Shown here: positions 1-64,000 of the stretch, piece after piece
Position numbering within the stretch: position 1 is the first letter of the stretch
Layout: every line of letters starts with the position of its first letter
Assembly (NCBI RefSeq): GCF_000022085.1
Contig: NC_011894.1
Coordinates: 3,623,501-3,687,500, forward strand
Origin: Methylobacterium nodulans ORS 2060
Lineage (GTDB): Bacteria > Pseudomonadota > Alphaproteobacteria > Rhizobiales > Beijerinckiaceae
Reading direction: 5' to 3'
Length of the DNA stretch: 64,000 nucleotides
Made by a program: the position numbers and the translations under genes
The notes under the pieces: model-generated
Databases searched by the model: none
The model's input: the letters and a program-made list of their open reading frames with translations, nothing else
Told to the model about the DNA's origin: nothing

Positions 1-106
1 CCCCAATTCGGCAACCGCCCGCAGATTCGGCTGTGGGTTGTCTCTTTGCGACGTTGACGGCCGGAGCCGCCGCCGCAAGACCTAAGTCGTTTAGGAGATT
101 TTATCC

Positions 107-631
107 ATGAATGACGAAGCAGGCGCTCCCACGTCGCAGTCTGAGGCAGGTACGATCGAATTGGTCGCCGACATTGTTGCGGCGTATGTCTCGAACAACG
201 TCGTTCGTCCGGCCGACCTGCCGGACCTGATCGCGGCGGTGAGCCGGACGCTCGGCGAACTGGGCAAACCCTCCGCGCCTGCCGCGGAAGAGACGCCGAA
301 GCCGACCGCCGCCCAGATCCGGAAGTCCGTCACGCCAGACCACATCGTCAGCTTCATCGACGGCAAGCCGTACAAGTCGATGAAGCGGCACTTGACCAAG
401 AACGGCCTGACCCCTGCCGAGTACCGCCAGCAGTATGGCTTGCCGGCCAACTACCCGATGGTGGCGCCGAACTATGCAGCGCAGCGGTCGGAACTCGCCA
501 AGAGCCTGGGCCTCGGCCAATTGCGCCGGAAGGCGGCCGAGAAGCGGGCGACGGACGAAGCCAGGGTGAATACGCCCGCCGAAACCAAGAAGGGACGCGG
601 CCGGTCACGCAAGACTGACGCCTCGGAATAG
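107..631 (+). CDS. MucR/Ros-family transcriptional regulator, degenerate zinc finger
   Basis: The 174-aa product has the MucR/Ros layout: an N-terminal helical part (about 15-60), then the core (about 75-140) with the family phrases SVTPDHIVSFIDGKPYKSMK, GLTPAEYRQQYGLP and YPMVAPNYAAQRSELAK, and a basic tail. In classical Ros/MucR the core carries a C2H2 zinc finger; here both cysteines are absent (DHIVSFIDGK), as in some rhizobial MucR-like proteins, so DNA binding is probably zinc-independent. MucR proteins are nucleoid-like regulators of surface polysaccharide and motility genes. An AGGAGA ribosome site lies before the ATG. A phage-borne relative lies at 50267-50701. Confidence 0.85.
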   Translation: MNDEAGAPTSQSEAGTIELVADIVAAYVSNNVVRPADLPDLIAAVSRTLGELGKPSAPAAEETPKPTAAQIRKSVTPDHIVSFIDGKPYKSMKRHLTKNGLTPAEYRQQYGLPANYPMVAPNYAAQRSELAKSLGLGQLRRKAAEKRATDEARVNTPAETKKGRGRSRKTDASE

Positions 632-699
632 GGCAGCAGGGAATCAACCTGCGCGAGCGCAGCCTGCTGCTAACGGCCTCCGGCGGCGCGCAGCGCCGG

Positions 700-1150
700 G
701 CCGAGCTTTGCGCCCGCGGTTTGGCCGACGTGGCGATCACTCGCTGCAACCGCAGAAGCGGTCGCCTGCCAGGGCGCTGCCGCTTCAGCATTGTGGCCGC
801 GATCACCGTCGCGGCGCGCACGGCCGGCAGCGCTTCCGACACGAAGCGCACCCTCGCGGTGAACGTGGAGCGCCTCGCTGTCCCACACAGGCTTCGCTTC
901 AAGCTGGCGGAGGAGGGCGGCGCAAGGCCCAGCGGGCTCAAGGGGACTTCGCTCACGCCGCGCCCGGCAGCCCGCAGCGTCTCGGCCAGCAACTCGACCC
1001 GATTCAGGTCGCGCACAGCAGCGAACACGTGTGTGCCGTCTGTGCGCTGGCGACCGTGCGCCTTGAGGAGCCGTCTCGGCGTGCGGCACCTCGGCAGGTG
1101 GAATGCTGCCACGGTCGATGCCTCCACACGGTGCGTGCTTTTGCTGCAAT
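700..1150 (-). pseudogene. Decayed IS1182-like transposase fragment
   Basis: On the minus strand, around 940-1075, a frame reads LLKAHGRQRTDGTHVFAAV followed by DLNRVELLAETLRAA. This closely resembles the N-terminal block of IS1182-type transposases (roughly 'GRQRTDATHVLAAIRTLNRLELVLETLR'). The reading frame breaks soon after, and no intact ORF or terminal repeats were found. It fills the gap between mucR and the sensor kinase and is best read as an IS scar. The limits are approximate. Confidence 0.45.
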
Positions 1151-1274
1151 GAGGTGGAGGAATTCGCCGACTAATAGCTGTGGCCGGAACCAGCCACTGG
1201 TTGGGGCGATTGGTCAGGCACGGCTTGGCCAGACCGCCCCCAGCCGTGGTCGGGTTGCGTGCAGAGGGGAGCGC

Positions 1275-3263
1275 ATGGCATCCGAGAACCAGCCCACGCC
1301 CATCATCAGTGAGGAGCAGCGCTTCCGCCTCCTGATCCAGGCGGTCACCGATTACGCCATCTTCATGCTCGACCCCACCGGGATCGTGACCAGCTGGAAC
1401 CCAGGGGCCGAGCGCTTCAAGGGCTACAAGGAAGCCGAGATCATCGGGCAGCACTTCTCCCGCTTCTACACCGAAGAGGACCGCCAAACGGACCTGCCGA
1501 GGCGGGCTCTCGAAACCGCAGCCCGCGACGGGCGCTTCGAGCAGGAAGGCTGGCGGGTGCGCAAGGACGGCAGCCGCATGTGGGCGCACGTCATCATCGA
1601 CCCGATCCGCGATCCCTCAGGCACCCTCATCGGCTTTGCCAAGGTCACCCGCGACATCACGAAGCGACAGGCGGCCCAGCAGGCTCTGCGCGAGAGTGAG
1701 GAGCGCTTCCGGCTCCTCGTTCAGGGCGTGCGGGATTACGCCATCTTCATGCTCAGCCCGGAGGGGATCGTCAGGAATTGGAACTCCGGCGCGCAGCGCA
1801 TCAAGGGCTACAGTGAAGCCGAGATCGTCGGGCAGCACTTCTCCCGCTTCTACACCGAGGAGGACCGCGCCGCGGGCGTGCCCGCCAGGGCCCTGGAAAC
1901 GGCGGCTCGGGAGGGCAAGTTCGAAGCGGAAGGCTGGCGTGTTCGGCGGGATGGAACACGGTTCTGGGCCAGCGTGCTGATCGACGCCATCCGTGACGAG
2001 ACCGGGCGGCTTGTCGGATTTGCCAAGGTCACCCGCGACATCACCGAGCGGCGGAATGCGCAGCAAGCATTGGAGAAGACGCAGGCTGCCTTGTTCCAGG
2101 CCCAGAAGATGGAGGCGCTGGGTGGGCTCAGTGCTGGCATCGCGCACGACTTCAACAACCTGCTCACCGTGGTGCTGGGCAATCTCGATCTTCTGCGGCG
2201 GGCACCCGAGGAGCGCCGGGCGCGGTTGATCGACAACGCGATGCAGGCGGTCGAGCAGGGCCGCAAGCTGACCCAGCAGTTGCTCGCCTTCGGGCGTTCG
2301 CAGACGCTCCGGCCCGAGGTCGTGGACGTGACCCGGCTCATTCTGGGCATGGACGACATGCTCAAGCAGTCGCTCCGGGGCGACATCGGCATCGTACTCG
2401 ATCTTGCGGAGGATCTCTGGCCCATTGAGGCCGATCCCGCTCAGCTACAGATCGCGCTTATTAACCTGGCTGTGAACGCACGGGACGCCATGCCCAACGG
2501 AGGCCAGTTCCGGATCAAGACCGAGAATGTGACTACTCACGATGGAGAGGTTGCCCAGAGCGTCGCGATTTCGGTGAGCGACACCGGCCATGGCATGCCG
2601 CCTGACGTGCTCGCCCGGGCCTTCGAGCCGTTCTTCAGCACGAAGGAGGTAGGCAAGGGCACTGGGCTTGGTCTGCCGCAGGTCTATGGCTTTGCCCAGC
2701 AGTCGAATGGGTCGGTGCGCGTGACGAGCGAGGTTGGTCGTGGCACGACCTTCACGATCTCTCTGCCGCGAACGAATGCTCAGGCTCCCGGCGCGACGAG
2801 CCCCGAGAGTGGTCTCGGTCGTGCGGTGCGCTCGCTTCGCATCCTTCTGGTCGAGGACAATGACCAGGTGGCAGCTGTCGCAGCTTCGGTTCTGATGGAG
2901 CGAGGGCATTCGGTCGTGAGTGCCAGCAGCGCAGCAGAGGCGCTGCGCGTCCTGAACGCGGGTCAGCCATTTGACCTTGTGCTGTCGGATCTTGTCATGC
3001 CGGGAGGTTTAAGCGGGTTTGACTTGGCCAGACACGTCCAGAGCCGGTGGCCTGCTTTGCCGGTTCTGCTTGCGACCGGCTACAGCGATCAAGCCGCGAA
3101 GGCGGTGAAGGAAGGTTTTCCGCTCATCTCGAAGCCTTATGAGCCTGCGGCGCTGGTGCTGGCTGCTGAGCAAACAGCTTCGCCGATTGCTCATTGTGGG
3201 CGGAAGGGGAATGTCGTCCCGCTCGCGCGGTCAGCTCGTGATGTAGCGCGGCGACCTGGCTGA
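1275..3263 (+). CDS. PAS-PAS hybrid sensor histidine kinase/response regulator
   Basis: A 662-aa predicted cytoplasmic hybrid kinase. PAS1 (about 18-135) and PAS2 (about 142-258) are near-duplicates, both with DYAIFML, IIGQHFSRFYTEEDR-type and FAKVTRDIT blocks. The HisKA H-box GIAHDFNNLL has phospho-acceptor His291, followed by the HATPase domain (N box VNARDAMPNGG; GTGLGLPQVYG) and a C-terminal receiver with probable phospho-acceptor Asp572 (LVLSDLVMPGG). There is no membrane segment. The frame is open further upstream, but that stretch is IS scar; the chosen ATG follows an AGAGGGGAG ribosome site. The layout is FixL-like, suggesting light, redox or gas sensing, but no cofactor residue can be assigned. 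Confidence 0.9.
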   Translation: MASENQPTPIISEEQRFRLLIQAVTDYAIFMLDPTGIVTSWNPGAERFKGYKEAEIIGQHFSRFYTEEDRQTDLPRRALETAARDGRFEQEGWRVRKDGSRMWAHVIIDPIRDPSGTLIGFAKVTRDITKRQAAQQALRESEERFRLLVQGVRDYAIFMLSPEGIVRNWNSGAQRIKGYSEAEIVGQHFSRFYTEEDRAAGVPARALETAAREGKFEAEGWRVRRDGTRFWASVLIDAIRDETGRLVGFAKVTRDITERRNAQQALEKTQAALFQAQKMEALGGLSAGIAHDFNNLLTVVLGNLDLLRRAPEERRARLIDNAMQAVEQGRKLTQQLLAFGRSQTLRPEVVDVTRLILGMDDMLKQSLRGDIGIVLDLAEDLWPIEADPAQLQIALINLAVNARDAMPNGGQFRIKTENVTTHDGEVAQSVAISVSDTGHGMPPDVLARAFEPFFSTKEVGKGTGLGLPQVYGFAQQSNGSVRVTSEVGRGTTFTISLPRTNAQAPGATSPESGLGRAVRSLRILLVEDNDQVAAVAASVLMERGHSVVSASSAAEALRVLNAGQPFDLVLSDLVMPGGLSGFDLARHVQSRWPALPVLLATGYSDQAAKAVKEGFPLISKPYEPAALVLAAEQTASPIAHCGRKGNVVPLARSARDVARRPG

Positions 3264-3279
3264 GAGCACGTGTTACAGG

Positions 3280-3305
3280 GCACGCGGACCGCGAGATCCG
3301 CGTGC
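3280..3305 (+). terminator. Hairpin downstream of the sensor kinase gene
   Basis: A perfect 9-bp inverted repeat, GCACGCGGA and TCCGCGTGC, separated by 8 nt, begins 17 nt after the kinase stop codon. There is no T-run, so it is a weak candidate for an intrinsic terminator or an mRNA-stabilising hairpin. Confidence 0.4.
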
Positions 3306-3710
3306 TGATCGGAAGAGATTACTGCACCAGCATGAGCAGTGCTTTGCCTGCCAGACAGCTCGGCTGAGGATGCAGCGCACAACGAAAATCCTGATCCGTA
3401 CCCATGGAACCAGGTTGCGAGCAGTCCTCTATCCCGATGCTACACCGGCCTGCCCATGTATCAACATCGCTCGGTCAGGTGTCGCCCGTGGATCTAGAGA
3501 GACAAACATCTGATCCACGGCATAGATTAGCTTGACATCAGCAGAAAGGCAAAGTCTGAACTCGTCATCTAGCTTTTTAAAGCTCCCAGAGTGCGACGGC
3601 GCCCGGCCAGGCTCTGAATCCTGCGCCGGGCGTGCTTATGCAGGGTTTTCAGAACCGTACCCCGAGGCAGTGCGCGATCCGGGATGCGCTCATGTTGTGC
3701 GGCCGGCGTG
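3306..3710. other. Non-coding stretch, no gene seen
   Basis: About 400 bp without a credible reading frame on either strand. Near 3596-3637 there is a GC-rich inverted repeat (CGCCCGGC and its complement) that could be a transcript end. Nothing else was recognised. Confidence 0.4.
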
Positions 3711-3926
3711 ATGAAGAAGAAGCGCCTCGTGCCGGACACCCGTGATGTGGCGCCCCTTGCGAGTGGGGCCCTCAAGCGCGCCGAGGCGATCGCGACCCGC
3801 AAGCCGGGCGCGGCCGCGATCAGGATCCTGGTGGACAACGAGACCGGCGAGTTGGAGAGCGCCGTGATCCTCGGCCGCTTCTGCGCGGTGCCGGAGGACT
3901 TCGCCGAACAGCTACAGGGTGGATAG
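3711..3926 (+). CDS. Small conserved-looking hypothetical protein
   Basis: A 71-aa hydrophilic protein starting MKKKRLVPDTRDVAPLASG. It has a short strand-rich stretch (AIRILVDNETGELESAVILG) and no motif I recognise. The ATG at 3711 is preferred over an upstream in-frame ATG because the extra residues are Cys-rich and unlike the rest. After the TAG at 3924-3926 the same frame stays open for 44 more codons with coding-like content (RWAADEARCEFAKLGHLEAE) and ends with TGA near 4061, so this may be a longer gene cut by an amber mutation. Confidence 0.45.
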   Translation: MKKKRLVPDTRDVAPLASGALKRAEAIATRKPGAAAIRILVDNETGELESAVILGRFCAVPEDFAEQLQGG

Positions 3927-4079
3927 GAGCGGTGGGCGGCCGACGAGGCGCGCTGCGAGTTCGCGAAGCTGGGCCACCTCGAGGCCGAGGATAAGCAGCC
4001 GAAGCTCTACAATAAGCGTCGTCAGCACCTGATCGGGAGCTTCATATGCTCCCACCGCTCATGACGACAGGCTCTAACT

Positions 4080-4286
4080 CTATTTCGTCGACGTGCCCTT
4101 CTTTAGGAACCGGTCGTAGCTGCCCGCAAAGAGGATCCAGCGCGGGATGTTGGGTTCTTGAAGAGCCCGGCGAAACCTGCGGAAGAAGACTTCCTGTTCG
4201 GTGGCGGCGTAGCGGGGGCGGTATTGTCCTGGCCCTGGTTTCGGCCTCCTGGCTCGACGGAGTTGCTCGATTTTCGTGAACTTCAT
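4080..4286 (-). CDS. Small basic hypothetical protein
   Basis: A 68-aa Arg/Lys-rich protein (MKFTKIEQLRRARRPKPGPG...) with an aromatic C-terminal half (FFRRFRRALQEPNIPRWILF). Codon use fits a high-GC genome and no overlapping frame is better. I do not recognise a family. Neighbours on both sides are decayed genes, so it could itself be a remnant. Confidence 0.4.
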   Translation of the reverse strand: MKFTKIEQLRRARRPKPGPGQYRPRYAATEQEVFFRRFRRALQEPNIPRWILFAGSYDRFLKKGTSTK

Positions 4287-4484
4287 GGGTCAACGATAAA
4301 CCTGCCGACCCCGCTCGTGTCTCCTGGCAGATTGCGTAGAAGTCGAGAGGCCCACCGCCGGGGATCTCTCAGCGACGGATCACAAGGCTCCGACGAAATG
4401 CATCTCGGCGGGGCATCCCGAAATCACCGACTCCGCGATCTGCGTCCACACGTAGCGGCACGGCGACGCGAGCTCTTCGGCGGG

Positions 4485-4619
4485 CCTGACACCCCGACCA
4501 TTGGCGAGGTGTACAAGCTCAAGCACGTCACGGACGAGCAGCTCGATGCGGTCTTTCGGGACTACCGGCAGTTCCTGTCGAGCTTGAACCCGTGCGGACC
4601 GCTGAAGCCCGTGAAATGA
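4485..4619 (+). pseudogene. Remnant of a small protein with the PDTPTIGE-type N-terminus
   Basis: The frame reads PDTPTIGEVYKLKHVTDEQ then LDAVFRDYRQFLSSL and a stop. It matches the start of the degraded gene at 5799-6055 (PDTP..IGELYILTQITDEE, LDAAIADYL) residue for residue in many positions. The position of the expected initiator ATG reads GGG, so this copy has probably lost its start; its C-terminal half is also missing. Confidence 0.4.
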
Positions 4620-5146
4620 CAGCCGCCGAACGTGCCCTCGAAGCCGTAAGCGTCCCGCCCGGTCTTCCAGGTCGCGCCCCCGCCCCCATTCCACTTCGCA
4701 GCGCGATAGCCGACGGGGCGGTCCGGCCGGCGATAGTCGGACGGAGCCTCGACAACTTCCCTCGCCGGGGTACGGACCCTGCGCGGCGCGACCACCGGCT
4801 CGTTCGCGGCGGGATAACCCTCGGGCTGAGCCGCCCCAGCCGGGGCCGGGGCCGGCACGTAGCCCTGGTTCGGCGCATCGGCCCGGGGCAAGTCGATCAC
4901 GCGCGGAGCGGGCCTGCTGGCCTGAGGCTGTTCGTCGGCATCGCTCTGAGTCGTGGAGGCTAAGGTTGTCACCTCAGCGTAGACCTTGGGCGGGGTGCGC
5001 GTTGCCGCCTGCGCAGGAGTAGGTTCGGCCCAAGCGGTGGGCTGAGGGGCCGGTGGGGTGGGCTGGCTCAGGCTGAGGTTCGCGTGCGCGACAGTGGCCA
5101 GCCCGATGGTGAAGACCGCAGCAGCGGCGAGCGAGCGCTTGATCAT
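4562..5146 (-). CDS. Secreted Pro/Ala-rich hypothetical protein
   Basis: A 194-aa protein with a clear Sec signal peptide (MIKRSLAAAAVFTIGLATVA, cleavage likely after AHA), a Pro/Ala/Thr-rich low-complexity middle, and a small C-terminal Gly/aromatic domain with two Cys (GGCHFTGFSGPHGF...DRNCR) that may form a disulfide. The frame is open further upstream, but the ATG at 5146 has a GGAG ribosome site and starts exactly at the signal peptide. It overlaps the tail of the remnant on the other strand. Function unknown; probably periplasmic or envelope-associated. Confidence 0.65.
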   Translation of the reverse strand: MIKRSLAAAAVFTIGLATVAHANLSLSQPTPPAPQPTAWAEPTPAQAATRTPPKVYAEVTTLASTTQSDADEQPQASRPAPRVIDLPRADAPNQGYVPAPAPAGAAQPEGYPAANEPVVAPRRVRTPAREVVEAPSDYRRPDRPVGYRAAKWNGGGGATWKTGRDAYGFEGTFGGCHFTGFSGPHGFKLDRNCR

Positions 5147-5798
5147 GGCCAACTCCGGTGAGGCAGCAGCCCGCGAAGGGCCCGCCAGGACCAGATCAGC
5201 ATCGCAACCAGAGCTTAGGGACGGCGTGCTGGGGCACACCCGCCCATCACGCGCCATCTGCCGCCTCAAGCGCGACCGTCGCACGCAATCCTGCAGCAAC
5301 GGGCGTCGTGCATGCCTCCCTGCATGAGACAGCGCCGCAAGCCCCGCCGCGCCTACGTCGAGCACGGTCGGGAGATCCAGCCGCCGACCGGCCGCCGGCG
5401 AGCCCTTTGACGGCTTGGCGCGGGCATCGCGATCCGACGGATCAAGCCCAATCTGCGACAATGAGCGAGCCGGCCCTGAGGGCCTCGGATCGCCTCAGGG
5501 CCGACCCGCAGTTCCACGCCGGTGGCATGTGAGCGCGGAACACCGTAAGCGTTGCTGTTTCATGTTGCTGATGTGTTTCTGGGTCAGGCGCATGAGGATT
5601 GCGCTCATCGCGACCGGCTGGCCCTTCGGCATAGGATCCCCCGGCCGGGACATGCTTCCTTACGCTCGTGGTTCTGCTCGGCCTGCTCCACACACCCGAG
5701 ATCCACCCCCACAGCCTCGCCAGCGAGCCGGGCGTAGGACACGGGTGCCCGGCCCCCGCTGCCCTCCCCAGGCAAGCGCGCGGCCCGACATCGCCCGC
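5147..5798. other. Gene-poor stretch between remnants
   Basis: Several overlapping frames are open here on both strands, as expected in GC-rich DNA, but none has a ribosome site, a recognisable motif or a believable composition (they are Arg/Pro/Ser-rich). No gene is called. Confidence 0.4.
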
Positions 5799-6055
5799 AT
5801 GCCCGACACCCCGCCATCGGCGAGCTGTACATTCTCACGCAGATCACCGACGAGGAGCTCGACGCGGCCATTGCTGACTACTTGAACGACCCAACGCCTG
5901 GCATACGGCTGATCGCGAAAGGGATTGCATTGGACCTCGCTGCGGCTGTCGCGAGGCACGAGTGGGCAAATCGGATCGCGACCGACCCAGCGATGGGCGA
6001 GGCGGCGCGGCGCAATGCGGTGCGAACCGCGATCCTGCTGGCGAGGCCGGCATAA
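5799..6055 (+). pseudogene. Frameshifted small gene, relative of 4485-4619
   Basis: From ATG 5799 the sequence reads MPDTP; with a single-base shift it continues IGELYILTQITDEE, LDAAIADYLNDPTPGIRLIA, an Ala-rich helix, and stops at TAA 6053-6055, giving about 85 aa. The second part is coding-like but has no start in its own frame. Similarity to the 4485 remnant supports one ancestral small gene present twice and broken in both copies. Confidence 0.4.
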
Positions 6056-6060
6056 ACACC

Positions 6061-6710
6061 GCGACGAAGGGGACCCCGGGTATCCTCGGGCTCGACGAGG
6101 CGGAGACCATCGGCAAGCGCTTCCCCGGCTTCGAGTCGATCGACGTGCCCGCCGGGGCATTCCGGGCGCCGCCCGTCACGCCGAGCGACACCGTCACGAT
6201 GCTGGCCGTCACTTACCGGTTCGCCGCGTCGGAGCTGATGCCCAATGTCGTGGCCGCGGCCATCGCCCGCTCGATCCTGACCACGAAGGCCAAGCTCGTG
6301 GCCATCACGCCGCTTGCCAACCAGATCGAGGCGCCCGATCCCGACGACAAGAGCCCAATCCTGCCCGTCCACCCGGGCGTCGCAGCCTACCTTAGCAACG
6401 GGGACCAGAGCTTCTTCGACCAGTTCCAGCAATATTTCTATGTCGGCGGCCTCGTGGTCAGTCTTGCCGGGTCGTTCTTCGCGGCCGCGTCGGCCCGCTA
6501 ACCCGGCGTCGGTCGGAGGCGGATTGGCGGCCGATCAAGCGGCTGGTCGAGATTGCCGACGCGGCGCCGCGCGCCGACGGGGCAGGGCTCGCCGCGCTGG
6601 AGGGCGAGTTACACCGGCTCGTCTCGGCCGTGCTGGGCCGGTCGCCCGGGGGCGGTGACACCGACCGGATGTCGGCCTTCGGCCCTGGCGCATGCGCGGC
6701 ACGCTCTTGA
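6061..6710 (+). pseudogene. Truncated, frameshifted TAXI-type TRAP transporter binding protein
   Basis: The frame ending at 6501 resembles the C-terminal part of TAXI-family TRAP solute receptors: FPGFESIDVPAGAFRAPP, DTVTMLAVTYRFAASELMP, PILPVHPGVAAYLSNGDQ, then a membrane segment (YVGGLVVSLAGSFFAAAS). The reading then continues in another frame from about 6495 (LTRRRSEADWRPIKRLVEIA) to TGA 6708-6710, so one base has been lost or gained. The N-terminal two thirds of the receptor, and any transporter subunits, are absent. Non-functional remnant. Confidence 0.5.
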
Positions 6711-7085
6711 CCAGCGACGTGCGACCCTCGGGCCGGAGACGGGATCCCGGCCTGCGCCAACGCTCTCGGTCGCTCATTGAAGGAGGACCGTCCGATCATC
6801 GTCGAACGTGCTCCGGCCGTGGCTGGGCCAAAGTAAGTTTTCGCCCTCAGCTGGCGTCCAATGAATGCTCAGCGTGGGCAGGACGGTCCGCCAGTGCACC
6901 CTGATTCCGTTTGGATACGTTCTCCTGGCGGCCATGGACCCGTATTTTCCCTCGCTGAGCCAAACCTCCTGCCAATTCATAATCAGCTGAGCGTGATTGT
7001 CCGGTTTGATCAAGCACGGGATCGCCGCTGACGTAGACTGCCTCCCCCGATCCCCTGAAGCGACTCGCACATGTTGGGGAGCCAC
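6711..7085. other. Non-coding stretch
   Basis: About 370 bp with no credible gene on either strand. A 103-aa minus-strand frame exists but lacks motifs and a ribosome site. Confidence 0.35.
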
Positions 7086-7352
7086 ATGAGCAGCACGGCG
7101 CGCGTGAGGGAGGCTGGCATCTCGCCCGGTCGAGGGTGGTGGTTTATTGCCCCCGGTGTCCTCCTGCTTGCCCTCGGCATCGCGGGCCTGTCCACGACGG
7201 TGGCGTTCACGATCGCCAGCACGCTCTGGTATGGCGTGCTCCTGCTGGCGGCCGGCATCGCCGAGATTGCTGAGGCAATGGCTAAACCCAAGAAGAGCAA
7301 GCTTGGGCGCTCCCGCACCGTCAGGGCTGTGCCCCTTCTCTGGTGGTGGTGA
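7086..7352 (+). pseudogene. HdeD-family membrane protein, N-terminal fragment
   Basis: The frame shows a cytoplasmic N-terminus followed by two membrane segments (WWFIAPGVLLLALGIAGLST; TIASTLWYGVLLLAAGIAEI). This is the opening of DUF308/HdeD proteins, which normally run to about 180-200 aa with six segments. After AEAMAKPKKSK the frame turns into non-family sequence and stops. It is either a fragment or a very short derivative; loss by rearrangement is most likely given the broken neighbours. Confidence 0.45.
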
Positions 7353-7444
7353 ACGCTGGAGCGCGGCTCCATCGCAGCGCCCGACGATAGATTCAGGATC
7401 TGCGCCGCCTAACCCGCGCCGCTCACGCCATGAAAGGAAAGCCC

Positions 7445-8692
7445 ATGGACGTCAATAACCCTTTTTACGGAGTGAAGATCGGCTCTACAGTGGATGCGCT
7501 GGGCAACTTCTATATTTCTGTTTTGAGTGACGAGCGGCACATCACCACGAAAGTCGCGCAGCAAAAGGCCGACATGACGATGCGAGGCGAGAGCGATCTC
7601 GTTTACACGACCGATATGCACCAAGCCTCAATCGGCATGGCCGGATCCTATGGTGTAGAAGGTGTTGAGAAACTCACATCGGCTGTTACCGCCTATTTTG
7701 GATATTCATCGGCAGGAATCAAGAAGCAACTGGGCGTCGTGTATGAGATTATTCACTACGGCGGATATGAGTTTATCAACTTCAACGAACTTACTCCCCT
7801 TGAGATGCTGGGGTCACTGTCGGCGGCGCCAAAAAATCTAGCCGGACAGGTATTGGACCGGTACAATGATTATATGGGGAAGCTTGATAAAATATTGGAG
7901 CATCCTTATGTGGAGGCCACTGAATGGTCCATACCTCAAGTTTTTGACTTGTTCCGAGATAAAAATTATCCCCCAACTGCTCCGAAGCATGTAAAACTTA
8001 AATCCTTGGCGAGGTTGGTTGCAGACGCTCAAAAATTGCACAGGGAATGGGCGGACGCAGCCTCGGACTTTCGGAAGAATTTTGGCGAAGGCATGGTGGT
8101 CGGCGTGCTATGGGGCGGAATTGGCCAAGCCAACATGACTGTGGTCGACGAAGCTGAGGCCAGCGCCTGGAAATATGGCGGAGCCTCCAAGTTTTCCTAT
8201 GCCAACACTTTATCGAGCGTCACTGTTGAAGCCACCTATGACGCCAGCGGCTCGCAGGACGTGAGAAAGGTCAAGGTTAAGTGCGAGGGCGGTTACATCG
8301 GCGCTTGTGTCGCCGAGCAGGTAACAAGTTGGGTGGGCAAGTTGAATGACAAGGCCTTCGAGGACGTCGCAAAATTCGCCCCGCTCGGCGCTCCACCCGT
8401 CAAGATCACGAAGAGCCTTCCAAAAGCGCCCGACTTTGTGAAGCCACCGAAGGTAGAAAAGGACACAAAGCAGCTAACGAAGGACAAGGCCGAGATGGCC
8501 GCCAAGCTCGCAACGTATGACAAGATGAAGGCGCTTTTTGAGAAGTCGCATCCTGGTCAGAATTTCGAGAAGAGCATCAATGATTTCCTTAAGCGGGCAA
8601 CGACCTCAAAGCCGGACACCGGCCCGATAACGAAGTTCAAGCAGGATGTCGCCTCAAATCGTCTGTCTACACGGAGCCTGCTGCGTACGTAA
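7445..8692 (+). CDS. MACPF/perforin-like protein (tentative), first gene of a three-gene cassette
   Basis: A 415-aa protein with no signal peptide. The ATG at 7445 (MDVNNPFYG) is chosen because AAGGA lies just upstream; an in-frame ATG lies 15 nt earlier. The middle contains FRKNFGEGMVVGVLWGGIGQ followed by alternating strands, which resembles the [YF]G.(6)..GG signature region of MACPF/CDC pore-forming proteins; the helical stretches on either side could be the membrane-inserting segments. The C-terminus (about 310-415) is Lys-rich and charged. Base composition is lower in GC than neighbours, suggesting transfer. The family call is by eye and uncertain. Confidence 0.65.
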   Translation: MDVNNPFYGVKIGSTVDALGNFYISVLSDERHITTKVAQQKADMTMRGESDLVYTTDMHQASIGMAGSYGVEGVEKLTSAVTAYFGYSSAGIKKQLGVVYEIIHYGGYEFINFNELTPLEMLGSLSAAPKNLAGQVLDRYNDYMGKLDKILEHPYVEATEWSIPQVFDLFRDKNYPPTAPKHVKLKSLARLVADAQKLHREWADAASDFRKNFGEGMVVGVLWGGIGQANMTVVDEAEASAWKYGGASKFSYANTLSSVTVEATYDASGSQDVRKVKVKCEGGYIGACVAEQVTSWVGKLNDKAFEDVAKFAPLGAPPVKITKSLPKAPDFVKPPKVEKDTKQLTKDKAEMAAKLATYDKMKALFEKSHPGQNFEKSINDFLKRATTSKPDTGPITKFKQDVASNRLSTRSLLRT

Positions 8693-8710
8693 TCCGGAGA
8701 GGAGGGGACG

Positions 8711-9910
8711 ATGGGCCAGTCAACCACGACGAATCCGCCGACCGGAACGGGCGGTTCCGGAGCTCATGAAAGCAGCGGCAATGACGGAAACGAGGACTTC
8801 GTGCCGATCGGCGTCTGGGTGTGCAACTGGGCCGACATATTTCCCTGGCTCGCCACGGGATATCGTCACTCCATCGACGATACGACCGAGGCCGAGATAA
8901 TGGTCAAGTTTCGGATGATGGGACAGGATTTCCTTACCCTAAATAGGCTATACCGTTACGCCGCAAGCATTAAAATGGTGATCCCGCAGGAACCTGCATT
9001 CCAAGACGACGGCGGGAAAGTATGCCTCCAGATCGCCGACAGTTTTGCCTCCGCTTACGCAAGTTTGTCAGGCGCAAAGCCTACAGGGCCCGCCGAATAT
9101 AAGAGCGCTGCAGTCACCGCCCACGACGAATGTCTTGGGAACGATGCGAAGAAGATTTACGAGATCTGGGATCAGACTCCTTGTCTGCGCAGCGCCGAGC
9201 TGGGCTTGGGCTATATAAAGGGCGGTCGATCGTTGCAGACTCATCAGCAGTTTAATCTCGGCGGCAGTGGTTCCGCTGTGCAATGGATTCCGGTCTCCGA
9301 AATCACTTACTACGACGATGCTCAATGCACATTCGACGGCTCGAACTTCTCGGCATTTGCGCAATTCTACAAGGTGCTTCCCCTTATTCTCCCGCAATCC
9401 GGCAAAATCATTGCGTTCGGTGAGGGCGGTTTCATCGGTGGCGGCAGCCTGGTTTATTGGGACCGCTTCCTAACAATAAAATGCGACGGACCCGACTTAG
9501 CTGGAAGAAATACCTTCTGTATGAGGAGCGGACACAGAGAGTTCGGAACCGACACACACCGGGGGATAATTTCCCTCGCGGTTGCCACAGACACGTGGCC
9601 CATCAACTTTGTCGAGAAGGGCAATTACCTCGAGAGCACGGTCTATAACATCAGGTTATATCCAATTCCGCTGGCGGCGGCCAAAAACATCGATTGGAAG
9701 GGTCAATCTTTTAGCACCAACGTTAAGGCGGACGAAAATCTGACTAACAAGCTGGAGAAGCTAGTCCAAGAACTGCAACGGTCAAGTGTCACATGGTCAT
9801 GGAGCAGCGACCAGCTGTCGTCTGACTGGAATGGGGAGGCTCCGTATCTCCCCACAGCGCTGCGCAAAGAGTATTTTGGGCTCGCGAAGAAGCCTCCGTT
9901 GACACCGTGA
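8711..9910 (+). CDS. Uncharacterised protein, second gene of the cassette
   Basis: A 399-aa protein beginning 18 nt after the previous stop, with a strong GAGGAGGGG ribosome site. The first 40 residues are Ser/Thr/Gly-rich and disordered; the rest looks globular, with many aromatic residues, about six Cys and a Gly-rich strand segment (IIAFGEGGFIGGGSLVYWDR). There is no signal peptide or membrane segment, and I recognise no family. Tight spacing and shared low GC argue that it acts with the 7445 product, for example as a partner, activator or immunity factor. Confidence 0.7.
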   Translation: MGQSTTTNPPTGTGGSGAHESSGNDGNEDFVPIGVWVCNWADIFPWLATGYRHSIDDTTEAEIMVKFRMMGQDFLTLNRLYRYAASIKMVIPQEPAFQDDGGKVCLQIADSFASAYASLSGAKPTGPAEYKSAAVTAHDECLGNDAKKIYEIWDQTPCLRSAELGLGYIKGGRSLQTHQQFNLGGSGSAVQWIPVSEITYYDDAQCTFDGSNFSAFAQFYKVLPLILPQSGKIIAFGEGGFIGGGSLVYWDRFLTIKCDGPDLAGRNTFCMRSGHREFGTDTHRGIISLAVATDTWPINFVEKGNYLESTVYNIRLYPIPLAAAKNIDWKGQSFSTNVKADENLTNKLEKLVQELQRSSVTWSWSSDQLSSDWNGEAPYLPTALRKEYFGLAKKPPLTP

Positions 9911-10005
9911 CAGTAACTCCGGGTTCAATTCTTATTCGAGCCCGTGCGAGCGCCGCCGCTAAGCCGATAAATCGTGGCAATCCAGGACCATAAGGAAGAG
10001 CGCCA

Positions 10006-10254
10006 ATGCCGGTTCTTGATACGAAAACAGAACTTGCGATCCCCAACGGCGTAACGGGCGCCAGGCTCTCGCTCACTGGTTCAGGGAATAAAGCGAGAGT
10101 GAATGTCAGGGATGATGGTTCAAAAGAGGTAATTAAGCACGCCGTGCTTGAAGGAGCTGCAAAGAAAACTCTAAAATGGTCCGCTCCGCCAGCGGGTATA
10201 GACTATGAATTGTATAACACAGGGCCCGCCGACATCAATGTGACTTGGTTATGA
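10006..10254 (+). CDS. Small beta-rich hypothetical protein, third gene of the cassette
   Basis: An 82-aa protein with alternating polar and hydrophobic residues (LAIPNGVTGARLSLTGSGNK; ending IDYELYNTGPADINVTWL) that looks like a small beta-sandwich. An AAGGAAG ribosome site precedes the ATG; the gap to the previous gene is 95 bp. No cysteine, signal peptide or known motif. Speculatively it could be a partner or chaperone of the pore-forming candidate; aegerolysin/MACPF pairs are a known precedent for small beta protein plus MACPF, but no similarity to aegerolysins can be claimed. Confidence 0.6.
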   Translation: MPVLDTKTELAIPNGVTGARLSLTGSGNKARVNVRDDGSKEVIKHAVLEGAAKKTLKWSAPPAGIDYELYNTGPADINVTWL

Positions 10255-10530
10255 AAGCAGAGCAGAATTGAGCGCCCGTTTGGGCAAATTCGAACCGGAC
10301 GGCGCGTCAATTAGCCAATTCAGCCACAAAAGACAGCTCCTGCCTTTTCAGCTTCGATGAGATCGACCGAGGTAAGACCACGCAGATGACTATCCGAGCT
10401 ATGAGAAGAGACGCGTCACGCCGGCCGGGCTTGAGGCCGGGCACGATGACAAACTGATTCGACGAGACCTAGTACAAGCCGATCCGGCCTTAGCGGGGAA
10501 CGCTGGGAGGCGCAAAGCGAGGAGGAAGCC

Positions 10531-10857
10531 ATGCAAAGGATCTTTTGTCCGACCGCGGTAAGGCGGATCGGCAATAAGTCCGCCGCTCCGAAGACGCCTT
10601 CCTGTCTCGCTTGCCGGATTGTGATCGTAGCTGGGATTGCCGTCGCAGGCGCATCACTCAATGCGAATGCAGCTCACGCACGCGCACGTCCTTGTAGTCC
10701 TTTCATCAACGAGCAGGAATGCTGCTCTAGGCAAGAGTGCTCAGGCCACGTTCTAAGCCATAGAGCCAGCGCCAAAGAATGCAAGAAGACATACCACGGC
10801 AAGAGCTGGCATCCTGCATCTGAGGGGCAGGCTCCAGCAGAATGCACAAACCTCTAA
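10531..10857 (+). CDS. Small Cys-rich secreted hypothetical protein
   Basis: A 108-aa protein with an internal hydrophobic segment (IVIVAGIAVAGASLNANAA) that would serve as a signal peptide if translation began later or the N-region is long. The mature part has a Cys pattern (CSPFINEQECCSRQEC ... C ... C) that suggests a disulfide-knotted secreted peptide. AGGAGG lies 7 nt before the ATG. I do not recognise a family. It neighbours another Cys-rich secreted protein at 11539. Confidence 0.5.
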   Translation: MQRIFCPTAVRRIGNKSAAPKTPSCLACRIVIVAGIAVAGASLNANAAHARARPCSPFINEQECCSRQECSGHVLSHRASAKECKKTYHGKSWHPASEGQAPAECTNL

Positions 10858-10984
10858 GGCCCGGGTACGCTTTTGTAGAGTGCTGGACAAGCGGGAATAA
10901 AGGTAAAAAAACAATCGCGCGCCCTGGCGCGGTTCGATGAAGCCGCCAATCGCGCGGGTGACGTATATTTCGGATCATTCTAGA

Positions 10985-11077
10985 ACTGCGCACAACAATG
11001 CACGTACCAGCAGCCCCATCGGCGACATACAGAGGTTGGCCAACCAGCAGCTGGTGCGGCTTGCCCTTGAGGAATGA
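10985..11077 (+). pseudogene. C-terminal relic of a tandem copy of the next gene
   Basis: This stretch reads AHNNARTSSPIGDIQRLANQ then QLVRLALEE and stop. It matches the end of the intact gene at 11090-11461 (AHNNTRTGIPMDDLKGLTNQ, QLVRLALVE). Only about 30 codons survive and there is no start. It shows the locus was once at least duplicated head to tail. Confidence 0.55.
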
Positions 11078-11089
11078 CCGGAGGACGTG

Positions 11090-11461
11090 ATGTCGCTTTC
11101 TATTGAAATGACGCTTCGCGGTGTGTTGGCAGCAGGAAAGTGGAGGAACGAAGCCAGCTTGAAAACTATGTCGGACGAGGACTGTCGCAATACTCTAATT
11201 GTAGAATTGGCTGGACATACTAAACGAGCCCCAGAAGACAATCCTCAGCGGTTTAATAACGATGAATTAATTGGCAAAGGCGCTATCGTGGTTTTTTTGG
11301 CGCAGGCCATGCGTTATAATAGAGATAAACTCAAAACAATGAGCGACGATGAGCAACGCAACGCTATAATTGCGCATAACAATACACGCACCGGCATCCC
11401 CATGGACGACTTAAAGGGGTTGACCAACCAGCAGCTGGTGCGGCTTGCGCTTGTGGAATAA
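11090..11461 (+). CDS. Hypothetical protein with internal repeat
   Basis: A 123-aa hydrophilic, mainly helical protein. ATG 11090 follows GGAGGACG. Two internal units both begin LKTMSD(E/D)(D/E) and continue with RN..I, so the protein itself is a two-fold repeat. It sits between a C-terminal relic upstream and a decayed start of another copy downstream. Function unknown. Confidence 0.6.
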   Translation: MSLSIEMTLRGVLAAGKWRNEASLKTMSDEDCRNTLIVELAGHTKRAPEDNPQRFNNDELIGKGAIVVFLAQAMRYNRDKLKTMSDDEQRNAIIAHNNTRTGIPMDDLKGLTNQQLVRLALVE

Positions 11462-11509
11462 CGGGAAGACGTGACGTCGCTTTCCATCGAAAGATCGCTC
11501 GGGAGTGCG
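11462..11509 (+). repeat. Decayed start of a third tandem copy
   Basis: The 48 bp after the 11090 gene repeat, with scattered changes, the 48 bp that begin that gene: its ribosome site, start and first codons. The initiator ATG has become ACG and the copy runs out after about a dozen codons. Confidence 0.5.
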
Positions 11510-11538
11510 AGCCACATTACGAAAATGGGAGGAAAATC

Positions 11539-11838
11539 ATGTGGTCATTAAAAAAGTTGTCTCAAATTTTCCTTGCCAGCTTGCTGATCTCTGTGTCAAT
11601 GAGCCATCCTGTACTGGCAAAAAATAAGATATATACGGGAATGTGCGTCTGCAAAAAAAAGGGAAACGTCAAGGCTACCTACAGTGCGACAACCGAATGC
11701 ACAAAAGCAAAAGACCATCCGGGGTGCGACGCTGCGAAGCAGGCATGTTTGGGGGACCAGGAGAACATAAACGCATGCAACAATTTGGGCGGCACTCTGA
11801 TTCAAAGTACTAAAACATGTAAATCAGTAGAATGCTAG
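11539..11838 (+). CDS. Small Cys-rich secreted protein
   Basis: A 99-aa protein with a classical Sec signal peptide (KKLSQIFLASLLISVSMSHP, cleavage probably after LAK or VLA), then a mature domain of about 70 aa with seven or more Cys (MCVCKKKG ... C ... C ... C ... C ... C ... VEC) and many Lys/Thr. This suggests a disulfide-stabilised periplasmic or extracellular peptide. GGAGGAAA precedes the ATG. Low GC. No family recognised. Confidence 0.6.
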   Translation: MWSLKKLSQIFLASLLISVSMSHPVLAKNKIYTGMCVCKKKGNVKATYSATTECTKAKDHPGCDAAKQACLGDQENINACNNLGGTLIQSTKTCKSVEC

Positions 11839-12067
11839 GCTTGCTAACGATTTTTCTGTAATCAATGGTTGCAAGGCCGCCCCTCCTTCGAGAGGTGGCC
11901 CAAGCCAAAAAGCAAACAGCTATCCCGCCTGTCCGCTCGATCGCCGCTTCTATTTGAGGCAGATCTTCCTTGCGCGAAAGCCTGCGATCGGCATTCTTGA
12001 TAAGGGTGAGGCTCACAGGTGCGGACACCACATGCTCGACTAGTGCATGAGCGTTGGCGTTCTTCAT
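11810..12067 (-). CDS. Hypothetical protein, uncertain
   Basis: An 85-aa minus-strand frame (MKNANAHALVEHVVSAPVSL...) with an AGGCAAG sequence before the ATG. Residues 20-50 are charged and coding-like; the C-terminal third is less convincing and overlaps the end of the Cys-rich gene on the other strand. It may be a gene fragment next to the prophage edge. Confidence 0.3.
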   Translation of the reverse strand: MKNANAHALVEHVVSAPVSLTLIKNADRRLSRKEDLPQIEAAIERTGGIAVCFLAWATSRRRGGLATIDYRKIVSKPSILLIYMF

Positions 12068-12248
12068 CTTGCCTAGTTTGAAAATATGAATGGGTCTACT
12101 CTGCTCGTTCTCTTGAAAGGAGCTAATGACCGCTTATGACGCGAACCCGCTGCGGGCACAGCGTTCGCAGAGGAGCGTGATCGGACCACTTGACGCGTTC
12201 CGCCAAAAGAGTTGCCTGCCGCGGCGGGTGCCGGGCGGGCTTGGCCGG

Positions 12249-12659
12249 TCAGCGGGGATGCTGGTCGCGGCGGGAGCCGCGAGGCTGGCCCTGGTGAGGC
12301 CCGCGGCCGCCTTCCTCCAAATCTTCGAGGCGGTCGGTGAGGCGCTCCAAGACACTGATCAGCTGGTCATTGTGCCGGGCCGTGTCCGACGCGGTGTCCT
12401 CGCGGATGGCCAGGGCCAGCTCCTTCACCGCGTCCGTCAGGTCGGCGATCGCGATCGAGTCGAGGACCGCGGGGCCGGACGCGGATGCGACGTCCCGCGC
12501 GGTTTCGGCCTGGAGCGCTTCGGCCTTCTTCGCCTCCAGCCGGTAATCGAGCAGCGTCTTGATGAAGCCGTTCAGCGGGACGAGGGCGCCCGCCAGCGCG
12601 GCCGTGATGCCGACGACGATCGCCGGCCAGCTGTCAAAGGATACGCCCAAGTCGGCCAC
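12249..12659 (-). CDS. Phage membrane/coiled-coil protein, lysis region
   Basis: A 136-aa protein. The GTG at 12659 is chosen because AGAGGAGG lies just upstream. One N-terminal membrane segment (WPAIVVGITAALAGALVPLN) is followed by a charged helix rich in Glu/Lys/Ala and a long amphipathic helix (NDQLISVLERLTDRLEDLEE), so a membrane-anchored coiled coil. It is the last gene of the late operon, overlaps the preceding membrane gene by 26 nt and lies near the endolysin: it could be a spanin-like or holin-accessory protein. Confidence 0.65.
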   Translation of the reverse strand: MADLGVSFDSWPAIVVGITAALAGALVPLNGFIKTLLDYRLEAKKAEALQAETARDVASASGPAVLDSIAIADLTDAVKELALAIREDTASDTARHNDQLISVLERLTDRLEDLEEGGRGPHQGQPRGSRRDQHPR

Positions 12660-13134
12660 CAGCTCGCCTCCTCTTGCGCAGGCCGAAGGTGTCTTCGGCC
12701 GCCATGTCGGAGGCGGCCCGCCCCGACGAATGAAGCTCGGCCAGGGCGAGGACACCGTAGACCGCGATGCCGGTGGAGAGCGGCGGGTAGGCTGCCGCGA
12801 AGCCGGCCGCGGTTGCGAGCCAGAACGCAAAGCCTGACATGCACCCGATGGTGCGGATCAGGGAGGTCTCGCGACCGCGCCGGCCGTTGATCCAGAGGGC
12901 GAGGATGCGCGCCCCGCCCACCGCAACGGAGATCGTCCCGGCCGTGCGCTCGGTCACGCAGGACGCGATCACGCGCCATTCCGGGCCGACGAAGGTGGGC
13001 TCGGGCAGGAGCAGCACCCCCCCGAGCGTCACCATGATGAGGGAGAGCCACACCTCGGCCCAGCGGGTTTGCCCGTAGCGGACGGCTCTGCGGATGCGCT
13101 CGTTGATGACCGGATCGGGGTCGTACTGGATCAT
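12634..13134 (-). CDS. Phage membrane protein, holin candidate
   Basis: A 166-aa protein with three to four hydrophobic segments (VWLSLIMVTLGGVLLL; TISVAVGGARILALWI; FAFWLATAAGFAAAYPPL; IAVYGVLALAEL) and a basic C-terminus. The frame opens earlier, but MIQYDPDPVINERIRR looks like the true start. It lies two genes after the endolysin in transcription order, the usual place for lysis membrane proteins. Confidence 0.6.
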   Translation of the reverse strand: MIQYDPDPVINERIRRAVRYGQTRWAEVWLSLIMVTLGGVLLLPEPTFVGPEWRVIASCVTERTAGTISVAVGGARILALWINGRRGRETSLIRTIGCMSGFAFWLATAAGFAAAYPPLSTGIAVYGVLALAELHSSGRAASDMAAEDTFGLRKRRRAGGRLGRIL

Positions 13135-13221
13135 GGCTCGGTGGTGCCAAGGCGCGAGGTAAGCCAGCCAGCAGTGCCGTGGGGGGATCCGCATGGCCGC
13201 CTCCTGTCTGGCTATGTGCGC

Positions 13222-13929
13222 TTACTTCCTGGCCGCCGCCGGCAGCCCGTTCAGGACAGGCGTCAGGACGGTGTTGGCGTTCGCGGTCTCCTCCAGGTGC
13301 AGGGCCCGGAAGATCGTCCTGGCGACACCCTCCGGGCCGCCCGCGGCGCGCACCACCGCCGCCGGAGCAGCGTTGAGCGCACGGTTGACCGCGGTGGCGA
13401 GCACCTTCGAGCCGATCTCGACATTGAGCGCCGTGCCCCTGGCTGCGCCCTCGACGGTGTTGAGGGCATACTCCAGGCAGGCCTCGACCATCTGCTGGAT
13501 CCGCTTCTGGGTGATGAACAGCTGCAACCACGGGGCGATGCGGGCGATCGCAGCGGTGATCACGGTCACCAGGATCGGCACGAGGACTGAGGTGATGGTC
13601 TGGGCGATGGCGACGATCCAGTCGCCCCAGGGCACCACCACCGCGGTGTTGGCGACCGCCGTCACCTCGGCGGAGAGGGCTGGCCCGAGGAGTGTGAGAA
13701 GGCCTGCCAGGGCGACACCGGCCAGGGGCAGGCGGCGCAGGAGTGCGACAGCGGCCGGCAGGGCGAGCGAGACGCCACCGAGGAGCATGAGGCCGAACGC
13801 GAGGCCTCCAGCCCCAGAGCCGCCCTTCAGTGGACAGTCGGCGCAGAGCTCGGGCGGCGTCGCGCCGGCCAGAGCGGGAGCGGCGAGCGCGCACAGCGCC
13901 AGCGCCGCGAGCGAGAGCTTGCGGATCAT
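13222..13929 (-). CDS. Phage membrane protein with signal sequence, holin-like candidate
   Basis: A 235-aa protein with an N-terminal signal-like segment (MIRKLSLAALALCALAAPA), two further hydrophobic stretches around 45-95, a segment ITSVLVPILVTVITAAIA (about 115-132), then a long amphipathic region (FITQKRIQQMVEACLEYALN...). This resembles phage holins of the LLH type, in which a membrane segment is followed by a helical cytoplasmic domain, but the match is only in layout. Confidence 0.6.
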   Translation of the reverse strand: MIRKLSLAALALCALAAPALAGATPPELCADCPLKGGSGAGGLAFGLMLLGGVSLALPAAVALLRRLPLAGVALAGLLTLLGPALSAEVTAVANTAVVVPWGDWIVAIAQTITSVLVPILVTVITAAIARIAPWLQLFITQKRIQQMVEACLEYALNTVEGAARGTALNVEIGSKVLATAVNRALNAAPAAVVRAAGGPEGVARTIFRALHLEETANANTVLTPVLNGLPAAARK

Positions 13930-13988
13930 GGGATAGTCCTTGGATGTTGCTGGGGTGGTGCCCTGTCTAAACCCGTAGGGCGAGGGTC

Positions 13989-14291
13989 TCAGGCTGCGTC
14001 GAAGTCAGGCAGCGGAACGGTTTGCCCGGCGAGGTGATGGGTGCTGTCGCCGAGAAATTGGATCTGGCCGTCCCTCACGAAGGAGTGGCAGACGGGGGAG
14101 CCCGGGTTGAAGTACGGGCCGGGCGGGTTGACGAAGACCGAGGGGGTGAAGGTCGGACGGTCGTAGTTGCCGTTGAACTGCCAGCGCGGACCTTCCCCCT
14201 CACCGATGCGGATGCTGTGGGCGCCCGCGCACCCCGGGCACCAGAACAGAAGCCGGCCGCCCTCCACGGTGCGGAGGATGCCGCGTTTCAT
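13989..14291 (-). CDS. DUF6527-like small phage protein
   Basis: A 100-aa protein with a CPGC motif (LLFWCPGCAGAHSI) and the later CHSFVRDGQIQFLGDSTHHL block. This combination is typical of a small protein often found beside phage endolysins (DUF6527). Its ATG overlaps the endolysin stop by one base (TGATG), indicating translational coupling. Role unknown; the Cys and His residues could bind zinc. Confidence 0.65.
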   Translation of the reverse strand: MKRGILRTVEGGRLLFWCPGCAGAHSIRIGEGEGPRWQFNGNYDRPTFTPSVFVNPPGPYFNPGSPVCHSFVRDGQIQFLGDSTHHLAGQTVPLPDFDAA

Positions 14292-14983
14292 CAGGCGGCC
14301 CCGAAGACGCGATCGATCCAGCCGCCGAGCCGCGCCACGAAGCCCGTCGTCGCCAGTACGGCCGGGGGCACCGGGGTCGCGGGGGTCGCCGGGACCACCA
14401 CAACAGGCTCCGCGACCCGCACCACGACCAGCGCGGGCGCCGGCGCCGCGTTGCCGAGGCTCTTCGCCTTGGCGATCGCCTTCTCGACCTCGGCGGCCGT
14501 GGCGAGCACCTTGTTGATGCCATCGCCCAGGTAGTAGGTCTGCCCGCGCCTCACCGCCTTGTGGGCGCCCTTGATGTCCGAGAGCACCGGGAAGGAAGCC
14601 CACTCCATGGCAAGTTGGTTGCCGAAGGCGGTCGCCGAGACGGTGCCGGCCATGAACTGGTCGTACTTTCGGCGCCGCAGCAGGTGGTAGCCGAGCCGGT
14701 CCTGAAGGTCCGGATCGAAAACCTGAGTGCTGCGCAGCCCGAGCTCCTTGATCAGCCCCTGCAGGGTTGCGGTCATGAACTGGTAGCGCCCGCACGCGCT
14801 CGACCCGAAGGTCTTGGTGCGCCAGGGGCCCTGCGCGACCACCTCGGCCACCGTCATGGTGGTGAGGGGATTCGGCATCATCGACATCTTGTTGTCGAAC
14901 ACGGTGTTGTAGCCCCGCGGCGCCTCCTTGCTCGCGATGAAGTCGAGCAGAAACGCCGCGCCGGCGGGCACGGTCTTGTCCAT
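14291..14983 (-). CDS. Phage endolysin (muramidase-like lysozyme)
   Basis: A 230-aa protein. Residues 10-155 contain the rhizobial-phage lysozyme blocks FIASKEAPRGYNTVF, GSSACGRYQFMTATL, FDPDLQDRLGYHLLRRR, AMEWASFPVL and YYLGDGINK; the Glu of KEAPRG is the probable catalytic acid. A Pro/Val-rich linker and a short C-terminal hydrophobic patch follow. It would cleave peptidoglycan at the end of infection, released by the membrane proteins encoded next to it. Confidence 0.85.
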   Translation of the reverse strand: MDKTVPAGAAFLLDFIASKEAPRGYNTVFDNKMSMMPNPLTTMTVAEVVAQGPWRTKTFGSSACGRYQFMTATLQGLIKELGLRSTQVFDPDLQDRLGYHLLRRRKYDQFMAGTVSATAFGNQLAMEWASFPVLSDIKGAHKAVRRGQTYYLGDGINKVLATAAEVEKAIAKAKSLGNAAPAPALVVVRVAEPVVVVPATPATPVPPAVLATTGFVARLGGWIDRVFGAA

Positions 14984-15020
14984 CAGCAGTCTCCTGGGGG
15001 TTGTGCCGGCGGCGCCGGGC

Positions 15021-15383
15021 TTAGGCGAGCGGAATGCCGCGCCTCTTCAGCGCCGCCAGGACGCCCTGATGGTCGGTGGCGGCGTAGACCTCCTGCGAGC
15101 ACGCGACACGCGCCAGCTCGATCTGCTCGGCCTGGGTGGCCGCGGCGTCGACCTGCTGGGCCAGCTGCGCAACCGTGAGGCCGCGGATCCGGGCCTCCTC
15201 CTCCAGCATGGTCGAGCGCACGCCCGAGGAGAGGAAGGCGCGGGCCTGGGCCGCCTTGTTGGTGTCCATGGCGCGCTGCACGGCCGAGCGCTCTTTCTGG
15301 CCGATCTCGGCGTAGAAGCGCATCAGGGCGGCGTAGGCCAGATCCTGGAACTGGTCCAGGCTCGGTCCGATGATGAGGCTCAT
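15021..15383 (-). CDS. Phage hypothetical protein, helical
   Basis: A 120-aa helix-rich protein (IIGPSLDQFQDLAYAALMRF...) with Ala/Gln-rich stretches. It overlaps the preceding gene by 4 nt (ATGA), so it is part of the tail-fibre/lysis junction. No motif recognised. Confidence 0.65.
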   Translation of the reverse strand: MSLIIGPSLDQFQDLAYAALMRFYAEIGQKERSAVQRAMDTNKAAQARAFLSSGVRSTMLEEEARIRGLTVAQLAQQVDAAATQAEQIELARVACSQEVYAATDHQGVLAALKRRGIPLA

Positions 15384-15796
15384 TGGGCAGACGGCTCCGT
15401 GACGGTGAGGGTGAAGACGCGCCGCCGATACGGGAACGGCTCGATCGAGAGGCGATAGCTGCCCGGGACCACAAAGCCGATCGCGAGATCGCCGCCCGGG
15501 TGCGGGGTCTGGCCGGGCCCGAGCGGGCCCTCCTCGACCACGATGCTGCAGGCCGGCACGCCGGGCAGCGTCGCCTGCTCGAACGGCTTGAGGGTGGTCG
15601 TGTCGAACTCGCCCGGCAGCTCGGGGCGCCGCTTCAGGGCCGGTGTACCGCTGCTCAGGTCCACGTAGGTGTCGGTCATGTCCTGGCCGACCTCCACGAA
15701 GTTCGTGCCGGCCTCGCGCAGCAGGTCGGCGTAGCCGGGTTGGCTCTGGCCCACCATCTGGGTGATGCGGCCCGCGTCGTTGTAGATGAAGAACAC
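15380..15796 (-). CDS. Phage tail accessory protein, unknown
   Basis: A 138-aa beta-rich protein (MFFIYNDAGRITQMVGQSQP...) with a Pro-rich centre and a strand-rich C-terminus (YRRRVFTLTVTEP). Its position among fibre genes and its opening, typical of short fibre-associated proteins, suggest a tail-tip accessory role. Confidence 0.65.
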   Translation of the reverse strand: MFFIYNDAGRITQMVGQSQPGYADLLREAGTNFVEVGQDMTDTYVDLSSGTPALKRRPELPGEFDTTTLKPFEQATLPGVPACSIVVEEGPLGPGQTPHPGGDLAIGFVVPGSYRLSIEPFPYRRRVFTLTVTEPSAQ

Positions 15797-15797
15797 C

Positions 15798-16247
15798 TCA
15801 GTCTCCTCTGCCCAGCACCCAGAACTTGAGGGTGCCGGCCGTGATCATCCCTGTGCCGGAGGTGCCGCCGCCCTGGACAGACCAGTCGATGGCAAAGCGC
15901 CCGTCGCCGAGCGGGGTCAGGGTGTATTGGCAGACCCAGTAGGCCTGGGCGACGCCTTGCGTGTTGGTGATGACGAGCGCCCCCATCGGGATGATGGTCC
16001 CGTCGTTGTTGATGTAGGTCCCGCAGATCCACGGGAATGTATAGTATTTGCGCGCGGTCTCGACCCTGGGACGCCACTGCTGCGTCATATCTGCAGGCGA
16101 GCCTAAGATGAACTCCTCGGCCACGGCTGGCGGATACTGGGCCGAGAAGATCAGGGCCGGGTCGAGCGGATCGCCCGGCGCGCCGCCGGCGTGGTTCCAG
16201 ATCTTCAGCGGATCGCCATTGACGTTGAACTGAGCGTTGAAGGCCAT
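15798..16247 (-). CDS. Phage tail-tip accessory/structural protein
   Basis: A 149-aa protein from MAFNAQFNVNGDPLKIWNHA to a C-terminal beta region (LKFWVLGRGD). The frame is open far upstream, but only this start has a sensible N-terminus, 5 nt after the previous gene's stop. Gly/aromatic-rich strands suggest a virion surface protein. No family recognised. Confidence 0.65.
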   Translation of the reverse strand: MAFNAQFNVNGDPLKIWNHAGGAPGDPLDPALIFSAQYPPAVAEEFILGSPADMTQQWRPRVETARKYYTFPWICGTYINNDGTIIPMGALVITNTQGVAQAYWVCQYTLTPLGDGRFAIDWSVQGGGTSGTGMITAGTLKFWVLGRGD

Positions 16248-16252
16248 GGGTC

Positions 16253-16690
16253 TCACGAGAAGGTCTGGCGGCGATAGACGAGGTACATGATCTTGTCCGG
16301 CAGTTCGGTGTAGATGCCACCGACGCTGAAACACGAGATCACGAACTGGTTCGTGGAGATCTGGAGCTTCATGGTGTGACGCGGGACCGTCGCGTTGAAG
16401 GCGTTTCCGCTCGGCTGGAGAGCCATCGGCGGCCACTGGACCGTGCCGTTCGGGCGCACCGCGATCGGGATCACGTCCGGAGTGACGCTGTAGGGCCCAA
16501 TGCCGACCGTGGCCTGCTTCGCCCCTGACGAGGTTGGATGAGCCCCGAGGGTGACGATGCCGTGCTCCAGGATCTGACCCGTCCTGACCCCGAGGTCCAT
16601 CAGGATGCCATCCCAGGACGGGTTGAACACATCGAAGCCAGGGCGCATCACCCGGAAGGCCCCGGGCCCGATATGAGTTCGCCAGGGCAT
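16253..16690 (-). CDS. Phage tail-tip protein, relative of the next gene
   Basis: A 145-aa protein beginning MPWRTHIGPGAFRVMRPGFD. Its opening follows the same pattern as the neighbouring gene (M.WR..IG....G..V..PG.D.F), so the two are probably paralogous virion proteins. The remainder is beta-rich. Located just downstream of the giant tail-tip gene. Confidence 0.65.
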   Translation of the reverse strand: MPWRTHIGPGAFRVMRPGFDVFNPSWDGILMDLGVRTGQILEHGIVTLGAHPTSSGAKQATVGIGPYSVTPDVIPIAVRPNGTVQWPPMALQPSGNAFNATVPRHTMKLQISTNQFVISCFSVGGIYTELPDKIMYLVYRRQTFS

Positions 16691-16693
16691 GAT

Positions 16694-17113
16694 CTATCCC
16701 TTGATCGGCAAGGTGAGGATCACATACCGGAAATAACCCGGCACGGCGTTGGGGTCCAAGTCCGGCCGCAGCTTCGCGATCTTGAATTGGGCTCGGTTCA
16801 GGTACTGGAACTGGAACCGCGGGAAGCCGTAGTTGCCTCCATAAATGTTCTCCTCTTGGGAGAGCTGCCCAGCGGAGGGGTCGTAGCGGTCGAAGTAGTA
16901 CCACGGATAGTAGCCGATGTCGGGGATATTGACGACCTGATCGAGATTGCTCGTCCCCGCCTGGAGGATGTTCGCCATCCGGCCCGCAGCGGAGGAGAAC
17001 ATCCACTGCGAGTTGTTGGTCGGGTCGCAGCCGAACAGGTCATAGCCGGGTTTCGAGACGAACAGCCCCTGGTGTCCCGAGGGGTGCTGTCCGATGAGTA
17101 CGCGCCACGTCAC
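16694..17113 (-). CDS. Phage tail-tip protein, paralogue of 16253
   Basis: A 139-aa protein beginning MTWRVLIGQHPSGHQGLFVS with KPGYDLFG. It is aromatic-rich (YYPWYYFDRY) and beta-rich. It follows the tail-tip gene directly and is probably a tip-associated fibre or receptor-binding accessory. Confidence 0.65.
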   Translation of the reverse strand: MTWRVLIGQHPSGHQGLFVSKPGYDLFGCDPTNNSQWMFSSAAGRMANILQAGTSNLDQVVNIPDIGYYPWYYFDRYDPSAGQLSQEENIYGGNYGFPRFQFQYLNRAQFKIAKLRPDLDPNAVPGYFRYVILTLPIKG

Positions 17114-17115
17114 GG

Positions 17116-20100
17116 TCAGCCCCAGATGATGATCCGCTTGTTGTTAAGGTCGACCTGCATCTGACCGTCGCCGCTCTGAAGCAGGCCGGCGGTCATGGTG
17201 CCGACATTGGCGGTGATGGCCGAGAGTTGCGTCACCGAGAGCTTGTTGGCGCTGACCGAGTTGACCCAGAGGCCGCCACCGTTGACGCCGGTCCCGTTGA
17301 GGATGAGGTTGCTGGCGTCATCCCACATCGCGAGACCCCAGCCGCCACCGGAGAGATCGTTGATGTAGCCAACCGCCACACGCAACGTGCCGTTGCTGTC
17401 GCGGCAGTACATGCGACCAAGGCCCGTGTTGTTCGGTGCCTCCAGCACGAAATTGTTGCCGCCGATCTGGATGACGCCGGCCGTTATCATGCCGGCCCCG
17501 ATCTTGTCCGCGGTGACCTGCCCGGCGCCGATCTTCTCTGCGGTGATCTGTCCGGCCGCGATGTGGCTGGCCTGGATCGCGTTGGCGGCGATCTGGTTGG
17601 CGGTGATGGTGCCGGTGTTGATCCGGCTGCCGTCGATGATCGTCCCGCCGTATGTCGGGTTCAGCCCAGCATAGCCGTCGTAAGAACACATAAGGACGGT
17701 GTTCTTATCGGCGAAGATGTCAGGCCAGTTGTTGGCGGCGAAGTTGAGCTGGTTCGGCCGCCGCTTGTCCCACCAGATGTAGCAGAGGGTGGCGCCTGCG
17801 TTACCGCTGCCGCCTGGGCACCAGCTCGCGACATTGTTGCCGGCGTCGTCGATCCACAGGACGTGACCTCCTGTCCACGAGACGGTGCGAGTGTTTTTGT
17901 CAACCGAGAAGTCGATGCCGACCGTGCGGACGCCGCGCAGGGCCACCGTCAGGGCGTTGACCCGGATCGAGTTAGCTTCGATCGCGCCGCCATTGATCTT
18001 GGTGGTATCCGAGCCCATCCAGCTCGTGAGCGATTGCCCGCCGCCGACCTGGATCTTGTCGGCGTAGATCGAGTTCGACTGGATGTGCCAGCCGGAGATG
18101 GTCGTGCCAGCGATCTGGTACCCGGTGATGGCGTTCGCAGCGATCCTGTCGGCCGTGATGGTGCCGGCGGTGATCTTGTTGGCGTTCATGGTGCCGGTGG
18201 CGATGGTGTCGCCCCAGATCACGGTCGAGGAGCCCGGCGCCCAGTCCGAATATTCGGCCTGATTGGGCTTGGCCTGCCCGAAGTAGAGGCCGCTCCAGAA
18301 GGTATAAGGGCCGTCACCACCATTGAACGTCGTCCGCAGGTAGATTGCGGCCGTGGCGGCGTTGGACGGGGCGGTGGCGAAGCAACCCATGCGCGCCCAG
18401 GCGCTCAGGTTGCCGTTGCTCATCGCGTTCTCGACGGTGTTGGTCCAGGCCTCCCCGCAATAGGCGTCGTTGGCATCCATCCAGACGATGATGAGGTGAG
18501 CCTTGCAGCGGTGAGCCGACACGTAGCCGGACACCTCGTATCGCTTGCCGGCGACCACCGGGAACCGCTGGCTCCAGGTGCCGTCCTGCTTCGGGGTCGA
18601 CGCATAGGTGTCCCAGACATAGCCGGCCGGCGGGGTGCCGGCGCAGCTCACCTGCAACGAGCCCATCCCGTTCGGCTGCCAGCCGGGGCCCGATTGGTTG
18701 AGCCCGATGTAGGGGGCGCGGTTGCCCAGATCCCCCAGGTTCGACCACGTCCCGTAGATGCCGGGGACGGTGCCGCCGCCCCAGTTGTTCACGCCGGGCG
18801 TGCCCGCCCGGAAGTCAGAGTTGTAGAGCAGGTTGGTCGAGTTGAGCCCGACGCCGATCTTGTCGGCCGTGATCGCGCCCGCCGCGAGCTGGTCCACGCC
18901 GATGGCGCCGGCCGAGATCTGCCCGGCGGTGATCGAGTTCGCGACGAGCTTGTCCGCTGAGATCGTGTTGCCGGCGATGTTCCAGCCGATGATGGTCTGG
19001 CCGGCGATCTGGTTCGCGGTGATGGTGTTGGCCGCGATCTCATAAGCGGTGATGGCCCCGGCCGCGATATGGCCGGCGCCGAGCGTGCGCGCCTGGATAT
19101 TCCAGCCGATGATGGTGGAGCCCGCAATCTGGTCCGCCGTGATGGTATTGGCGGCAATCTCGGTCGCGGTGATGGCGCCGACCGCGATCTGGCCCGCCGT
19201 GATGGTGCGAGCCACCAGCCGATCCCCGTAGATCGAGCCGGTGGTGATGTTGGTGCCGGTGATCGTGGTGACCCCGGGGTCCACGTAGGGCGAGCACTCG
19301 GCCTGGCCCGCCCGCGCCGCAGCGTACATGGCCCCGACTACGAAGATGAGGGGGCCCGCCGCGGTGATGTTTTGACCGCGGTAGAGCACCTTGAACCCGT
19401 AGGCGTTGGACGGCGAGGTCGCGAGGATCGCCATCCGCGGGTAGTCGGTCAGGGCTCCGCCGACCTTCGCGAACTGACCGATGACGTTCGATCCGTCGTA
19501 GCGGATGGCGTTGCCGGCGCTGTCCAGCCACAGGACATGCATCTGCGCATCGCAGCGATGGCAGGTGACGTAGGCCGAGAACTCGTAGGGCGTGTTCGGA
19601 TAGCAGGGAAATGCTTGGAGGTTGTTGCTCGTGTCGATGCGCTGGTGCCAGGTGTCGAACCACTGTCCGCCGGCCCCAGTCCAGCCCGTGCCGTAGCCGG
19701 CGAAGCCCTTGAAGCCCGACGGCACCCAGCCCGTCTCCACGAAGATGTCGGGCGTCCCGCCCCAGGTCTGGCCGCCAGCCGTCCAGCCGGCGAGGCCCTG
19801 GGCCATGTCGGCGTTGAAGGCGAAGTTGGCGCTGGAGACGGCAAGCTTGCTGGTCGTGACCGATCCGGCCGCCAGCTCATTGGCGGTGAGCGTCCCAGTC
19901 GCGATCTGCGAGGCCGTGATGGTCCGCGACGCGATCTCGTAGGCCGTAATGGTTCCGCCTGCGATCCGGTCCGCCGTGATGGTCCGCCCGGCGATCTCGT
20001 TGGCGGTGATCGTGCCCGAGACCAGATTGCCGGCCGAGATCGTGCGCCCGGCGATCTTGTCTCCGGTGATGGTGCCGCCCGCGATCTGACCGGCCGTAAT

Positions 20101-23100
20101 GGTCCCACCCGCGATCCGATCCGCGGTGATCGAGCCCGCGATGATGCGGTTGGCGTGCAGCGAGCCCGTGCGGATGGTGCCGCCGTCAATGGTGGTCAGG
20201 CCCGGCGGCGAATAGGGCGACACCTCCGTCTGGCCCTCGATGGCCTTGGCGAACATCAGGCCGGACACCATGACGTAGTGCCAGCCCTGACCGTTGATCC
20301 AGGTGTTGCCGAACCGCACCCGCGGCTGCGCGTAGACCGCACCGGCCGGAGCGACGACGATCAGCTTCGAGCGGGCGTACTGGTCCCACTCTTCCACGGA
20401 GTTGTAGAACGAACCCTGCCAGTCCAGGGTCGTCCAATTGCCCCAGGTCTCACCGATGTAACTCTGGTTGTTGTCGAGCCAGATCAAGCCGACAATGGCT
20501 TGGCAGCGGATGGTCGCCAGATAGGCACTGATCTCGTAATACTCGCCGGCCCTGACGGAGATCCTCTCGGCATTGCCGTCCGTCTTCTGGCGGTCGATGT
20601 GGACTTCTGCGATCGTGCCCTGGGCGATGTTCTCCCCGTTGGTACGGCAGCGGAAGGCCCGCATCCCGGCCGGAGCGTGGTTGGTGTCCGTCCCGTCGTT
20701 GACGATCACCGCGCCCGAGTTGCCACCGCCGACCGACCAGCCGGCCACGAAGCCGCTGCTGTCGACGTTGGTGCAGTCGGCATTCGGCGCGAGGTTCAGC
20801 GACGCAACCGCCAGCTTACTGGTCGTGACGGAGCCGGCTGCGAGGTTGCCCGCCTGAATGGTGCCGCCAGCAATGAGGCTGCCCGTGATGGTGCCGCCCG
20901 CGATGTTGGTCCCGGTGATGGTGCTGCCGGCGATCTTGTCGCCGGTGATCGTGCTGCCCGCAATCTCGGTCGCCGTGATGGTGCCGGTGGCGATCTGACC
21001 TGCGGTGATGGACTTCGCGGCGATCTTGGCAGCCGTGATCGCGCCATCCACGATCATCTGAGCGTTGGCAGCTTTCCGCGCCTGCACCTTGCCCCAGTAG
21101 ACGTAGCTGCCATAGGCGTAGGGCTTGTCACACAGCAGGAGCACCTGCATCCGCTGGATGCCTTCGGGGATGGTGATCTGACCCGAGAGATCGACCCATT
21201 GGTTCTTGAGGTCGGTGTAGGCCGCGGTCGGCCACTGGCCGTTCCCCCCGGCGGCATCGGTGAGAACGGCCATGAGGCTGGCCCGCTCGCCGTTTGCGTT
21301 GAAGACGCGCGCCGACAGGTTGATGACGTCGCCCGGCCGCACCGCGATCGGGTCGGAATAGGCGCAGTCGCGTGCATTCGAGCGCAGGCGGTGCATACCG
21401 CCGGGGTCGGTCGCGACCGACGTATCGATGAGCGTGTCGCCGCCGCCGAGAGACCAGCCCTCGGAGTTCGCCGAGCCGTCGATCGGGTTCGTGAAGTCCC
21501 CGTTCTTCAGCATGTTGCTGGGATCGGTGAGGACCAGCTTCGAGGCGGTGACCGATCCGGCCGCCAGCTCGCGCGCAGTCAGCGTCCCGGCGCTGATGTT
21601 CGCCCCCGTGATGGTGTTGCCGGCGATGCGGTCACCCGTGATGGTGGACCCGGCAATCCGGTCACCCGTCAGCGAGTTGACGGCGATCTCGTTCGCGGTG
21701 AGGCTGCCGGTGACGATGTGCCCGGCCCCGATGGTGCGGCCAGAGATGTTGAAGCCCGTGATCGTGGCGCCGGAGATGTTGCCTCCGGTGATCGTCCCGC
21801 CCGCGATACGGTCGCCCGTGATGGCCGAGCCGGCGATCTCGTAGGCGGTGATGGTCCCTGCGGCGAGGTTGGTCGCCGTGATGGTGCGGGCGGCGATCTC
21901 ATTGGTGGTGAGCGTCGCGGCCACGATATGCCCGGCGCTGATCGTCCGGCCGGCGATCAGCCCGCCCGTGATGGTCGCGCCCGCGATCTTGTCGCCCGTG
22001 ATGGTCGAACCGGCAATCTCGGTCGCCGTGATGGCCCCGACCGCGATCTGCCCCGCCGTGATGGTGCGGGCGACGAGCCGGTCCCCGTAGATCGAGCTGG
22101 TGCGGACGTTGCCGCCCTCGATCGTGGTCACGCCCGCGTCGGAGTACGGGCTCGGCTCGGTCTGGCCCTCGACGGCCTGGGCGAAGAACAACCCGCCCGC
22201 CATGCAGTAGGGGTTGCTGCCGAAGTTGTACCAGCGGACCCGGATATCGGCACTGGCGGCGTTGGCCGGCGCGGTGGCGATCACCCAGGAGCGGGCGAGC
22301 CGATCCCAATCCGCCAGTGATGAGCCAGAGCCGAGCTGCGTGGCGACGATGTTGTTGCCGCCGTGCTCGGTGATGTAGGTGCCGGTGGCGTCCCACCAGA
22401 TGATCGACACATAGGCGGTGCAGCGGTGCGCCGAGACGTAGGCCGAGAACTCGTAGCGCGCATTCGGCGTGACCGGGATCCGCTGCTGGGCCCCCGTCGC
22501 ATCCGGGTTGGCGTAGATGATCTCGGAGATGCCGCTCGTCGGCTTGTTGGCATCGTCGTAGCGGACCGAGAAGACCCGCATGCCCTGCGGAGCCCAATCG
22601 GTGCGGATGCCCTCCACGAGCGGAGTGATGCCCGTGCCGCCGGCCGCGCCCCACCAGCCGGAGGTGCCCTGCTGGAGGCCGCCGTTCGCGGCGAGGTTCA
22701 GGCTCGCCACCGCCAGCTTCGAGGCCAGGATCGAGCAAGCTTCGATCTTGTCCGCGTTGACGGCGCCGGTCGCCAGCTTCGGCGTGCTGATGGCGCCGTC
22801 CGTAATCTGGGTCTGAGTGATCTGGCCTGCGAGCTTCGCCGTGCTAATGCCGGCGATCTGCGCGTCCGTGACCTGCCCCTGGAGCACGGCGGCATTGACC
22901 GAGGCCACCTGCGCGGCCACGACCTGTCCGATCAGCTTCGCCGCGCTGATGCCCGCGAGCTGGTCATCCGACAATGTGCCGCTGACCTTGGTCGCGCTGA
23001 TCGCCGCGAGCTGCGCGTCCGTGAGCTGGCCCGTCACGTCGGAGGCCCCGACCCCCGCGGTCCAAGCCCCACCCACCGCGCGGTAGATCTTGCCGTCCGA

Positions 23101-26100
23101 GTTGAGCACCACGGAGGGGCCGGTGTAGCCCGCGAGGCTCGGGAGCCCGTTGACGATGCCGAGGGCGGACAGACCGGAGGCGAGCTTCGACTGGCCAACG
23201 GCGTTGTCGGCGATCTGACTCGCGGCGATCTGGCCGATGAGCTTCGCGGTGCTGATGCCGGCGATCTGGCTATCCGACAGTGTGCCGGCGATCTGGGCCG
23301 CGTTCAGGCTCGCGATCTGGGCGGCCGTGATCTGGCCAGAGATTTGGCCGGCACCGATGCTCGCGATCTGGCTCGCAACCACCTGCCCGACGAGCTTCGC
23401 GGCCGAAACCTGGGCGATCTGGGCGTCCGTGAGGGTGCCGGTGATCTTCGAGGCGGCCAGAGCCGCGATCTTGGCATCCGTGATGGCGCCGGCCGCGATC
23501 TGGGCCTCGCCCAGTTGCCCGGTGATGTCGCCCGCAGCAACGCCGGCGGTCCAGGCCCCGGAGACCAGCCGGTAGACCTTGCCGTCCGCGCCGTTGAGCA
23601 CCACGGACGGGCCCGTGTAGCCGGCCGGGTCCGGCAGGCTGGACACGATCCCGACCGCCGAGAGGCCCAAGGCGAGCTTGGCCTGGGTGACGGCGTTGTC
23701 GGCGAGCTGCGCGGCCGTGAGCTGGCCTTGGATCGCGACCGCATTGATGCTCGCGATCTGATCCGCCGTGAGCTGGCCGGCGACCTTCGTGGCCGCAAGG
23801 CTGACGATCTGGTCGGAGGTGAGTTGCCCGCTGATCTGGGCCGCCGTGATGCTGGCGATCTGCGAGGCGACGATCTGGCCGACAACCTGGGCGGCATTGA
23901 TGCTGGCGATCTGCGAGGCGGTGAGCTGGCCGGCGACCTTCGCTGCCTCAATGGACTGGATCTGGGCGCTGGTGAGGGCGCCCGTGATGTCGACCGCCTG
24001 CACCGCGGTCGTCCACTGCCCACCCACGAGCCGGTAGAGCTTGCCGTCCGTCGCGTTGTAAGCGAGCGCGGGGCCCGTCCAGGTTGCGGGATCCGGCAGG
24101 CTGGTGACCGCGGTCGGCGCCACGACCGAGGCGGCGAGCTTGGTCTGGTCGATGACACCGTTCTGCAGTGCCGCCGCCGGGAGGGCCGCCGTGGTCGCCG
24201 TCTTCGGGCCGACGAAGTCGCCGGCCGTGCCCGAGCTGTTGACCGGCCGGACCCAGTATTTGCGGGTCTGCACGATCTCCAGGGTGGTGTCGCTGAAGAA
24301 GTTGAGCGGCGCTGGGACTGTCGCGAACAGGCTGGCGTCCGCCCCGTCGTCGCGCGTCCCGACCCACACCTCGATCGCGGCAAGGTCCGGGTCGCTCGGG
24401 TTGACCCACGACAGGCTTGCCGTCCGGTAGGCGGCGTCCACGGTGAAGCTCGTGATCGCGCCGGGCTTCGCGGTGTTCTTGGCCGCGGTGATGGTAGCGA
24501 TCGGGGACCAGCCCGAGACCGCCACCCCGCTGTCGTTCACGGTGCGGACGCGGGCCGTGTAGAGAACGCCCGGCTTGAGGTTGCGCCAGGTGAAGGTCGG
24601 CTGGCCCTTGTCGGCGCGGTCACGGATCCAGGACGAGTTCGTGACGCCGTCGCCCTCCGTCAGCTCGAATTCGTAGATCCCGAGGTTGCTGCTGCCGACC
24701 GGGTTCCAGGTCGCGGTGATCGCGGCCGTCGCCACGCCAGTCGCCGAGACTTCCAGATCCGTCGTCAGGTTGAGCCCGGTCGGGATGTCGGGCGCCTGGA
24801 CGTCGATGATCTTGTTGGTGGTGCGGATCTCGACCTGCGGCGAGATGTTCAGCTCGGCCGGGTTCTTGCCGAAGCTGTCGTAGAAGGCGACCCGCACGTA
24901 ATAGGTCGTCTCGGCCTCGGCCGGCAGCAGCAGGAAGCCGGTCGGGGCGACATCGGCCGCAGGGGACGTGGCGAGCGGGTCGAAGTTGCTCGTCTTGGAC
25001 AGCCAGACCAGCACGCCGGCGAGATCGGAGTCCGCCGGCGGGGTCATCCAGACGCCGATGCTCTCCGTCGTCCAGTCCAGCGTCGGGACGACCATGGCGG
25101 GCGCCGGATTGGACACGACGAGCACCGCCGGCTGGCTCTCGCGGCCGATCGCGTCGCGCGCCGCCACCGAGACCCGGAAGCGCCGCCGCGGGCCGCCCTC
25201 GTTGAGGTTCTCCTCGTAGTCGTAGGTCGCCTGCGCGGCGGTGATGATCTCGGTGTGGAGGAGCGCATTCGTGTCCGCGTCGAACACCCGGAAGGCGTAA
25301 CCGACCTCGTAAGGCCTCACGTCCGGCGGCCAGGTCAGGCCCCACTCCAGGGTGCAGCTCCGCCCCGTGAAGACGCTGCCGCCGCCCTTGACCTGCAGGC
25401 CGGTGACGGTGGGCCCGGCAAGCCCTTCCCAGCCCTGGACCGTGTAGGTGATCTGGGCGGCGTCCGACAGGCGCCCGTTCAACCCCTCGGCCTGGACGAT
25501 GAAGGTCCACTCGCCCGTGGCCGCGTCGTCAAAGTCCGCCGAGGTGGTGCTGCGCTTCGGTAGGGTCACCAGCGAGCCGTTCGGCTTAATGGCCGTGACG
25601 TAGTAGGCGACCGAGTTGAAGGGCTGGCCAGCCGTCCAGCTGAGGAGCAGGCTCTGCCGCGGCAGGTTGTTCTCAAAGTAGGTGCTTTCCCTCACCGTGA
25701 GGTTCGTCGGGGCGAGAACGACGTTCGGGAACTCGCTGATGTTCAGCGGCTCGAAGGCCGCGCCATCGTCCACCGCCGCATAGATCGAGGGCTCGTGCTG
25801 GAGCGCCTGGATCCCGCAGATGTGCGGCTCGACCTCCTTGATGCCGACGATCCGGAACAGCTGCGGCACCACCTCGCCGGCGATCTGCCACACCGCCGCG
25901 GCGTCCGGCACGGAAGGCAGGGCGGGCGAGATGCTGACCTCGGTGAGGTCGACGCCGGCCAGCGTCGTGATCTGCCGCTCTGCCACGCTGCCGTCCGGCA
26001 GGGTGACGGAGATCTCGTAGGGCACCCCGCTCTTCAGGGTGACCGGCCGATCGAGGAGGAGGGTCGAGGCCGTCGAGCCGGCCTTGAGGCGCCCGCCGGC

Positions 26101-27681
26101 GTCGATGTTGCTGATCTGCGGGTCGGCGATGGCGATGATGTCGCCGGGGCGCCGCACGGCATGGTCGAGGCCCGCCCGGTAGGTGGCGGTCTGCGTCGCA
26201 TAGTTCTCGACCAGGAGGCGCCACAGGCCCTCGCGATGCGCCTGCCCACGCGAGGTGCAGCCGAGCAGGTCGATCTTGGTCGGGTTGTAGCCGTAGCGGG
26301 CAATGCCCTCGCCGTGCTCAACGACCTCGATCTGCGGCTTGAACAGATTGTCCGGGTCGGTCCAGCTGACCAGCGCCACCGTGTGGCGGGCCTTGCGCCC
26401 CGAGGAGCTGTAGGTGATCAGCCCCTCGATGACGTTGGCTGGCGTGACCAGCTGGCGGACGTCGTCGGGCCGGTCCTGGGTGGCCGTGACCGCGCCCGAG
26501 GACCAGTAGGCCATGCCGCGCCAGATCGCGCTGATCTGCTGGAGCAGGTCGAAGGCGTCCTGCTGAGTGCTGATCTGGGCGTTGAAGCGGAAGCGCGGCT
26601 CCTGGCCGCCCTTGCCGTCCGAGACCAGCACGTCGCAGTAGCGGCCGATCTCGTACAGGGTCCACTTGTCGATGCTCTCGACGCTGATGAACTCGCCGAG
26701 CCCATAGCGGTCGTTCCACAGCACGTCGTAGAAGACCCAGGCCGGATTGTCCGACCACTCCTCCTTGAAGGTGCCATCCCAGATGCCGGAGTAGGTGCGC
26801 GCGACCGGATCGTAGTTCGACGGCACCTTGATGAGCAGGCCGTCCACCAGATAGGTCCGGGCCGGCACCGAGGAGCCGAACTGGCTCGCGTCCGCGGTCA
26901 GGCCGACCAGGGCCGAATGCGGATAGCTGAACTTGGCGTCCTGGATCGCGGTGAGCGAGTAGAAGACGAGATCGCTCTGGCTCGTCCACTTGTCCTGGCT
27001 GGTGTTGAAGCCGTCGGTGTCGTCGGTCAGGCGCGTGACCCGCACCTGCCAGGGCGGGCTCGACCCGGCCGGATTGCGCGGCAGGGCGACCTCGTAGGAC
27101 ACGAAGTAAGGCGAGGTGTTCTTGCCGGTGATGGTGAGGTCGCCAAGCTGGTTCACCCATGGCCCGCCGCTGTAGCGGGCCTCGATCCGGAAGCTGACGC
27201 TGTTCTGGCGGACCGAGCCGTCGTTCTTGGCCAGGAACAGGGCCGGCAGCTCGATGATGACGCGGGCCCGGTCCGCCTCGCCGTCGCTGATCGCGGCGGT
27301 GACCGGCGTCGCCTTGCTGACCTTGACCCCGACCTCCCGCGGCGTCTCCACCTCGGGATAGCCGGGCATGTAGGACTGATCCGGCGTGCCGGTGCGGAAG
27401 TCGGCGCTCAGGCCCTTGAAGTTGAAGGTGCCGTCCGCGTTCTGGACCGGGACGTCGTTGAAGTAGATGCCCTTCAGGCCGCCGACGACGCCCGTGATCT
27501 CGCCCTCGCCGAGCAGGTCCACGAGACGGACCGTCGCGTTCGAGAACAGGGTGTCGGGTGCGCTCGAGCCCGAGCCGCCGGTCTTGCCGCGGCCGGAAGA
27601 GGACTTCCTCCCCCGGATGGGAGCGTCCTGGCGCATGCTGTCCTCCGGCGCGGCGGCCGGATCGAAATCGATGCGGTCCAT
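17116..27681 (-). CDS. Giant tail tip/host-specificity protein J
   Basis: A 3521-aa protein, about three times lambda gpJ. Residues 1-640 are the gpJ core (SNATVRLVDLLGEGEITG; VVGGLKGIYFNDVPVQNADG; DVLWNDRYGLGEF; GDIIAIADPQI). Residues about 650-1170 are fibronectin-III-like domains. About 1170-1660 hold 17-aa repeats of the form LTxxQIxSIxAxxVxGQ, in three blocks separated by GYTGPSVVLN..GK-type modules. About 1660-3170 alternate roughly 150-aa lectin/CBM-like modules with 10-aa repeats (TITADRIAGG type). The C-terminus (about 3170-3521) caps the fibre. It forms the tail tip, contacts the receptor and follows the K/I genes as in lambda. Confidence 0.93.
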   Translation of the reverse strand: MDRIDFDPAAAPEDSMRQDAPIRGRKSSSGRGKTGGSGSSAPDTLFSNATVRLVDLLGEGEITGVVGGLKGIYFNDVPVQNADGTFNFKGLSADFRTGTPDQSYMPGYPEVETPREVGVKVSKATPVTAAISDGEADRARVIIELPALFLAKNDGSVRQNSVSFRIEARYSGGPWVNQLGDLTITGKNTSPYFVSYEVALPRNPAGSSPPWQVRVTRLTDDTDGFNTSQDKWTSQSDLVFYSLTAIQDAKFSYPHSALVGLTADASQFGSSVPARTYLVDGLLIKVPSNYDPVARTYSGIWDGTFKEEWSDNPAWVFYDVLWNDRYGLGEFISVESIDKWTLYEIGRYCDVLVSDGKGGQEPRFRFNAQISTQQDAFDLLQQISAIWRGMAYWSSGAVTATQDRPDDVRQLVTPANVIEGLITYSSSGRKARHTVALVSWTDPDNLFKPQIEVVEHGEGIARYGYNPTKIDLLGCTSRGQAHREGLWRLLVENYATQTATYRAGLDHAVRRPGDIIAIADPQISNIDAGGRLKAGSTASTLLLDRPVTLKSGVPYEISVTLPDGSVAERQITTLAGVDLTEVSISPALPSVPDAAAVWQIAGEVVPQLFRIVGIKEVEPHICGIQALQHEPSIYAAVDDGAAFEPLNISEFPNVVLAPTNLTVRESTYFENNLPRQSLLLSWTAGQPFNSVAYYVTAIKPNGSLVTLPKRSTTSADFDDAATGEWTFIVQAEGLNGRLSDAAQITYTVQGWEGLAGPTVTGLQVKGGGSVFTGRSCTLEWGLTWPPDVRPYEVGYAFRVFDADTNALLHTEIITAAQATYDYEENLNEGGPRRRFRVSVAARDAIGRESQPAVLVVSNPAPAMVVPTLDWTTESIGVWMTPPADSDLAGVLVWLSKTSNFDPLATSPAADVAPTGFLLLPAEAETTYYVRVAFYDSFGKNPAELNISPQVEIRTTNKIIDVQAPDIPTGLNLTTDLEVSATGVATAAITATWNPVGSSNLGIYEFELTEGDGVTNSSWIRDRADKGQPTFTWRNLKPGVLYTARVRTVNDSGVAVSGWSPIATITAAKNTAKPGAITSFTVDAAYRTASLSWVNPSDPDLAAIEVWVGTRDDGADASLFATVPAPLNFFSDTTLEIVQTRKYWVRPVNSSGTAGDFVGPKTATTAALPAAALQNGVIDQTKLAASVVAPTAVTSLPDPATWTGPALAYNATDGKLYRLVGGQWTTAVQAVDITGALTSAQIQSIEAAKVAGQLTASQIASINAAQVVGQIVASQIASITAAQISGQLTSDQIVSLAATKVAGQLTADQIASINAVAIQGQLTAAQLADNAVTQAKLALGLSAVGIVSSLPDPAGYTGPSVVLNGADGKVYRLVSGAWTAGVAAGDITGQLGEAQIAAGAITDAKIAALAASKITGTLTDAQIAQVSAAKLVGQVVASQIASIGAGQISGQITAAQIASLNAAQIAGTLSDSQIAGISTAKLIGQIAASQIADNAVGQSKLASGLSALGIVNGLPSLAGYTGPSVVLNSDGKIYRAVGGAWTAGVGASDVTGQLTDAQLAAISATKVSGTLSDDQLAGISAAKLIGQVVAAQVASVNAAVLQGQVTDAQIAGISTAKLAGQITQTQITDGAISTPKLATGAVNADKIEACSILASKLAVASLNLAANGGLQQGTSGWWGAAGGTGITPLVEGIRTDWAPQGMRVFSVRYDDANKPTSGISEIIYANPDATGAQQRIPVTPNARYEFSAYVSAHRCTAYVSIIWWDATGTYITEHGGNNIVATQLGSGSSLADWDRLARSWVIATAPANAASADIRVRWYNFGSNPYCMAGGLFFAQAVEGQTEPSPYSDAGVTTIEGGNVRTSSIYGDRLVARTITAGQIAVGAITATEIAGSTITGDKIAGATITGGLIAGRTISAGHIVAATLTTNEIAARTITATNLAAGTITAYEIAGSAITGDRIAGGTITGGNISGATITGFNISGRTIGAGHIVTGSLTANEIAVNSLTGDRIAGSTITGDRIAGNTITGANISAGTLTARELAAGSVTASKLVLTDPSNMLKNGDFTNPIDGSANSEGWSLGGGDTLIDTSVATDPGGMHRLRSNARDCAYSDPIAVRPGDVINLSARVFNANGERASLMAVLTDAAGGNGQWPTAAYTDLKNQWVDLSGQITIPEGIQRMQVLLLCDKPYAYGSYVYWGKVQARKAANAQMIVDGAITAAKIAAKSITAGQIATGTITATEIAGSTITGDKIAGSTITGTNIAGGTITGSLIAGGTIQAGNLAAGSVTTSKLAVASLNLAPNADCTNVDSSGFVAGWSVGGGNSGAVIVNDGTDTNHAPAGMRAFRCRTNGENIAQGTIAEVHIDRQKTDGNAERISVRAGEYYEISAYLATIRCQAIVGLIWLDNNQSYIGETWGNWTTLDWQGSFYNSVEEWDQYARSKLIVVAPAGAVYAQPRVRFGNTWINGQGWHYVMVSGLMFAKAIEGQTEVSPYSPPGLTTIDGGTIRTGSLHANRIIAGSITADRIAGGTITAGQIAGGTITGDKIAGRTISAGNLVSGTITANEIAGRTITADRIAGGTITAYEIASRTITASQIATGTLTANELAAGSVTTSKLAVSSANFAFNADMAQGLAGWTAGGQTWGGTPDIFVETGWVPSGFKGFAGYGTGWTGAGGQWFDTWHQRIDTSNNLQAFPCYPNTPYEFSAYVTCHRCDAQMHVLWLDSAGNAIRYDGSNVIGQFAKVGGALTDYPRMAILATSPSNAYGFKVLYRGQNITAAGPLIFVVGAMYAAARAGQAECSPYVDPGVTTITGTNITTGSIYGDRLVARTITAGQIAVGAITATEIAANTITADQIAGSTIIGWNIQARTLGAGHIAAGAITAYEIAANTITANQIAGQTIIGWNIAGNTISADKLVANSITAGQISAGAIGVDQLAAGAITADKIGVGLNSTNLLYNSDFRAGTPGVNNWGGGTVPGIYGTWSNLGDLGNRAPYIGLNQSGPGWQPNGMGSLQVSCAGTPPAGYVWDTYASTPKQDGTWSQRFPVVAGKRYEVSGYVSAHRCKAHLIIVWMDANDAYCGEAWTNTVENAMSNGNLSAWARMGCFATAPSNAATAAIYLRTTFNGGDGPYTFWSGLYFGQAKPNQAEYSDWAPGSSTVIWGDTIATGTMNANKITAGTITADRIAANAITGYQIAGTTISGWHIQSNSIYADKIQVGGGQSLTSWMGSDTTKINGGAIEANSIRVNALTVALRGVRTVGIDFSVDKNTRTVSWTGGHVLWIDDAGNNVASWCPGGSGNAGATLCYIWWDKRRPNQLNFAANNWPDIFADKNTVLMCSYDGYAGLNPTYGGTIIDGSRINTGTITANQIAANAIQASHIAAGQITAEKIGAGQVTADKIGAGMITAGVIQIGGNNFVLEAPNNTGLGRMYCRDSNGTLRVAVGYINDLSGGGWGLAMWDDASNLILNGTGVNGGGLWVNSVSANKLSVTQLSAITANVGTMTAGLLQSGDGQMQVDLNNKRIIIWG

Positions 27682-27688
27682 GATGTCC

Positions 27689-28258
27689 TTACGCGGTCGG
27701 CAGGCCGTTGCTGTTGGCCGTGGTCACGCCAGCAGAGATCGTGATCGGGTTCACCATGGCGCGCCCGTAGATGAGAGGAACGGGAATGCCTTGCTCCGAG
27801 ACGTTATCGGCGCCCTGGAACATGTAGGACTTCTTCTGTTTCTCGGTTTTCTTTTTGGGCGACAGCAGAGAGGACACGCCCTGGAGCGCGAGGGAGATGC
27901 CGAGGCCGAGCAGAAACTGTCCCCCGGGGATCCAGAAGGAGGCCACGGCGATCAGCGTGCCGACGATGATCTTGCCGACCGACATGCCGGATTTGCGGGC
28001 GCGGATCACCGGCACGATGTGCAGGTCGCCTTCCGGCAGCCCGAAGGTGATCAGATCCTTGTCGAGGTGGAGCGCCCTCTTCGAGCGGCGGCTCTTGCCG
28101 CACACGACCCGGAACCGGCCGTCCTCGATCGCCTGGCGGAAGCCCGGGAGCTGCGCACCGAGCGCGCGGCAGGCCTCCGCCAGCGAGCGCACATCAAGCC
28201 GGAAGGAAGCGCCGAAGCGTTCCGCCAGCGAGCCGTAGAGGCGGACGGTCCGCATCAT
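27689..28258 (-). CDS. Tail assembly protein I (TipI-like)
   Basis: A 189-aa protein. The first 95 residues resemble the ubiquitin-like domain of gpI (VRLYGSLAERFGASFRLDVR ... LHIVPVIRARKSG). A Gly-rich hydrophobic segment follows (ILGLGISLALQG-like) and the C-terminus (VPLIYGRAMVNPITISAGV) is a conserved tail-tip block. The ATG overlaps the K gene stop by 4 nt. In lambda, I and K are needed for tip assembly and are not abundant in virions. Confidence 0.85.
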   Translation of the reverse strand: MMRTVRLYGSLAERFGASFRLDVRSLAEACRALGAQLPGFRQAIEDGRFRVVCGKSRRSKRALHLDKDLITFGLPEGDLHIVPVIRARKSGMSVGKIIVGTLIAVASFWIPGGQFLLGLGISLALQGVSSLLSPKKKTEKQKKSYMFQGADNVSEQGIPVPLIYGRAMVNPITISAGVTTANSNGLPTA

Positions 28259-29073
28259 GCCGGAGGCCTCCAGTCGTCGGGCAGATCCGTGTGGCGCACC
28301 AGGAAGTCGAGCTTGCTCCGCCAGACCGCTGCCGGATCGCGGCCGGAGAGCTGGTGCGCGAGGTGGTGCAGGATGAGGCCGCCCCCGATGTAGATGCCGC
28401 CGTGGTTCAGCACGGGGGAGCGGACCCGGCACAGGAAGCAGTCGCCGGGCAGCGGGCCCTCGGGGCCGCGCTCGACACGCCGGAAGCCCGCCCGCTCGAA
28501 GCCGTCGCGATAGAGATCGAGTTGGGGCTGCCCTTCCCGCGGTTGCCACCAGTCCGGGTCGCGCACGAAGTCGGGGATCTCGATGCCGGCCACCTCGCGG
28601 TGCCAGTCGCGGCCGAGCGAATAGCAGTCGTTGACCCCGTGCCGGAACGGGCGGCCGAGCAGTGGCGGGCGAGGCACTTGATCGCCGAACCAGAACGGGT
28701 CGGCGCAGCCGGTCGAGAGGCACAGCGAGATGCCCCAGGGCACCGCCATGGCCATCTGGCTCTCCATGTCGGCGCCCGACGGGCAGTCCGGCGGCGGGGT
28801 GACCTTGCCGGTCGCCGGATCCTCGACCGAGCAGTGCGAGTGCAGGACCGCGAGGTAGCGGTGCCCGCTCACCGCCTCCACCTCGGCCGGGTCGGTCTCG
28901 AACTCCGTCAGCGGGTCGCCGGCGATGTTGCGCAGCGGGGCGTAGGAGCCGTCCTCGCGGATCAGGCCGCCGGCCTCGCGCGGCCATTCCGCATGGGCGT
29001 GGCGCTTGTGCGCGTCCACCGCGGCGCTCCAGCGGGTGTTGAGGCCGTCGTCAAACGCGAACGCGAGCGACAC
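28255..29073 (-). CDS. Tail assembly protein K (JAB + NlpC/P60 peptidase)
   Basis: A 272-aa protein. N-terminal JAB/Mov34-like metalloprotease domain (REAGGLIREDGSY; LHSHCSVEDP; PSGADM), then an NlpC/P60 domain with Cys in HGVNDCYSLGRDW and His in VLNHGGIYIGGGLILHHL. This is the lambda gpK arrangement, a peptidoglycan-active tail-tip assembly protein. It overlaps gene L upstream by 23 nt and gene I by 4 nt. Confidence 0.88.
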   Translation of the reverse strand: MSLAFAFDDGLNTRWSAAVDAHKRHAHAEWPREAGGLIREDGSYAPLRNIAGDPLTEFETDPAEVEAVSGHRYLAVLHSHCSVEDPATGKVTPPPDCPSGADMESQMAMAVPWGISLCLSTGCADPFWFGDQVPRPPLLGRPFRHGVNDCYSLGRDWHREVAGIEIPDFVRDPDWWQPREGQPQLDLYRDGFERAGFRRVERGPEGPLPGDCFLCRVRSPVLNHGGIYIGGGLILHHLAHQLSGRDPAAVWRSKLDFLVRHTDLPDDWRPPA

Positions 29074-29782
29074 CGGGAAAGCCTCCGAAGGGCAGTGGCG
29101 CGTCGGCGCCGAAGCGGACCTTGCAGCAGGTGGTGACGTGCCGGCTGGGCTCGTCCTTGTCGGGTGTGGTGGGATTGCCGAACCGGTCGTAGGCCTGGGC
29201 GCCCGTGTAGGGGCACGTCACGTGGGAATAGTCCCAGGCCCCCTTCTCAGCGTCCCAGCGCCGGTACCGCCACAGGCAAATGTCGCGGACGATCAGCCGG
29301 GCGGGCAGATCGCGGCCCTCCTGGTCCATGTCGGCCGCGAGATTCCAGACGATCTGGTGCTTCGAGTGCTCGACCTTCTGCTCGAAGCGGTAGATGTCCT
29401 GCGCGTAGGCCGCCTCGGGATCGGGCGTCACACCGTCGTCCAGGAACTGCGCGTAGGTGCGCGTCCGGATCAGCCGGGCGCCGATCAGGTCCTGGTAGAG
29501 CAGCGTCGCCGATGACATCAGCCGGGTGGCGTTCGAGACGCTGATCTTGGGCTGGGGCATCTGCCCGTGGCCGGTCATCTCGAAGCCTTCGGCCTTCACG
29601 TCGAGCGGGGTGTAGGTCACGCCCCGGAACGTCAGCGGGCCGCGCGCCCGGTCCGCCTCGGAGGTGAACGCGAACTGCTGGTTCACCCGGATCGGCGACA
29701 GGTCGATGATGAACAGCGCAACGAGATCGCCCGGCGTGAGGCTCTGGCCCGCGCGGATGAGTGCGGTATTCGGAGAAGTCAT
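29051..29782 (-). CDS. Minor tail protein L
   Basis: A 243-aa protein matching gpL: N-terminal LTPGDLVALFIIDLSPI, central VSNATRLMSSATLLYQDLIG, and a C-terminal cysteine set (DICLWRYRRWD, VTCPYTGAQAYD, TTCCKVRFG) that in lambda L binds an iron-sulfur cluster. Start MTSPNTALIR chosen by the ATGA overlap with gene M. It forms part of the tail-tip hub between the tube and J. Confidence 0.88.
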   Translation of the reverse strand: MTSPNTALIRAGQSLTPGDLVALFIIDLSPIRVNQQFAFTSEADRARGPLTFRGVTYTPLDVKAEGFEMTGHGQMPQPKISVSNATRLMSSATLLYQDLIGARLIRTRTYAQFLDDGVTPDPEAAYAQDIYRFEQKVEHSKHQIVWNLAADMDQEGRDLPARLIVRDICLWRYRRWDAEKGAWDYSHVTCPYTGAQAYDRFGNPTTPDKDEPSRHVTTCCKVRFGADAPLPFGGFPGVARVRV

Positions 29783-30144
29783 GGATCGAAGTTCTCCTTG
29801 AACGTCGCCGTCAGCGTGCTGTGCAGCGGGTTCGCGTAGTCCGTGGTCCAAGTGTCGCAGATGAACTGCCGCGCGGCGTCCTCGTAGGGGACGAGGAACA
29901 TAAAGGGCAGGTAACCCTTCCGGCTGATCAAGAAGTCTTCAAGCTGCCTGATCTTGTCGGACCGGAGCGGGATGGACCGATAGTTGAAGTCGCGCGTCAG
30001 CGGATTGATGCCGTCACCGGTCCGCTGCGAGTATCGATCCCCGAAGGTCGCGGTGAGCACCGCGACCTTCGCCGGCTTGGACGAGCCGGTGGTGACCGGC
30101 CCGTAGGGTTGGATCCCGAGCGTCGGGAAAGGCGGGTAGGCCAC
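29779..30144 (-). CDS. Minor tail protein M
   Basis: A 121-aa protein of gpM type: opening with a beta-rich start (YPPFPTLGIQPYGPV), central PLTRDFNYRSIPL and KIRQLEDFLISRKGYLPFMF, ending FKENFDP. It overlaps L by 4 nt, matching lambda order M-L-K-I-J, and connects the tape-measure/tube end to the tip. Confidence 0.85.
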   Translation of the reverse strand: MAYPPFPTLGIQPYGPVTTGSSKPAKVAVLTATFGDRYSQRTGDGINPLTRDFNYRSIPLRSDKIRQLEDFLISRKGYLPFMFLVPYEDAARQFICDTWTTDYANPLHSTLTATFKENFDP

Positions 30145-30154
30145 CGGCGGCCCC

Positions 30155-30559
30155 TTACGCGGCCGGCGTCGGGCTGGGGTACGTCATCGGCGCCGTCACC
30201 GTCTGCGGCGGGACGCTCACGAGGAGCACCGTGTAGGGCTCCATCGGGTGCAGCGCCTCGGCGCCGTACTGCCTCTCCAGCGCATCGAACAGCGCCGCGT
30301 CGGCGGCGTAGTAGCCGGGCGTCGCGGCGGCCGTCGGGGCGGCGAACACGTTCTGCCCGACGAAGCGCTGGCAGAGGTTGAAGAAGCGGCCGACCTCGGT
30401 GGAGACGATCACGCCCTGGGCGGAGGTGCCGTCCTTGCCCTGGATCTGGACGGGGCCGCGCATCGTGAAGGCGTCGAAGCCGCGCTGGAACACCGCCACG
30501 GGCGTACCGCGGGCGATCGCGTTTGCATTGAGGTCGAGCGTCAAGGTCTGATCTGCCAT
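30155..30559 (-). CDS. Phage tail hypothetical protein
   Basis: A 134-aa protein (MADQTLTLDLNANAIARGTP...) with one Cys and a strand-rich C-terminus. Located between the tape measure and gene M. Possibly a tail-tip accessory; no family recognised. Confidence 0.65.
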   Translation of the reverse strand: MADQTLTLDLNANAIARGTPVAVFQRGFDAFTMRGPVQIQGKDGTSAQGVIVSTEVGRFFNLCQRFVGQNVFAAPTAAATPGYYAADAALFDALERQYGAEALHPMEPYTVLLVSVPPQTVTAPMTYPSPTPAA

Positions 30560-30585
30560 CGATCTGCTCCTGGCCTGTCAGGCTC

Positions 30586-30912
30586 TCAGTGCTGCCCCAG
30601 CGGGGTCATGAAGCGGCGGGCACTGTCGCTCAGCTGCTCGACGCGCTCGGGCGCGAGGGTGACGCTGCGCAGGGCGCCCTTCTCGACCTGGACCGGGCTG
30701 TTGGTGAGCTGGATCCAGAACATCAGGGCGATCTCGATCACGTCGCCCGTGTTGATGCCGGCGCCCGGCTTGAAGACGCAGGGCGGGTTGTTCTCGACCG
30801 TGGGCATCGGCACGTCGCCGGAGGCCTGCGCGGTCGCCTGGGGCGCTGACGGGGGCGCGGGCGGAGGGATCTGTGCGTCTTCGGCCTTGCGGTCGATCGG
30901 GGGCTTCTTCAC
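30586..30912 (-). CDS. Phage tail hypothetical protein
   Basis: A 108-aa protein with a Pro/Ala-rich N-terminus (about 15-32) and a beta-containing C-terminal half (DVIEIALMFWIQLTNSPVQV ... LAPERVEQLSDSARRFM). Located in the same transcription unit as its neighbours. Function unknown. Confidence 0.6.
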   Translation of the reverse strand: MKKPPIDRKAEDAQIPPPAPPSAPQATAQASGDVPMPTVENNPPCVFKPGAGINTGDVIEIALMFWIQLTNSPVQVEKGALRSVTLAPERVEQLSDSARRFMTPLGQH

Positions 30913-30970
30913 GGGCTGCTCCTAGGGTGTGCTGCCGGCCCATTCCCGGGGCCGCGACGGGACGGGGCCG

Positions 30971-31312
30971 TCAGGCGCCGAAGCTGAGGGCACCGATCAG
31001 GCGGTCCTGACCGGTGCAGAAGGGATCGATGGGCGTCTCGACGCGCAGCTTGCTGATGCTGATCGAGCCGGCCGGGATCTCGGCGGCGCCGATGTGCTCG
31101 GCGCGAATTCTGTCGGCGGTGATCGAGCCGCAGCCGATCCGGGGGCCGTCGATGACGGTGTCAGAGTGACCGGGCGCCCACCCGGTGACCGTCAGGTTCT
31201 GGATGGAGCTGTGCAGCACGGTCTCGTGGACGGCCTGCTTGGCGGTGGCCAGGGCGACGGGGGCGGCCACGGGCGCGAGCCCGAGCATCGCCAGCAGCGA
31301 GCGACGATTCAT
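30971..31312 (-). CDS. Secreted small protein carrying tail-fibre-type decapeptide repeats
   Basis: A 113-aa protein. The N-terminus MNRRSLLAMLGLAPVAAP is a signal sequence with a twin-Arg look. The mature part contains SITADRIRAEHIGAAEIPAG and SISISKLRV, the same 10-residue repeat type that fills the giant J protein at 17116-27681. ATG 31312 lies after a GGACCACCTC stretch. A signal peptide on a phage tail-region protein is unusual: it may decorate the host envelope, or cap or mimic the fibre. Confidence 0.6.
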   Translation of the reverse strand: MNRRSLLAMLGLAPVAAPVALATAKQAVHETVLHSSIQNLTVTGWAPGHSDTVIDGPRIGCGSITADRIRAEHIGAAEIPAGSISISKLRVETPIDPFCTGQDRLIGALSFGA

Positions 31313-31603
31313 GAGGTGGTCCTGTGTGAGTGGATGCAAGATTAGGCCGGGGAGCTTGCGTCGCTCACCCGGCCCTTTCACCATCGGCGGGGCCACCCAA
31401 CCTGATGGAGAGCCCAGTGTCTGAGGAAAAGAAGCCGGAAGTCCCGAGACCAACGCCGGTCACACGCTGGCCACCGGAGGTCTAGAAGGCGCTCTTCGAA
31501 CTGGTTGCCTTCGCGCACAATCAGGGGACGCAATGTCTTTTGTTCAACTAACTCACGACGGGCAGCCGCTCGGCTCCTTCGAGGTTGCGATCACGCGAAC
31601 CGA

Positions 31604-34600
31604 TTAGGCAGTGCGGCGGGCGCCCGCGGCGTGCAACATACCGCCCGGCCGCATCTGCTGCTGGGCGGTCGCCATCCACATCCGCTCGAACTCCGCCCGC
31701 ATGGCCTTGGCGTTCGCCTCGGCCGCGCGCTGGTCGGCCTGCTCGTCGCCGGTCGACTGCGAGGTGATCTGGGCGATGAAGGTCGGGCCAGCCGCAGGCT
31801 GGTTATTGTTCGCGGGCGCGGGCGCGCCGGCGGGCATCGCCGGATAATCCGCTGGGCCGACATAGCCGCCGTCCGCGTAGCCGCGCAGGCGGCCCCGCAG
31901 CGCCTCCAGATAGCCCACGCCGACCCGCGAGACCGACGCGGCATCGAACACATACTCGCCGCGGTGGACGATGCCGGCGGGCTCGAAGCGGCCGCCCGCG
32001 CCGGTGTATCCGCCGTCGGCAAAGCCGAAGAACTTGGAGATGGTGCTGAAGAAGCTGGCAGCGGACGCTGCCGATGGCATATCGGGACCGTAGCCGCCCT
32101 GCGCCATCGTCGGCAGGCCGCGCGAGCCGCCGCCGATGCCGTCGAACAAGCCGCTGACCAGGGCGTCGATGCTCTTGTTCAGCAGCTTGTCGATGATGCG
32201 CTGGAGGGCGTTGTTGAGGGCCTCGGCGGCCGTCGCGCCGCGCATCATGTCGGAGGCGAAGCCGGAGAAGGCCTCCTTCGCGAGATCCTTCGTCTGCTTC
32301 AGATTGTCGTTCAGCTGCGCTTGCTGAATGGCTGCCTGCGCGGCCGGGCTCGACACGTCGCCGAATGCGCTGCGGGCCCGGCTGTAGGCCGCCTGCTCGC
32401 TGTCGGTGCGCCCCAGCTGCTCGCGTTCGAACCGGAGGTCGGCGCCAAGGCGGGTCGAGGCGAGCGCGCGGCTCGCCTGGGCCGTCGCCAGCGCGCTGGC
32501 GTAGACCGATTTCCGGTACTCGTCGGTGATGGGGATGCCGGCGAGCATATCGCGCTGAAGGCGCTCGTCCGCGGCGTTGCGCGCCTCCAGAGCGACCGCG
32601 TCGCGGCCATAAAGCTCCGTCGAGTTCTGGACGGCGCGGTTCTGCAACTCCAAGGCCGCCGTGCGCTCACGCTCGGCCTTGAGCTGCTCGTCCAGGCCGG
32701 GGGGGCGGGTCGTAATCGCCGGGATGTATTTCTGGGTTTCCTTCGGGAGGGTGCTGATGTCCTCGCCGCTGGCCAGGAACCGCTGAACCCGCCTGGGGCC
32801 GGCATTGTACCCGATCATGGTGAGGTCTTCGCGCTGATTGTACTGCCGCATCAGCTGCGAGAGCAGACGCGCCGAGGCGTCGAGGTTTTCGTCCGGATCC
32901 CAGACGTTGCGGACCCCCAACCCGCGCGCCGTGTCAGGCATCAGCTGGCCCATGCCCTGCGCGCCGGCTTTAGACAGCGCGTTCGGGTTGAATCCGCTCT
33001 CCTGCTTGATCAACGAGGCGAAGAAGTCCGCGTTCAGGCCGTACCGATTGGCGGCATGGTAGACCATATCACGGTATCGATCTGGCACCTGATTGATGCT
33101 GATCGCGTAGCGGCCGCTGCTGTTGTTGTAAGTTTCCTTCTTGATCCGGTCCGTGTCGAGCTGCAGCTCCCGCGCGAGTCCCTCGCGGGTTAGGGCGTTC
33201 TGGAGCGCCTCATCGCGGGACTTCGTCAGGCTGGCAAGGTCCCTCGAGTCCGCATTCGCGATGCGGCCCTCGTAGTCTGCCCGGATCTGGGCCGAGGACA
33301 GGCCGTTCGGGTCGATGCCCCGGGCCTGGAGCTCGTCGAGATATCTCTGCTGGCCTCGGGCCACTTCCTTGGCGACCGGGGAGAATCCGACGGTGCGGTT
33401 GTTGAACTCGGCCGCCCGCACAGATGCCGCAACGGACACATCGCCGAACCGCGCGATGTCGTCGGCCGTCGTCCTTGCGAGGCGGCTAAGCCGCTGGAAC
33501 AGCTGCTCCGCCGCGGCCAGCTGGGCTAGATCGAGACCCCACCGCACCGGGACGCTGATCGCCTTTCGCAACTGCTCGGCGGCGTCCTCGGTTTTCTTCA
33601 GCTCCTGGCGGCTGGGATCGAAGGACCGCACCAGATCCCCGATCACGAGGCTGTTCCGGTTCGCGGAGGCCCGCTCGTTGGCCTTGTTGCGCTGGTCGAC
33701 GAGGGCCTGGATCCGCCGTAGGTTCGCCTCGGCCGCCTCCAGTTCGTCAGCGGTCCGCCCAGGGGACAGCGAGCCAAGCCAGCTCTCTCTCTGCGTCCGC
33801 GCGTCCTGGGCCCACCGCTGGGCGTCGGCTAGCTGCTGATCGAGGTTGCCGCCGGTCAGCACCCGATCGACCTTCTGGCCGATCGTGTCCCAGAAGCTCG
33901 AGATCGCGTTGCCAGCGGTGGTGGTGATCCTGGCCCATCCGCTGGTCAGATCCGATGCCTTCTGGAGGCTGGACGAGTAGGCATCGAGCAGCACGCGCTG
34001 GGCGCCCAGGCGGTCGCCCTGGGCTTGCAGCCGCTGGATCGTCTCCCGGGTCCGGTCGTTCAGGAAGCCGAGCTTCTCGTTCAGCATGTCGGCGCCACGG
34101 GACGGATCCGCGAACGCCTGGGCCTGCATCTGCGCCACGTCAGCGAGGTCCTGGCCGGTGGTCGCGGCGAAGTCCTTGGCCGTCCGGGCGAGCCCGTCGA
34201 ACATCTCCCGACCGATCCGGCCGGTCGAGGCATAGACCCCGGCGAGCTCGCGGTACTGGCGCGTGGAGAGGCCCGCCGCGGCAGCGTTGGCGCTTGCCAT
34301 TGCGTTGACCTCGGCAACCGTGGTGCCCGACGCGCGGCCGACGCCGGCGAGGCTCTGCGCTAGCTCTCGCTGCGAACTCGAATAGGACTGCTGGGCCACG
34401 ATCGCCGTGACCGCGGCGGCCGTGAGCCCGCCGAGCGCGCCGCCTACGATGCCGATCCGCGCGGCGAGGCTCGTGGCGGCATCCCCCGCGGCCTTGAACA
34501 TGCCGGTGATGCTGGCGCCGCCAGGGCCGAAGACCTGGGCGATCTGCGGGCCCTGCTGCATCAGGATCATCGCCGGGCTCGCGCCCGAGGCCGCCGAGGA

Positions 34601-35086
34601 GAGGATGTCGCCGGCCTGGAAGGTCAGGTTGCGGATCTCGTCCACGCGCGGCGCCCGCCCGGCCTGGGAGGTGGACGGTGCGGCGCCGGTGCTCGACAGG
34701 CTGCCCAGCCGCGCAGCGGCCTGAGCGTTGAGATGCGCCTGCCGGCCCGCCTCACCGAGCGCCTTCCAGCCGGCCGCCTGACGCGCGAGCGCCGCGGTGG
34801 TGTCATTGACCGCCCGGGTGGTCTCGCCCTGGCGGGTCACATAGTTCCCGAGATTACTCCCCGCCGCGCTGATCTGGGCGGCCAAATCCCGGTGCGCGGT
34901 CGCGGCCGCCCGTGCCCCGGTCGTCGTCTGCGTGAGCGCAGCCCCGGCCCGCGCCGCGCTCGCTTGGAGCGCCTGCGCGGCGGACTCGGCACCGCCAGCG
35001 GCCTGCTGGAGGTTGCCGAGCGCGGTTGCTGCCTCTACGGCAGGGCGCGCGTCGATCGCGAGGCCGAGAGTAGCGAGGTCAGTCAT
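31604..35086 (-). CDS. Tail tape measure protein with lytic transglycosylase domain
   Basis: An 1160-aa protein. N-terminal tape-measure domain (residues about 60-250, Ala-rich coiled coil; FQAGDILSSAASGASPAMIL), long helical middle, and an SLT/lysozyme-like transglycosylase domain at about 685-800 (ASLIKQESGFNPNALSKAGA with catalytic Glu696; GQLMPDTARGLGV; TMIGYNAGP). The C-terminus is Gly-rich. It sets tail length and probably opens peptidoglycan during DNA entry. A plus-strand mini-gene starts within its start codon region. Confidence 0.93.
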   Translation of the reverse strand: MTDLATLGLAIDARPAVEAATALGNLQQAAGGAESAAQALQASAARAGAALTQTTTGARAAATAHRDLAAQISAAGSNLGNYVTRQGETTRAVNDTTAALARQAAGWKALGEAGRQAHLNAQAAARLGSLSSTGAAPSTSQAGRAPRVDEIRNLTFQAGDILSSAASGASPAMILMQQGPQIAQVFGPGGASITGMFKAAGDAATSLAARIGIVGGALGGLTAAAVTAIVAQQSYSSSQRELAQSLAGVGRASGTTVAEVNAMASANAAAAGLSTRQYRELAGVYASTGRIGREMFDGLARTAKDFAATTGQDLADVAQMQAQAFADPSRGADMLNEKLGFLNDRTRETIQRLQAQGDRLGAQRVLLDAYSSSLQKASDLTSGWARITTTAGNAISSFWDTIGQKVDRVLTGGNLDQQLADAQRWAQDARTQRESWLGSLSPGRTADELEAAEANLRRIQALVDQRNKANERASANRNSLVIGDLVRSFDPSRQELKKTEDAAEQLRKAISVPVRWGLDLAQLAAAEQLFQRLSRLARTTADDIARFGDVSVAASVRAAEFNNRTVGFSPVAKEVARGQQRYLDELQARGIDPNGLSSAQIRADYEGRIANADSRDLASLTKSRDEALQNALTREGLARELQLDTDRIKKETYNNSSGRYAISINQVPDRYRDMVYHAANRYGLNADFFASLIKQESGFNPNALSKAGAQGMGQLMPDTARGLGVRNVWDPDENLDASARLLSQLMRQYNQREDLTMIGYNAGPRRVQRFLASGEDISTLPKETQKYIPAITTRPPGLDEQLKAERERTAALELQNRAVQNSTELYGRDAVALEARNAADERLQRDMLAGIPITDEYRKSVYASALATAQASRALASTRLGADLRFEREQLGRTDSEQAAYSRARSAFGDVSSPAAQAAIQQAQLNDNLKQTKDLAKEAFSGFASDMMRGATAAEALNNALQRIIDKLLNKSIDALVSGLFDGIGGGSRGLPTMAQGGYGPDMPSAASAASFFSTISKFFGFADGGYTGAGGRFEPAGIVHRGEYVFDAASVSRVGVGYLEALRGRLRGYADGGYVGPADYPAMPAGAPAPANNNQPAAGPTFIAQITSQSTGDEQADQRAAEANAKAMRAEFERMWMATAQQQMRPGGMLHAAGARRTA

Positions 35087-35327
35087 GAAGTGGGTGCTTC
35101 TCTGGATAGCGATAGGAGCAAATGGCGATCTGACGAGCGGATCCGCTCAGTTCGATACAATTGACGCATGTTACGCCGCCGAGAAGGCGTACAAGGCTAT
35201 GTATAAAGATTATGATTTTCGCAATATAACGGCGGGGAGGCGAACAATTTACAACGATGTAAGAACGGTTTGTATCAATTCAGAAAAAGGCGACGCCATG
35301 TCGATTATAAGCCCGCCCGCCAAATAG
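35085..35327 (+). CDS. Small plus-strand protein between tape measure and HigBA
   Basis: An 80-aa protein (MKWVLLWIAIGANGDLTSGS...) with a short hydrophobic N-terminus, two Cys and several Tyr/Lys. Its ATG overlaps the divergent tape-measure ATG in the same TCATGA. AT-richer than neighbours. It may be a moron gene; there is no ribosome site worth naming, so the call is cautious. Confidence 0.45.
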   Translation: MKWVLLWIAIGANGDLTSGSAQFDTIDACYAAEKAYKAMYKDYDFRNITAGRRTIYNDVRTVCINSEKGDAMSIISPPAK

Positions 35328-35406
35328 CATTCTGGCTTGAACTTGGGAGCGAGGCGGATCACACCGCCTCGCCCTTGGCACAGATGGGCTGCAAGCCACT
35401 CACTAA

Positions 35407-35459
35407 GTACGGCCAGACCGCACTTTTCGCTTGACACAACTACGGCCAGCCCGTAGTTT
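35407..35459 (+). promoter_or_regulatory. higBA promoter with two operator palindromes
   Basis: TTGACA (35431-35436), a 17-nt gap, then TAGTTT (35454-35459) form a promoter whose start point would fall at about the HigB ATG (35466), suggesting leaderless mRNA. Across it lies a perfect inverted repeat ACTACGG-CCAGC-CCGTAGT (35439-35457), and a weaker copy GTACGG-CCAGA-CCGCAC lies at 35408-35424. These look like HigA binding sites for autoregulation. Confidence 0.6.
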
Positions 35460-35465
35460 CTTATC

Positions 35466-35828
35466 ATGCAGACCGTCATCGAAACCGCTCATTTCCTGCG
35501 CCGCGCCGATGCGAGCGGCATGACGGAGGCCGATCGCGCTGCGCTCGTCACGATGATCGCTCGGCACCCGGACGCAGGCGATGTCATCGCCGGGACCGGT
35601 GGGGTGCGGAAGGTGCGCTTCGGCGCAGAGGGACGGGGCAAGAGCGGAAGCCATCGCGTCATCACCTTCTTCACCGGGCCGGACCTGCCGGTCTTCCTGA
35701 TCACCATCTACTCCAAAGGCGAGAAGGCGAACCTCAGCAAGGCCGAGCGGAACGATCTGGCAAAGCTGACGAAGATCCTGGTTGAGACATACCGCGCGAA
35801 GGTGCGGCCATTGCGGGCAGTGGAGTGA
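35466..35828 (+). CDS. HigB-like RelE-superfamily toxin
   Basis: A 120-aa protein with the type II toxin blocks GVRKVRFGAEGRGKSGSHRV, FLITIYSKGEKANLSKAERN and DLAKLTKILVETYR, typical of HigB/RelE-like mRNA interferases (HigB-2/DUF4258-type). The antitoxin follows with a 4-nt overlap, toxin first, as in hig operons. No ribosome site; see the promoter entry. The module is inserted in opposite orientation inside the tail operon. Confidence 0.85.
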   Translation: MQTVIETAHFLRRADASGMTEADRAALVTMIARHPDAGDVIAGTGGVRKVRFGAEGRGKSGSHRVITFFTGPDLPVFLITIYSKGEKANLSKAERNDLAKLTKILVETYRAKVRPLRAVE

Positions 35829-36127
35829 AACAGATGACGAAGCGAGTGTTCGAAGACATCAAGGCCGGACTGGAGGAAGCCATTGCGATCGCGCAGGGTG
35901 ACATCGGCGAGGCCCGCATTCACGTTCCCTCCTCGATCGACGTGCGTGGCCTGCGTAAGCGTCTTGGGCTCACCCAGGGCCAGTTCGCCGACCGTTATGG
36001 CTTCTCGATCGGCGCGGTGCGGGATTGGGAGCAGGGCCGCGCCACACCCGAGGGGGCAACACGCGCATTTCTCCTTGTGATCGAGCGCGAGCCGGAGGCA
36101 GTCGAGCGGGCCCTTCGGGCGGCCTGA
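35825..36127 (+). CDS. HigA-like HTH antitoxin
   Basis: A 100-aa protein with an XRE-type helix-turn-helix at about 40-95 (LRKRLGLTQGQFADRYGFSI, AVRDWEQGRATPEGATRAF). It neutralises the HigB-type toxin encoded immediately upstream and should repress the shared promoter through the palindrome there. ATGA overlap with the toxin gene. Confidence 0.85.
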   Translation: MKQMTKRVFEDIKAGLEEAIAIAQGDIGEARIHVPSSIDVRGLRKRLGLTQGQFADRYGFSIGAVRDWEQGRATPEGATRAFLLVIEREPEAVERALRAA

Positions 36128-36148
36128 GCACTCCCGCCCCTCCCTGGC

Positions 36149-36544
36149 TCACGCATCGATCACCGTCCCGAAGCGGTCAAAGGCCCGCTCGAAGGCGTCC
36201 ACGTCCGAGGCGGATGCCAGCCGGGTGACGGTGGGTCTCTCGGGGTCGTCGGGCTTGGGGAAGGCGGCGCGGCGGGCGCGGTCCATCGCCAGGATGATCC
36301 GCACCTCCCAGGGCCGCAACCGGACGTCCATGGTCCGGCAGTAGGCGTCGATCTCTTGGTAGGTGAAGGAGAGGGCCCCCCAACCCGCCTGCCGCGTCTC
36401 CTCCAGCTCCCAGAACACGTCCCAGAGGTAGGCGCCGCCGGGCGGCACCCGCTCTAGGGATTTGGCGAGGGGAACTTTCGCGGTCTGCGCGAGGGTGATG
36501 CGCCGGACCTCGGCGCACAGCCGCTCGGTCAGCCGCGCCCGAAG
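36149..36544 (-). CDS. Tail assembly chaperone T region (made as GT by -1 frameshift)
   Basis: The frame is open from 36544, the base after which a -1 slip on GGGAAAC would continue, to the stop at 36149: 131 aa, with no good start of its own (the first GTG is 32 codons in). Blocks such as LERVPPGGAYLWDVFWELEE and SFTYQEIDAYCRTMDVRLRP look like the C-terminal part of tail chaperones. Expected fusion with the upstream G product is about 256 aa. This is the lambda G/GT arrangement, needed to load the tape measure, which is the next minus-strand gene. Confidence 0.75.
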   Translation of the reverse strand, partial: LRARLTERLCAEVRRITLAQTAKVPLAKSLERVPPGGAYLWDVFWELEETRQAGWGALSFTYQEIDAYCRTMDVRLRPWEVRIILAMDRARRAAFPKPDDPERPTVTRLASASDVDAFERAFDRFGTVIDA

Positions 36545-36918
36545 TTTCCCCGCATCGCGGTGAAGCCGAGCACCTGATCCGCGAACCAGGGCCGCTTGGT
36601 GCCGAGCTCGATCGCGGCCTCGAGGCTGAACTCGATCGGTGAGCCGCCGAAGCCGATGTTCGTCCAGCCGGTGATGGCCGCCGCCGCGTTGCGGGCCCGC
36701 GACAGCATCAGCTGGGTGTCCTCGTCGGCCGGCTCCCGCTCGGGCGCGGCCGCCACCATGTCGCGGATCCGGCGCAGGTTGGCCCGGTACTGCGCCGACT
36801 CCTGCCCGATGACTCGCAGGACGGCATCGGTCGGCTTGCCGGTCTTGGGGTCGTGCACGGTCATCTCGGCGCCGCGCGTGGCCTCGGCATCCAGATCATA
36901 GTCAGCAAGATCAAGCAT
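36529..36918 (-). CDS. Tail assembly chaperone G
   Basis: A 129-aa protein (MLDLADYDLDAEATRGAEMT...) with a beta-rich N-terminus and helical C-terminus, between the tail tube and tape-measure genes as in lambda gpG. Its last codons contain the slippery heptamer GGGAAAC, 15 nt before its TGA, so a fraction of ribosomes should produce the longer GT protein. Confidence 0.8.
   Translation of the reverse strand: MLDLADYDLDAEATRGAEMTVHDPKTGKPTDAVLRVIGQESAQYRANLRRIRDMVAAAPEREPADEDTQLMLSRARNAAAAITGWTNIGFGGSPIEFSLEAAIELGTKRPWFADQVLGFTAMRGNFGRG
36544..36550 (-). promoter_or_regulatory. Programmed -1 ribosomal frameshift site GGGAAAC
   Basis: In the G frame the heptamer reads G GGA AAC, a perfect X XXY YYZ site of the kind used by lambda G/GT (GGGAAAG). 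Slipping back one base joins G to an open frame that has no start of its own. GC-rich sequence follows that could fold; the structure was not computed. Confidence 0.75.
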
Positions 36919-36953
36919 AATCCCTCGGTCCTCCGTTTCCCTTCACGGTCGGC

Positions 36954-37430
36954 TTAGGTCGCCGCCACGCGGTAGATCGGCGTGTTGATGCCGACGTTGA
37001 TGTTCATGGTGATGGCATTGTTGGCCGCGCCGGGGTTCTCGCGGCAGGACATGACCTGCCCGGCGAAGTAACGCTTGCCGTTGGTCCCGGTCGCTGTCTT
37101 CTTGTTCGGGTATTCGATATAAAAGGCGTAATCGAAGTTGGTCGCCGCAGCGGCAATCGCCGCCTCCTGACCCGGATCGCCGTCCTTCAGATCGACCACG
37201 AACGACGGCGTGCCAGCGTCCTTGGTGCCCTTGGCCTTGAGAGTGCGGCTGTTCCCAAGTTGGTTCGAGGTGATCGACGTGGCCTCGTCACCAAAGGACC
37301 CGAGATCCTTCAGGCCCTTGATCTCGGTGAAGGCCAGTCCGGAGAGATCATCGACGGCGTCGATGGTGTCGATGTCGATGCTCGGCCCGATGAACAGCTT
37401 CGAGCCGTTGGACGGCGTGAACCCGGACAT
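36954..37430 (-). CDS. Major tail tube protein
   Basis: A 158-aa protein (MSGFTPSNGSKLFIGPSIDI...) with the tail-tube pattern of alternating strands, VDLKDGDPGQEAAIAAAATN and AFYIEYPNKK. Start at 37430 has AGGAGGG at the right distance, whereas in-frame ATGs further upstream would include that ribosome site. Position between tail terminator and chaperones supports a gpV-like role: it forms the tail tube. Confidence 0.82.
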   Translation of the reverse strand: MSGFTPSNGSKLFIGPSIDIDTIDAVDDLSGLAFTEIKGLKDLGSFGDEATSITSNQLGNSRTLKAKGTKDAGTPSFVVDLKDGDPGQEAAIAAAATNFDYAFYIEYPNKKTATGTNGKRYFAGQVMSCRENPGAANNAITMNINVGINTPIYRVAAT

Positions 37431-37508
37431 GATGGTGCCCTCCTGGGACATGGTGAGAGACCGCACTCAGGCGGTAGGGACGGGCTGAGCCCGAACTCGG
37501 GGGGCGGA

Positions 37509-37943
37509 TCAGGGGGCAGCGGGGACGCCGACGCGCCAGCGGACGGTCACCGGGAAGCGCACCCAGGGGGCGTCGTCGATGGGCCCGGCAACCTCGGGGG
37601 TCTCGTCGATGCAGACGGTGAGGTCGTTGCGCCAAAGGCGCGTGCCAGCCGCGAACGCTTGGCGGACCTGGGCGGCGACCTGAAGCGGCTTCACGAAGCC
37701 CTGGCCCGCCGGCCACACGACCGAGAGCTGAAACAGCCCAAGGTGGGTCACGTCACTGTCGAAGGGCAAACCGTCGAGGCGCGACGTATTTGGGAAATAG
37801 TCGACCGCGAGGAAGGGCTTGCCCTGCTCTGGCGTGAACGCGACCCCCGGCATCGCCACCCTCAGTGCCGGGTCGAAGGTCTGCTGCGACACGTACCAGA
37901 CCAGTGCGTCGTAGATCCGAGCCTCAACGCCGGTCACGGCCAT
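37509..37943 (-). CDS. Tail terminator protein
   Basis: A 144-aa protein (MAVTGVEARIYDALVWYVSQ ...; PFLAVDYFPNTSRLDGLPFD; LGLFQLSVVWPAGQGFVKPL), typical of the DUF4128/gpU-like tail-completion family that caps the tail tube at its head-proximal end. Located directly before the tube gene. Confidence 0.75.
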   Translation of the reverse strand: MAVTGVEARIYDALVWYVSQQTFDPALRVAMPGVAFTPEQGKPFLAVDYFPNTSRLDGLPFDSDVTHLGLFQLSVVWPAGQGFVKPLQVAAQVRQAFAAGTRLWRNDLTVCIDETPEVAGPIDDAPWVRFPVTVRWRVGVPAAP

Positions 37944-37960
37944 GTGCTACGCTCCCGGCG

Positions 37961-38296
37961 ATGTCCGATCCCGCCGACCACCCGCTCACCGATGAAGACG
38001 TGCACGAGCGGCTGCACGCAGCCCTGGAGGCGCTTGGCCATGGCCGGCCGGTCACGGTGCGGGGCCGAACCCTGATGGAAGCCGCCCGCACCGCCCTCGT
38101 CACGATGCAGCTCGCGCTGGTCTATGCGATGGAGCATGGCGAAGATCGGATCCGCTGCCTGATCACCGACGACGAGGACGGTTCTGGCCCGCCTGATTCG
38201 CCGCCACCGCCGCCTGCGCGTCCCGCGCCGCCTCCTCGACGAGGCGGGGCCACTGCTGCGCGGCGCGCCGGGTCCAGCCGAGGCCGGCCTGATTGA
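37961..38296 (+). CDS. Small plus-strand protein inside the late operon
   Basis: A 111-aa protein (MSDPADHPLTDEDVHERLHA...) with acidic, helical first two thirds and a Pro/Arg-rich end that overlaps the 3' end of the minus-strand gene at 38163. It fills the only gap of the minus operon here, and its first 75 codons look coding, whereas the opposite strand does not. No strong ribosome site. Could be a moron or regulator. Confidence 0.4.
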   Translation: MSDPADHPLTDEDVHERLHAALEALGHGRPVTVRGRTLMEAARTALVTMQLALVYAMEHGEDRIRCLITDDEDGSGPPDSPPPPPARPAPPPRRGGATAARRAGSSRGRPD

Positions 38297-38711
38297 TGTT
38301 GCGGCCCAGGCTGTCCTGGCCAACGAATCCGTACTCGAGCCGTCGCGCGTAGGCGGTGGTGTAGGCCGCAGTGATCACGTCGCCGGCATGGGCGGTGGCG
38401 ATGGTGCTGATCACCATGCTCTCATCCCATGTCGTGGTGGGGTGCTTGGGCTCCTCCTCGCGCGGCTGCGGCGGCGGGCCGTTGACCACGACGACAAGCG
38501 AGGCGCGCAGGGCGCCGGTATCCAGGGGCACGTAGCTGCCCGGGGTCTGCATCAGCTGGATCAGGCGCAGGGTCGCCGTCCGGAACACGGCATCCATGCG
38601 CGCCTTGGTCTGCTGCACCCAGGCGTCCACGTCGGCAGCAAACCGGGCCTGCCCCTGCGACGCTCGTCCGGAACGAAGGAAGACGCCTGCGGTGGGTCCG
38701 GAGCTCGCCAT
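38163..38711 (-). CDS. HK97 gp10-like head-tail/tail-completion protein
   Basis: A 182-aa protein. MRLIQLMQTPGSYVPLDTGA-like segment, DTGALRASLVV and the conserved AAYTTAYARRLEYG motif of the HK97 gp10 family, then a basic C-terminus. Start M at 38711 overlaps the previous stop (TGATG). Located between the MuF-like protein and the terminator; probably helps join head and tail. Confidence 0.75.
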   Translation of the reverse strand: MASSGPTAGVFLRSGRASQGQARFAADVDAWVQQTKARMDAVFRTATLRLIQLMQTPGSYVPLDTGALRASLVVVVNGPPPQPREEEPKHPTTTWDESMVISTIATAHAGDVITAAYTTAYARRLEYGFVGQDSLGRNINQAGLGWTRRAAQQWPRLVEEAARDAQAAVAANQAGQNRPRRR

Positions 38712-39718
38712 CAGGTGAGCCCCGCAAAGAAGTCGACGGCCGTCGACATCCAGCACCGGCAGCACACGGTCTCCTCTGCTGGGGCCGCCGGATCGCACGG
38801 ATAGGCGAGGAAGGCGCCAGAAGGTGACCGAAACATCGAGCGGAACGGCACGCGCTGTCCGTCGAGCACGCTGTGGGTATGGCGCACGCGCTCATCCTTG
38901 GCCGAGTGCCACACCTTCGACACCAGCGCCTCGCTCACCTCGCCCCGCTCAATCATCTGCCGGGCCGACTCGAACGCTGCCGCGTTCATCGCCCGCAGCG
39001 TCTCGGTCCTGGCGATGGTGATGGCGCGGTGCCGCAGGGCGCGATTGCGGTAGGCGGCGACCAGCTTGGTGATCGTCTCGGCTGGAATCGGCTGCCCGCT
39101 CTTGATCGCCTTCGTGACTGCGCCGTCAAAACGGCGGTCCCTGAGCTTCCGCGTCAGCGCCGCCGGATTGCCACTGGCAAGCTCCTCCGCGTAGCGGCGG
39201 CACCAGCCCTCCTGGCTCGCCGTCAGACCAATCGCGCCGCCCTCACGCCGCCCTGTGGCGGGGTTGATGCGGCCGACGAGATCCAGCGCCGTCGCCTTCG
39301 GGTTGCGACCCGCCGCGGTGCCGGCAGCGAGAACATCACGGATCAGAACGCGCTGGTCGTCGGTGATCTCGCGGATGAGCGTGCTGGAATACGAGCGCAG
39401 CCATCCCTCCGCGGTGGGGTTGCGCATGTCGAACTGCACGACAAAGCGCGATTGGCCCGGCACCTTCGCGCCCGCAGCGGCGTTCTCGCCGCCTGCCTCG
39501 TAAGCGTCCGAGATGGCGCGATCGAGCGGGCGGAACGAGGCCGGGTTGATCTTGAGTTCGGCCAGGATGCCGTCCACGTCATTCGCCTCCGCGAGTTCCA
39601 CCAGCCGCGCCATTCTGGCCGGATTGCGGATCGTGCGAATGCTCTCCTCGAAGGCTTTGCGGACCTCCGGCTCCCATTTGGCGACGAGATCGGGGATGCG
39701 GATCGGTGTCCGAGCCAT
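38711..39718 (-). CDS. Minor head protein, SPP1 gp7/MuF-like
   Basis: A 335-aa protein with the C-terminal MuF signature: ARTETLRAMNAAAFESARQM, WHSAKDERVRHTHSVLDGQR, YPCDPAAPAEETVCCRCW (Arg-His-Leu-Asp-Gly and Pro-CRC blocks). These proteins are packaged in the capsid and aid DNA ejection. It is placed after the connector genes rather than right after the portal, a mild departure from the common order. Confidence 0.85.
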   Translation of the reverse strand: MARTPIRIPDLVAKWEPEVRKAFEESIRTIRNPARMARLVELAEANDVDGILAELKINPASFRPLDRAISDAYEAGGENAAAGAKVPGQSRFVVQFDMRNPTAEGWLRSYSSTLIREITDDQRVLIRDVLAAGTAAGRNPKATALDLVGRINPATGRREGGAIGLTASQEGWCRRYAEELASGNPAALTRKLRDRRFDGAVTKAIKSGQPIPAETITKLVAAYRNRALRHRAITIARTETLRAMNAAAFESARQMIERGEVSEALVSKVWHSAKDERVRHTHSVLDGQRVPFRSMFRSPSGAFLAYPCDPAAPAEETVCCRCWMSTAVDFFAGLT

Positions 39719-39948
39719 CACGCCCGCTCCCGGCAGGGGCCGAGCCCGCAGACAGCGCAGTGGCTCGGGGCGGTCTTGTCCTGGGCCAACAGGATCTCGC
39801 GGCACACCGCCGGGCCGGGACGGCTCGCGGACGGGGAGATGATGAGCAAGGCGACCTCGCAGGGCACGACCGCGCGGATCGCCTCGGCGGCCGCCTCGGC
39901 CGCCCGATGGCCATCGCGACCCGGGTCGGGGACGATCAGAACGCGCAT
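39718..39948 (-). CDS. Small Cys-rich phage protein
   Basis: A 76-aa protein ending APSHCAVCGLGPCRERA, a possible small zinc-binding knuckle (C..C....C). N-terminal Rossmann-like start (MRVLIVPDPGRDGHRAAEAA). Both ends overlap the neighbours by one to four nucleotides, so it belongs to the head-tail operon. Function unknown. Confidence 0.6.
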   Translation of the reverse strand: MRVLIVPDPGRDGHRAAEAAAEAIRAVVPCEVALLIISPSASRPGPAVCREILLAQDKTAPSHCAVCGLGPCRERA

Positions 39949-40319
39949 CAGAGGCGGCACCTCAGAACCCACGCGGCGCCCGCCGGGTCGGAGCTAACGG
40001 CTGGCGCGCTGCCGCCGGACGAGGCGATGGTGAGGGTCTGCCCGCCAATCGTGATCCGGCCGCCCTCTACAGGCTGGACGTCGAGGGTCTTGGTGAGCAC
40101 CATGACCTTCCAATCCTTCGCCGCGACGAGGCCGCCCTGGCGCTCGTAGGCGGTCCACTCGTCGCGCTGGGCTTTGCAGGGGAAGGTCTGTGGCGCGCCC
40201 GGCGTTGGGTCGTAGCTCGGCCCGGACGCCGGCCCGTCGACCTCATAGACGGCGTCGACGTACATCCAGGAGAAGGCCGCGCCGAACACGCCCGCGAGGC
40301 CACCGTCGAGCAGGCCCAT
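39948..40319 (-). CDS. Phage head-tail joining hypothetical protein
   Basis: A 123-aa protein (MGLLDGGLAGVFGAAFSWMY...) with a beta-rich C-terminal half (RITIGGQTLTIASSG; AAWVLRCRL). By position and size it resembles head-closure or head-tail adaptor proteins, but no signature was recognised. Overlaps both neighbours slightly. Confidence 0.6.
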   Translation of the reverse strand: MGLLDGGLAGVFGAAFSWMYVDAVYEVDGPASGPSYDPTPGAPQTFPCKAQRDEWTAYERQGGLVAAKDWKVMVLTKTLDVQPVEGGRITIGGQTLTIASSGGSAPAVSSDPAGAAWVLRCRL

Positions 40320-40573
40320 CAGCCGAACATCACTTCTGGCATATCGATCTTGACGACGCCGCGCCACCACTCGCGGCGGACCTCGTTGCCATCGACGACA
40401 GGATGGCCATTCCCATCCACGACCCCGACAAGCACCTCGCCGAGTTCCTCGTCGGCGGTGATGCACCGGAAGACCTCCTGGCCATTCAGGGTCACCTTGA
40501 TCGCCGCAGGCGGGCCGCCCCACTGCAGCAGGGTGCGGTAGCCGCTATCGCGCTCGTCGACCGAAATTCGCAT
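40319..40573 (-). CDS. Small phage connector-region protein
   Basis: An 84-aa protein (MRISVDERDSGYRTLLQWGG...), strand-rich with two Trp near the C-terminus. ATG 40573 shares the TGATG overlap with the previous gene; the in-frame GTG one codon earlier is unnecessary. Role unknown; encoded between connector and joining proteins. Confidence 0.6.
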   Translation of the reverse strand: MRISVDERDSGYRTLLQWGGPPAAIKVTLNGQEVFRCITADEELGEVLVGVVDGNGHPVVDGNEVRREWWRGVVKIDMPEVMFG

Positions 40574-40956
40574 CACACCACCAGCACGGCCGGGAAGCGG
40601 GAGCGGATCAGGTCGAGCAGCTCGCGCCCGTAGGCGGTCTGGCTGAGGGCACCGTTAGCCGAGGCCGCGGCGGCGGTTCCCGACCGATCGAGCTGCAGCT
40701 GGCCGGAGCGGAACGAGGTGAATCCGAGCGCGCCGGCTGCGGCCAGTTCCGCCTCGGCGCCCGTGCCGATCCCGCGGGTCGTCATGTCATGGGCGGCCTG
40801 GAGCATCACGGCCTTGCGCCGATCCGTGTCAGCCCACCCGTCGTCGGCCACCGACGCCGCGTCCTCCAAGAACCCGGCGATCCGCTGATCCGGCACGGCG
40901 TCGAAGGCGGGAAAGCGGAGCTTGAAGTCCGCGGCGGTCGGGGGCGTATAGGCCAT
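40573..40956 (-). CDS. DUF4054-type head-tail connector protein
   Basis: A 127-aa protein: AADFKLRFPAFDAVPDQRIA, AVMLQAAHDMTTRG and SQTAYGRELLDLIRSRFPA, the pattern of DUF4054/gp6-like connectors that sit beneath the portal. Located between the capsid genes and tail-completion genes. Confidence 0.8.
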   Translation of the reverse strand: MAYTPPTAADFKLRFPAFDAVPDQRIAGFLEDAASVADDGWADTDRRKAVMLQAAHDMTTRGIGTGAEAELAAAGALGFTSFRSGQLQLDRSGTAAAASANGALSQTAYGRELLDLIRSRFPAVLVV

Positions 40957-40959
40957 GGA

Positions 40960-41301
40960 TCAGCCCTGCGCCGCCTTCGCCCGCTCGGCCTCGGTCAGGA
41001 GGCGTCGGCGGCCCCAATTCCCGACCTGAACGCCGCGCTCGGTGAGGTAGGCGCGCAGCTCGTCGTCAGTGAGCTGATCGAGCTCGGCGTCCTCCGAGCC
41101 GGCGGCCTCGTCGCTCTCGACCACCTCGCCCAGGACGATCTCGCCCTTCTCGACCCAGACCTTCAGGATCGGATCGTCGGGGTTATGCAGCTGGACGTCG
41201 GCGGTCTCGCCTCTCCGGAGGGTGCGCTGAACGGGTTTGCCCCGCTCGCCCTTCTCCCAGACGATGCGCGGGCCCAGGGCCCGGTTCGTGATCTCTACCA
41301 T
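40960..41301 (-). CDS. Phage protein with HeH/LEM-like C-terminus
   Basis: A 113-aa protein. N-terminal beta part (VEITNRALGPRIVWEKGERG), C-terminal DQLTDDELRAYLTERGVQVG with GNWGRRRLLTEAERAKAA, which is the pattern of HeH/LEM/SAP-like helix-extended-helix motifs found in small phage head proteins. Start MVEITNRALG chosen on N-terminal plausibility. Confidence 0.65.
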   Translation of the reverse strand: MVEITNRALGPRIVWEKGERGKPVQRTLRRGETADVQLHNPDDPILKVWVEKGEIVLGEVVESDEAAGSEDAELDQLTDDELRAYLTERGVQVGNWGRRRLLTEAERAKAAQG

Positions 41302-41359
41302 TGCGGGTCCTCTCGGATGGTCCTCGGATCGCACTCAGGGGCCTGGGGCGCCTTGCGGC

Positions 41360-42313
41360 TCAGATCCCGTCGAGGTAGCGGAAAGCGCCGGGGCGCCGGA
41401 TGTCGACGCCGCCCAGGCGGAAGGCGCCGGGCACGTCGAAGCGGAAGGGCCCGGTCTGCCACGCCGGGAAGAACCGGAAGGGCATGGGCATCCAGAGCTT
41501 CACGACCTCCGGGTCGCGCAGGTACGCGACCATTCGGGCGGTCCCGCCGGCGCCCGCCGTCTCCAGGCCGCGCACGCCGAACACGTTGAGCGGCTGGCCG
41601 GTCTCGATGGTGTAGACGTTCTTCCGCTGGATCCAGTCCAGCAGAGTCATCTGGTTGTACTGGTCGATGCGCCGCAGGCTCAGCGCGATCATCTGCTCGT
41701 AGGGCAGCAGCGCCGTGTCCGCCAGCTCGACGGTGTTGGAGCCGGTGAAGATGCCGGTCAGCAGCCCGTTGACGTCGGCCAGCACAAGCTCCGGATCCTT
41801 ATCGGCCCAGCGCGTGCTGCCGCCCGCGCCCGTGGGAGCCGCCGAACCCTGGGTGACGGCCGGGCTGTTGACGAGGCCGCTGTAGCCCTTGGCCGGGTCA
41901 CCGAACAGGGCAACCCGGTCGATGAACTCCTCGGAGGCACGCCGCGCGGCCGCGGCCTTGTCCGCCGAGAGGCTCATGTTCATCAGCTGCGCCTTGCCGA
42001 GCTCCTCGAGGTCGTAGCCGTAGCCGATGCCGGCCATCGAGACCGTGGTCTCGAACTGGCTGCGGAGCACGTCGGCCCGCGGCACGTCGTTGGCCTGGCC
42101 GGTGATCCACTTGGCGGCCCCGACCTGATCCAGCGAGAAGTAGGTGACCGAGGGGATCCACTCGGGGGCGTTGGTGTCCACCGGGACAAGCCGCGGGTAG
42201 CGGATCTCGGGGTACCGCGTCCGATACACCTGGGGCTCGATGAACGTCTGCTGGCTGACCAGGAAGGCCAGAGCACGGCGCATGTCGGCATCAGTGAAGA
42301 ACTGGCCTCGCAT
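41360..42313 (-). CDS. Major capsid protein (DUF2184 family)
   Basis: A 317-aa protein: MRGQFFTDADMRRALAFLVS, IRYPRLVPVDTNAPEWIPSV, YGYDLEELGKAQLMNMSLSA, DRVALFGDPAKGYSGLVNSP. This is the DUF2184 capsid type with a HK97-like fold expected. It is followed by connectors and preceded by a decoration protein and a DUF2213 protease, the normal order for this family. Confidence 0.9.
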   Translation of the reverse strand: MRGQFFTDADMRRALAFLVSQQTFIEPQVYRTRYPEIRYPRLVPVDTNAPEWIPSVTYFSLDQVGAAKWITGQANDVPRADVLRSQFETTVSMAGIGYGYDLEELGKAQLMNMSLSADKAAAARRASEEFIDRVALFGDPAKGYSGLVNSPAVTQGSAAPTGAGGSTRWADKDPELVLADVNGLLTGIFTGSNTVELADTALLPYEQMIALSLRRIDQYNQMTLLDWIQRKNVYTIETGQPLNVFGVRGLETAGAGGTARMVAYLRDPEVVKLWMPMPFRFFPAWQTGPFRFDVPGAFRLGGVDIRRPGAFRYLDGI

Positions 42314-42373
42314 GGTCAGTCTCTCCTTGCGATTGACTTCGATTGTGGGTGGGGAGATCCGGCTCGCGTCGGA

Positions 42374-42817
42374 TCAGGGGAGGTTGAGCTTCAGCTTGAC
42401 GAGCGCGCCGCTCGCGCCGCTGCTGTCGAACACGGCCCGCAGCGCCGTGTTGTCCGTGGCGGTGACCGTGAAGGCGCCAGCAGCGGTCAGGTAGGCGGGG
42501 GCGCCGGCCGTGACGGGTCCGGAGGCCTTCACCCAGACGGTGCCGCGCTCCATCACCGACACCGTGTCGCCCTTCGGGTGCAGGTCGCCCGTGGCGTTCG
42601 CCAGCGGGAAGTGATCGGCGACCGTGACACCGCGGAACACCGAGCCGGTGGCGGCGATGCCGTTGGCATCGGCGCCCTGGAAGGCCGGCTTGCCGAAGCC
42701 GATCCCACCGGCCGACTCGATGACGCGGGAGATGATCCCGCCCGGCTCCATGGAGGCGATCATGCCCTCGAAGGCCGGGGCCATCTCGCCGGGATACGTG
42801 GTCTGAACCGCAGGCAT
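42374..42817 (-). CDS. Capsid decoration/cement protein
   Basis: A 147-aa protein (MPAVQTTYPGEMAPAFEGMI...) with VFRGVTVADHFPLANAT, GDTVSVMERGTVWVKASGPV and AYLTAAGAFT, the pattern of Gp24-like structural cement proteins that precede DUF2184 capsids. It would stabilise the expanded capsid. Confidence 0.8.
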   Translation of the reverse strand: MPAVQTTYPGEMAPAFEGMIASMEPGGIISRVIESAGGIGFGKPAFQGADANGIAATGSVFRGVTVADHFPLANATGDLHPKGDTVSVMERGTVWVKASGPVTAGAPAYLTAAGAFTVTATDNTALRAVFDSSGASGALVKLKLNLP

Positions 42818-42870
42818 TTACTGCGCTCCTCTTGGGGATGATCTGGACATGGCCGAGGAATGGCCTTGGA

Positions 42871-44091
42871 TTACTGCGCCGCCTGACCGGGCCGCTCCTT
42901 GTAGGCGTTGGTGAGATAGTCGACGTTCGCTGCGTAAGCGTCCGCGAGGACGTTCTGACCGCCGGCCGGCTTGATGCCGTCCGCGATGGTGCGGGCGAGG
43001 GGATCGGCCGGCTTGTGGTCCTTGGCGATCGCCAGGAAGGCGCCCTCGACCGCGCCGTCCGTGAGATCCTTGGCGCTGTCGCCGAGGCGGGCGGACACGA
43101 CCTCGCGGCGGATCTGGGCGTCGGTCTTGCCGGCATCCGTGAAGGTCGCGCCGATCACGCTCTTGGCCACGTCGATGACGCTGGCACGCGCCGCCACCGC
43201 GGCCGCCAGCTTATCGGGCGTAAGGGCCGCATCCTCGACCTGCTTCTTGAGGACCGCGATCTCGCCGTCCTTGGCCTCGATGGTCTTGCGCGCCTCGGCG
43301 AGCTCGCCATCCTTCGCCTCGATCGCCCGGGCGTGGGTCGAATTCGCCTCGTTCAGCTGCGTGGTGAGCGACACGTTGTCCGTCGTCAGCTGGCCGATCT
43401 GCTTCTGCAGGCCGGACACCGCGACCACCGCAGCGTCGCTCATCTCGACGGTGTGGCCGTCGATTGTCAGGGTCTTCATGGGGATGGCATCCCTCTGCTG
43501 TTGCTGGTCGGAGAGCACCCGCATGGTCTTCACGTCGGCGGGGTGCTGATCGCCGATGCGGCAGTCGGGGCCGGCCCGCCCGCGATCCACGATCGCGACG
43601 TGATCGACCACGATGTTGGTCTGGCGGGCGTCGTAGGGCCGCCCATCCGGGGTGGTGCCGGGGGTGAAGTCGAGGTCGCAGGTGTAGCCGACCGACAGCT
43701 CTCGCTTGCCGTTCTTGACGGCCTCGATGGCGCCCTGGTCCGCGATGAGCATCGGGATCCGGACGAACTCGCCGTCGCGCAGCACCTCCTCGCCGACGTG
43801 CCCTCGCGCCACGCTCCGCCAGGTGGCCGGGGTGACGGGGGAGGACGGGTGATCGAGGGTGACCGGCTTGTGGCCGAAGGTGCGCAGGGAATCGGCCCGG
43901 AATACCTCGTCGGCGTCTCGGTAGATCCGGACGATCGGCATCTCGGGCTTGCCCACCTCGGCGCCCTGGTAGAGCTGCACGTTGCCCCCCTGGGCGGCCT
44001 TGGCCTGGACGACGAGCGAGCCGTTGCGCATCTCGCGTGCGTTCGCGATCTCGGCGGCCTCGCCGAGCGACAGGTGATCGAAGAACTGCAT
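42871..44091 (-). CDS. DUF2213 prohead protease/scaffold
   Basis: A 406-aa protein. N-terminal DUF2213 domain (about 1-175; LRTFGHKPVTLDHPSSPVTP, GHVGEEVLRDGEFVRIPMLI, KRELSVGYTCDLDFTPG, DHVAIVDRGRAG with candidate catalytic residues His in LDHP and Ser in ELSVGY). Then a coiled-coil scaffold part (about 215-300) and helical C-terminus. Met205 (ATG at 43479) with GAGGGAT upstream could be an internal start giving a 202-aa scaffold alone, as in lambda C/Nu3. Confidence 0.82.
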   Translation of the reverse strand: MQFFDHLSLGEAAEIANAREMRNGSLVVQAKAAQGGNVQLYQGAEVGKPEMPIVRIYRDADEVFRADSLRTFGHKPVTLDHPSSPVTPATWRSVARGHVGEEVLRDGEFVRIPMLIADQGAIEAVKNGKRELSVGYTCDLDFTPGTTPDGRPYDARQTNIVVDHVAIVDRGRAGPDCRIGDQHPADVKTMRVLSDQQQQRDAIPMKTLTIDGHTVEMSDAAVVAVSGLQKQIGQLTTDNVSLTTQLNEANSTHARAIEAKDGELAEARKTIEAKDGEIAVLKKQVEDAALTPDKLAAAVAARASVIDVAKSVIGATFTDAGKTDAQIRREVVSARLGDSAKDLTDGAVEGAFLAIAKDHKPADPLARTIADGIKPAGGQNVLADAYAANVDYLTNAYKERPGQAAQ

Positions 44092-44232
44092 GGGGATCCT
44101 GCCTGAAGGCCCGCCGGCGGATGGCGTTGTTGAAGCGCGGACGCTGCGGCGCTATATTTGGGTCAGTCGCGAGCCGTTTTGGACGTAAAGCTCGGGGGGA
44201 TCTTCGGATCAGGCATCGAGCATCGCGACACC

Positions 44233-44634
44233 TCACCTCTTCCACATCGACACCATCTCGATCCGTCGTTTCGCACGCTGAACCTCCCCGATGTAGGTAT
44301 AGGTTCGCCCGCGGATCGACTTCTCAATGATGATTCGCGGCTGGCCATTCGCTGGGTTCGGGTCACCCGGCAAGAGTCTGTCCGGCTGCCGAACGATCTC
44401 GCGAGCGAGTGCGAAATCCAGCTGTGTGATGGCGACTTGGCCGCGCGCTGCCTCAGCTTTTGCATTGCCATGCTTCTTCAGCGTGTGGCTAATACCATCC
44501 TGTGAGATCGAGTGCCGGAAGCCTCGAACGTCGATGTTAGTCAATCTGCCGATTTCGCCCGACCGCGACACCCGACCCAACGAGGCGCGCAGCACGCCGG
44601 AACGTGGCTGGCCAACAGCCTCGAGGAGTTGGGC
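44233..44634 (-). pseudogene. C-terminal nuclease domain of the split portal gene (PBECR-like)
   Basis: 133 codons with no proper start, ending at the stop at 44233. The segment NIDVRGFRHSISQDGISHTL, KKHGNAKAEAARGQVAITQL and YIGEVQRAKRRIEMVSMWKR matches phage Barnase-EndoU-ColicinE5/D-RelE-like nuclease domains. It begins exactly at the IS630 target TA. Joined to the portal ORF at 45695 it continues in frame (WTSGL then AQLLEAVG), for a full protein of about 789 aa. It is now separated from its promoter and start. Confidence 0.8.
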
Positions 44635-45696
44635 TAGAGCGGGGTCCGAGCGGGTTGAAACCGTGGTGATGGCAACGCGTTGGCCGGTCCCCGGGGGGGC
44701 GGCTCAACGGAGGTGGCCCATGCCCTCAGCTTTGTCTGTCGACCTGCGCCAGCGCGTCGTCTCGGCCGTTGCAGAAGGCGCCTCCTGCCATCAGGCCGCC
44801 GCGCGCTTCGGGGTCAGCGTGGCCAGCGTCAGCCGCTGGTCCAGGCAGCAGGAGGGCCAGGGAGATGTCACGCCCAAGCCCATGGGCGGCGACCAGCGCT
44901 CGCAGCGCATCGAGGCTCATGCCGAGCTCATCCTGCAGACCTACCAAGCCCACCCGCAGAGCTTCCTGCATGAGCTCTGCGAGACGCTCCAGGAGCAAGG
45001 CGTTCCGGTCAGCCGCAGTAGCCTGTCGCGCTTCTTCGCCCGGCACCGCATCACGCGGAAAAAAGGGCGACGTACGCAGCTGAGCAGGAGCGGGAGGATG
45101 TAAAGGCGGCTCGTGAGGCGTGGTTTGCCGGCCAGCTTGAGCTGGATCCGGAGCGACTGGTGTTCCTGGATGAGACCGCCGCCACCACCAGCATGGTCCG
45201 CCGCTACGGCTGGGCCCCGCGCGGCGAGCGTTGCCGCCTCGCGGCACCCGCAGGGCACTGGAAAACCACCACTGTGATTGCCGGGCTGCGCACGAGCGGG
45301 CCTGACGCGATCGCTCTGCTGGACGGCCCTGTGACGGGCGAACGCTTCCGCGCCTACGTGACCGACACCCTGGTCCCCACCCTGAGACCCGGCGACACCG
45401 TGATCCTGGACAATCTGGGCGCTCACAAGGTGGCCGGCGTGCGCGAGGCGATCGCGGCAACCGGGGCCCGGCTGCTTTATCTTCCTCCGTACTCACCTGA
45501 GTTCAACCCGATTGAGCAGGCCTTCGCCAAGCTGAAAGCGCTGTTGCGCAGGGCGGCGGCCCGCAGTGTCAGTGAACTCTGGGCGGCGATCCACCAAGCC
45601 TTCAAATGCTTCTCGCCGGCTGAGTGCCGCAACTACTTCACAGCTGCTGGATACGAGGATGATGCTTACGCTTCAACCTGATCGGGAGCGGCTCTA
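44635..45696 (+). mobile_element. IS630-family insertion sequence
   Basis: About 1062 bp including a duplicated TA at each end (44635-44636, 45695-45696), the IS630 target. Imperfect terminal inverted repeats: left TAGAGCGGGGTCCGAGCGGG(TTGAA), right, read inward, TAGAGCCGCTCCCGATCAGG(TTGAA). It holds one transposase in two frames. It interrupts a phage portal-type gene. Confidence 0.88.
44720..45681 (+). CDS. IS630-family transposase (two frames, -1 frameshift)
   Basis: Frame one (44720-45103, 127 aa) has the HTH part (LSVDLRQRVVSAVAEGASCH; QAAARFGVSVASVSRW). Frame two continues to 45681 with the DDE domain: VFLDETAATTSMVRRYGWAP (D), TVILDNLGAHKVAGV (D), YLPPYSPEFNPIEQAFAKLK (E). They join by a -1 slip at AAAAAAG (45059-45065): after RKK the reading continues RATYAAEQEREDV, as expected for the family. 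GGAGG precedes the ATG. Confidence 0.85.
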
Positions 45697-47662
45697 GGCC
45701 AGAGGTCCACCGCCCGCGCGCGTCACGCCGCTGGTTCGGGTTGTACGCGTCCCGAAAAGGGAGGGTGGCGTTCGGCCCACCTCCCAGGCTGTCCTCGGCG
45801 AGCCTTGCCCGCCAGTTCTCGGTGATCGGCTCGAAGATCTCCGGCCCGAACACGAGCGGCCCGTTGTAGGGCTGGACCTGATCCAGATCGACGCCGTCGG
45901 CCGAGAGCGCGAAGCTGACGTGCGGCTGGTAGTCCGGGTGGTCCCACGCCGCGCCGGCGTCCCGGATCTCCTGCCAGCGCCAGCGCAACTCGCTGGATGA
46001 GAACAGCAGAACGACGACATCGCCGAAGCGCTCGACGAGGCGCGGCCCGCCAGCCTCGACCTTGAGCTCGGCGCCCTGCCAGGTCGGGCCGACCGCCATC
46101 CAGTCCACGGGCTGGCGGCTGTAGGCGATGGTCACGTGGAGCTCACCGGCCGGATAGAGATCGGTGAAGCCCTGGCTCTTCGCCCAGGCGAGGAGATCGG
46201 CGCCATTGAGCAGCTTGCGGCTGACGTAGAGCGTGCGGGGCGCGGCATCGGCAACCTGCTGGCCGCCGGCCACTCGGCCGCGGAGCGGGACCACGTTGCC
46301 GGTGCCGGTGAAGCCCTCGGCCGGCTGGCCGTCCGGCCCGAACTGGTCGGCGTCGAGCTCGCCCTCGGTCAGCGGCGCGTCGCCGTGCTCCTCATAGGCT
46401 GCGTCGATACCCGGGAAGAGGCCGCTGTCGACCGCGGCGCCCTTGGTGCCTTGCGCGAGGATTTCCAGAGGCGCGAGCTTAGCCTTGGCGAGGACCGCCA
46501 CCGCGTCCGCCACCGTCTTGAAGGCGTCGGCCTTCTCCTTCTGGGTCGGCTGGTAGAGCGGGTTCCACTCGTACCAAACCTCGGGCGGACGGGCGCCGAG
46601 CGCGTGGCGGATCAGCAGCTCGTCGAGGCGGCGGATCGCCGGGGTGAGCTCCACCTTCTGCCGGGCCGCCACGTGGTCGTAGTAGTTGCGGGTGTCGCTG
46701 TCCCCAGTGGCGTTGAGACCGGACGGCGACTGGCCGAGCAGGCGTGTCGCCGGGATGTCGGCCGCGCCGGCCGCGATGAGCAGGAACAGCCGCACCACGT
46801 CGGGCAGGCCAGCAAAGCTGATCTGCTTCTGCTCGAACACCTCGCCGTCGGGGCTCTTCCCATCGCCCTCCAGCAGGAGCATGCCGAACATGCTCTTCAT
46901 CCGGGCGGCGTAGGCGAAGCGGTCGGTGAGCCGCCGGGTGCCCTCCTCGGTCGAGAGATGCTGCGACAGGCCCGGGACGCTGATGACGTCCTGCTTGGCC
47001 TCGGGCAGCATGGCGTTGACGTAGGCGGCCGAAGACGTGGCCTGGTCCACGGCCTCGAACACGGCCTGCAGCACGCTGTCGCCCCAGCCCCGCTCGGTCG
47101 CGCTCTGCACGCTCTCCAGAATGGGCGCGCCGATGAGACGGACCACGCGGGAGGGGTGGATCGCCTGCTGGCCGCGCGTCGCGCTGACGAGCTGCCAGGA
47201 CACGGGCTCCCCGAACCAGGGCGAGGCCGGATCCCGGTCCGGCTCGCCGGGCGTGATCTCCTCCCGGCCGAGCACGTGGAGGTAGCGGATGCTGCCCTTG
47301 CCCAGGCGCTCCGGCACCAATGGCTGCGCCGGATCCGACGCTCCATCACCGATGAGGAGCGCTGCGCCGCCGTCGCGCCGGGCCATCCGCAGGCCGTCGA
47401 GCAGCTTCTGCCGGACGCCGAGCGCGGTTTCCGCTGCCTCGATCGCCTCGACCTGCGCATCCTCCGCCTTCCAGGCGCGCCACTCGCGCAGCATGTCGAA
47501 GGCGACCACGTCCACGACCTTGCGGGCGATCCAGTTGCCCCGATAGGCCGCCTGGATCTCGGGCAGGGGCCGCGGGACGAAGACGTGGACGTTGCCGACC
47601 GTCTTGTCCTTGGCCGTGCCGAGGCCGGAGATCAGGTTGAAGAGGTTGTCGACGAGCCACAT
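45638..47662 (-). CDS. Portal protein (DUF1073) fused to Acb1-like 2H domain, C-terminus cut by IS630
   Basis: A 674-aa ORF whose last 18 residues come from the IS. Residues about 1-430 form the DUF1073/phage_portal_3 domain (RPLPEIQAAYRGNWIARKVV; IHPSRVVRLIGAPI; YYDHVAARQKVELTPAIRRL; WNPLYQPTQKEKADAF). Residues about 485-625 carry two H-x-[ST] motifs, HVTIAY (H509) and HVSFAL (H581), the 2H-phosphoesterase pattern of Acb1, which degrades CBASS cyclic nucleotides. Then NPNQRRDARGRWTSG, a typical phage linker. The family link is from memory; activity is inferred. Its ATG overlaps the TerL stop. Confidence 0.87.
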   Translation of the reverse strand: MWLVDNLFNLISGLGTAKDKTVGNVHVFVPRPLPEIQAAYRGNWIARKVVDVVAFDMLREWRAWKAEDAQVEAIEAAETALGVRQKLLDGLRMARRDGGAALLIGDGASDPAQPLVPERLGKGSIRYLHVLGREEITPGEPDRDPASPWFGEPVSWQLVSATRGQQAIHPSRVVRLIGAPILESVQSATERGWGDSVLQAVFEAVDQATSSAAYVNAMLPEAKQDVISVPGLSQHLSTEEGTRRLTDRFAYAARMKSMFGMLLLEGDGKSPDGEVFEQKQISFAGLPDVVRLFLLIAAGAADIPATRLLGQSPSGLNATGDSDTRNYYDHVAARQKVELTPAIRRLDELLIRHALGARPPEVWYEWNPLYQPTQKEKADAFKTVADAVAVLAKAKLAPLEILAQGTKGAAVDSGLFPGIDAAYEEHGDAPLTEGELDADQFGPDGQPAEGFTGTGNVVPLRGRVAGGQQVADAAPRTLYVSRKLLNGADLLAWAKSQGFTDLYPAGELHVTIAYSRQPVDWMAVGPTWQGAELKVEAGGPRLVERFGDVVVLLFSSSELRWRWQEIRDAGAAWDHPDYQPHVSFALSADGVDLDQVQPYNGPLVFGPEIFEPITENWRARLAEDSLGGGPNATLPFRDAYNPNQRRDARGRWTSGLEPLPIRLKRKHHPRIQQL

Positions 47663-49134
47663 CAGCCGGTCACCGCCAGCATGCCGTAGGCCGGTTTCGC
47701 GACCTCGCCGAAGGCGCGCGACAGCGCATCGACCTGGTCCTTGAAGGCGCCGTTCGGGAAGGACGCGACCTCATCGAGGAAGGCGTCGTTCCAGGCCCCC
47801 TCGACAAGCACGATGTTGCCCGCCTCGGCCTGGGCGGAGACCGGCTCGGCCCGGGTGACCTTGTCCCCGCTCTCAGGCGTGGCCCGCACGACGAAGCCCT
47901 CGAGCTGGCGGATCAGATACTGCGCCTGGGCCTTGCCGGCCTGCCCAGGATCCTGGGGGAGCGAGATGCGGCAGTCGCGGCCGTCCTGCTGGGCCGTGTT
48001 GACGATCATGCGCTCCACCCCGCCGGGCGACAGCCGATCCCGGCGCACGTCCGCGATGTAGAGCCGCTTGTCCGGGCCGCGCCCGAGCTTCAGGCCGGCG
48101 GTGTAGGCGGGCTGGCTGCCCTGCTTGGCCTCGCTGGCGGCGAGGTCCCAGGCCCGCACCCAGACGCAGCCCGCCGGCGCGGCGCGCACGACGGAGAACC
48201 AGGAGCGCTTGAACAGGCCGCCCTCGCGCGGGGCCGGGCGCTGCTGGTACTGCCCCGCGTAGGCGTAGGAGCCGGCATCGCGCTTCAGCGCCTCGACGGT
48301 GGCGCGCGGGAATCGCACCGGGTCGAGGAGCTCGCCGTCCTGCGTCCGCGGGTCGACGAAGAAGGGCGTCCGGCACCGCCGCTCCGGCTCGAACTCCATC
48401 GGCAGGCAGAGGTGGGTGTAGCCCATGCCGAGCTTCAGGATCGTGCCCGAGATGTCGTCCTCGTGCAGGCGCTGCATCACCACCACGATCGCCGATCGCT
48501 CCTGGTCGTTGAGGCGGTTGATCGCGCCCTCGCGGAACTTGCGGGTGGTCCGGTTGCGCTCGGCCGCGCTCTCGGCGGTCTCCGTGCTATGGGGATCGTC
48601 AATCAGCAATCTGTCCCCACGCTGCGAGGTGAGCGATCCGAACGGCACGCCCTCGCGGGTCCCCGTCGAGCTGTTCGCGAAACTCGTCTCGCCGGCGCGG
48701 CTCAACACGACCTCGGGCCACAGGCGGCGGTACCAGGGCGACAGGACGAGGTCGCGCATCTTGCGGGTGTCGCGCGTCACCGGCCCGTCGTTGAAGGCGG
48801 TGGCGAGGTAGCGCAGGGAGCGCCGCCCCTTCGGGCCCCACTCCCAGGCCGGCCAGATCACCGAGACGACGAGGCTTTTCGACGAGCCGGGCGGCACGTT
48901 GATCAGGAGCCGGTTCAGCCGCCCGGCCGTGATCGCCTCGAGGTGGACGCAGAACGCGTCAAGGTGCCAGTTCCAGATCAGCGGGGCGTTGGGCTCCAGA
49001 ACGTGCCAGGCCTCGCGCACGAACCCGGCGAGGGATTGGCAGCGGGCCCGGATGACCTCGGCGTCGCGGTCGAGGGCTTGCCGTTGGGCCTCAGCCGTCC
49101 GCCGGGCCCTCTCCTCCCTCACCATCCTCAGCAT
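47662..49134 (-). CDS. terL: Terminase large subunit
   Basis: About 490 aa. ATPase domain with Walker A at about 81-87 (NVPPGSSKSLVVSV) and Walker B at about 176-180 (RLLIDDPHSTETAE), motif ERSAIVVVMQRLHEDDISG, then a nuclease domain (VWVRAWDLAASEAK). It packages DNA through the portal. The start is uncertain: in-frame starts exist at 49194, 49134 and 49125, none with a clean ribosome site, and it overlaps the small subunit gene. 49134 (MLRMVREERA) is a compromise. Confidence 0.9.
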   Translation of the reverse strand: MLRMVREERARRTAEAQRQALDRDAEVIRARCQSLAGFVREAWHVLEPNAPLIWNWHLDAFCVHLEAITAGRLNRLLINVPPGSSKSLVVSVIWPAWEWGPKGRRSLRYLATAFNDGPVTRDTRKMRDLVLSPWYRRLWPEVVLSRAGETSFANSSTGTREGVPFGSLTSQRGDRLLIDDPHSTETAESAAERNRTTRKFREGAINRLNDQERSAIVVVMQRLHEDDISGTILKLGMGYTHLCLPMEFEPERRCRTPFFVDPRTQDGELLDPVRFPRATVEALKRDAGSYAYAGQYQQRPAPREGGLFKRSWFSVVRAAPAGCVWVRAWDLAASEAKQGSQPAYTAGLKLGRGPDKRLYIADVRRDRLSPGGVERMIVNTAQQDGRDCRISLPQDPGQAGKAQAQYLIRQLEGFVVRATPESGDKVTRAEPVSAQAEAGNIVLVEGAWNDAFLDEVASFPNGAFKDQVDALSRAFGEVAKPAYGMLAVTG

Positions 49135-49471
49135 CACCGCCGGCGGTGCCGGCAAGCGGACCGAGGAGAGCTTCGAGCGCGTCAAGCTGCTCATTCGTGG
49201 CCCTGGTCAGGTCGGCGGTGAGGATTGGCCCGTTGTTCGGTCCAGTGTGGGCCACCGCCTGAAGGCGAGGGTGCATGTAGGGGGCAGCATCCTTGGCGAG
49301 CGCCGCGGCCTGATCCCAGCGCCGAGCCTTCGCGTGGCGGCGCATGGCGGTCAGCATCACTTCGAGGGGCGATATGCCCTCGGCCGATGCGCGGGCGACG
49401 ATCTCCTGCGACCGCCGCGTGATGGAGCCCTTCTTACGCCCGGCACCGGCGCGCCTACCGCCGTGCGCCAT
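49091..49471 (-). CDS. Terminase small subunit-like DNA-binding protein
   Basis: A 126-aa protein with a basic N-terminus (GGRRAGAGRKKGSITRRSQE) typical of TerS-like proteins, a helical middle (EVMLTAMRRHAKARRWDQAA) and an acidic tail. It precedes and overlaps terL, the standard position. It would recognise the packaging site. Confidence 0.78.
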   Translation of the reverse strand: MAHGGRRAGAGRKKGSITRRSQEIVARASAEGISPLEVMLTAMRRHAKARRWDQAAALAKDAAPYMHPRLQAVAHTGPNNGPILTADLTRATNEQLDALEALLGPLAGTAGGDAEDGEGGEGPADG

Positions 49472-49624
49472 CTTGAAATGCCTTGATTGTTTTCAAGCGG
49501 ACGCAGAATCCGCCCTTCGCGGTGGTCGGCACATCCGCCACCTGGGCCGGCAGGCACACCCTCTGAGGAGCGCAGCTCACAATCCGGTCATCCGCGCGCA
49601 TGGATTCAGAACGCTGTCCCAGAG

Positions 49625-50161
49625 TCAAGCGGCATCCAGCTGATCGGGTGTGAATTCTACGGGCGTGATCCGCCCGAAGATCCGCACACCAGCCTTGATG
49701 ATTCCGTTCGACAGCACCTCCTCGACCTCGGCGAAGAAGCTCATGAACGGGCCGTTGATGATCCTCCGCATCTCGCCGACCTGGATCTTCGCGGCTTCGG
49801 TGCGGCGCCTACCCTCCTCGGTCTCGTCGCGGTTATGACCTGCCAGCCGATCGGCGAGGACCTGCAGTGCATCAGCCGGGAATGGCAGCGGCCTGTCGAC
49901 GCCGAGCACGTCCAACACATGGTCGCAGTCGAACAGCACCGAGGTGCCCCGCCGCCGCATCGTCTCCTCGTCAAGGCCGGCGAAGACGTAGCTCGCGAAG
50001 ACCTTCTCGAAGTCATCGACCTTGCGCCCCCGCCGGACGGTCGTGACGCGGAAGAGCGGCAGCCAGGTATCGGCGCCCTCGCGCGCCAGGAGCTCCACGA
50101 CGCGGCGCTCCCGCGCCGGGCCGGTCTGGACGACGAACCAGGTCTTGGCTTGGTCGATCAT
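49625..50161 (-). CDS. NusG/RfaH-like transcription factor, possible late antiterminator
   Basis: A 178-aa protein. NusG N-terminal fold (AKTWFVVQTGPARERRVVEL; FASYVFAGLDEE) and a C-terminal KOW-like part (VGEMRRIINGPFMSFFAEVE; GIIKAGVRIFGRITPVEF). ATG 50161 has GGAGGA 7 nt upstream; an in-frame start lies 51 nt earlier. Host NusG is about this size, so this is a phage-specific paralogue. Position right before the terminase genes suggests it lets RNA polymerase read the late operon, as lambda Q does by other means. Confidence 0.8.
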   Translation of the reverse strand: MIDQAKTWFVVQTGPARERRVVELLAREGADTWLPLFRVTTVRRGRKVDDFEKVFASYVFAGLDEETMRRRGTSVLFDCDHVLDVLGVDRPLPFPADALQVLADRLAGHNRDETEEGRRRTEAAKIQVGEMRRIINGPFMSFFAEVEEVLSNGIIKAGVRIFGRITPVEFTPDQLDAA

Positions 50162-50266
50162 GCGACGTTCCTCCGTCCTGCGGCGCTTCCGGTTCCCACG
50201 CTTGCGGCTCATCTCGCGCCCCGATGGCTGGATCAGGCCGGCACCGCAGCGCCGGCCGATAGGGCC

Positions 50267-50701
50267 TCAGGCGGCGATCTTCGGAAGGCCGGTTCGGGCG
50301 CCATGCCGGCCCAACCCCGAGGCCTTAGCGAGTTCCGATCGATGCGCCGCGTAGTTCGCCGCGACCATCGGGTAGTCGACTGGCAGGCCCCACTTGGCCC
50401 GATACTGCTCGGGCGTGAGGCCGCGACCGGCGAGGTGGCGCTCCAGGGTCCGGTACGGCTTGCCGTCCTCCAGCGAGATGATCGCGTCGGGCGTGACGGT
50501 CTTGCGGATCGGCACGGGCGGGACGAGGGCGGGCGCCTCGGGCTCGGCCGGTCGGCTCAGCGCCTCGAGCGCGCCATGCACCGAGGCGATGAGGCCGGGC
50601 AGCTCTGCAGGGGGAACGGCGGTGTGGGCGACGTAGGCGCCGACGATGCGGGCGGTCAGGCCGGCGTGGTGGTCGGGCGTGGTGGTGGGCGTGTCGGACA
50701 T
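50267..50701 (-). CDS. Phage-encoded MucR/Ros-family regulator
   Basis: A 144-aa protein with the MucR core SVTPDAIISLEDGKPYRTLE-type sequence (KTVTPDAIISLEDGKPYR), GLTPEQYRAKWGLPVDYPMV, AANYAAHRSELAKASGLG. Like the chromosomal relative at 107-631 it lacks the zinc-finger cysteines. It probably binds AT-rich DNA. Its place between replication genes and the NusG-like gene suggests a role in timing, or interference with host MucR. Confidence 0.85.
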   Translation of the reverse strand: MSDTPTTTPDHHAGLTARIVGAYVAHTAVPPAELPGLIASVHGALEALSRPAEPEAPALVPPVPIRKTVTPDAIISLEDGKPYRTLERHLAGRGLTPEQYRAKWGLPVDYPMVAANYAAHRSELAKASGLGRHGARTGLPKIAA

Positions 50702-50766
50702 GGTCGGTCTCCGGTGTGGGGCGGCTCGGCCGCCCGGGTTGGCCCGCGGTGGGGCGGGATTCGGGG

Positions 50767-51165
50767 TCAGTGCAGGCTCTGCGGCAGGAGGTTGGGTGGT
50801 ACGCGGCAGCCGGGCGCGCCAGGTGGTGGGCCAAGAGCGGATTCCGGCCAGCGCGTCGGATCCTCCTGCCAGTTCGCAATGGCCTTCTCAACACTACTTC
50901 GCGGCCAGACAAATCCGCCCCCGAAGTCTATTCGTGGCTCTCCATTCGGATCTTCGGTCCGATGTAGCGTTTTGCCGCTCGTTCGCGCTTCGGATAGTCG
51001 TTTATCGAAGTAACTCAAGGACCCGACGTCTGGCTTGCGGGCCAGCACTTCACGAACGACGGCAACGATCAACTCGGGCTCGTAACCCTGAGCCAGCCAC
51101 ACCGCGACGCGGTTGGTGTCTGGCACAAGGCGCTGGGGGGCCAGTTCCTTGAACGCCTCAGCCAC
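50767..51165 (-). pseudogene. C-terminal part of frameshifted replisome-organiser-like gene
   Basis: 132 codons from a GTG at 51165 (VAEAFKELAPQRLVPDTNRV, WLAQGYEPELIVAVVREVLA). This looks like the C-terminal domain of DUF1376-type phage replication proteins, and has no ribosome site of its own. It is in a different frame from the N-terminal piece at 51069-51638; the break lies at three copies of a 7-bp repeat. One or four copies would join the two halves. Confidence 0.6.
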
Positions 51166-51638
51166 CCTCTTCCGGGTCTCGCGCGCGCAGCCAGCGCTAG
51201 CTGGCTTCTGGCTTCTGGCTTCTGGGTGTTAAGGCCCCCCTTATCCGGGGGGTTATCCCGGTCCGGAATTCCCTTTTGTTTTCTGAGGTTTGGGTTACCT
51301 CCCTTTTTGCCGTTTTCGCGCGAGATTTTCGCGCTCTTGGCCTCGCGGACCATGCGGCGGCTGTAGATCCTGCCGTGCCTGTCGCGGGTGAAGACGCCGT
51401 TCCGTGCTAGCTCGTCGAGAAGGATTTCCACCTCAGAGGCGTCACCGCCGGTCAGTCGGGCGATGTCTGATGCGATGAGGGGTCGGCCGTTCAAGACGAC
51501 GTAGCCGGTCGGGTCGGCCGTCGCCGCAATGCAGAGCAGATCCATCCAGAGCCCGCGGGCGGCGTACGAAGACGCGCGCACGCCGGGGTCGGACAGCCAA
51601 TCGCTCCAGTACCACTTGCCATAGACGGTGCCGGTCAT
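51069..51638 (-). pseudogene. N-terminal part of frameshifted replisome-organiser-like gene
   Basis: From ATG 51638: MTGTVYGKWYWSDWLSDPGV, a winged-helix-like region (SDIARLTGGDASEVEILLDE, LARNGVFTRDRHGRIYSRRM), the typical VREAKSAKISRENGKKGGNP segment and a basic linker. These are signs of phage replication-initiation proteins that load DnaB (encoded nearby). After the repeat QKPEARSQ at 51203-51223 the frame runs into antisense-looking sequence (RPGRGWLRRSRN), so the real gene continues in the other frame. Confidence 0.6.
51203..51223 (-). repeat. 7-bp tandem repeat inside a coding region
   Basis: Three exact copies of AGAAGCC (GGCTTCT on the plus strand). Because 7 is not a multiple of 3, each gain or loss changes the reading frame of the gene that spans 50767-51638. 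Confidence 0.9.
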
Positions 51639-52156
51639 GTGGTCGGCACCTCCGTCATGCGGGCAAGGCACCAATCGAGCGCCTCACACGCGCACCGCAC
51701 CGGATCCCGGTAGACCTCCGAGCCGGTGAAGCGCATCACCACACAGCCGCGCGCCTGCAGCGCACGGTCGCGGGATCGATCTCGAGCGGCTTGCTCCTTG
51801 GTCCGCTCATGAAACTCATGGCCGTCGCACTCGACGACGACCCGGAACACAGCGCCGTCCTCGATGCGCTGAACCGACAGGAGGAAGTCGGCCGGCCAGT
51901 CGAGTACCCGCACCTGCCGGCCGAGCAGCAAGTAACCGCGATGATTGAAGTCTGCGGCGTCAGGCACCCGGTCGCAGCCACCAAGGCCGAGCTGCTCATA
52001 TTTCGGAACGTGCGCGCACAGGCCGAGGATTGCCGCCAGGAACAGCCGCTCAATCGGGCTGTCTATTGAACGAGCAGATCCGTCGAACGAGGAGCGGATT
52101 TCCGCCTCGACCATCTCGGCGATCTGGGTGGCGAGCTTGTCGATGCCGAACGCCAT
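51635..52156 (-). CDS. PD-(D/E)XK-like nuclease (DUF559/Vsr-like)
   Basis: A 173-aa protein with RVLDWPADFLLSVQ, VFRVVVECDGHEFHERTKEQ and ARDRSRDRALQARGCVVMRF: Asp, then Glu-Cys-Asp with a basic following helix, the pattern of DUF559/very-short-patch-repair-type nucleases. Located next to DnaB. It may nick or process DNA for replication or recombination. ATGA-type overlap with the downstream gene. Confidence 0.75.
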   Translation of the reverse strand: MAFGIDKLATQIAEMVEAEIRSSFDGSARSIDSPIERLFLAAILGLCAHVPKYEQLGLGGCDRVPDAADFNHRGYLLLGRQVRVLDWPADFLLSVQRIEDGAVFRVVVECDGHEFHERTKEQAARDRSRDRALQARGCVVMRFTGSEVYRDPVRCACEALDWCLARMTEVPTT

Positions 52157-52159
52157 CGC

Positions 52160-53599
52160 TCACCACCGCTGCACATCGCGCACGGCCGAGCGCGCGACGC
52201 TGCACCAGAGCTCGACATTGCCGGTCGGCCCGAGGCGGTTCTTGCCCAGACCAAGATGCAGCACATGCTCCTGCTGTGCGGCCCGGTCGACAATCACGGG
52301 GTCACCGTCCCTGAAGCCCGGGGAATTCACGGTGTAGTAGTGCGGGCGGTAGAGCAGTCCGACCACGTCGGCGTGCTCCTCGATGTTCCCGGAATCGCGC
52401 AGGTCGGACATCAGCGGGCGCTTGTCCTCGCGCCCCTCCACACCGCGGTTCAACTGCGCCAACAGCACGACGCACACGCCGAGCTTCTTTGCCATCTCCT
52501 TGCAGGCGAGCGCGATCTCGCCGACCTCGTCTACCTTCTGCCCGCGGTAGCGATCGCTCGGACACACGAGGCCGAGGTAGTCGATCACGACGACGCCGAG
52601 CGGCGTGCCCGCCTTCCGGAAGTGGTCCTGGACAGCTTTCGCCCGCGCCGCGATCTGGGCGATGGTCAGCCCGGATTCGGCATCGAGGTGGAGCGGCAGG
52701 CGCTCCAGGGTGAGTGCCGCGGTCTGGATGCGCTCAACGTCGCCGTCGGTGAGTTCCTGACCCGCGAGGATGTCGCGATAGGCCAGCGGGTACTGCGACC
52801 GAGCGAGCATATCGGCGATGCATCGCGCGCCCAGCTCCTCATCATCGATTTCGAGACTGAAGAAAGCCGCGCCAGCCCCGCTCTTGGCGCTTCGACGCGC
52901 GATCCCGAGGCCGAGGATCGTCTTCCCCATGCCGGGCCTGCCGGCGAGAACGATCAACCGGCCCGCTCGCAGTCCGCCGCCAATGGCGCGATCGATGTCC
53001 TTGAAGCCGCTCGTCGGCACCGGGGAGGACGTCCCGCTGCGCGCGGCCGCGATCGCTGCCAGCAGTGTGTCCGTGATCTGCTGCAAGCCCTTCCGCGGCG
53101 CCGTGAGGCGCGACACGTCAAGCCGGATCTCTTGCAGCTTGGCCTCGACCTCGTCGATGATCTCGTCGGAGGTCACCTCCACGCCGCCGAACCGGGCGCG
53201 CTCCTCCATCCGTCGAGCGGCCTTGATGAGGTCGCGGCGGGTGGCGAGCGAGCGGATGATCTGGGCGTAGCCGGGTGCCCCAGACACGGTGGACGCCTCG
53301 GCCGAGAGGCGGGCGAGGTACTGGCTCACCGTCATGCCGCCGAGATCGGCGTCGCCCAGGTAGGGTTTCAGCGTCAGCGCATTGGCATTGAGGCCGGCGC
53401 TCACCATGGCCGCGACCTGCTGGAAGATCGTGGCGTGCTCCGGCACGAAGAAGTGCTCGGGGCCAACGAGTACCGAGACGAGCGCCAGCGCGTCGTTGTT
53501 GACCAGGATTGCGCCAAGCAGGGCCTGCTCGGTCTCCACACTGTGCGGGAGCGTCTCGTCGAGCGCAGGCGCTGCGAAGGGGACGATGCGGCCACTCAT
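52160..53599 (-). CDS. dnaB: Replicative DNA helicase DnaB
   Basis: A 479-aa protein with the N-terminal primase-interaction domain (LPHSVETEQALLGAILVNND), Walker A AGRPGMGKT at 219-227, RecA-like motifs (VVIDYLGLV; CVVLLAQLNRGVEGREDKRP; SDLRDSGNIEEHADVVGLLY). It unwinds DNA at the phage fork; the interrupted replisome-organiser-like gene would load it. About the usual length for phage DnaB. Confidence 0.95.
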   Translation of the reverse strand: MSGRIVPFAAPALDETLPHSVETEQALLGAILVNNDALALVSVLVGPEHFFVPEHATIFQQVAAMVSAGLNANALTLKPYLGDADLGGMTVSQYLARLSAEASTVSGAPGYAQIIRSLATRRDLIKAARRMEERARFGGVEVTSDEIIDEVEAKLQEIRLDVSRLTAPRKGLQQITDTLLAAIAAARSGTSSPVPTSGFKDIDRAIGGGLRAGRLIVLAGRPGMGKTILGLGIARRSAKSGAGAAFFSLEIDDEELGARCIADMLARSQYPLAYRDILAGQELTDGDVERIQTAALTLERLPLHLDAESGLTIAQIAARAKAVQDHFRKAGTPLGVVVIDYLGLVCPSDRYRGQKVDEVGEIALACKEMAKKLGVCVVLLAQLNRGVEGREDKRPLMSDLRDSGNIEEHADVVGLLYRPHYYTVNSPGFRDGDPVIVDRAAQQEHVLHLGLGKNRLGPTGNVELWCSVARSAVRDVQRW

Positions 53600-53784
53600 C
53601 GCCGCCCCCGCTCGTTCTCAAGCTCGCGGCTCACCGCCATCCACGCGTCGAAGGCCTCGACAGCGACGCGCATGTCGACGAGCCGCCCTGAGGACTGAGC
53701 GCGCTGCAGAGAGGCGCGAAAGGCGTCGTACGCCTCGCGCTCACGGGCGTCCGGCCGCGGGCAGAGATGGATAACCTCACCCAT
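53596..53784 (-). CDS. Small phage hypothetical protein
   Basis: A 62-aa protein (MGEVIHLCPRPDAREREAYD...) that is strongly charged and helical. The stop overlaps the dnaB start by 4 nt. Probably a small accessory of the replication operon. Confidence 0.6.
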   Translation of the reverse strand: MGEVIHLCPRPDAREREAYDAFRASLQRAQSSGRLVDMRVAVEAFDAWMAVSRELENERGRR

Positions 53785-54118
53785 GGCGGCGCTCCGCCGT
53801 CTGGCGAGCAGCCTCGGCTGCCGCCTCGAGCTCCTCGATGCGGCCGTGGATCATCCGGCGCACCTCGCGCTCTCCGCCGGGCAGGAAGGCCGCGAGTTTC
53901 GCCAGATCCGCAACAAGGTGCGCGGCGTCCTCAAGCGCGTCCGGAATGTCGATCCACGCCCAGTGGTCCGGCAGCTTGAAGGTCGGGTTGTCGGCGAAGC
54001 GGCCGAGATAGGACCAATACCCGAGCGGGTGGCGCAGGATGGCGAAGGCCATGCACTCGGCCATGCGCGCGAGCGGCACGGGCCGGGTCGGATGCTTCGG
54101 GTTGTAGGGCTCGGCCAT
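53777..54118 (-). CDS. Small phage hypothetical protein
   Basis: A 113-aa protein (MAEPYNPKHPTRPVPLARMA...) with an aromatic helical middle (ECMAFAILRHPLGYWSYLGR) and a coiled C-terminus (IHGRIEELEAAAEAARQTAE). Located between the split methyltransferase gene and the 62-aa gene. No family recognised. Confidence 0.65.
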   Translation of the reverse strand: MAEPYNPKHPTRPVPLARMAECMAFAILRHPLGYWSYLGRFADNPTFKLPDHWAWIDIPDALEDAAHLVADLAKLAAFLPGGEREVRRMIHGRIEELEAAAEAARQTAERRHG

Positions 54119-54120
54119 GG

Positions 54121-54475
54121 TCAGGCCTCCGCCAAAGCGAGCAGCGGGGCATCCGCCTGAACGCCGTAGCGGCGGGCATCGTCCGGGCGCGTGCAGCGGG
54201 CTCGGGTCCCGGGCGGGATCCAGGTGAACTCCGCGCGTGGCGAGCGATTGCGGAGAAGCCACACGCACCACGCATACGAGGTCGCCGTCGTGGCAGACGG
54301 ATCCCATCGGCCTTTCGTCATGGCCACGCGCTCGCAGAATTGCGCCACGATGGTCGGCGGGCGCTCGGCGAACAGGCGGCGGTGGCGCTCGCCACCTTCC
54401 AGCCAGGACGTCCTGACCAAGACGGCGACCCCGCGCGTGGCAATCGCCAGCCCCCTCTCCACGAAATCGACCGCC
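54121..54475 (-). pseudogene. DNA methyltransferase, C-terminal part (split by IS5-type element)
   Basis: From the codon for Lys next to the IS target: KAVDFVERGLAIATRGVAVL, TSWLEGGERHRRLFAERPPT, AWCVWLLRNRSPRAEFTWIP, stop at 54121. This is the target-recognition and C-terminal part of the enzyme. It rejoins the N-terminal piece (ending NPPFS) exactly in frame if the IS and one TTA copy are removed. Confidence 0.8.
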
Positions 54476-54478
54476 TTA

Positions 54479-55402
54479 GAGTCCGTTGGGAAAGGGTGGC
54501 CAAGAGAAAATGCGGGATGATAGAGCATGTCTGCTCGTCTCGAATGGATGAATGGCCCCTCCTTGGTCTGGACCGCTGCAAATCGGCCGCGCTATGATCG
54601 TCGCAGCCAGAGATACCCGAGTGATATGACGAACGACGAGTGGCTCACCCTGGAGCCACTGCTTCCTGTCGCGGAGGGGATCGGGCGGCCCCGGACCTAT
54701 CCTATTCGGGACATCATGAACGGCATCCGCTACGTGCAGCGGTACGGCATTCCCTGGGATGCCATGCCAAAGGATCTGCCGCCCGCCAGTCTCTGCTACG
54801 ATTACTGGCGGTTGCTCACCGATGGCGGCCACATGGACCGGATCAACCATCATCTCGTGATGAGGGATCGTGAGAAGTCCGGGAAAGAAGCCAGTCCAAC
54901 GCTGGCGATTGTGGATGCCCAGGCGGTGAAGTGTGACGCCCCGCAAGGCGAGCGCGGGTACGATGCGGCGAAACAAGTGCTGGGGCGCAAGCGGCATCTG
55001 GCGGTCGACAGCGACGGACGCCTGCTTGCGGTGATGATCACTCCGGCCAACGTTCAGGATCAAGAGGGCGGGATCCCGCTCGTCAAGCGCTTGGTTCGTC
55101 TCTGTCCCTGGATCAAGACAATCGTGGTGGACGGTGGGTACAAGGCCCGTTTCATTGAGGCGGTTCAGGCTGGCACGAGCCGTGTCGTGGAAGTGGTCGT
55201 ACGGCCGCAATTTGGGAAGGGCTTTGTGCTTCTGCCGAAACGATGGCGGATTGAGCAAAGCATCGGCGCTCTCACGGTGTCGCGCCGTCTCAAGCTGGAT
55301 TACGATACGCTGCTTCACATCTCGGCGGCGGCTATGCTTTTCGCCTCTATAACTCGGCTTCTCGCGTCAATCACTATGAAATGACCCTTTCCCAACGGAC
55401 TC
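54479..55402 (+). mobile_element. IS5-family insertion sequence
   Basis: 924 bp with 19-bp perfect terminal inverted repeats (GAGTCCGTTGGGAAAGGGT at the left; its complement at the right) and a 3-bp target duplication TTA on both sides (54476-54478, 55403-55405). It carries one transposase and interrupts a phage DNA methyltransferase just after its catalytic motif. Confidence 0.9.
54527..55384 (+). CDS. IS5-family transposase
   Basis: A 285-aa protein: MTNDEWLTLEPLLPVAEGIG, DIMNGIRYVQRYGIPWDAMP and KDLPPASLCYDYWRL in the N-terminal domain, then the DDE domain with TLAIVDAQAVKCDAPQGERG (D), TIVVDGGYKARFIEA (D) and RWRIEQSIGAL (E). A later in-frame start at MTNDEW (54626) is possible. The reading frame is intact, so the element could be active. 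Confidence 0.85.
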   Translation: MSARLEWMNGPSLVWTAANRPRYDRRSQRYPSDMTNDEWLTLEPLLPVAEGIGRPRTYPIRDIMNGIRYVQRYGIPWDAMPKDLPPASLCYDYWRLLTDGGHMDRINHHLVMRDREKSGKEASPTLAIVDAQAVKCDAPQGERGYDAAKQVLGRKRHLAVDSDGRLLAVMITPANVQDQEGGIPLVKRLVRLCPWIKTIVVDGGYKARFIEAVQAGTSRVVEVVVRPQFGKGFVLLPKRWRIEQSIGALTVSRRLKLDYDTLLHISAAAMLFASITRLLASITMK

Positions 55403-55725
55403 TTAGAGAAGGGCGGGTTCGTCACCACGAAGGCTGGCCGCAGCGCGCTCTCGCCCTCCTGAAGGAAGTCATGGACGCGGAAGCCGCGCCCATAATCGAA
55501 GATGTCGCTCGCCTCGACGTGCTGGAAATACTCGCCCAGCGGCCCGACCATGTGGCCCTGTCCGCAGGCGGGCTCCCATGCGTGGAGCGCGTAAAGCGGG
55601 ATCTCGCGAGCCCGCAGCAGCTCGCAGAGCGCGCGAGTAGACCAGGGAGGCGTCGGGAAAAACTCTAAGCTGTCAGGCGGCTCGCGCCGGCTCGCCATCA
55701 CCGCTCGGTGGTCGCGCGTCTTCAT
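55403..55725 (-). pseudogene. DNA methyltransferase, N-terminal part (split by IS5-type element)
   Basis: From MKTRDHRAVMASRREPPDSL with EFFPTPPWSTRALCELL, ALHAWEPACGQGHMVGPLGE (SAM-binding motif I), and AFVVTNPPFS (catalytic NPPF motif of N6-adenine methyltransferases), after which the IS begins. The ATG overlaps the upstream HNH gene stop (ATGA). The intact protein would be about 225 aa, a phage adenine methyltransferase that probably protected against host restriction. Confidence 0.82.
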
Positions 55726-56366
55726 GCGGCCCTCAGCGGTCGGGCGCCGAGGGGACCGGCCAGGAAGCGGCCGGCGTGCCGAGGAGCACGGCCGCAATAT
55801 GCCTGCTGTGCCTCCGCCGCGCCGAGGAGCAGCGATTCCGGCACGTCGACATGCGCCCACGCTGTTCGCGCAAGCACCTTGTTCACCGAATTGCGGTTCA
55901 TACCGAAGAGGTCAGCAATCTCCTCTCCCGTAAGGCCGCGTCGGCGAAGCACGAAGATGGCGATAACCTCATGCTCGTCGACGAGCCTCGCCGATCTGTG
56001 TTTCTCGCCGAGGAGATCGCGGCCGTGCAGTCTCCGGTCGGCGGCGTTCTCCTTCGCCGTTCCCCATGCGAGATTTTCCGGGACATTGTTCAGCGGATCG
56101 CCATTGAGATGGCGCGGGATCGCGCCCACAAACGGCGATGGGCCGTGGAACGCCTCGCAGATGAGTCGATGAAAACCGACCGCGAGCCTCTTACCCTTGG
56201 GCTGCCCGAAGGTGGTCTGCAGGTAGCGATATCCATTGCTGAACACCGTTCCCTTGATCTGGAGCGGCTTGCCATCCGCACAGGCCGAGCTGACGCGCCG
56301 GAGGTTGCCGAGGGAGGATGCCTCATAGATCGGCAGCGAGGGGACGAGGCGCCATTCCTCCTTCAT
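55722..56366 (-). CDS. HNH homing-type endonuclease with helix-turn-helix
   Basis: A 214-aa protein: NUMOD4-like opening (EEWRLVPSLPIYEASSLG), HNH segment (VGFHRLICEAFHGPSPFVGA, IPRHLNGDPLNNVPENLAWG) with the His-Asn...Asn pattern, and a C-terminal HTH (RRRGLTGEEIADLFGMNRNS). Start MKEEWRL set by the ATGA overlap with the resolvase gene. Likely a mobile endonuclease lodged in the replication operon. Confidence 0.82.
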   Translation of the reverse strand: MKEEWRLVPSLPIYEASSLGNLRRVSSACADGKPLQIKGTVFSNGYRYLQTTFGQPKGKRLAVGFHRLICEAFHGPSPFVGAIPRHLNGDPLNNVPENLAWGTAKENAADRRLHGRDLLGEKHRSARLVDEHEVIAIFVLRRRGLTGEEIADLFGMNRNSVNKVLARTAWAHVDVPESLLLGAAEAQQAYCGRAPRHAGRFLAGPLGARPLRAA

Positions 56367-56881
56367 GCGACACCTGCCCGGGCAAGACCACCGACGGCAA
56401 ATCGAGAGGCAAAGCGCGGCGCTTCCTGATGAACCGAGAAGGCCCAAAGCCCGAGCGCGTCAGCTTCATCCGAGGTCTTCGGCGCCCAGCCGAACCGGCG
56501 AGCGGCTGCGATCATGGCCTCCTTGTCTGCGCGCCCTGACCCCGCGAAGAACTTCTTCACGCTCTGAAGGTGCGCCTCCTTGCAGCGCACCTCCCGCACC
56601 CTGCACACGAACTCGGTGTGCCAAGCCAATCCGGTGAGCTTGCGCGCAGTGGCGAGCGTGGTCTGGCCGGCGAGGATCGGTGCCTCGAACACGATCAGCG
56701 CCGGGTTTTCCAGCGTGATCATGTCGAGCAGCCACGTGTTGAAGGCGTCTGCGAAGCGCCCGATGTCCTCGCCTGTCGAGGGCAGGACCTTCGTCCCGTA
56801 GGTCGGTTCCGACCCGGGCGCGCCGCAGGCCCAGCCGCAGCGCGTGGCGAGGTCGAGAGTGAGGATCTTGCGCAGGGCCAT
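56363..56881 (-). CDS. RuvC-like Holliday junction resolvase
   Basis: A 172-aa protein with the RNase H fold motifs: ILTLDLATRCGWACG (first Asp), LIVFEAPILAG (Glu), and the C-terminal SDEADALGLWAFSVH (Asp/Asp). This is the small phage crossover-junction endonuclease type used to trim branched DNA before packaging. Operon with the HNH gene and the GapR-like gene. Confidence 0.85.
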   Translation of the reverse strand: MALRKILTLDLATRCGWACGAPGSEPTYGTKVLPSTGEDIGRFADAFNTWLLDMITLENPALIVFEAPILAGQTTLATARKLTGLAWHTEFVCRVREVRCKEAHLQSVKKFFAGSGRADKEAMIAAARRFGWAPKTSDEADALGLWAFSVHQEAPRFASRFAVGGLARAGVA

Positions 56882-56884
56882 GGC

Positions 56885-57319
56885 TCAGTGCACCGCCTCG
56901 GCCGAGCCGCCCCGCTTCCGACCGGAGCCAGTGGGCTTGATGCCCTCCTTGATCGCCTCGGCGTTCGCCTTCGCGGTTGCGGCGCCCTCGTCCGCCGGCT
57001 CCTCCGCCCCGGTCTCACCGGTCTCGTCGTCTTCGAACATGTCGAGCTGGGCGTTGAACCCGAGCTTGTTGCAATAGTCGCGGAACGAGCGGATGAAATC
57101 GGCGCGCTTGTCCGGCTCCATGCGATTGCATTGCAGGGCCAGCTTGAAGGCTTTGCGGTTGATACCGTGCGTCTCCTCGGCATCCTTGATCAGCGCTCCG
57201 AGTTCGCCGCGGGACTCGTCCATGTCGGACTTCAGCCCGTCGCACCGGCTGATCAGGGTCTTCAGCACCTCATGATGCACGCCGGTCTTGCCACCGGCCT
57301 TGCTCATCCTCTCCGCCAC
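56885..57319 (-). CDS. GapR-like/DUF2312 DNA-binding protein
   Basis: A 144-aa protein. Helical N-terminal domain (HHEVLKTLISRCDGLKSDMD, GALIKDAEETHGINRKAFKL) followed by an acidic linker and basic C-terminus (PTGSGRKRGG). The helical pattern resembles GapR/DUF2312, which tracks overtwisted DNA at moving forks. The GTG start has GGAG at good distance; an ATG 12 nt later (57307) is also possible. Confidence 0.65.
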   Translation of the reverse strand: MAERMSKAGGKTGVHHEVLKTLISRCDGLKSDMDESRGELGALIKDAEETHGINRKAFKLALQCNRMEPDKRADFIRSFRDYCNKLGFNAQLDMFEDDETGETGAEEPADEGAATAKANAEAIKEGIKPTGSGRKRGGSAEAVH

Positions 57320-57414
57320 GACGTCGCTCCACGGTTGGGCGGCGCCGGGCCGCCAGGGTTATTCAGGAATCGGAGGTCTCATCGGCCCAGCCGGCAGGGG
57401 AGCGCTCGACGCGC

Positions 57415-57891
57415 TCAGCCACGGCTCACCGCCTCCGGCGATCGAACCGCTCCAGCCGGCGCTCTCGCTGCCAGAGGCGCGGGAACCAGTCGCGCGAGGG
57501 CCTCCCGGACCCGCTCCAGATCCGCTTCCACCTCCGCAACCGCACGCAGATCGACGTCCAGGCCGGCGAGATGAGCGACCTCAAGCTCATGGGTGAGCGC
57601 CTTCAACTCGTGCTGCAGGTCGGCGATGACGCGGGCGCGGAGGCGCCGGAACAGCCAGGACCGGACGCCCTTGGTCCGGCCCTCGCTGACGTTGCGGATC
57701 ATCCCGGCGGTGGTGGCGCCGCCGACTTCGCGGGCCACCTGTTCTCGGACCTCGTCGATGGGGCGCCCGAGACGTGCTGCGGTCTGGCGTTCAAGGCGAC
57801 GCGTCCACGCCTGCGCGAGGCTGTCGTCGTCGATCTCCATGGCGATCGAGAGGGCGGCTACCACTTTTTGGCGCTCCGACTTCCTGAACAT
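57415..57891 (-). CDS. Phage hypothetical protein, helical
   Basis: A 158-aa protein (MFRKSERQKVVAALSIAMEI...) with a helical middle (ATTAGMIRNVSEGRTKGVRS) and a long amphipathic Leu/Glu helix (LQHELKALTHELEVAHLAGL). Start taken as ATG 57891, since the upstream extension is Arg-rich and unlike a protein. No family recognised; likely early function. Confidence 0.6.
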   Translation of the reverse strand: MFRKSERQKVVAALSIAMEIDDDSLAQAWTRRLERQTAARLGRPIDEVREQVAREVGGATTAGMIRNVSEGRTKGVRSWLFRRLRARVIADLQHELKALTHELEVAHLAGLDVDLRAVAEVEADLERVREALARLVPAPLAARAPAGAVRSPEAVSRG

Positions 57892-58416
57892 GGGGGCTCG
57901 TCCGTGCTTCTTCTTGGGCGAAGAGACGGGGGCCACACATGAGGAGGGTTGAGACCAAACGCAGATACGCAGGCGCGACCGGCTTTGCTTGCCGGCTTGT
58001 GACGGTCGCGCAGAAGAGGAGCGCCCGCGCCAGGGTCGTGATCTGGAAGGGAGTACAAGGCGCGGGCGCACATGCCGCCGAACGCGGCACGTCGGAATTG
58101 CGGCCCCAAAAAGCCCCCCTCTCCGCACGGGGAGAGGGGGTCAGACAGGGAGGAATCGCCCACGAGGGGCCTCGGGGCGCGGGCTGGGTGGCCGGCGCGA
58201 ACGGAATGGGTGCGCCCAGCCAGCGACAGGTCTCGAAGCCGGCTGGGCGCTTGGCGGTCTCTCCCGCCCGTCACGTCGGTAGGGCGACGTTCACCGCGGC
58301 TGCTACTCGCACCTCCTTGAGGAGGGTTCCCCCGACGTTTCCCGGCGTCTGCGCCACCCTCGAAGCGCCCCCCCGTCTCGTATGCCCGAGCGGGCATGTT
58401 GGTTGAGGACGCCATG
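57892..58416. other. Non-coding stretch with strong hairpin
   Basis: About 520 bp with no believable gene. It contains the hairpin at 58115-58140 and GC-rich inverted words (CCGGCTTTGCTTGCCGG near 57970-57990). It may hold a transcription start, an early terminator, or a replication or packaging signal; no clear assignment. Confidence 0.4.
58115..58140 (+). repeat. Palindromic hairpin CCCCCTCTCC-GCACGG-GGAGAGGGGG
   Basis: A perfect 10-bp stem with a 6-nt loop. Such CCCTCTCC...GGAGAGGG hairpins recur as short interspersed palindromes in Alphaproteobacteria (general knowledge). It could also act as a terminator of early minus-strand transcription, though a T-run is lacking. Confidence 0.5.
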
Positions 58417-58896
58417 TCAGCGCCCTCTCTGTGCGGCGATCGCCGCCACGGCCTCGACCGGGCCGACGCCGAACACCATCGCGATGTCGTCGAGGGTCAG
58501 CCCGGCGGCGTGGGCCGCAGCGATCCGGCGGGCATCGGCCGGCATCGGACCGGCAATGCGGACGCGAGCGCGCAGAGCGTGAATGGCACGCGCGAGGCAT
58601 GCCGCAATTCTCTCGGGCTTGCCCTGGTTCGCGGCTCGCAGGGCGGCCAGTTGATCGTGAGCCTGCTCCGTCCGGATGCGCGTCCAGCTCGAATTCGCGT
58701 TGCCCAGCACCGACGCCTCGGACCGCGTCCGCAGACGGACGCCGCATCGGCGACGCAGCGCGCGAGCGACGCGGCCTTTGCTAACCTGATGAAGGGCGGC
58801 GACCTGACCCACGGTGGCGCCGGCTTCATAGGCCGCCGCGAAGGCGTCCGAGAGCGGATCCACCTGAAGCGGACGAAGCCGTGCGGGGCCCGTCAT
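58417..58896 (-). CDS. Phage HTH-like protein
   Basis: A 159-aa protein with a predicted helix-turn-helix in the first half (FAAAYEAGATVGQVAALHQV, SKGRVARALRRRCGVRLRTR) and a second one at the end (DDIAMVFGVGPVEAVAAI), so possibly a small DNA-binding regulator. It overlaps the next upstream gene by 4 nt. It is the last of the short operon that starts at cro. Confidence 0.6.
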   Translation of the reverse strand: MTGPARLRPLQVDPLSDAFAAAYEAGATVGQVAALHQVSKGRVARALRRRCGVRLRTRSEASVLGNANSSWTRIRTEQAHDQLAALRAANQGKPERIAACLARAIHALRARVRIAGPMPADARRIAAAHAAGLTLDDIAMVFGVGPVEAVAAIAAQRGR

Positions 58897-59051
58897 GACC
58901 CGCGCTCCAGCAGGATGATGCCCGAGCCGTTTGGCGCGACGGGGACGGCCCGGGCGGGCCGGAGCGCCGCGGCGCCCGCGACCGCGCCGGCGAGCAGCGC
59001 CAGCAGCGCGAGATGGGCAGCGAGGATCGCCGGGAGATCAGTCGCGCGCAT
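58893..59051 (-). CDS. Small membrane protein
   Basis: A 52-aa protein with one membrane segment (LPAILAAHLALLALLAGAVA) and a short tail. Its stop overlaps the next gene start (ATGA), and its start overlaps the gene upstream, which supports translation as part of the early operon. Unknown role. Confidence 0.5.
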   Translation of the reverse strand: MRATDLPAILAAHLALLALLAGAVAGAAALRPARAVPVAPNGSGIILLERGS

Positions 59052-59304
59052 CGCCGGCCTCCTCGAACATGGGGCGGTCGCCGTCGGCAGAGAGGCCACG
59101 GACGAGGCGCAGGCCGGTCGGGGCGGGGACGGCGCAGCAGCCGTCCCCGTCGAGGAATCGGTCGCACCAGTCCCGGAGCTGCGCGACCTCGCTGCGAGCG
59201 AGCTGCCAGTCGGCGTAGGGGCCGGCGGAGGGGACCTGCACCCGGGCGCGGTTGCCGATGGTGGCGTAGCGGAAGGGGCCGATCTGCTGCGGGGCGGCAC
59301 GCAT
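59038..59304 (-). CDS. Small early phage protein
   Basis: An 88-aa protein (MRAAPQQIGPFRYATIGNRA...) with Trp/Cys in the middle (RDWCDRFLDGDGCC). It overlaps the following small membrane gene by 14 nt. No family recognised. Confidence 0.55.
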   Translation of the reverse strand: MRAAPQQIGPFRYATIGNRARVQVPSAGPYADWQLARSEVAQLRDWCDRFLDGDGCCAVPAPTGLRLVRGLSADGDRPMFEEAGDARD

Positions 59305-59409
59305 CAGGCGCCTCCCACAGCAAATGCAGACGCCGGGCGGCGGAACAGGTCGGAACGCCGCCCGGCACTGCTACCATCGGAGGCGCCAACCGAACCGATG
59401 GAAGATGAG

Positions 59410-59721
59410 ATGACCGATAAAGACGCAAGGGCAGAAATCGCTGCACTCAATCTCGTGTTGGCAATGATCTTCCGGATAGCATGCGATAGAGACCAGCGAC
59501 GAATGGTCATCGCGTTGCTCCGTGATGCTGAGGATGATTTGATGCAAACGGGCGGTTATGACATTGGTTGTGCGGTGGGCCATCTTCGGCGCCGTCTGTC
59601 ATTCGAGACAGCATTCGACCAATTGTCTGATCTAAAGCGCGAGATTCGCGAGCGCGCTGCTCAATCTCCACCTGCTCCGCGGTCAGGCGATCATCAGCCA
59701 AACGAAGATGATGAGCGCTGA
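59410..59721 (+). CDS. Plus-strand small protein, overlaps an antisense frame
   Basis: A 103-aa protein (MTDKDARAEIAALNLVLAMI...) that looks globular and helical, with codon use AT-richer than neighbours. The ATG at 59410 has GGAAG a few bases upstream; an in-frame ATG at 59398 is less likely. Part of it overlaps the minus-strand frame 59507-59770 that is coupled to cro, and probably only one of the two is expressed. Unknown function. Confidence 0.45.
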   Translation: MTDKDARAEIAALNLVLAMIFRIACDRDQRRMVIALLRDAEDDLMQTGGYDIGCAVGHLRRRLSFETAFDQLSDLKREIRERAAQSPPAPRSGDHQPNEDDER

Positions 59722-59770
59722 TCCGCGCATCGATGCGCCGGTCCAGCCAGGAGAGGAGGAGGCGGATCAC
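59507..59770 (-). CDS. Small protein coupled to the cro-like gene (uncertain)
   Basis: An 87-codon frame opening with GTG at 59770 in a GTGA overlap with the cro-like gene stop. The first 45 residues are helical and plausible (VIRLLLSWLDRRIDARISAH); the last third is His/Pro-rich and doubtful and lies opposite the 59410 gene. It may be a truncated early gene. Confidence 0.35.
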   Translation of the reverse strand: MIRLLLSWLDRRIDARISAHHLRLADDRLTAEQVEIEQRARESRALDQTIGRMLSRMTDGAEDGPPHNQCHNRPFASNHPQHHGATR

Positions 59771-60006
59771 GGCGCCGCCTCCGCCATGGTGGGGATGGGG
59801 AGAGACGGGACGGTAGGCGCGTCCGACAGAAAGTCGTTGGGGGTAACTTGACCGTCCGTAGCGCGCGAGATCCGCTCCAATACGTCCCACTCAGGCCGGC
59901 GCTCGCCGGACTTGTAGCGCCAGAGCGTCTGACGCGTGACGCCGATCCGCGCAGCGAAGTCGGAGTCCTTGATCTCTCGATCGGCAAGGTAGGCGGCGAG
60001 CTTCAT
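59767..60006 (-). CDS. Cro-like repressor
   Basis: A 79-aa protein with an XRE-type helix-turn-helix (DSDFAARIGVTRQTLWRYKS, GERRPEWDVLERISRATDG). It is divergent from the CI-like gene across an 82-bp control region, the cI/cro layout. It should start the lytic, minus-strand programme. Probable promoter TTGCTT (60041-60036) and CATACT (60018-60013), giving a start point at about the ATG; GAGG lies very close to the ATG. Confidence 0.8.
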   Translation of the reverse strand: MKLAAYLADREIKDSDFAARIGVTRQTLWRYKSGERRPEWDVLERISRATDGQVTPNDFLSDAPTVPSLPIPTMAEAAP

Positions 60007-60017
60007 GCCTCAAGTAT

Positions 60018-60064
60018 GTCACCATCCTGGATACGAAGCAAGAGCTCGTCACCATCTCGGTGCG
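60018..60064 (+). promoter_or_regulatory. Lysogeny operators between cro and cI
   Basis: Two 17-bp sites of the form GTCACC-N5-GGTGAC: GTCACC-atcct-GGATAC at 60018-60034 and GTCACC-atctc-GGTGCG at 60048-60064, 30 bp apart (about three helical turns). The left site covers the cro promoter. Very similar sites occur at 62231-62301, so these are the best candidates for the CI-like repressor binding sequence. Confidence 0.7.
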
Positions 60065-60088
60065 TGGTGCTGTTGCCGGAAAGGCGAC

Positions 60089-60751
60089 ATGGTCGGCTCT
60101 ATGAAGGGGAAGTACCCAAATGGGCTCGCTGCAGCCCTGCAGGCGTCCGGCGTAAGCGCTAGCGAGCTGGCGCGTCGGCTGGGCACGTCGCGGCAGAACG
60201 TCCATCGTTGGGCAGACGGCAGCCGAGAATTGCTCCCTCCTGTCGCTCAACTAATCGCCTCGAAATTGGGCGTTTCGGCATCAGCATTGTTGCTGATGGA
60301 AGAAGCTGGTCCGAGCTATATCAGGGTGGCCGGTCTTGTCGGGGCGGGCGGTCATATCAACAACGACGTCACTCAAGTGCATCAAAACGAAGCTGTGCGC
60401 GTCCGGATCAACATTCCGCTACCTGACGGTCTCTCGGCCTACGAAGTCTGGGGTGATAGCATGCTGCCGAGGTACGATCCGGGAGATCTGATCATTGTAA
60501 CTGATCAGCCGGTGCCTGTGTCGCGGGTGGTCGGGGACGTGGCCCTAGTGAAGACGGCCGACGGGAACCGGTATTTGAAGCGCGTCCTGCGTGGCAGCGA
60601 GCCCGATCTCTACACTCTGGAGAGCTACAACGCCTCTCCGATGGAGGATGTGGAGATAGCCGAGGCCACCATGATCTATCTCATCCTCCCGCGAAGGCAG
60701 GTGACGATCGTGCACGATGATGCTCCGGCGCCGAAGCAGGCACCACAGTAG
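60089..60751 (+). CDS. CI-like prophage repressor (HTH + S24 peptidase)
   Basis: A 220-aa protein. HTH at about 12-60 (LAAALQASGVSASELARRLG, TSRQNVHRWADGSRE), then the LexA/S24 self-cleavage domain: Ser124 in YEVWGDSMLPRYDPGDLIIV, Lys164 in GNRYLKRVL, and an Ala-Gly at 81-82 or 86-87 that could be cut. The ATG at 60089 follows GGAAAGG. It should keep the prophage silent and be inactivated during the SOS response. Confidence 0.9.
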   Translation: MVGSMKGKYPNGLAAALQASGVSASELARRLGTSRQNVHRWADGSRELLPPVAQLIASKLGVSASALLLMEEAGPSYIRVAGLVGAGGHINNDVTQVHQNEAVRVRINIPLPDGLSAYEVWGDSMLPRYDPGDLIIVTDQPVPVSRVVGDVALVKTADGNRYLKRVLRGSEPDLYTLESYNASPMEDVEIAEATMIYLILPRRQVTIVHDDAPAPKQAPQ

Positions 60752-60918
60752 CTGAAGCGCATCATTGGCGAGGCGGCTGAGTGAGCAGTGCTCCCTTCGC
60801 CATCGGACTTCGCGGCCTTACGCAGCAGCTGCACCGAGGGGCGCGTGAGAGGTTCCGGTCTTTATTGACCTATATTCTGGCCGTGCTACGAGTCCATCCA
60901 TAACAATCTGGGGGTAGG

Positions 60919-61815
60919 ATGATGTCGGCCGACCAATTGAGTCTCTACCTTGATTTGGAAGAAGGTCAAAAGGCGGATCTTGAGGTGGCCGCCCGTGCAG
61001 CAATTGCCCTGACTGCAACCGTCCGTGAAATTGCAGCCTTTATAGATCCTTTTAGCGACGTTAAACTGGAACTTATTGACAGTTCCGAGGGCAGTCTATT
61101 TCTGAATACAAAGGTTAGATTTCTTTCAGCCGCGGGGCCGAAAGAGATGACGTTGTATGCCGTTTTATTTGTTTGCTTAACTTGGATTGGGACAAGCGCG
61201 GTTGGATTTGTCGTGGAAAAAATAGAAGATCATGTTTGGGAGCAGGCATTCGGGAAAGATTTCGCAAAACTCTCTGACGACGACAAGAAAGACATTGCAG
61301 ATCTCGTTGCAAGGGCGATAGAGGCCAATGCTGGCAAAAAGCCATCAGAGCGGCTATATGCGGAGCTGTCTCAAGACCCTGCTGTTAAGGGTGTGGCGGT
61401 AACAAAAGATAGAAATAAAAAGCCTTCGAGCATTGTCCCGCGATCCGAATTTGCAAGTCGAAGCGGTGGCGCCGTAAGAAACGAAAGAGTTATCCAGCGC
61501 CGGACTACGAGAGGGATTAGAAAAGTTATCCTTGTAAGCCCGGTTCTTGTACCTGGAAAAAGAAGATGGAAATTTCGCATTGGCAAGGAGGAGTTCGGCG
61601 CCCCCGTTCACGATACACAATTTGTTGATGCCGTCTTGTCAGGAAAATTTCCAATTGTAATGAAAAGCAATGTAGAGATGACTGTCGATCTTGAGGTAAC
61701 CGAAGAACTAAATGACGGCCATTGGGAAGCAATGGACTATAACGTCTGGCGGGTTCTTGGCGCCCCTGTGCAGTTCCAAGGAGAGCAGACCTCATTTCCG
61801 CTCGATAAGAAGTAG
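60919..61815 (+). CDS. AT-rich prophage cargo gene, membrane-linked, unknown
   Basis: A 298-aa protein. N-terminal region (about 1-75) is acidic and helical, then a likely membrane segment (LYAVLFVCLTWIGTSAVGFV, about 78-98), a soluble acidic domain, an Arg-rich stretch (NERVIQRRTTRGIRK) and a beta-rich C-terminus (KFRIGKEEFGAPVHDTQF; VEMTVDLEVTEELND). GC is clearly lower than neighbours and it sits just outside the CI-like gene, so it is a classic lysogenic-conversion (moron) position, perhaps superinfection exclusion or defence. GGGGTAGG precedes the ATG pair. Confidence 0.7.
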   Translation: MMSADQLSLYLDLEEGQKADLEVAARAAIALTATVREIAAFIDPFSDVKLELIDSSEGSLFLNTKVRFLSAAGPKEMTLYAVLFVCLTWIGTSAVGFVVEKIEDHVWEQAFGKDFAKLSDDDKKDIADLVARAIEANAGKKPSERLYAELSQDPAVKGVAVTKDRNKKPSSIVPRSEFASRSGGAVRNERVIQRRTTRGIRKVILVSPVLVPGKRRWKFRIGKEEFGAPVHDTQFVDAVLSGKFPIVMKSNVEMTVDLEVTEELNDGHWEAMDYNVWRVLGAPVQFQGEQTSFPLDKK

Positions 61816-61986
61816 GCAACAAGCCCAACCGCCAATCAGCACGGCACAAAACAATGCCGCAATCTGACTCTGACTGTTGATAGCCCGTAAGACAAGCCAA
61901 AGACAGCTTCCCGCCAGGATGGCGGAAAGCCAAGCTTTTGCGCGGCCTGTCCACATGCTCATAGCGTTAATATAGAGCGTCGCCAT
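61792..61986 (-). CDS. Small two-segment membrane protein (uncertain)
   Basis: A 64-aa frame with two hydrophobic segments (AWLSAILAGSCLWLVLRAI; IAALFCAVLIGGWACCLLLI). It is convergent with, and overlaps the end of, the 60919 gene. No ribosome site at either possible ATG. AT-rich like its neighbour, so possibly part of the same cargo. Confidence 0.3.
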   Translation of the reverse strand: MATLYINAMSMWTGRAKAWLSAILAGSCLWLVLRAINSQSQIAALFCAVLIGGWACCLLLIERK

Positions 61987-62195
61987 CTGTAAATCAAGAG
62001 TTAAAATTCATTAATTTATCGCATAAGACATTAGATTGAGAAGACAGTTATAAATTCTCCTCTATCCAATTTGCTTCAAATGTTTGGGACAGCATCCTTC
62101 ACAACGATGAGTCCAGCTCCCGTCTCGTGCGCATCGAGCAGGCGGTCAAGGCTATTGTGGCGTAGCCGCTCTGCGCAACAGCAGTCTCCTCCACA

Positions 62196-62221
62196 GCCCC
62201 GCCCTTGCGGGGGGCATTTTC
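62196..62221 (+). terminator. Candidate intrinsic terminator
   Basis: Stem GCCCCGC ... GCGGGG with a four-base loop, followed by GCATTTTCGTTT. It is about 30 nt after a short coding-like stretch that ends with TAG at 62164-62166 and just before the second operator cluster, so it could end transcription from the left. Confidence 0.45.
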
Positions 62222-62230
62222 GTTTGCGGC

Positions 62231-62301
62231 GTCACCATCGCGCGGACAAATTTTGTCACCTAGTTGGAAACGCGTGCTTGACCCGTTACCGGGTTGGTGA
62301 C
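62231..62301 (+). promoter_or_regulatory. Operator cluster and promoter of the plus-strand early operon
   Basis: Three sites like those at 60018-60064: GTCACC-atcgc-GCGGAC (62231-62247), GTCACC-tagtt-GGAAAC (62255-62271) and GTTACC-gggtt-GGTGAC (62285-62301); the last two are again 30 bp apart. TTGACC at 62278-62283 could be a -35 box, with the last operator in the spacer and a poor -10 (CATTAA) around 62304-62309. This suggests direct control of the rightward operon by the CI-like repressor. Confidence 0.65.
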
Positions 62302-62333
62302 AGCATTAAGCCATCCACCACGGATGGCCCGCC

Positions 62334-62591
62334 ATGCTCACCCGCCCCCAACCCGACCTGATCGCATCCGCGCCGCGCCCGCGTGCGCCGCGCTTCCCCG
62401 CCGAGATCTTCCCCGCCTTCGAGCCGCCGCTGTTCCTGCGCGGGCCGCTGCCCGAGGATGAGCCGCAGCGCGAGCCCGCGGACCGCGATTGGCTCGCGAC
62501 GGGCCTCGTCATCATCGCGGCGGCGATCCTCATCGCGCTGGCCCTGAGCGGCGGCGCGCTGGTCAACGCGGTGCGTGGGGGCGTGCTCTGA
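62334..62591 (+). CDS. Small membrane protein, first gene of the rightward operon
   Basis: An 85-aa protein. Pro-rich soluble N-terminus (about 1-50), then one membrane segment (LATGLVIIAAAILIALALSG). The stop overlaps the next start (TGATG). Position right after the operator cluster suggests a very early gene. Function unknown. Confidence 0.6.
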   Translation: MLTRPQPDLIASAPRPRAPRFPAEIFPAFEPPLFLRGPLPEDEPQREPADRDWLATGLVIIAAAILIALALSGGALVNAVRGGVL

Positions 62592-63004
62592 TGGCCGCCC
62601 TCACCCTCCCCGCCAGGCGCATCACCGCCCGGTCCCTCGTCGCTGCCCGGCTGGCGGCCGCCCGCGACGCCCTGCTCTGCGCCGAGCGCTACCTCGACGA
62701 GGTCACCGTCGCACTCCACGCCGGCGACACCGGGCTGTCCCGGGTTGGCGCCTCGGATGACGCGGTGATCCGCGAGGTCCGGGAGCGGGCCTTCGCCGCC
62801 CGCCGCGCCTACGACACCCTGCGCCTCGAGCTGCTGACGCCTGAGGAGCACGCGCTCACCCCGAACGACGAGGACGACATGGCCTCGGCGCTGCGGCTGC
62901 GGCTGTGCGCCAACGAGGAGGCCGAGACGGCCCCGGGCGAGCTCGACTTCATCGAGGAAAGCCGCCGCGAATACGTCCTCCAGGCGCACGGGCGGGGGTG
63001 CTGA
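62591..63004 (+). CDS. Early phage hypothetical protein, helical
   Basis: A 137-aa Ala/Arg-rich helical protein (MAALTLPARRITARSLVAAR...; AVIREVRERAFAARRAYDTL; NEEAETAPGELDFIEESRRE). TGATG overlaps at both ends show translational coupling. No family recognised. Confidence 0.6.
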   Translation: MAALTLPARRITARSLVAARLAAARDALLCAERYLDEVTVALHAGDTGLSRVGASDDAVIREVRERAFAARRAYDTLRLELLTPEEHALTPNDEDDMASALRLRLCANEEAETAPGELDFIEESRREYVLQAHGRGC

Positions 63005-63375
63005 TGAGCGCGCCCTACAGTCTTCCCTGGTCGCTCGGCTCGGTCGAACACGCAAACGGCGACCCCGTCGCCGACACGACGGTCATCTGGCTATCGAATG
63101 GCGGGACGATCGAAGTCGAGGAGACCAAGAACGCGGGCCGGATCGCGAACCTGATTCTAGCCGCGCCGGATCTGCTCGATGCACTACACGGAGATCCAGA
63201 CTGCCCGGAGATTAGCCCTCTCTCGTGGCTCAAGTCTCTGATCGACCACTGCAAGGAACGTGGCCCGAAGCCGGACGAGGAAGATCCGGACGCGTGGTTC
63301 ACGATGGTGCGGGAGGCCGAGGAGCTTCACCGCAAGGGCACGGCTGCCGTCTCGAAGGCGGAGGGCCGGTCATGA
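63004..63375 (+). CDS. Early phage hypothetical protein
   Basis: A 123-aa acidic protein (SLPWSLGSVEHANGDPVADT; ANLILAAPDLLDALHGDPDC; WLKSLIDHCKERGPKPDEED). The LILAAPDLLDAL motif is common in small phage proteins that precede DNA-modification genes. Coupled to both neighbours by overlap. Confidence 0.65.
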   Translation: MSAPYSLPWSLGSVEHANGDPVADTTVIWLSNGGTIEVEETKNAGRIANLILAAPDLLDALHGDPDCPEISPLSWLKSLIDHCKERGPKPDEEDPDAWFTMVREAEELHRKGTAAVSKAEGRS

Positions 63376-63647
63376 CCGGCTCCGTCATCAGCCTCAGCAC
63401 CGGTCGGCCGATCGACGCACGCTTCCTGCCCGCCTTCGCGAGCCTCGAAGCGCAGCGGCGCGCCGCGGTGGCGGCGGAGAGCGTCAGCGCTCTCCTGGTC
63501 GTTGCGACCGACCTGGTGCGCATCGATGCGCTCCTTGCATTCGCTGACCCGGTCCTGGCGGATCAGGTGCGGGAGGTCCTGCGGCACGCAGCCGGGGTGA
63601 TCATCCCCGAACTGGACGCGGCAGTCGCGCAGGCGCGGAGGGCGTGA
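63372..63647 (+). CDS. Early phage hypothetical protein
   Basis: A 91-aa helical protein (MTGSVISLSTGRPIDARFLP...; VATDLVRIDALLAFADPVLA). Starts with an ATGA overlap with the preceding gene and ends 2 nt before the methyltransferase start. Unknown role. Confidence 0.6.
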   Translation: MTGSVISLSTGRPIDARFLPAFASLEAQRRAAVAAESVSALLVVATDLVRIDALLAFADPVLADQVREVLRHAAGVIIPELDAAVAQARRA

Positions 63648-63649
63648 CC

Positions 63650-64000
63650 ATGCGCGTCTCTCCCGACGTCCTGGCGGTGCTCGACCGCGCCACCTGCACC
63701 GGCAACGCCCTGTCGCTTGCGCATCTCGGGCAACTCGATCGCAAGCTCTACGCCGCCGTCGACAACGTGCTGCAGGCGGCGGGCGGAAAGTGGAACCGCA
63801 AGGCTGCGGCCCACCTGTTCGACGGCGATGCGGCCGACGCGATAGAGCCCATCTTGCTCACCGGCGAGGTCACGTCTCGCAGGCAAGAATTCCAGCAGTT
63901 CGACACGCCGCCCGAGCTTGCCGCTCACGTCGTCGCTCTAGCTGACATTCACCCTGGCATGTTCGTGCTGGAGCCCAGCGCTGGCAATGGCGCGCTGGCA
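63650..64000 (+). CDS. DNA methyltransferase-like protein, cut by the window edge
   Basis: 117 codons are visible from MRVSPDVLAVLDRATCTGNA. RKLYAAVDNVLQAAGGKWNR with KAAAHLFDGDAADAIEPIL is the usual N-terminal lead-in; FQQFDTPPELAAHVVALADI and MFVLEPSAGNGALA are the FTP-type and SAM-binding motif I of N6-adenine methyltransferases. The catalytic NPPY/F motif lies beyond 64000. This would be a second phage methyltransferase besides the one disrupted at 54-55.7 kb. Confidence 0.75.
   Translation, partial: MRVSPDVLAVLDRATCTGNALSLAHLGQLDRKLYAAVDNVLQAAGGKWNRKAAAHLFDGDAADAIEPILLTGEVTSRRQEFQQFDTPPELAAHVVALADIHPGMFVLEPSAGNGALA

Follow-up and report, generated by a model that had tools for sequence, protein, structure and literature searches.

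A prophage portal gene with Acb1-type and PBECR3-type domains, interrupted by an IS630-family element just behind a junction motif that recurs among phage proteins

Did this prophage portal gene, now interrupted by a mobile element, once encode a single protein with two additional enzyme-like domains, and if so, what might such domains do on a portal? In tailed phages the portal serves as the gate for DNA, and it is seldom regarded as a carrier of counter-defence enzymes. The original prediction held that an IS630 element had split a portal gene whose frame, once the element and one TA are removed, would read through a portal, a 2H domain and a PBECR-type nuclease domain for 789 residues. The window (the whole stretch of 64,000 nucleotides analysed) lies on a 7.77-Mb contig of an 8.84-Mb, 8-contig genome, and a head and tail module occupies its minus strand, comprising terminase large subunit, portal, head maturation protease, major head protein, MuF protein, major tail protein, tape measure and tail fibre; we call the prophage siphovirus-type because of its tail families. 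The features to which we refer are as follows.

47662..49194 (-), terminase large subunit (Pfam, PHROGs)
45698..47662 (-), portal-Acb1 part of the gene, upstream of the IS, 655 codons
46496..47560 (-), portal domain PF06381 Phage_portal_3, residues 35-389
45806..46237 (-), Acb1-type 2H domain PF23474, residues 476-619, with H509-x-T511 and H581-x-S583
45698..45745 (-), junction motif YNPNQRRDARGRWTSG, residues 640-655, between the Acb1 and nuclease domains
44637..45694 (+), IS630-family element inside the portal gene, 1058 bp, with TA at 45695-45696 and 44635-44636
45160..45681 (+), DDE transposase ORF of the IS630 element (PF13358, E 3.5e-35; NF033545, E 1.5e-41)
44720..45103 (+), first ORF of the IS630 element, read as the N-terminal transposase part, within the listed ORF 44327-45103
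44233..44634 (-), cut-off C-terminal part of the portal gene, 133 codons and stop
44239..44556 (-), PBECR3 nuclease-type domain PF18812 (Pfam E 5.6e-16; model pLDDT 94; RelE/BrnT-type matches)
42871..44091 (-), head maturation protease (DUF2213), the next gene after the nuclease (Pfam, phrog_530)
41360..42313 (-), major head protein (phrog_264)
38711..39805 (-), separate MuF head protein, 364 aa (phrog_3517; PF04233 only, E 1.9e-13)
17116-27681 (-), central tail fibre J-type protein, 3521 aa (phrog_31, E 1.2e-263)

Only weak Pfam matches suggest that the C-terminal half of the protease is coiled-coil-like. The later part of the tail fibre is matched by several PHROGs in 5 to 8 stretches.

The frame of the portal runs from 47662 to 45698 (-) over 655 codons and is followed by CTA at 45697-45695, directly past which the IS begins. 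The same phase resumes at 44634 and continues to 44236 for 133 codons (AQLLEAVGQPR...), with TGA at 44235-44233. Since 655+1+133 gives 789 codons and 44635-45694 measures 1060 bp, the two gene parts share one phase only across the IS and one TA, exactly as had been predicted; the figure of 789 is arithmetic, as the portal-Acb1 and nuclease parts were searched and folded separately and never joined. In its present state the gene appears as a listed ORF of 674 aa (45638-47662), the last codons of which come from the IS side. Another listed ORF (44233-44595, 120 aa, GTG start) contains the entire nuclease domain and is the sole one listed that holds PBECR3 in that frame. The insertion leaves portal and Acb1 as a single ORF with a short foreign tail, and because these two remain one ORF the portal could still function. 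The nuclease is stranded, its start and carrier lost, and could be expressed only if translation began anew, for instance at the listed GTG.

Both a family DDE transposase and a TA target duplication place the element in IS630. Its 1058-bp core is identical to seven other genomic copies compared, TA flanks both ends at 8/8 sites compared (window included), and the genome holds 14 copies, that of the window counted, which are 100% identical over 1064 bases or more. The transposase is encoded on the plus strand, antiparallel to the portal, and the copy has jumped in just behind the junction motif. We also note that the copies seem to prefer CTAG, seven of the eight sites reading CTA...TAG and the eighth CTA...TAA. 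Another copy of the same IS (G000:C7:6362661-6363725) lies ~1.9 kb upstream of the Acb1 domain of a different portal locus in the same genome (L002, G000:C7:6360356-6360787).

The domain assignments are well supported by profiles. PF06381 matches residues 35-389 of the upstream part with an E-value of 6.7e-125, above the curated Pfam cut-off, and profile and fold agree on a portal (PF06381 / TIGR01555). PF23474 matches residues 476-619 (E 2.6e-40, 137.9 bits against a curated cut-off of 27), and the 2H fold resembles that of FBB1 Acb1, whose structure 7t26 was matched with E 7.8e-6 by the whole upstream part and 8e-7 by the domain alone. The two H-x-[ST] motifs sit where they had been placed, and the catalytic tetrad is nearly invariant over the alignment rows: H509 in 123/123, T511 in 123/123, H581 in 122/123 and S/T583 in 122/123, the last residue being Ser in the window protein. 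Residue 611, mapped by sequence alignment only to E141, the adenine-contacting Glu of Acb1 (PMC9117128), is Glu in 66/123 rows, and E608 is present in 123/123. The genome has four Acb1 loci, and the other three stop within a few residues of the Acb1 domain. A search of the host genome with one Pfam family found no SMODS-type CD-NTase, so that to this extent the host shows no CBASS partner.

Beyond the IS, PF18812 scores 58.9 bits against a curated Pfam cut-off of 30. The hallmark given for PBECR domains in the text of PMC5512222, a His in the N-terminal helix and a C-terminal Ser/Thr, is present throughout: in the PBECR3 rows residue 55 is His in 15/15 and residue 129 is Thr in 11 and Ser in 4 of the 15. 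The ORF list, with its 80-aa minimum, holds no ORF of at least 80 aa wholly between the nuclease and protease genes, and an immunity gene is therefore not evident there. We considered whether the portal might be classed as a MuF polymorphic toxin; PF04233 is absent from both the portal and nuclease parts, and MuF is a separate gene.

Uninterrupted homologues bear directly on the former unity of the gene. A search with residues 470-655 matched 835 proteins, and among the 120 listed, precomputed domains place PF18812 in 4 and the ADP-ribosyltransferase PF03496 in 2; when the tail of P0021 served as query, 7 proteins were returned, P0021 itself among them. The portal of the cultivable Rhizobium phage RHph_Y55 also matches as far as the Acb1 region (query residues 5-626). 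On Pfam scanning, the order portal-Acb1-PBECR3 is found above cut-off in P0002, P0021, P0063, P0078, P0122, P0125 and P0126, with sub-threshold PBECR3 (cut-off 30) in P0091 (23.1 bits) and P0035 (22.6 bits); the tail of P0023 aligns, yet gives no PBECR3 match. The predicted identities and order of the three domains are accordingly backed by profiles, models and seven intact homologues; the homologues do not end before the nuclease, nor does the 2H region lack a structural match to Acb1, the two outcomes that would have spoken against the prediction. Pfam scores and uninterrupted homologues together exclude a chance origin of the arrangement. An extra tail block, approximately 'VESFVAAHPKGRAHALRxLAADHKAG', is common to P0002, P0010, P0011, P0018, P0019 and P0020 (portal-Acb1 proteins of 944-1086 aa); it lies outside every Pfam match and has diverged in P0019 and P0020, whose C-terminal end is an ADP-ribosyltransferase.

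The two added domains also occur apart from one another. P0121 consists of portal and PBECR3 without Acb1, P0124 joins PBECR3 to an inorganic pyrophosphatase domain without a portal, and in P0123, L007 and L008 the PBECR3 cassette stands behind a MuF domain. In the Rhizobium phage RHph_N28_2 a PF06381 portal is likewise followed by PBECR3, but as two genes: its portal has no Acb1 match and no PBECR3, and the next annotated gene (MN988516.1 7320-7679, 119 aa, annotated hypothetical) is a stand-alone PBECR3, so that portal fusion is not required for this domain. From these cases we conclude that Acb1 and PBECR3 are separate modules, each acquired and lost on its own. Fewer than 60 residues stand behind Acb1 in 106/122 homologues, some of which may be incomplete; together with P0121 and RHph_N28_2, this indicates that the modules are dispensable for a portal. 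Both are rare among relatives, with PBECR3 in 4/99 genomes (3 over cut-off) and Acb1 in 3/99, own genome counted.

Where such additions would lie in a particle can be approached through solved portals. The closest solved protein by sequence is the Pam3 cyanophage portal (8hds_A; query residues 4-622, E 1.2e-134), the same two-domain portal-Acb1 protein, except that its chain ends at 621 without a nuclease tail. The deposited model comprises 442/621 residues, 391 of which align within residues 30-432, and the Acb1 part (469-617) therefore cannot be fully modelled. At most ~50 modelled residues could lie elsewhere, and the Acb1 part is presumably flexible or removed, with at most a small part of it in the deposited model. 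The text of the E217 paper describes a C-terminal barrel that projects into the head, with residues 97-528 of 765 built, and in the text of the Pa193 preprint residues 529-765 of that portal are without discernible density. By analogy, C-terminal additions to portals would face the head interior and be either flexible or removed.

Immediately before the IS the portal reads YNPNQRRDARGRWTSG, and the same kind of block precedes PBECR3 in the intact homologues. A loose form of this motif, R-x(1-9)-G-[RKQ]-[FW], chosen after the tails had been seen, follows Acb1 in 16/16 portal-Acb1 proteins whose tail has 60 or more residues and in 0/106 whose tail is shorter, a count that leaves out the window's own protein; its density is 18 in 4,158 tail residues against 9 in the 73,751 residues before the end of Acb1. 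A strict form, QPRDxxGRW, was back-translated and scanned in IMG/VR, where it occurs in at least 120 stretches. The 120 loci listed hold 128 matches, 113 of them in open frames of at least 140 codons, or 104 without identical contexts. For two codon-permuted controls the corresponding figures were 14 and 44 stretches in all, and their 58 matches supplied no more than 12 distinct contexts in open frames of at least 140 codons.

The proteins that bear the strict motif are diverse. Pfam matches on 58 distinct canonical motif ORFs fall into 23 families in all, which overlap on single proteins, and include ADP-ribosyltransferase (9), MuF (8), kinase-like (3), zeta toxin (2), three portal families (5, 4 and 1), topoisomerase IB (2), prohead protease (1) and Acb1 (1); PHROGs labels include portal, minor head, head morphogenesis and head maturation protease, some of them falling on one MuF domain. 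On one viral contig (L027, 695-2583 (+)), three tandem genes (kinase-like, ADP-ribosyltransferase and kinase-like) each carry QPRDxxGRW before the effector-like domain, with the ADP-ribosyltransferase and one kinase-like match above the Pfam cut-off and the other kinase-like match just below, and at L129 the motif stands directly before a topoisomerase IB domain. Among the head genes of the present prophage the canonical motif is found in the portal only; a loose pattern has 20 matches in six frames, one of them at the start region of the major head protein and one in the tail fibre, and neither of these two has the PRD...GRW form. A second class of motif (e.g. RARxKLQPRDKKGRW) was seen on viral contigs L024, L025, L063, L092 and L118, where it lies 19-31 residues into very long open frames (907-2562 codons).

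The simplest role for the junction motif would be that of a hinge, processing or loading site at which cargo is attached. A broader possibility, which we put forward tentatively, is that it marks head cargo in many phages, serving in loading and probably in release within the head, with portals, MuF proteins and effectors as interchangeable carriers and with Acb1 and the RNase injected with the DNA. A literature search on spellings of the motif found no report, a narrow basis for calling it unreported, and the words motif, linker and cleav are absent from the main text of the MuF toxin paper (PMC5576092). The motif provides a sequence handle for finding such cargo in many phages.

How, then, might the restored protein have acted? 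Overall, we consider it fairly probable that this is a portal with Acb1-type 2H and PBECR3 RNase add-ons that travel inside the head or do their work in the producing cell. The product of this siphovirus-type prophage would have borne two C-terminal enzymes on flexible linkers, a putative Acb1-type 2H phosphodiesterase and, past the junction motif, a putative RNase of PBECR3 (RelE/barnase) type, both functions being predicted from sequence. The portal would present them at the head vertex, each subunit with its own flexible arm, where the 2H arm may destroy cyclic-oligonucleotide alarm signals and the PBECR3 arm may cut RNA, in the producing cell, or from the virion after ejection, or both. 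The C-terminal ends of the portal ring would point into the head, so the add-ons could either be carried inside it or be active in the producing cell. The original prediction is thus supported in part: delivery with, or incorporation into, the virion stays an inference, as do both enzymatic activities. The portal stays in the virion after DNA ejection, so delivery would need cleavage; the most attractive step, and the least supported, would be for the neighbouring head protease to release the add-ons at the junction motif. Counting against this scheme are the restriction of the canonical motif to the portal among the head genes of this prophage, the Glu at residue 611 in no more than 66/123 rows, and a host genome in which the one-family search found no SMODS-type CD-NTase.

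That same retention of portals fits an account confined to the producing cell, in which free portal subunits, made late, degrade CBASS signals just as structural proteins set off that system, with no injection and with the motif as a flexible linker only. CBASS senses structural proteins made late; the portal gene, itself structural, neighbours those for terminase, protease and capsid, and the catalytic residues of Acb1 are kept. However, in other phages the motif is also found at the head of effector-like genes and of MuF proteins, which a packaging-linked role fits better than a bare linker, and a free RNase cargo would be expected to harm the phage's own production; we regard this account as possible but doubtful. 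It is improbable that the 2H and PBECR3 domains are catalytically idle, serving the portal crown instead as structural elements or in RNA/nucleotide binding: Mu gpF carries an inactive PBECR (Iyer et al. 2017, PMC5512222) and the modules are dispensable in the homologues described above, but the tetrad is conserved near-completely over 123 rows and the PBECR3 His and Ser/Thr are present in every row.

Least credible of all, and in our view very unlikely, is that the nuclease never belonged to the portal gene and came to lie next to it by chance through the IS. The three sister Acb1 loci of the genome that end right after Acb1, and the separate PBECR3 gene behind the portal of RHph_N28_2, would be in keeping with such an origin. 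It is contradicted by the intact homologues, in which the linker motif found before the IS and the PBECR3 found after it form one block, by the agreement of frame and TA duplication, and by an IS core identical to seven other copies with a DDE ORF that is a transposase. On the favoured reading, a portal with Acb1 and swappable cargo (PBECR3, ADP-ribosyltransferase or other tails) would make a vehicle for delivery out of a protein of assembly.

Several known systems resemble parts of this arrangement. Acb1 of T4/FBB1 shares the fold and the HxT/HxT tetrad, and its stacking Tyr and lid Trp, as described in the text of PMC9117128, have probable equivalents in the portal domain; however, it is a small separate protein (a 144-residue chain in 7t26), whereas here the domain is the C-terminal part of a portal and its substrate is putative. 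MuF polymorphic toxins, as described in the text of PMC5576092, are likewise head proteins with a C-terminal toxin-type domain, and the PBECR3 cassette is also found on MuF proteins (P0123, L007 and L008), but in the window it is the portal that acts as carrier, MuF has a gene of its own and an immunity ORF is not evident. A search of titles for Acb1 or anti-CBASS together with portal returned none on a portal-Acb1 protein, and proteins of this kind are already named 'anti-CBASS protein Acb1 family protein' in sequence databases. Portal-2H and portal-PBECR fusions were reported in 2017 (Iyer et al., PMC5512222), where PBECR and 2H domains are described as fused to MuF and portal and degradation of nucleotide signals is suggested, and a 2022 NAD-ADPr survey again gives portal-2H (PMC9503650). 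With these two reports and the database names, the kind of fusion is already known: the fusions are of the same kinds, with the same proposal of packaging and countering nucleotide signalling, but the text parts of both papers name two-way fusions, with no mention there of the three-module order or the junction motif. What the present analysis adds is the three-module portal, a cassette that it shares with MuF proteins, a C-terminus that is missing from the solved relative and, most of all, the junction motif.
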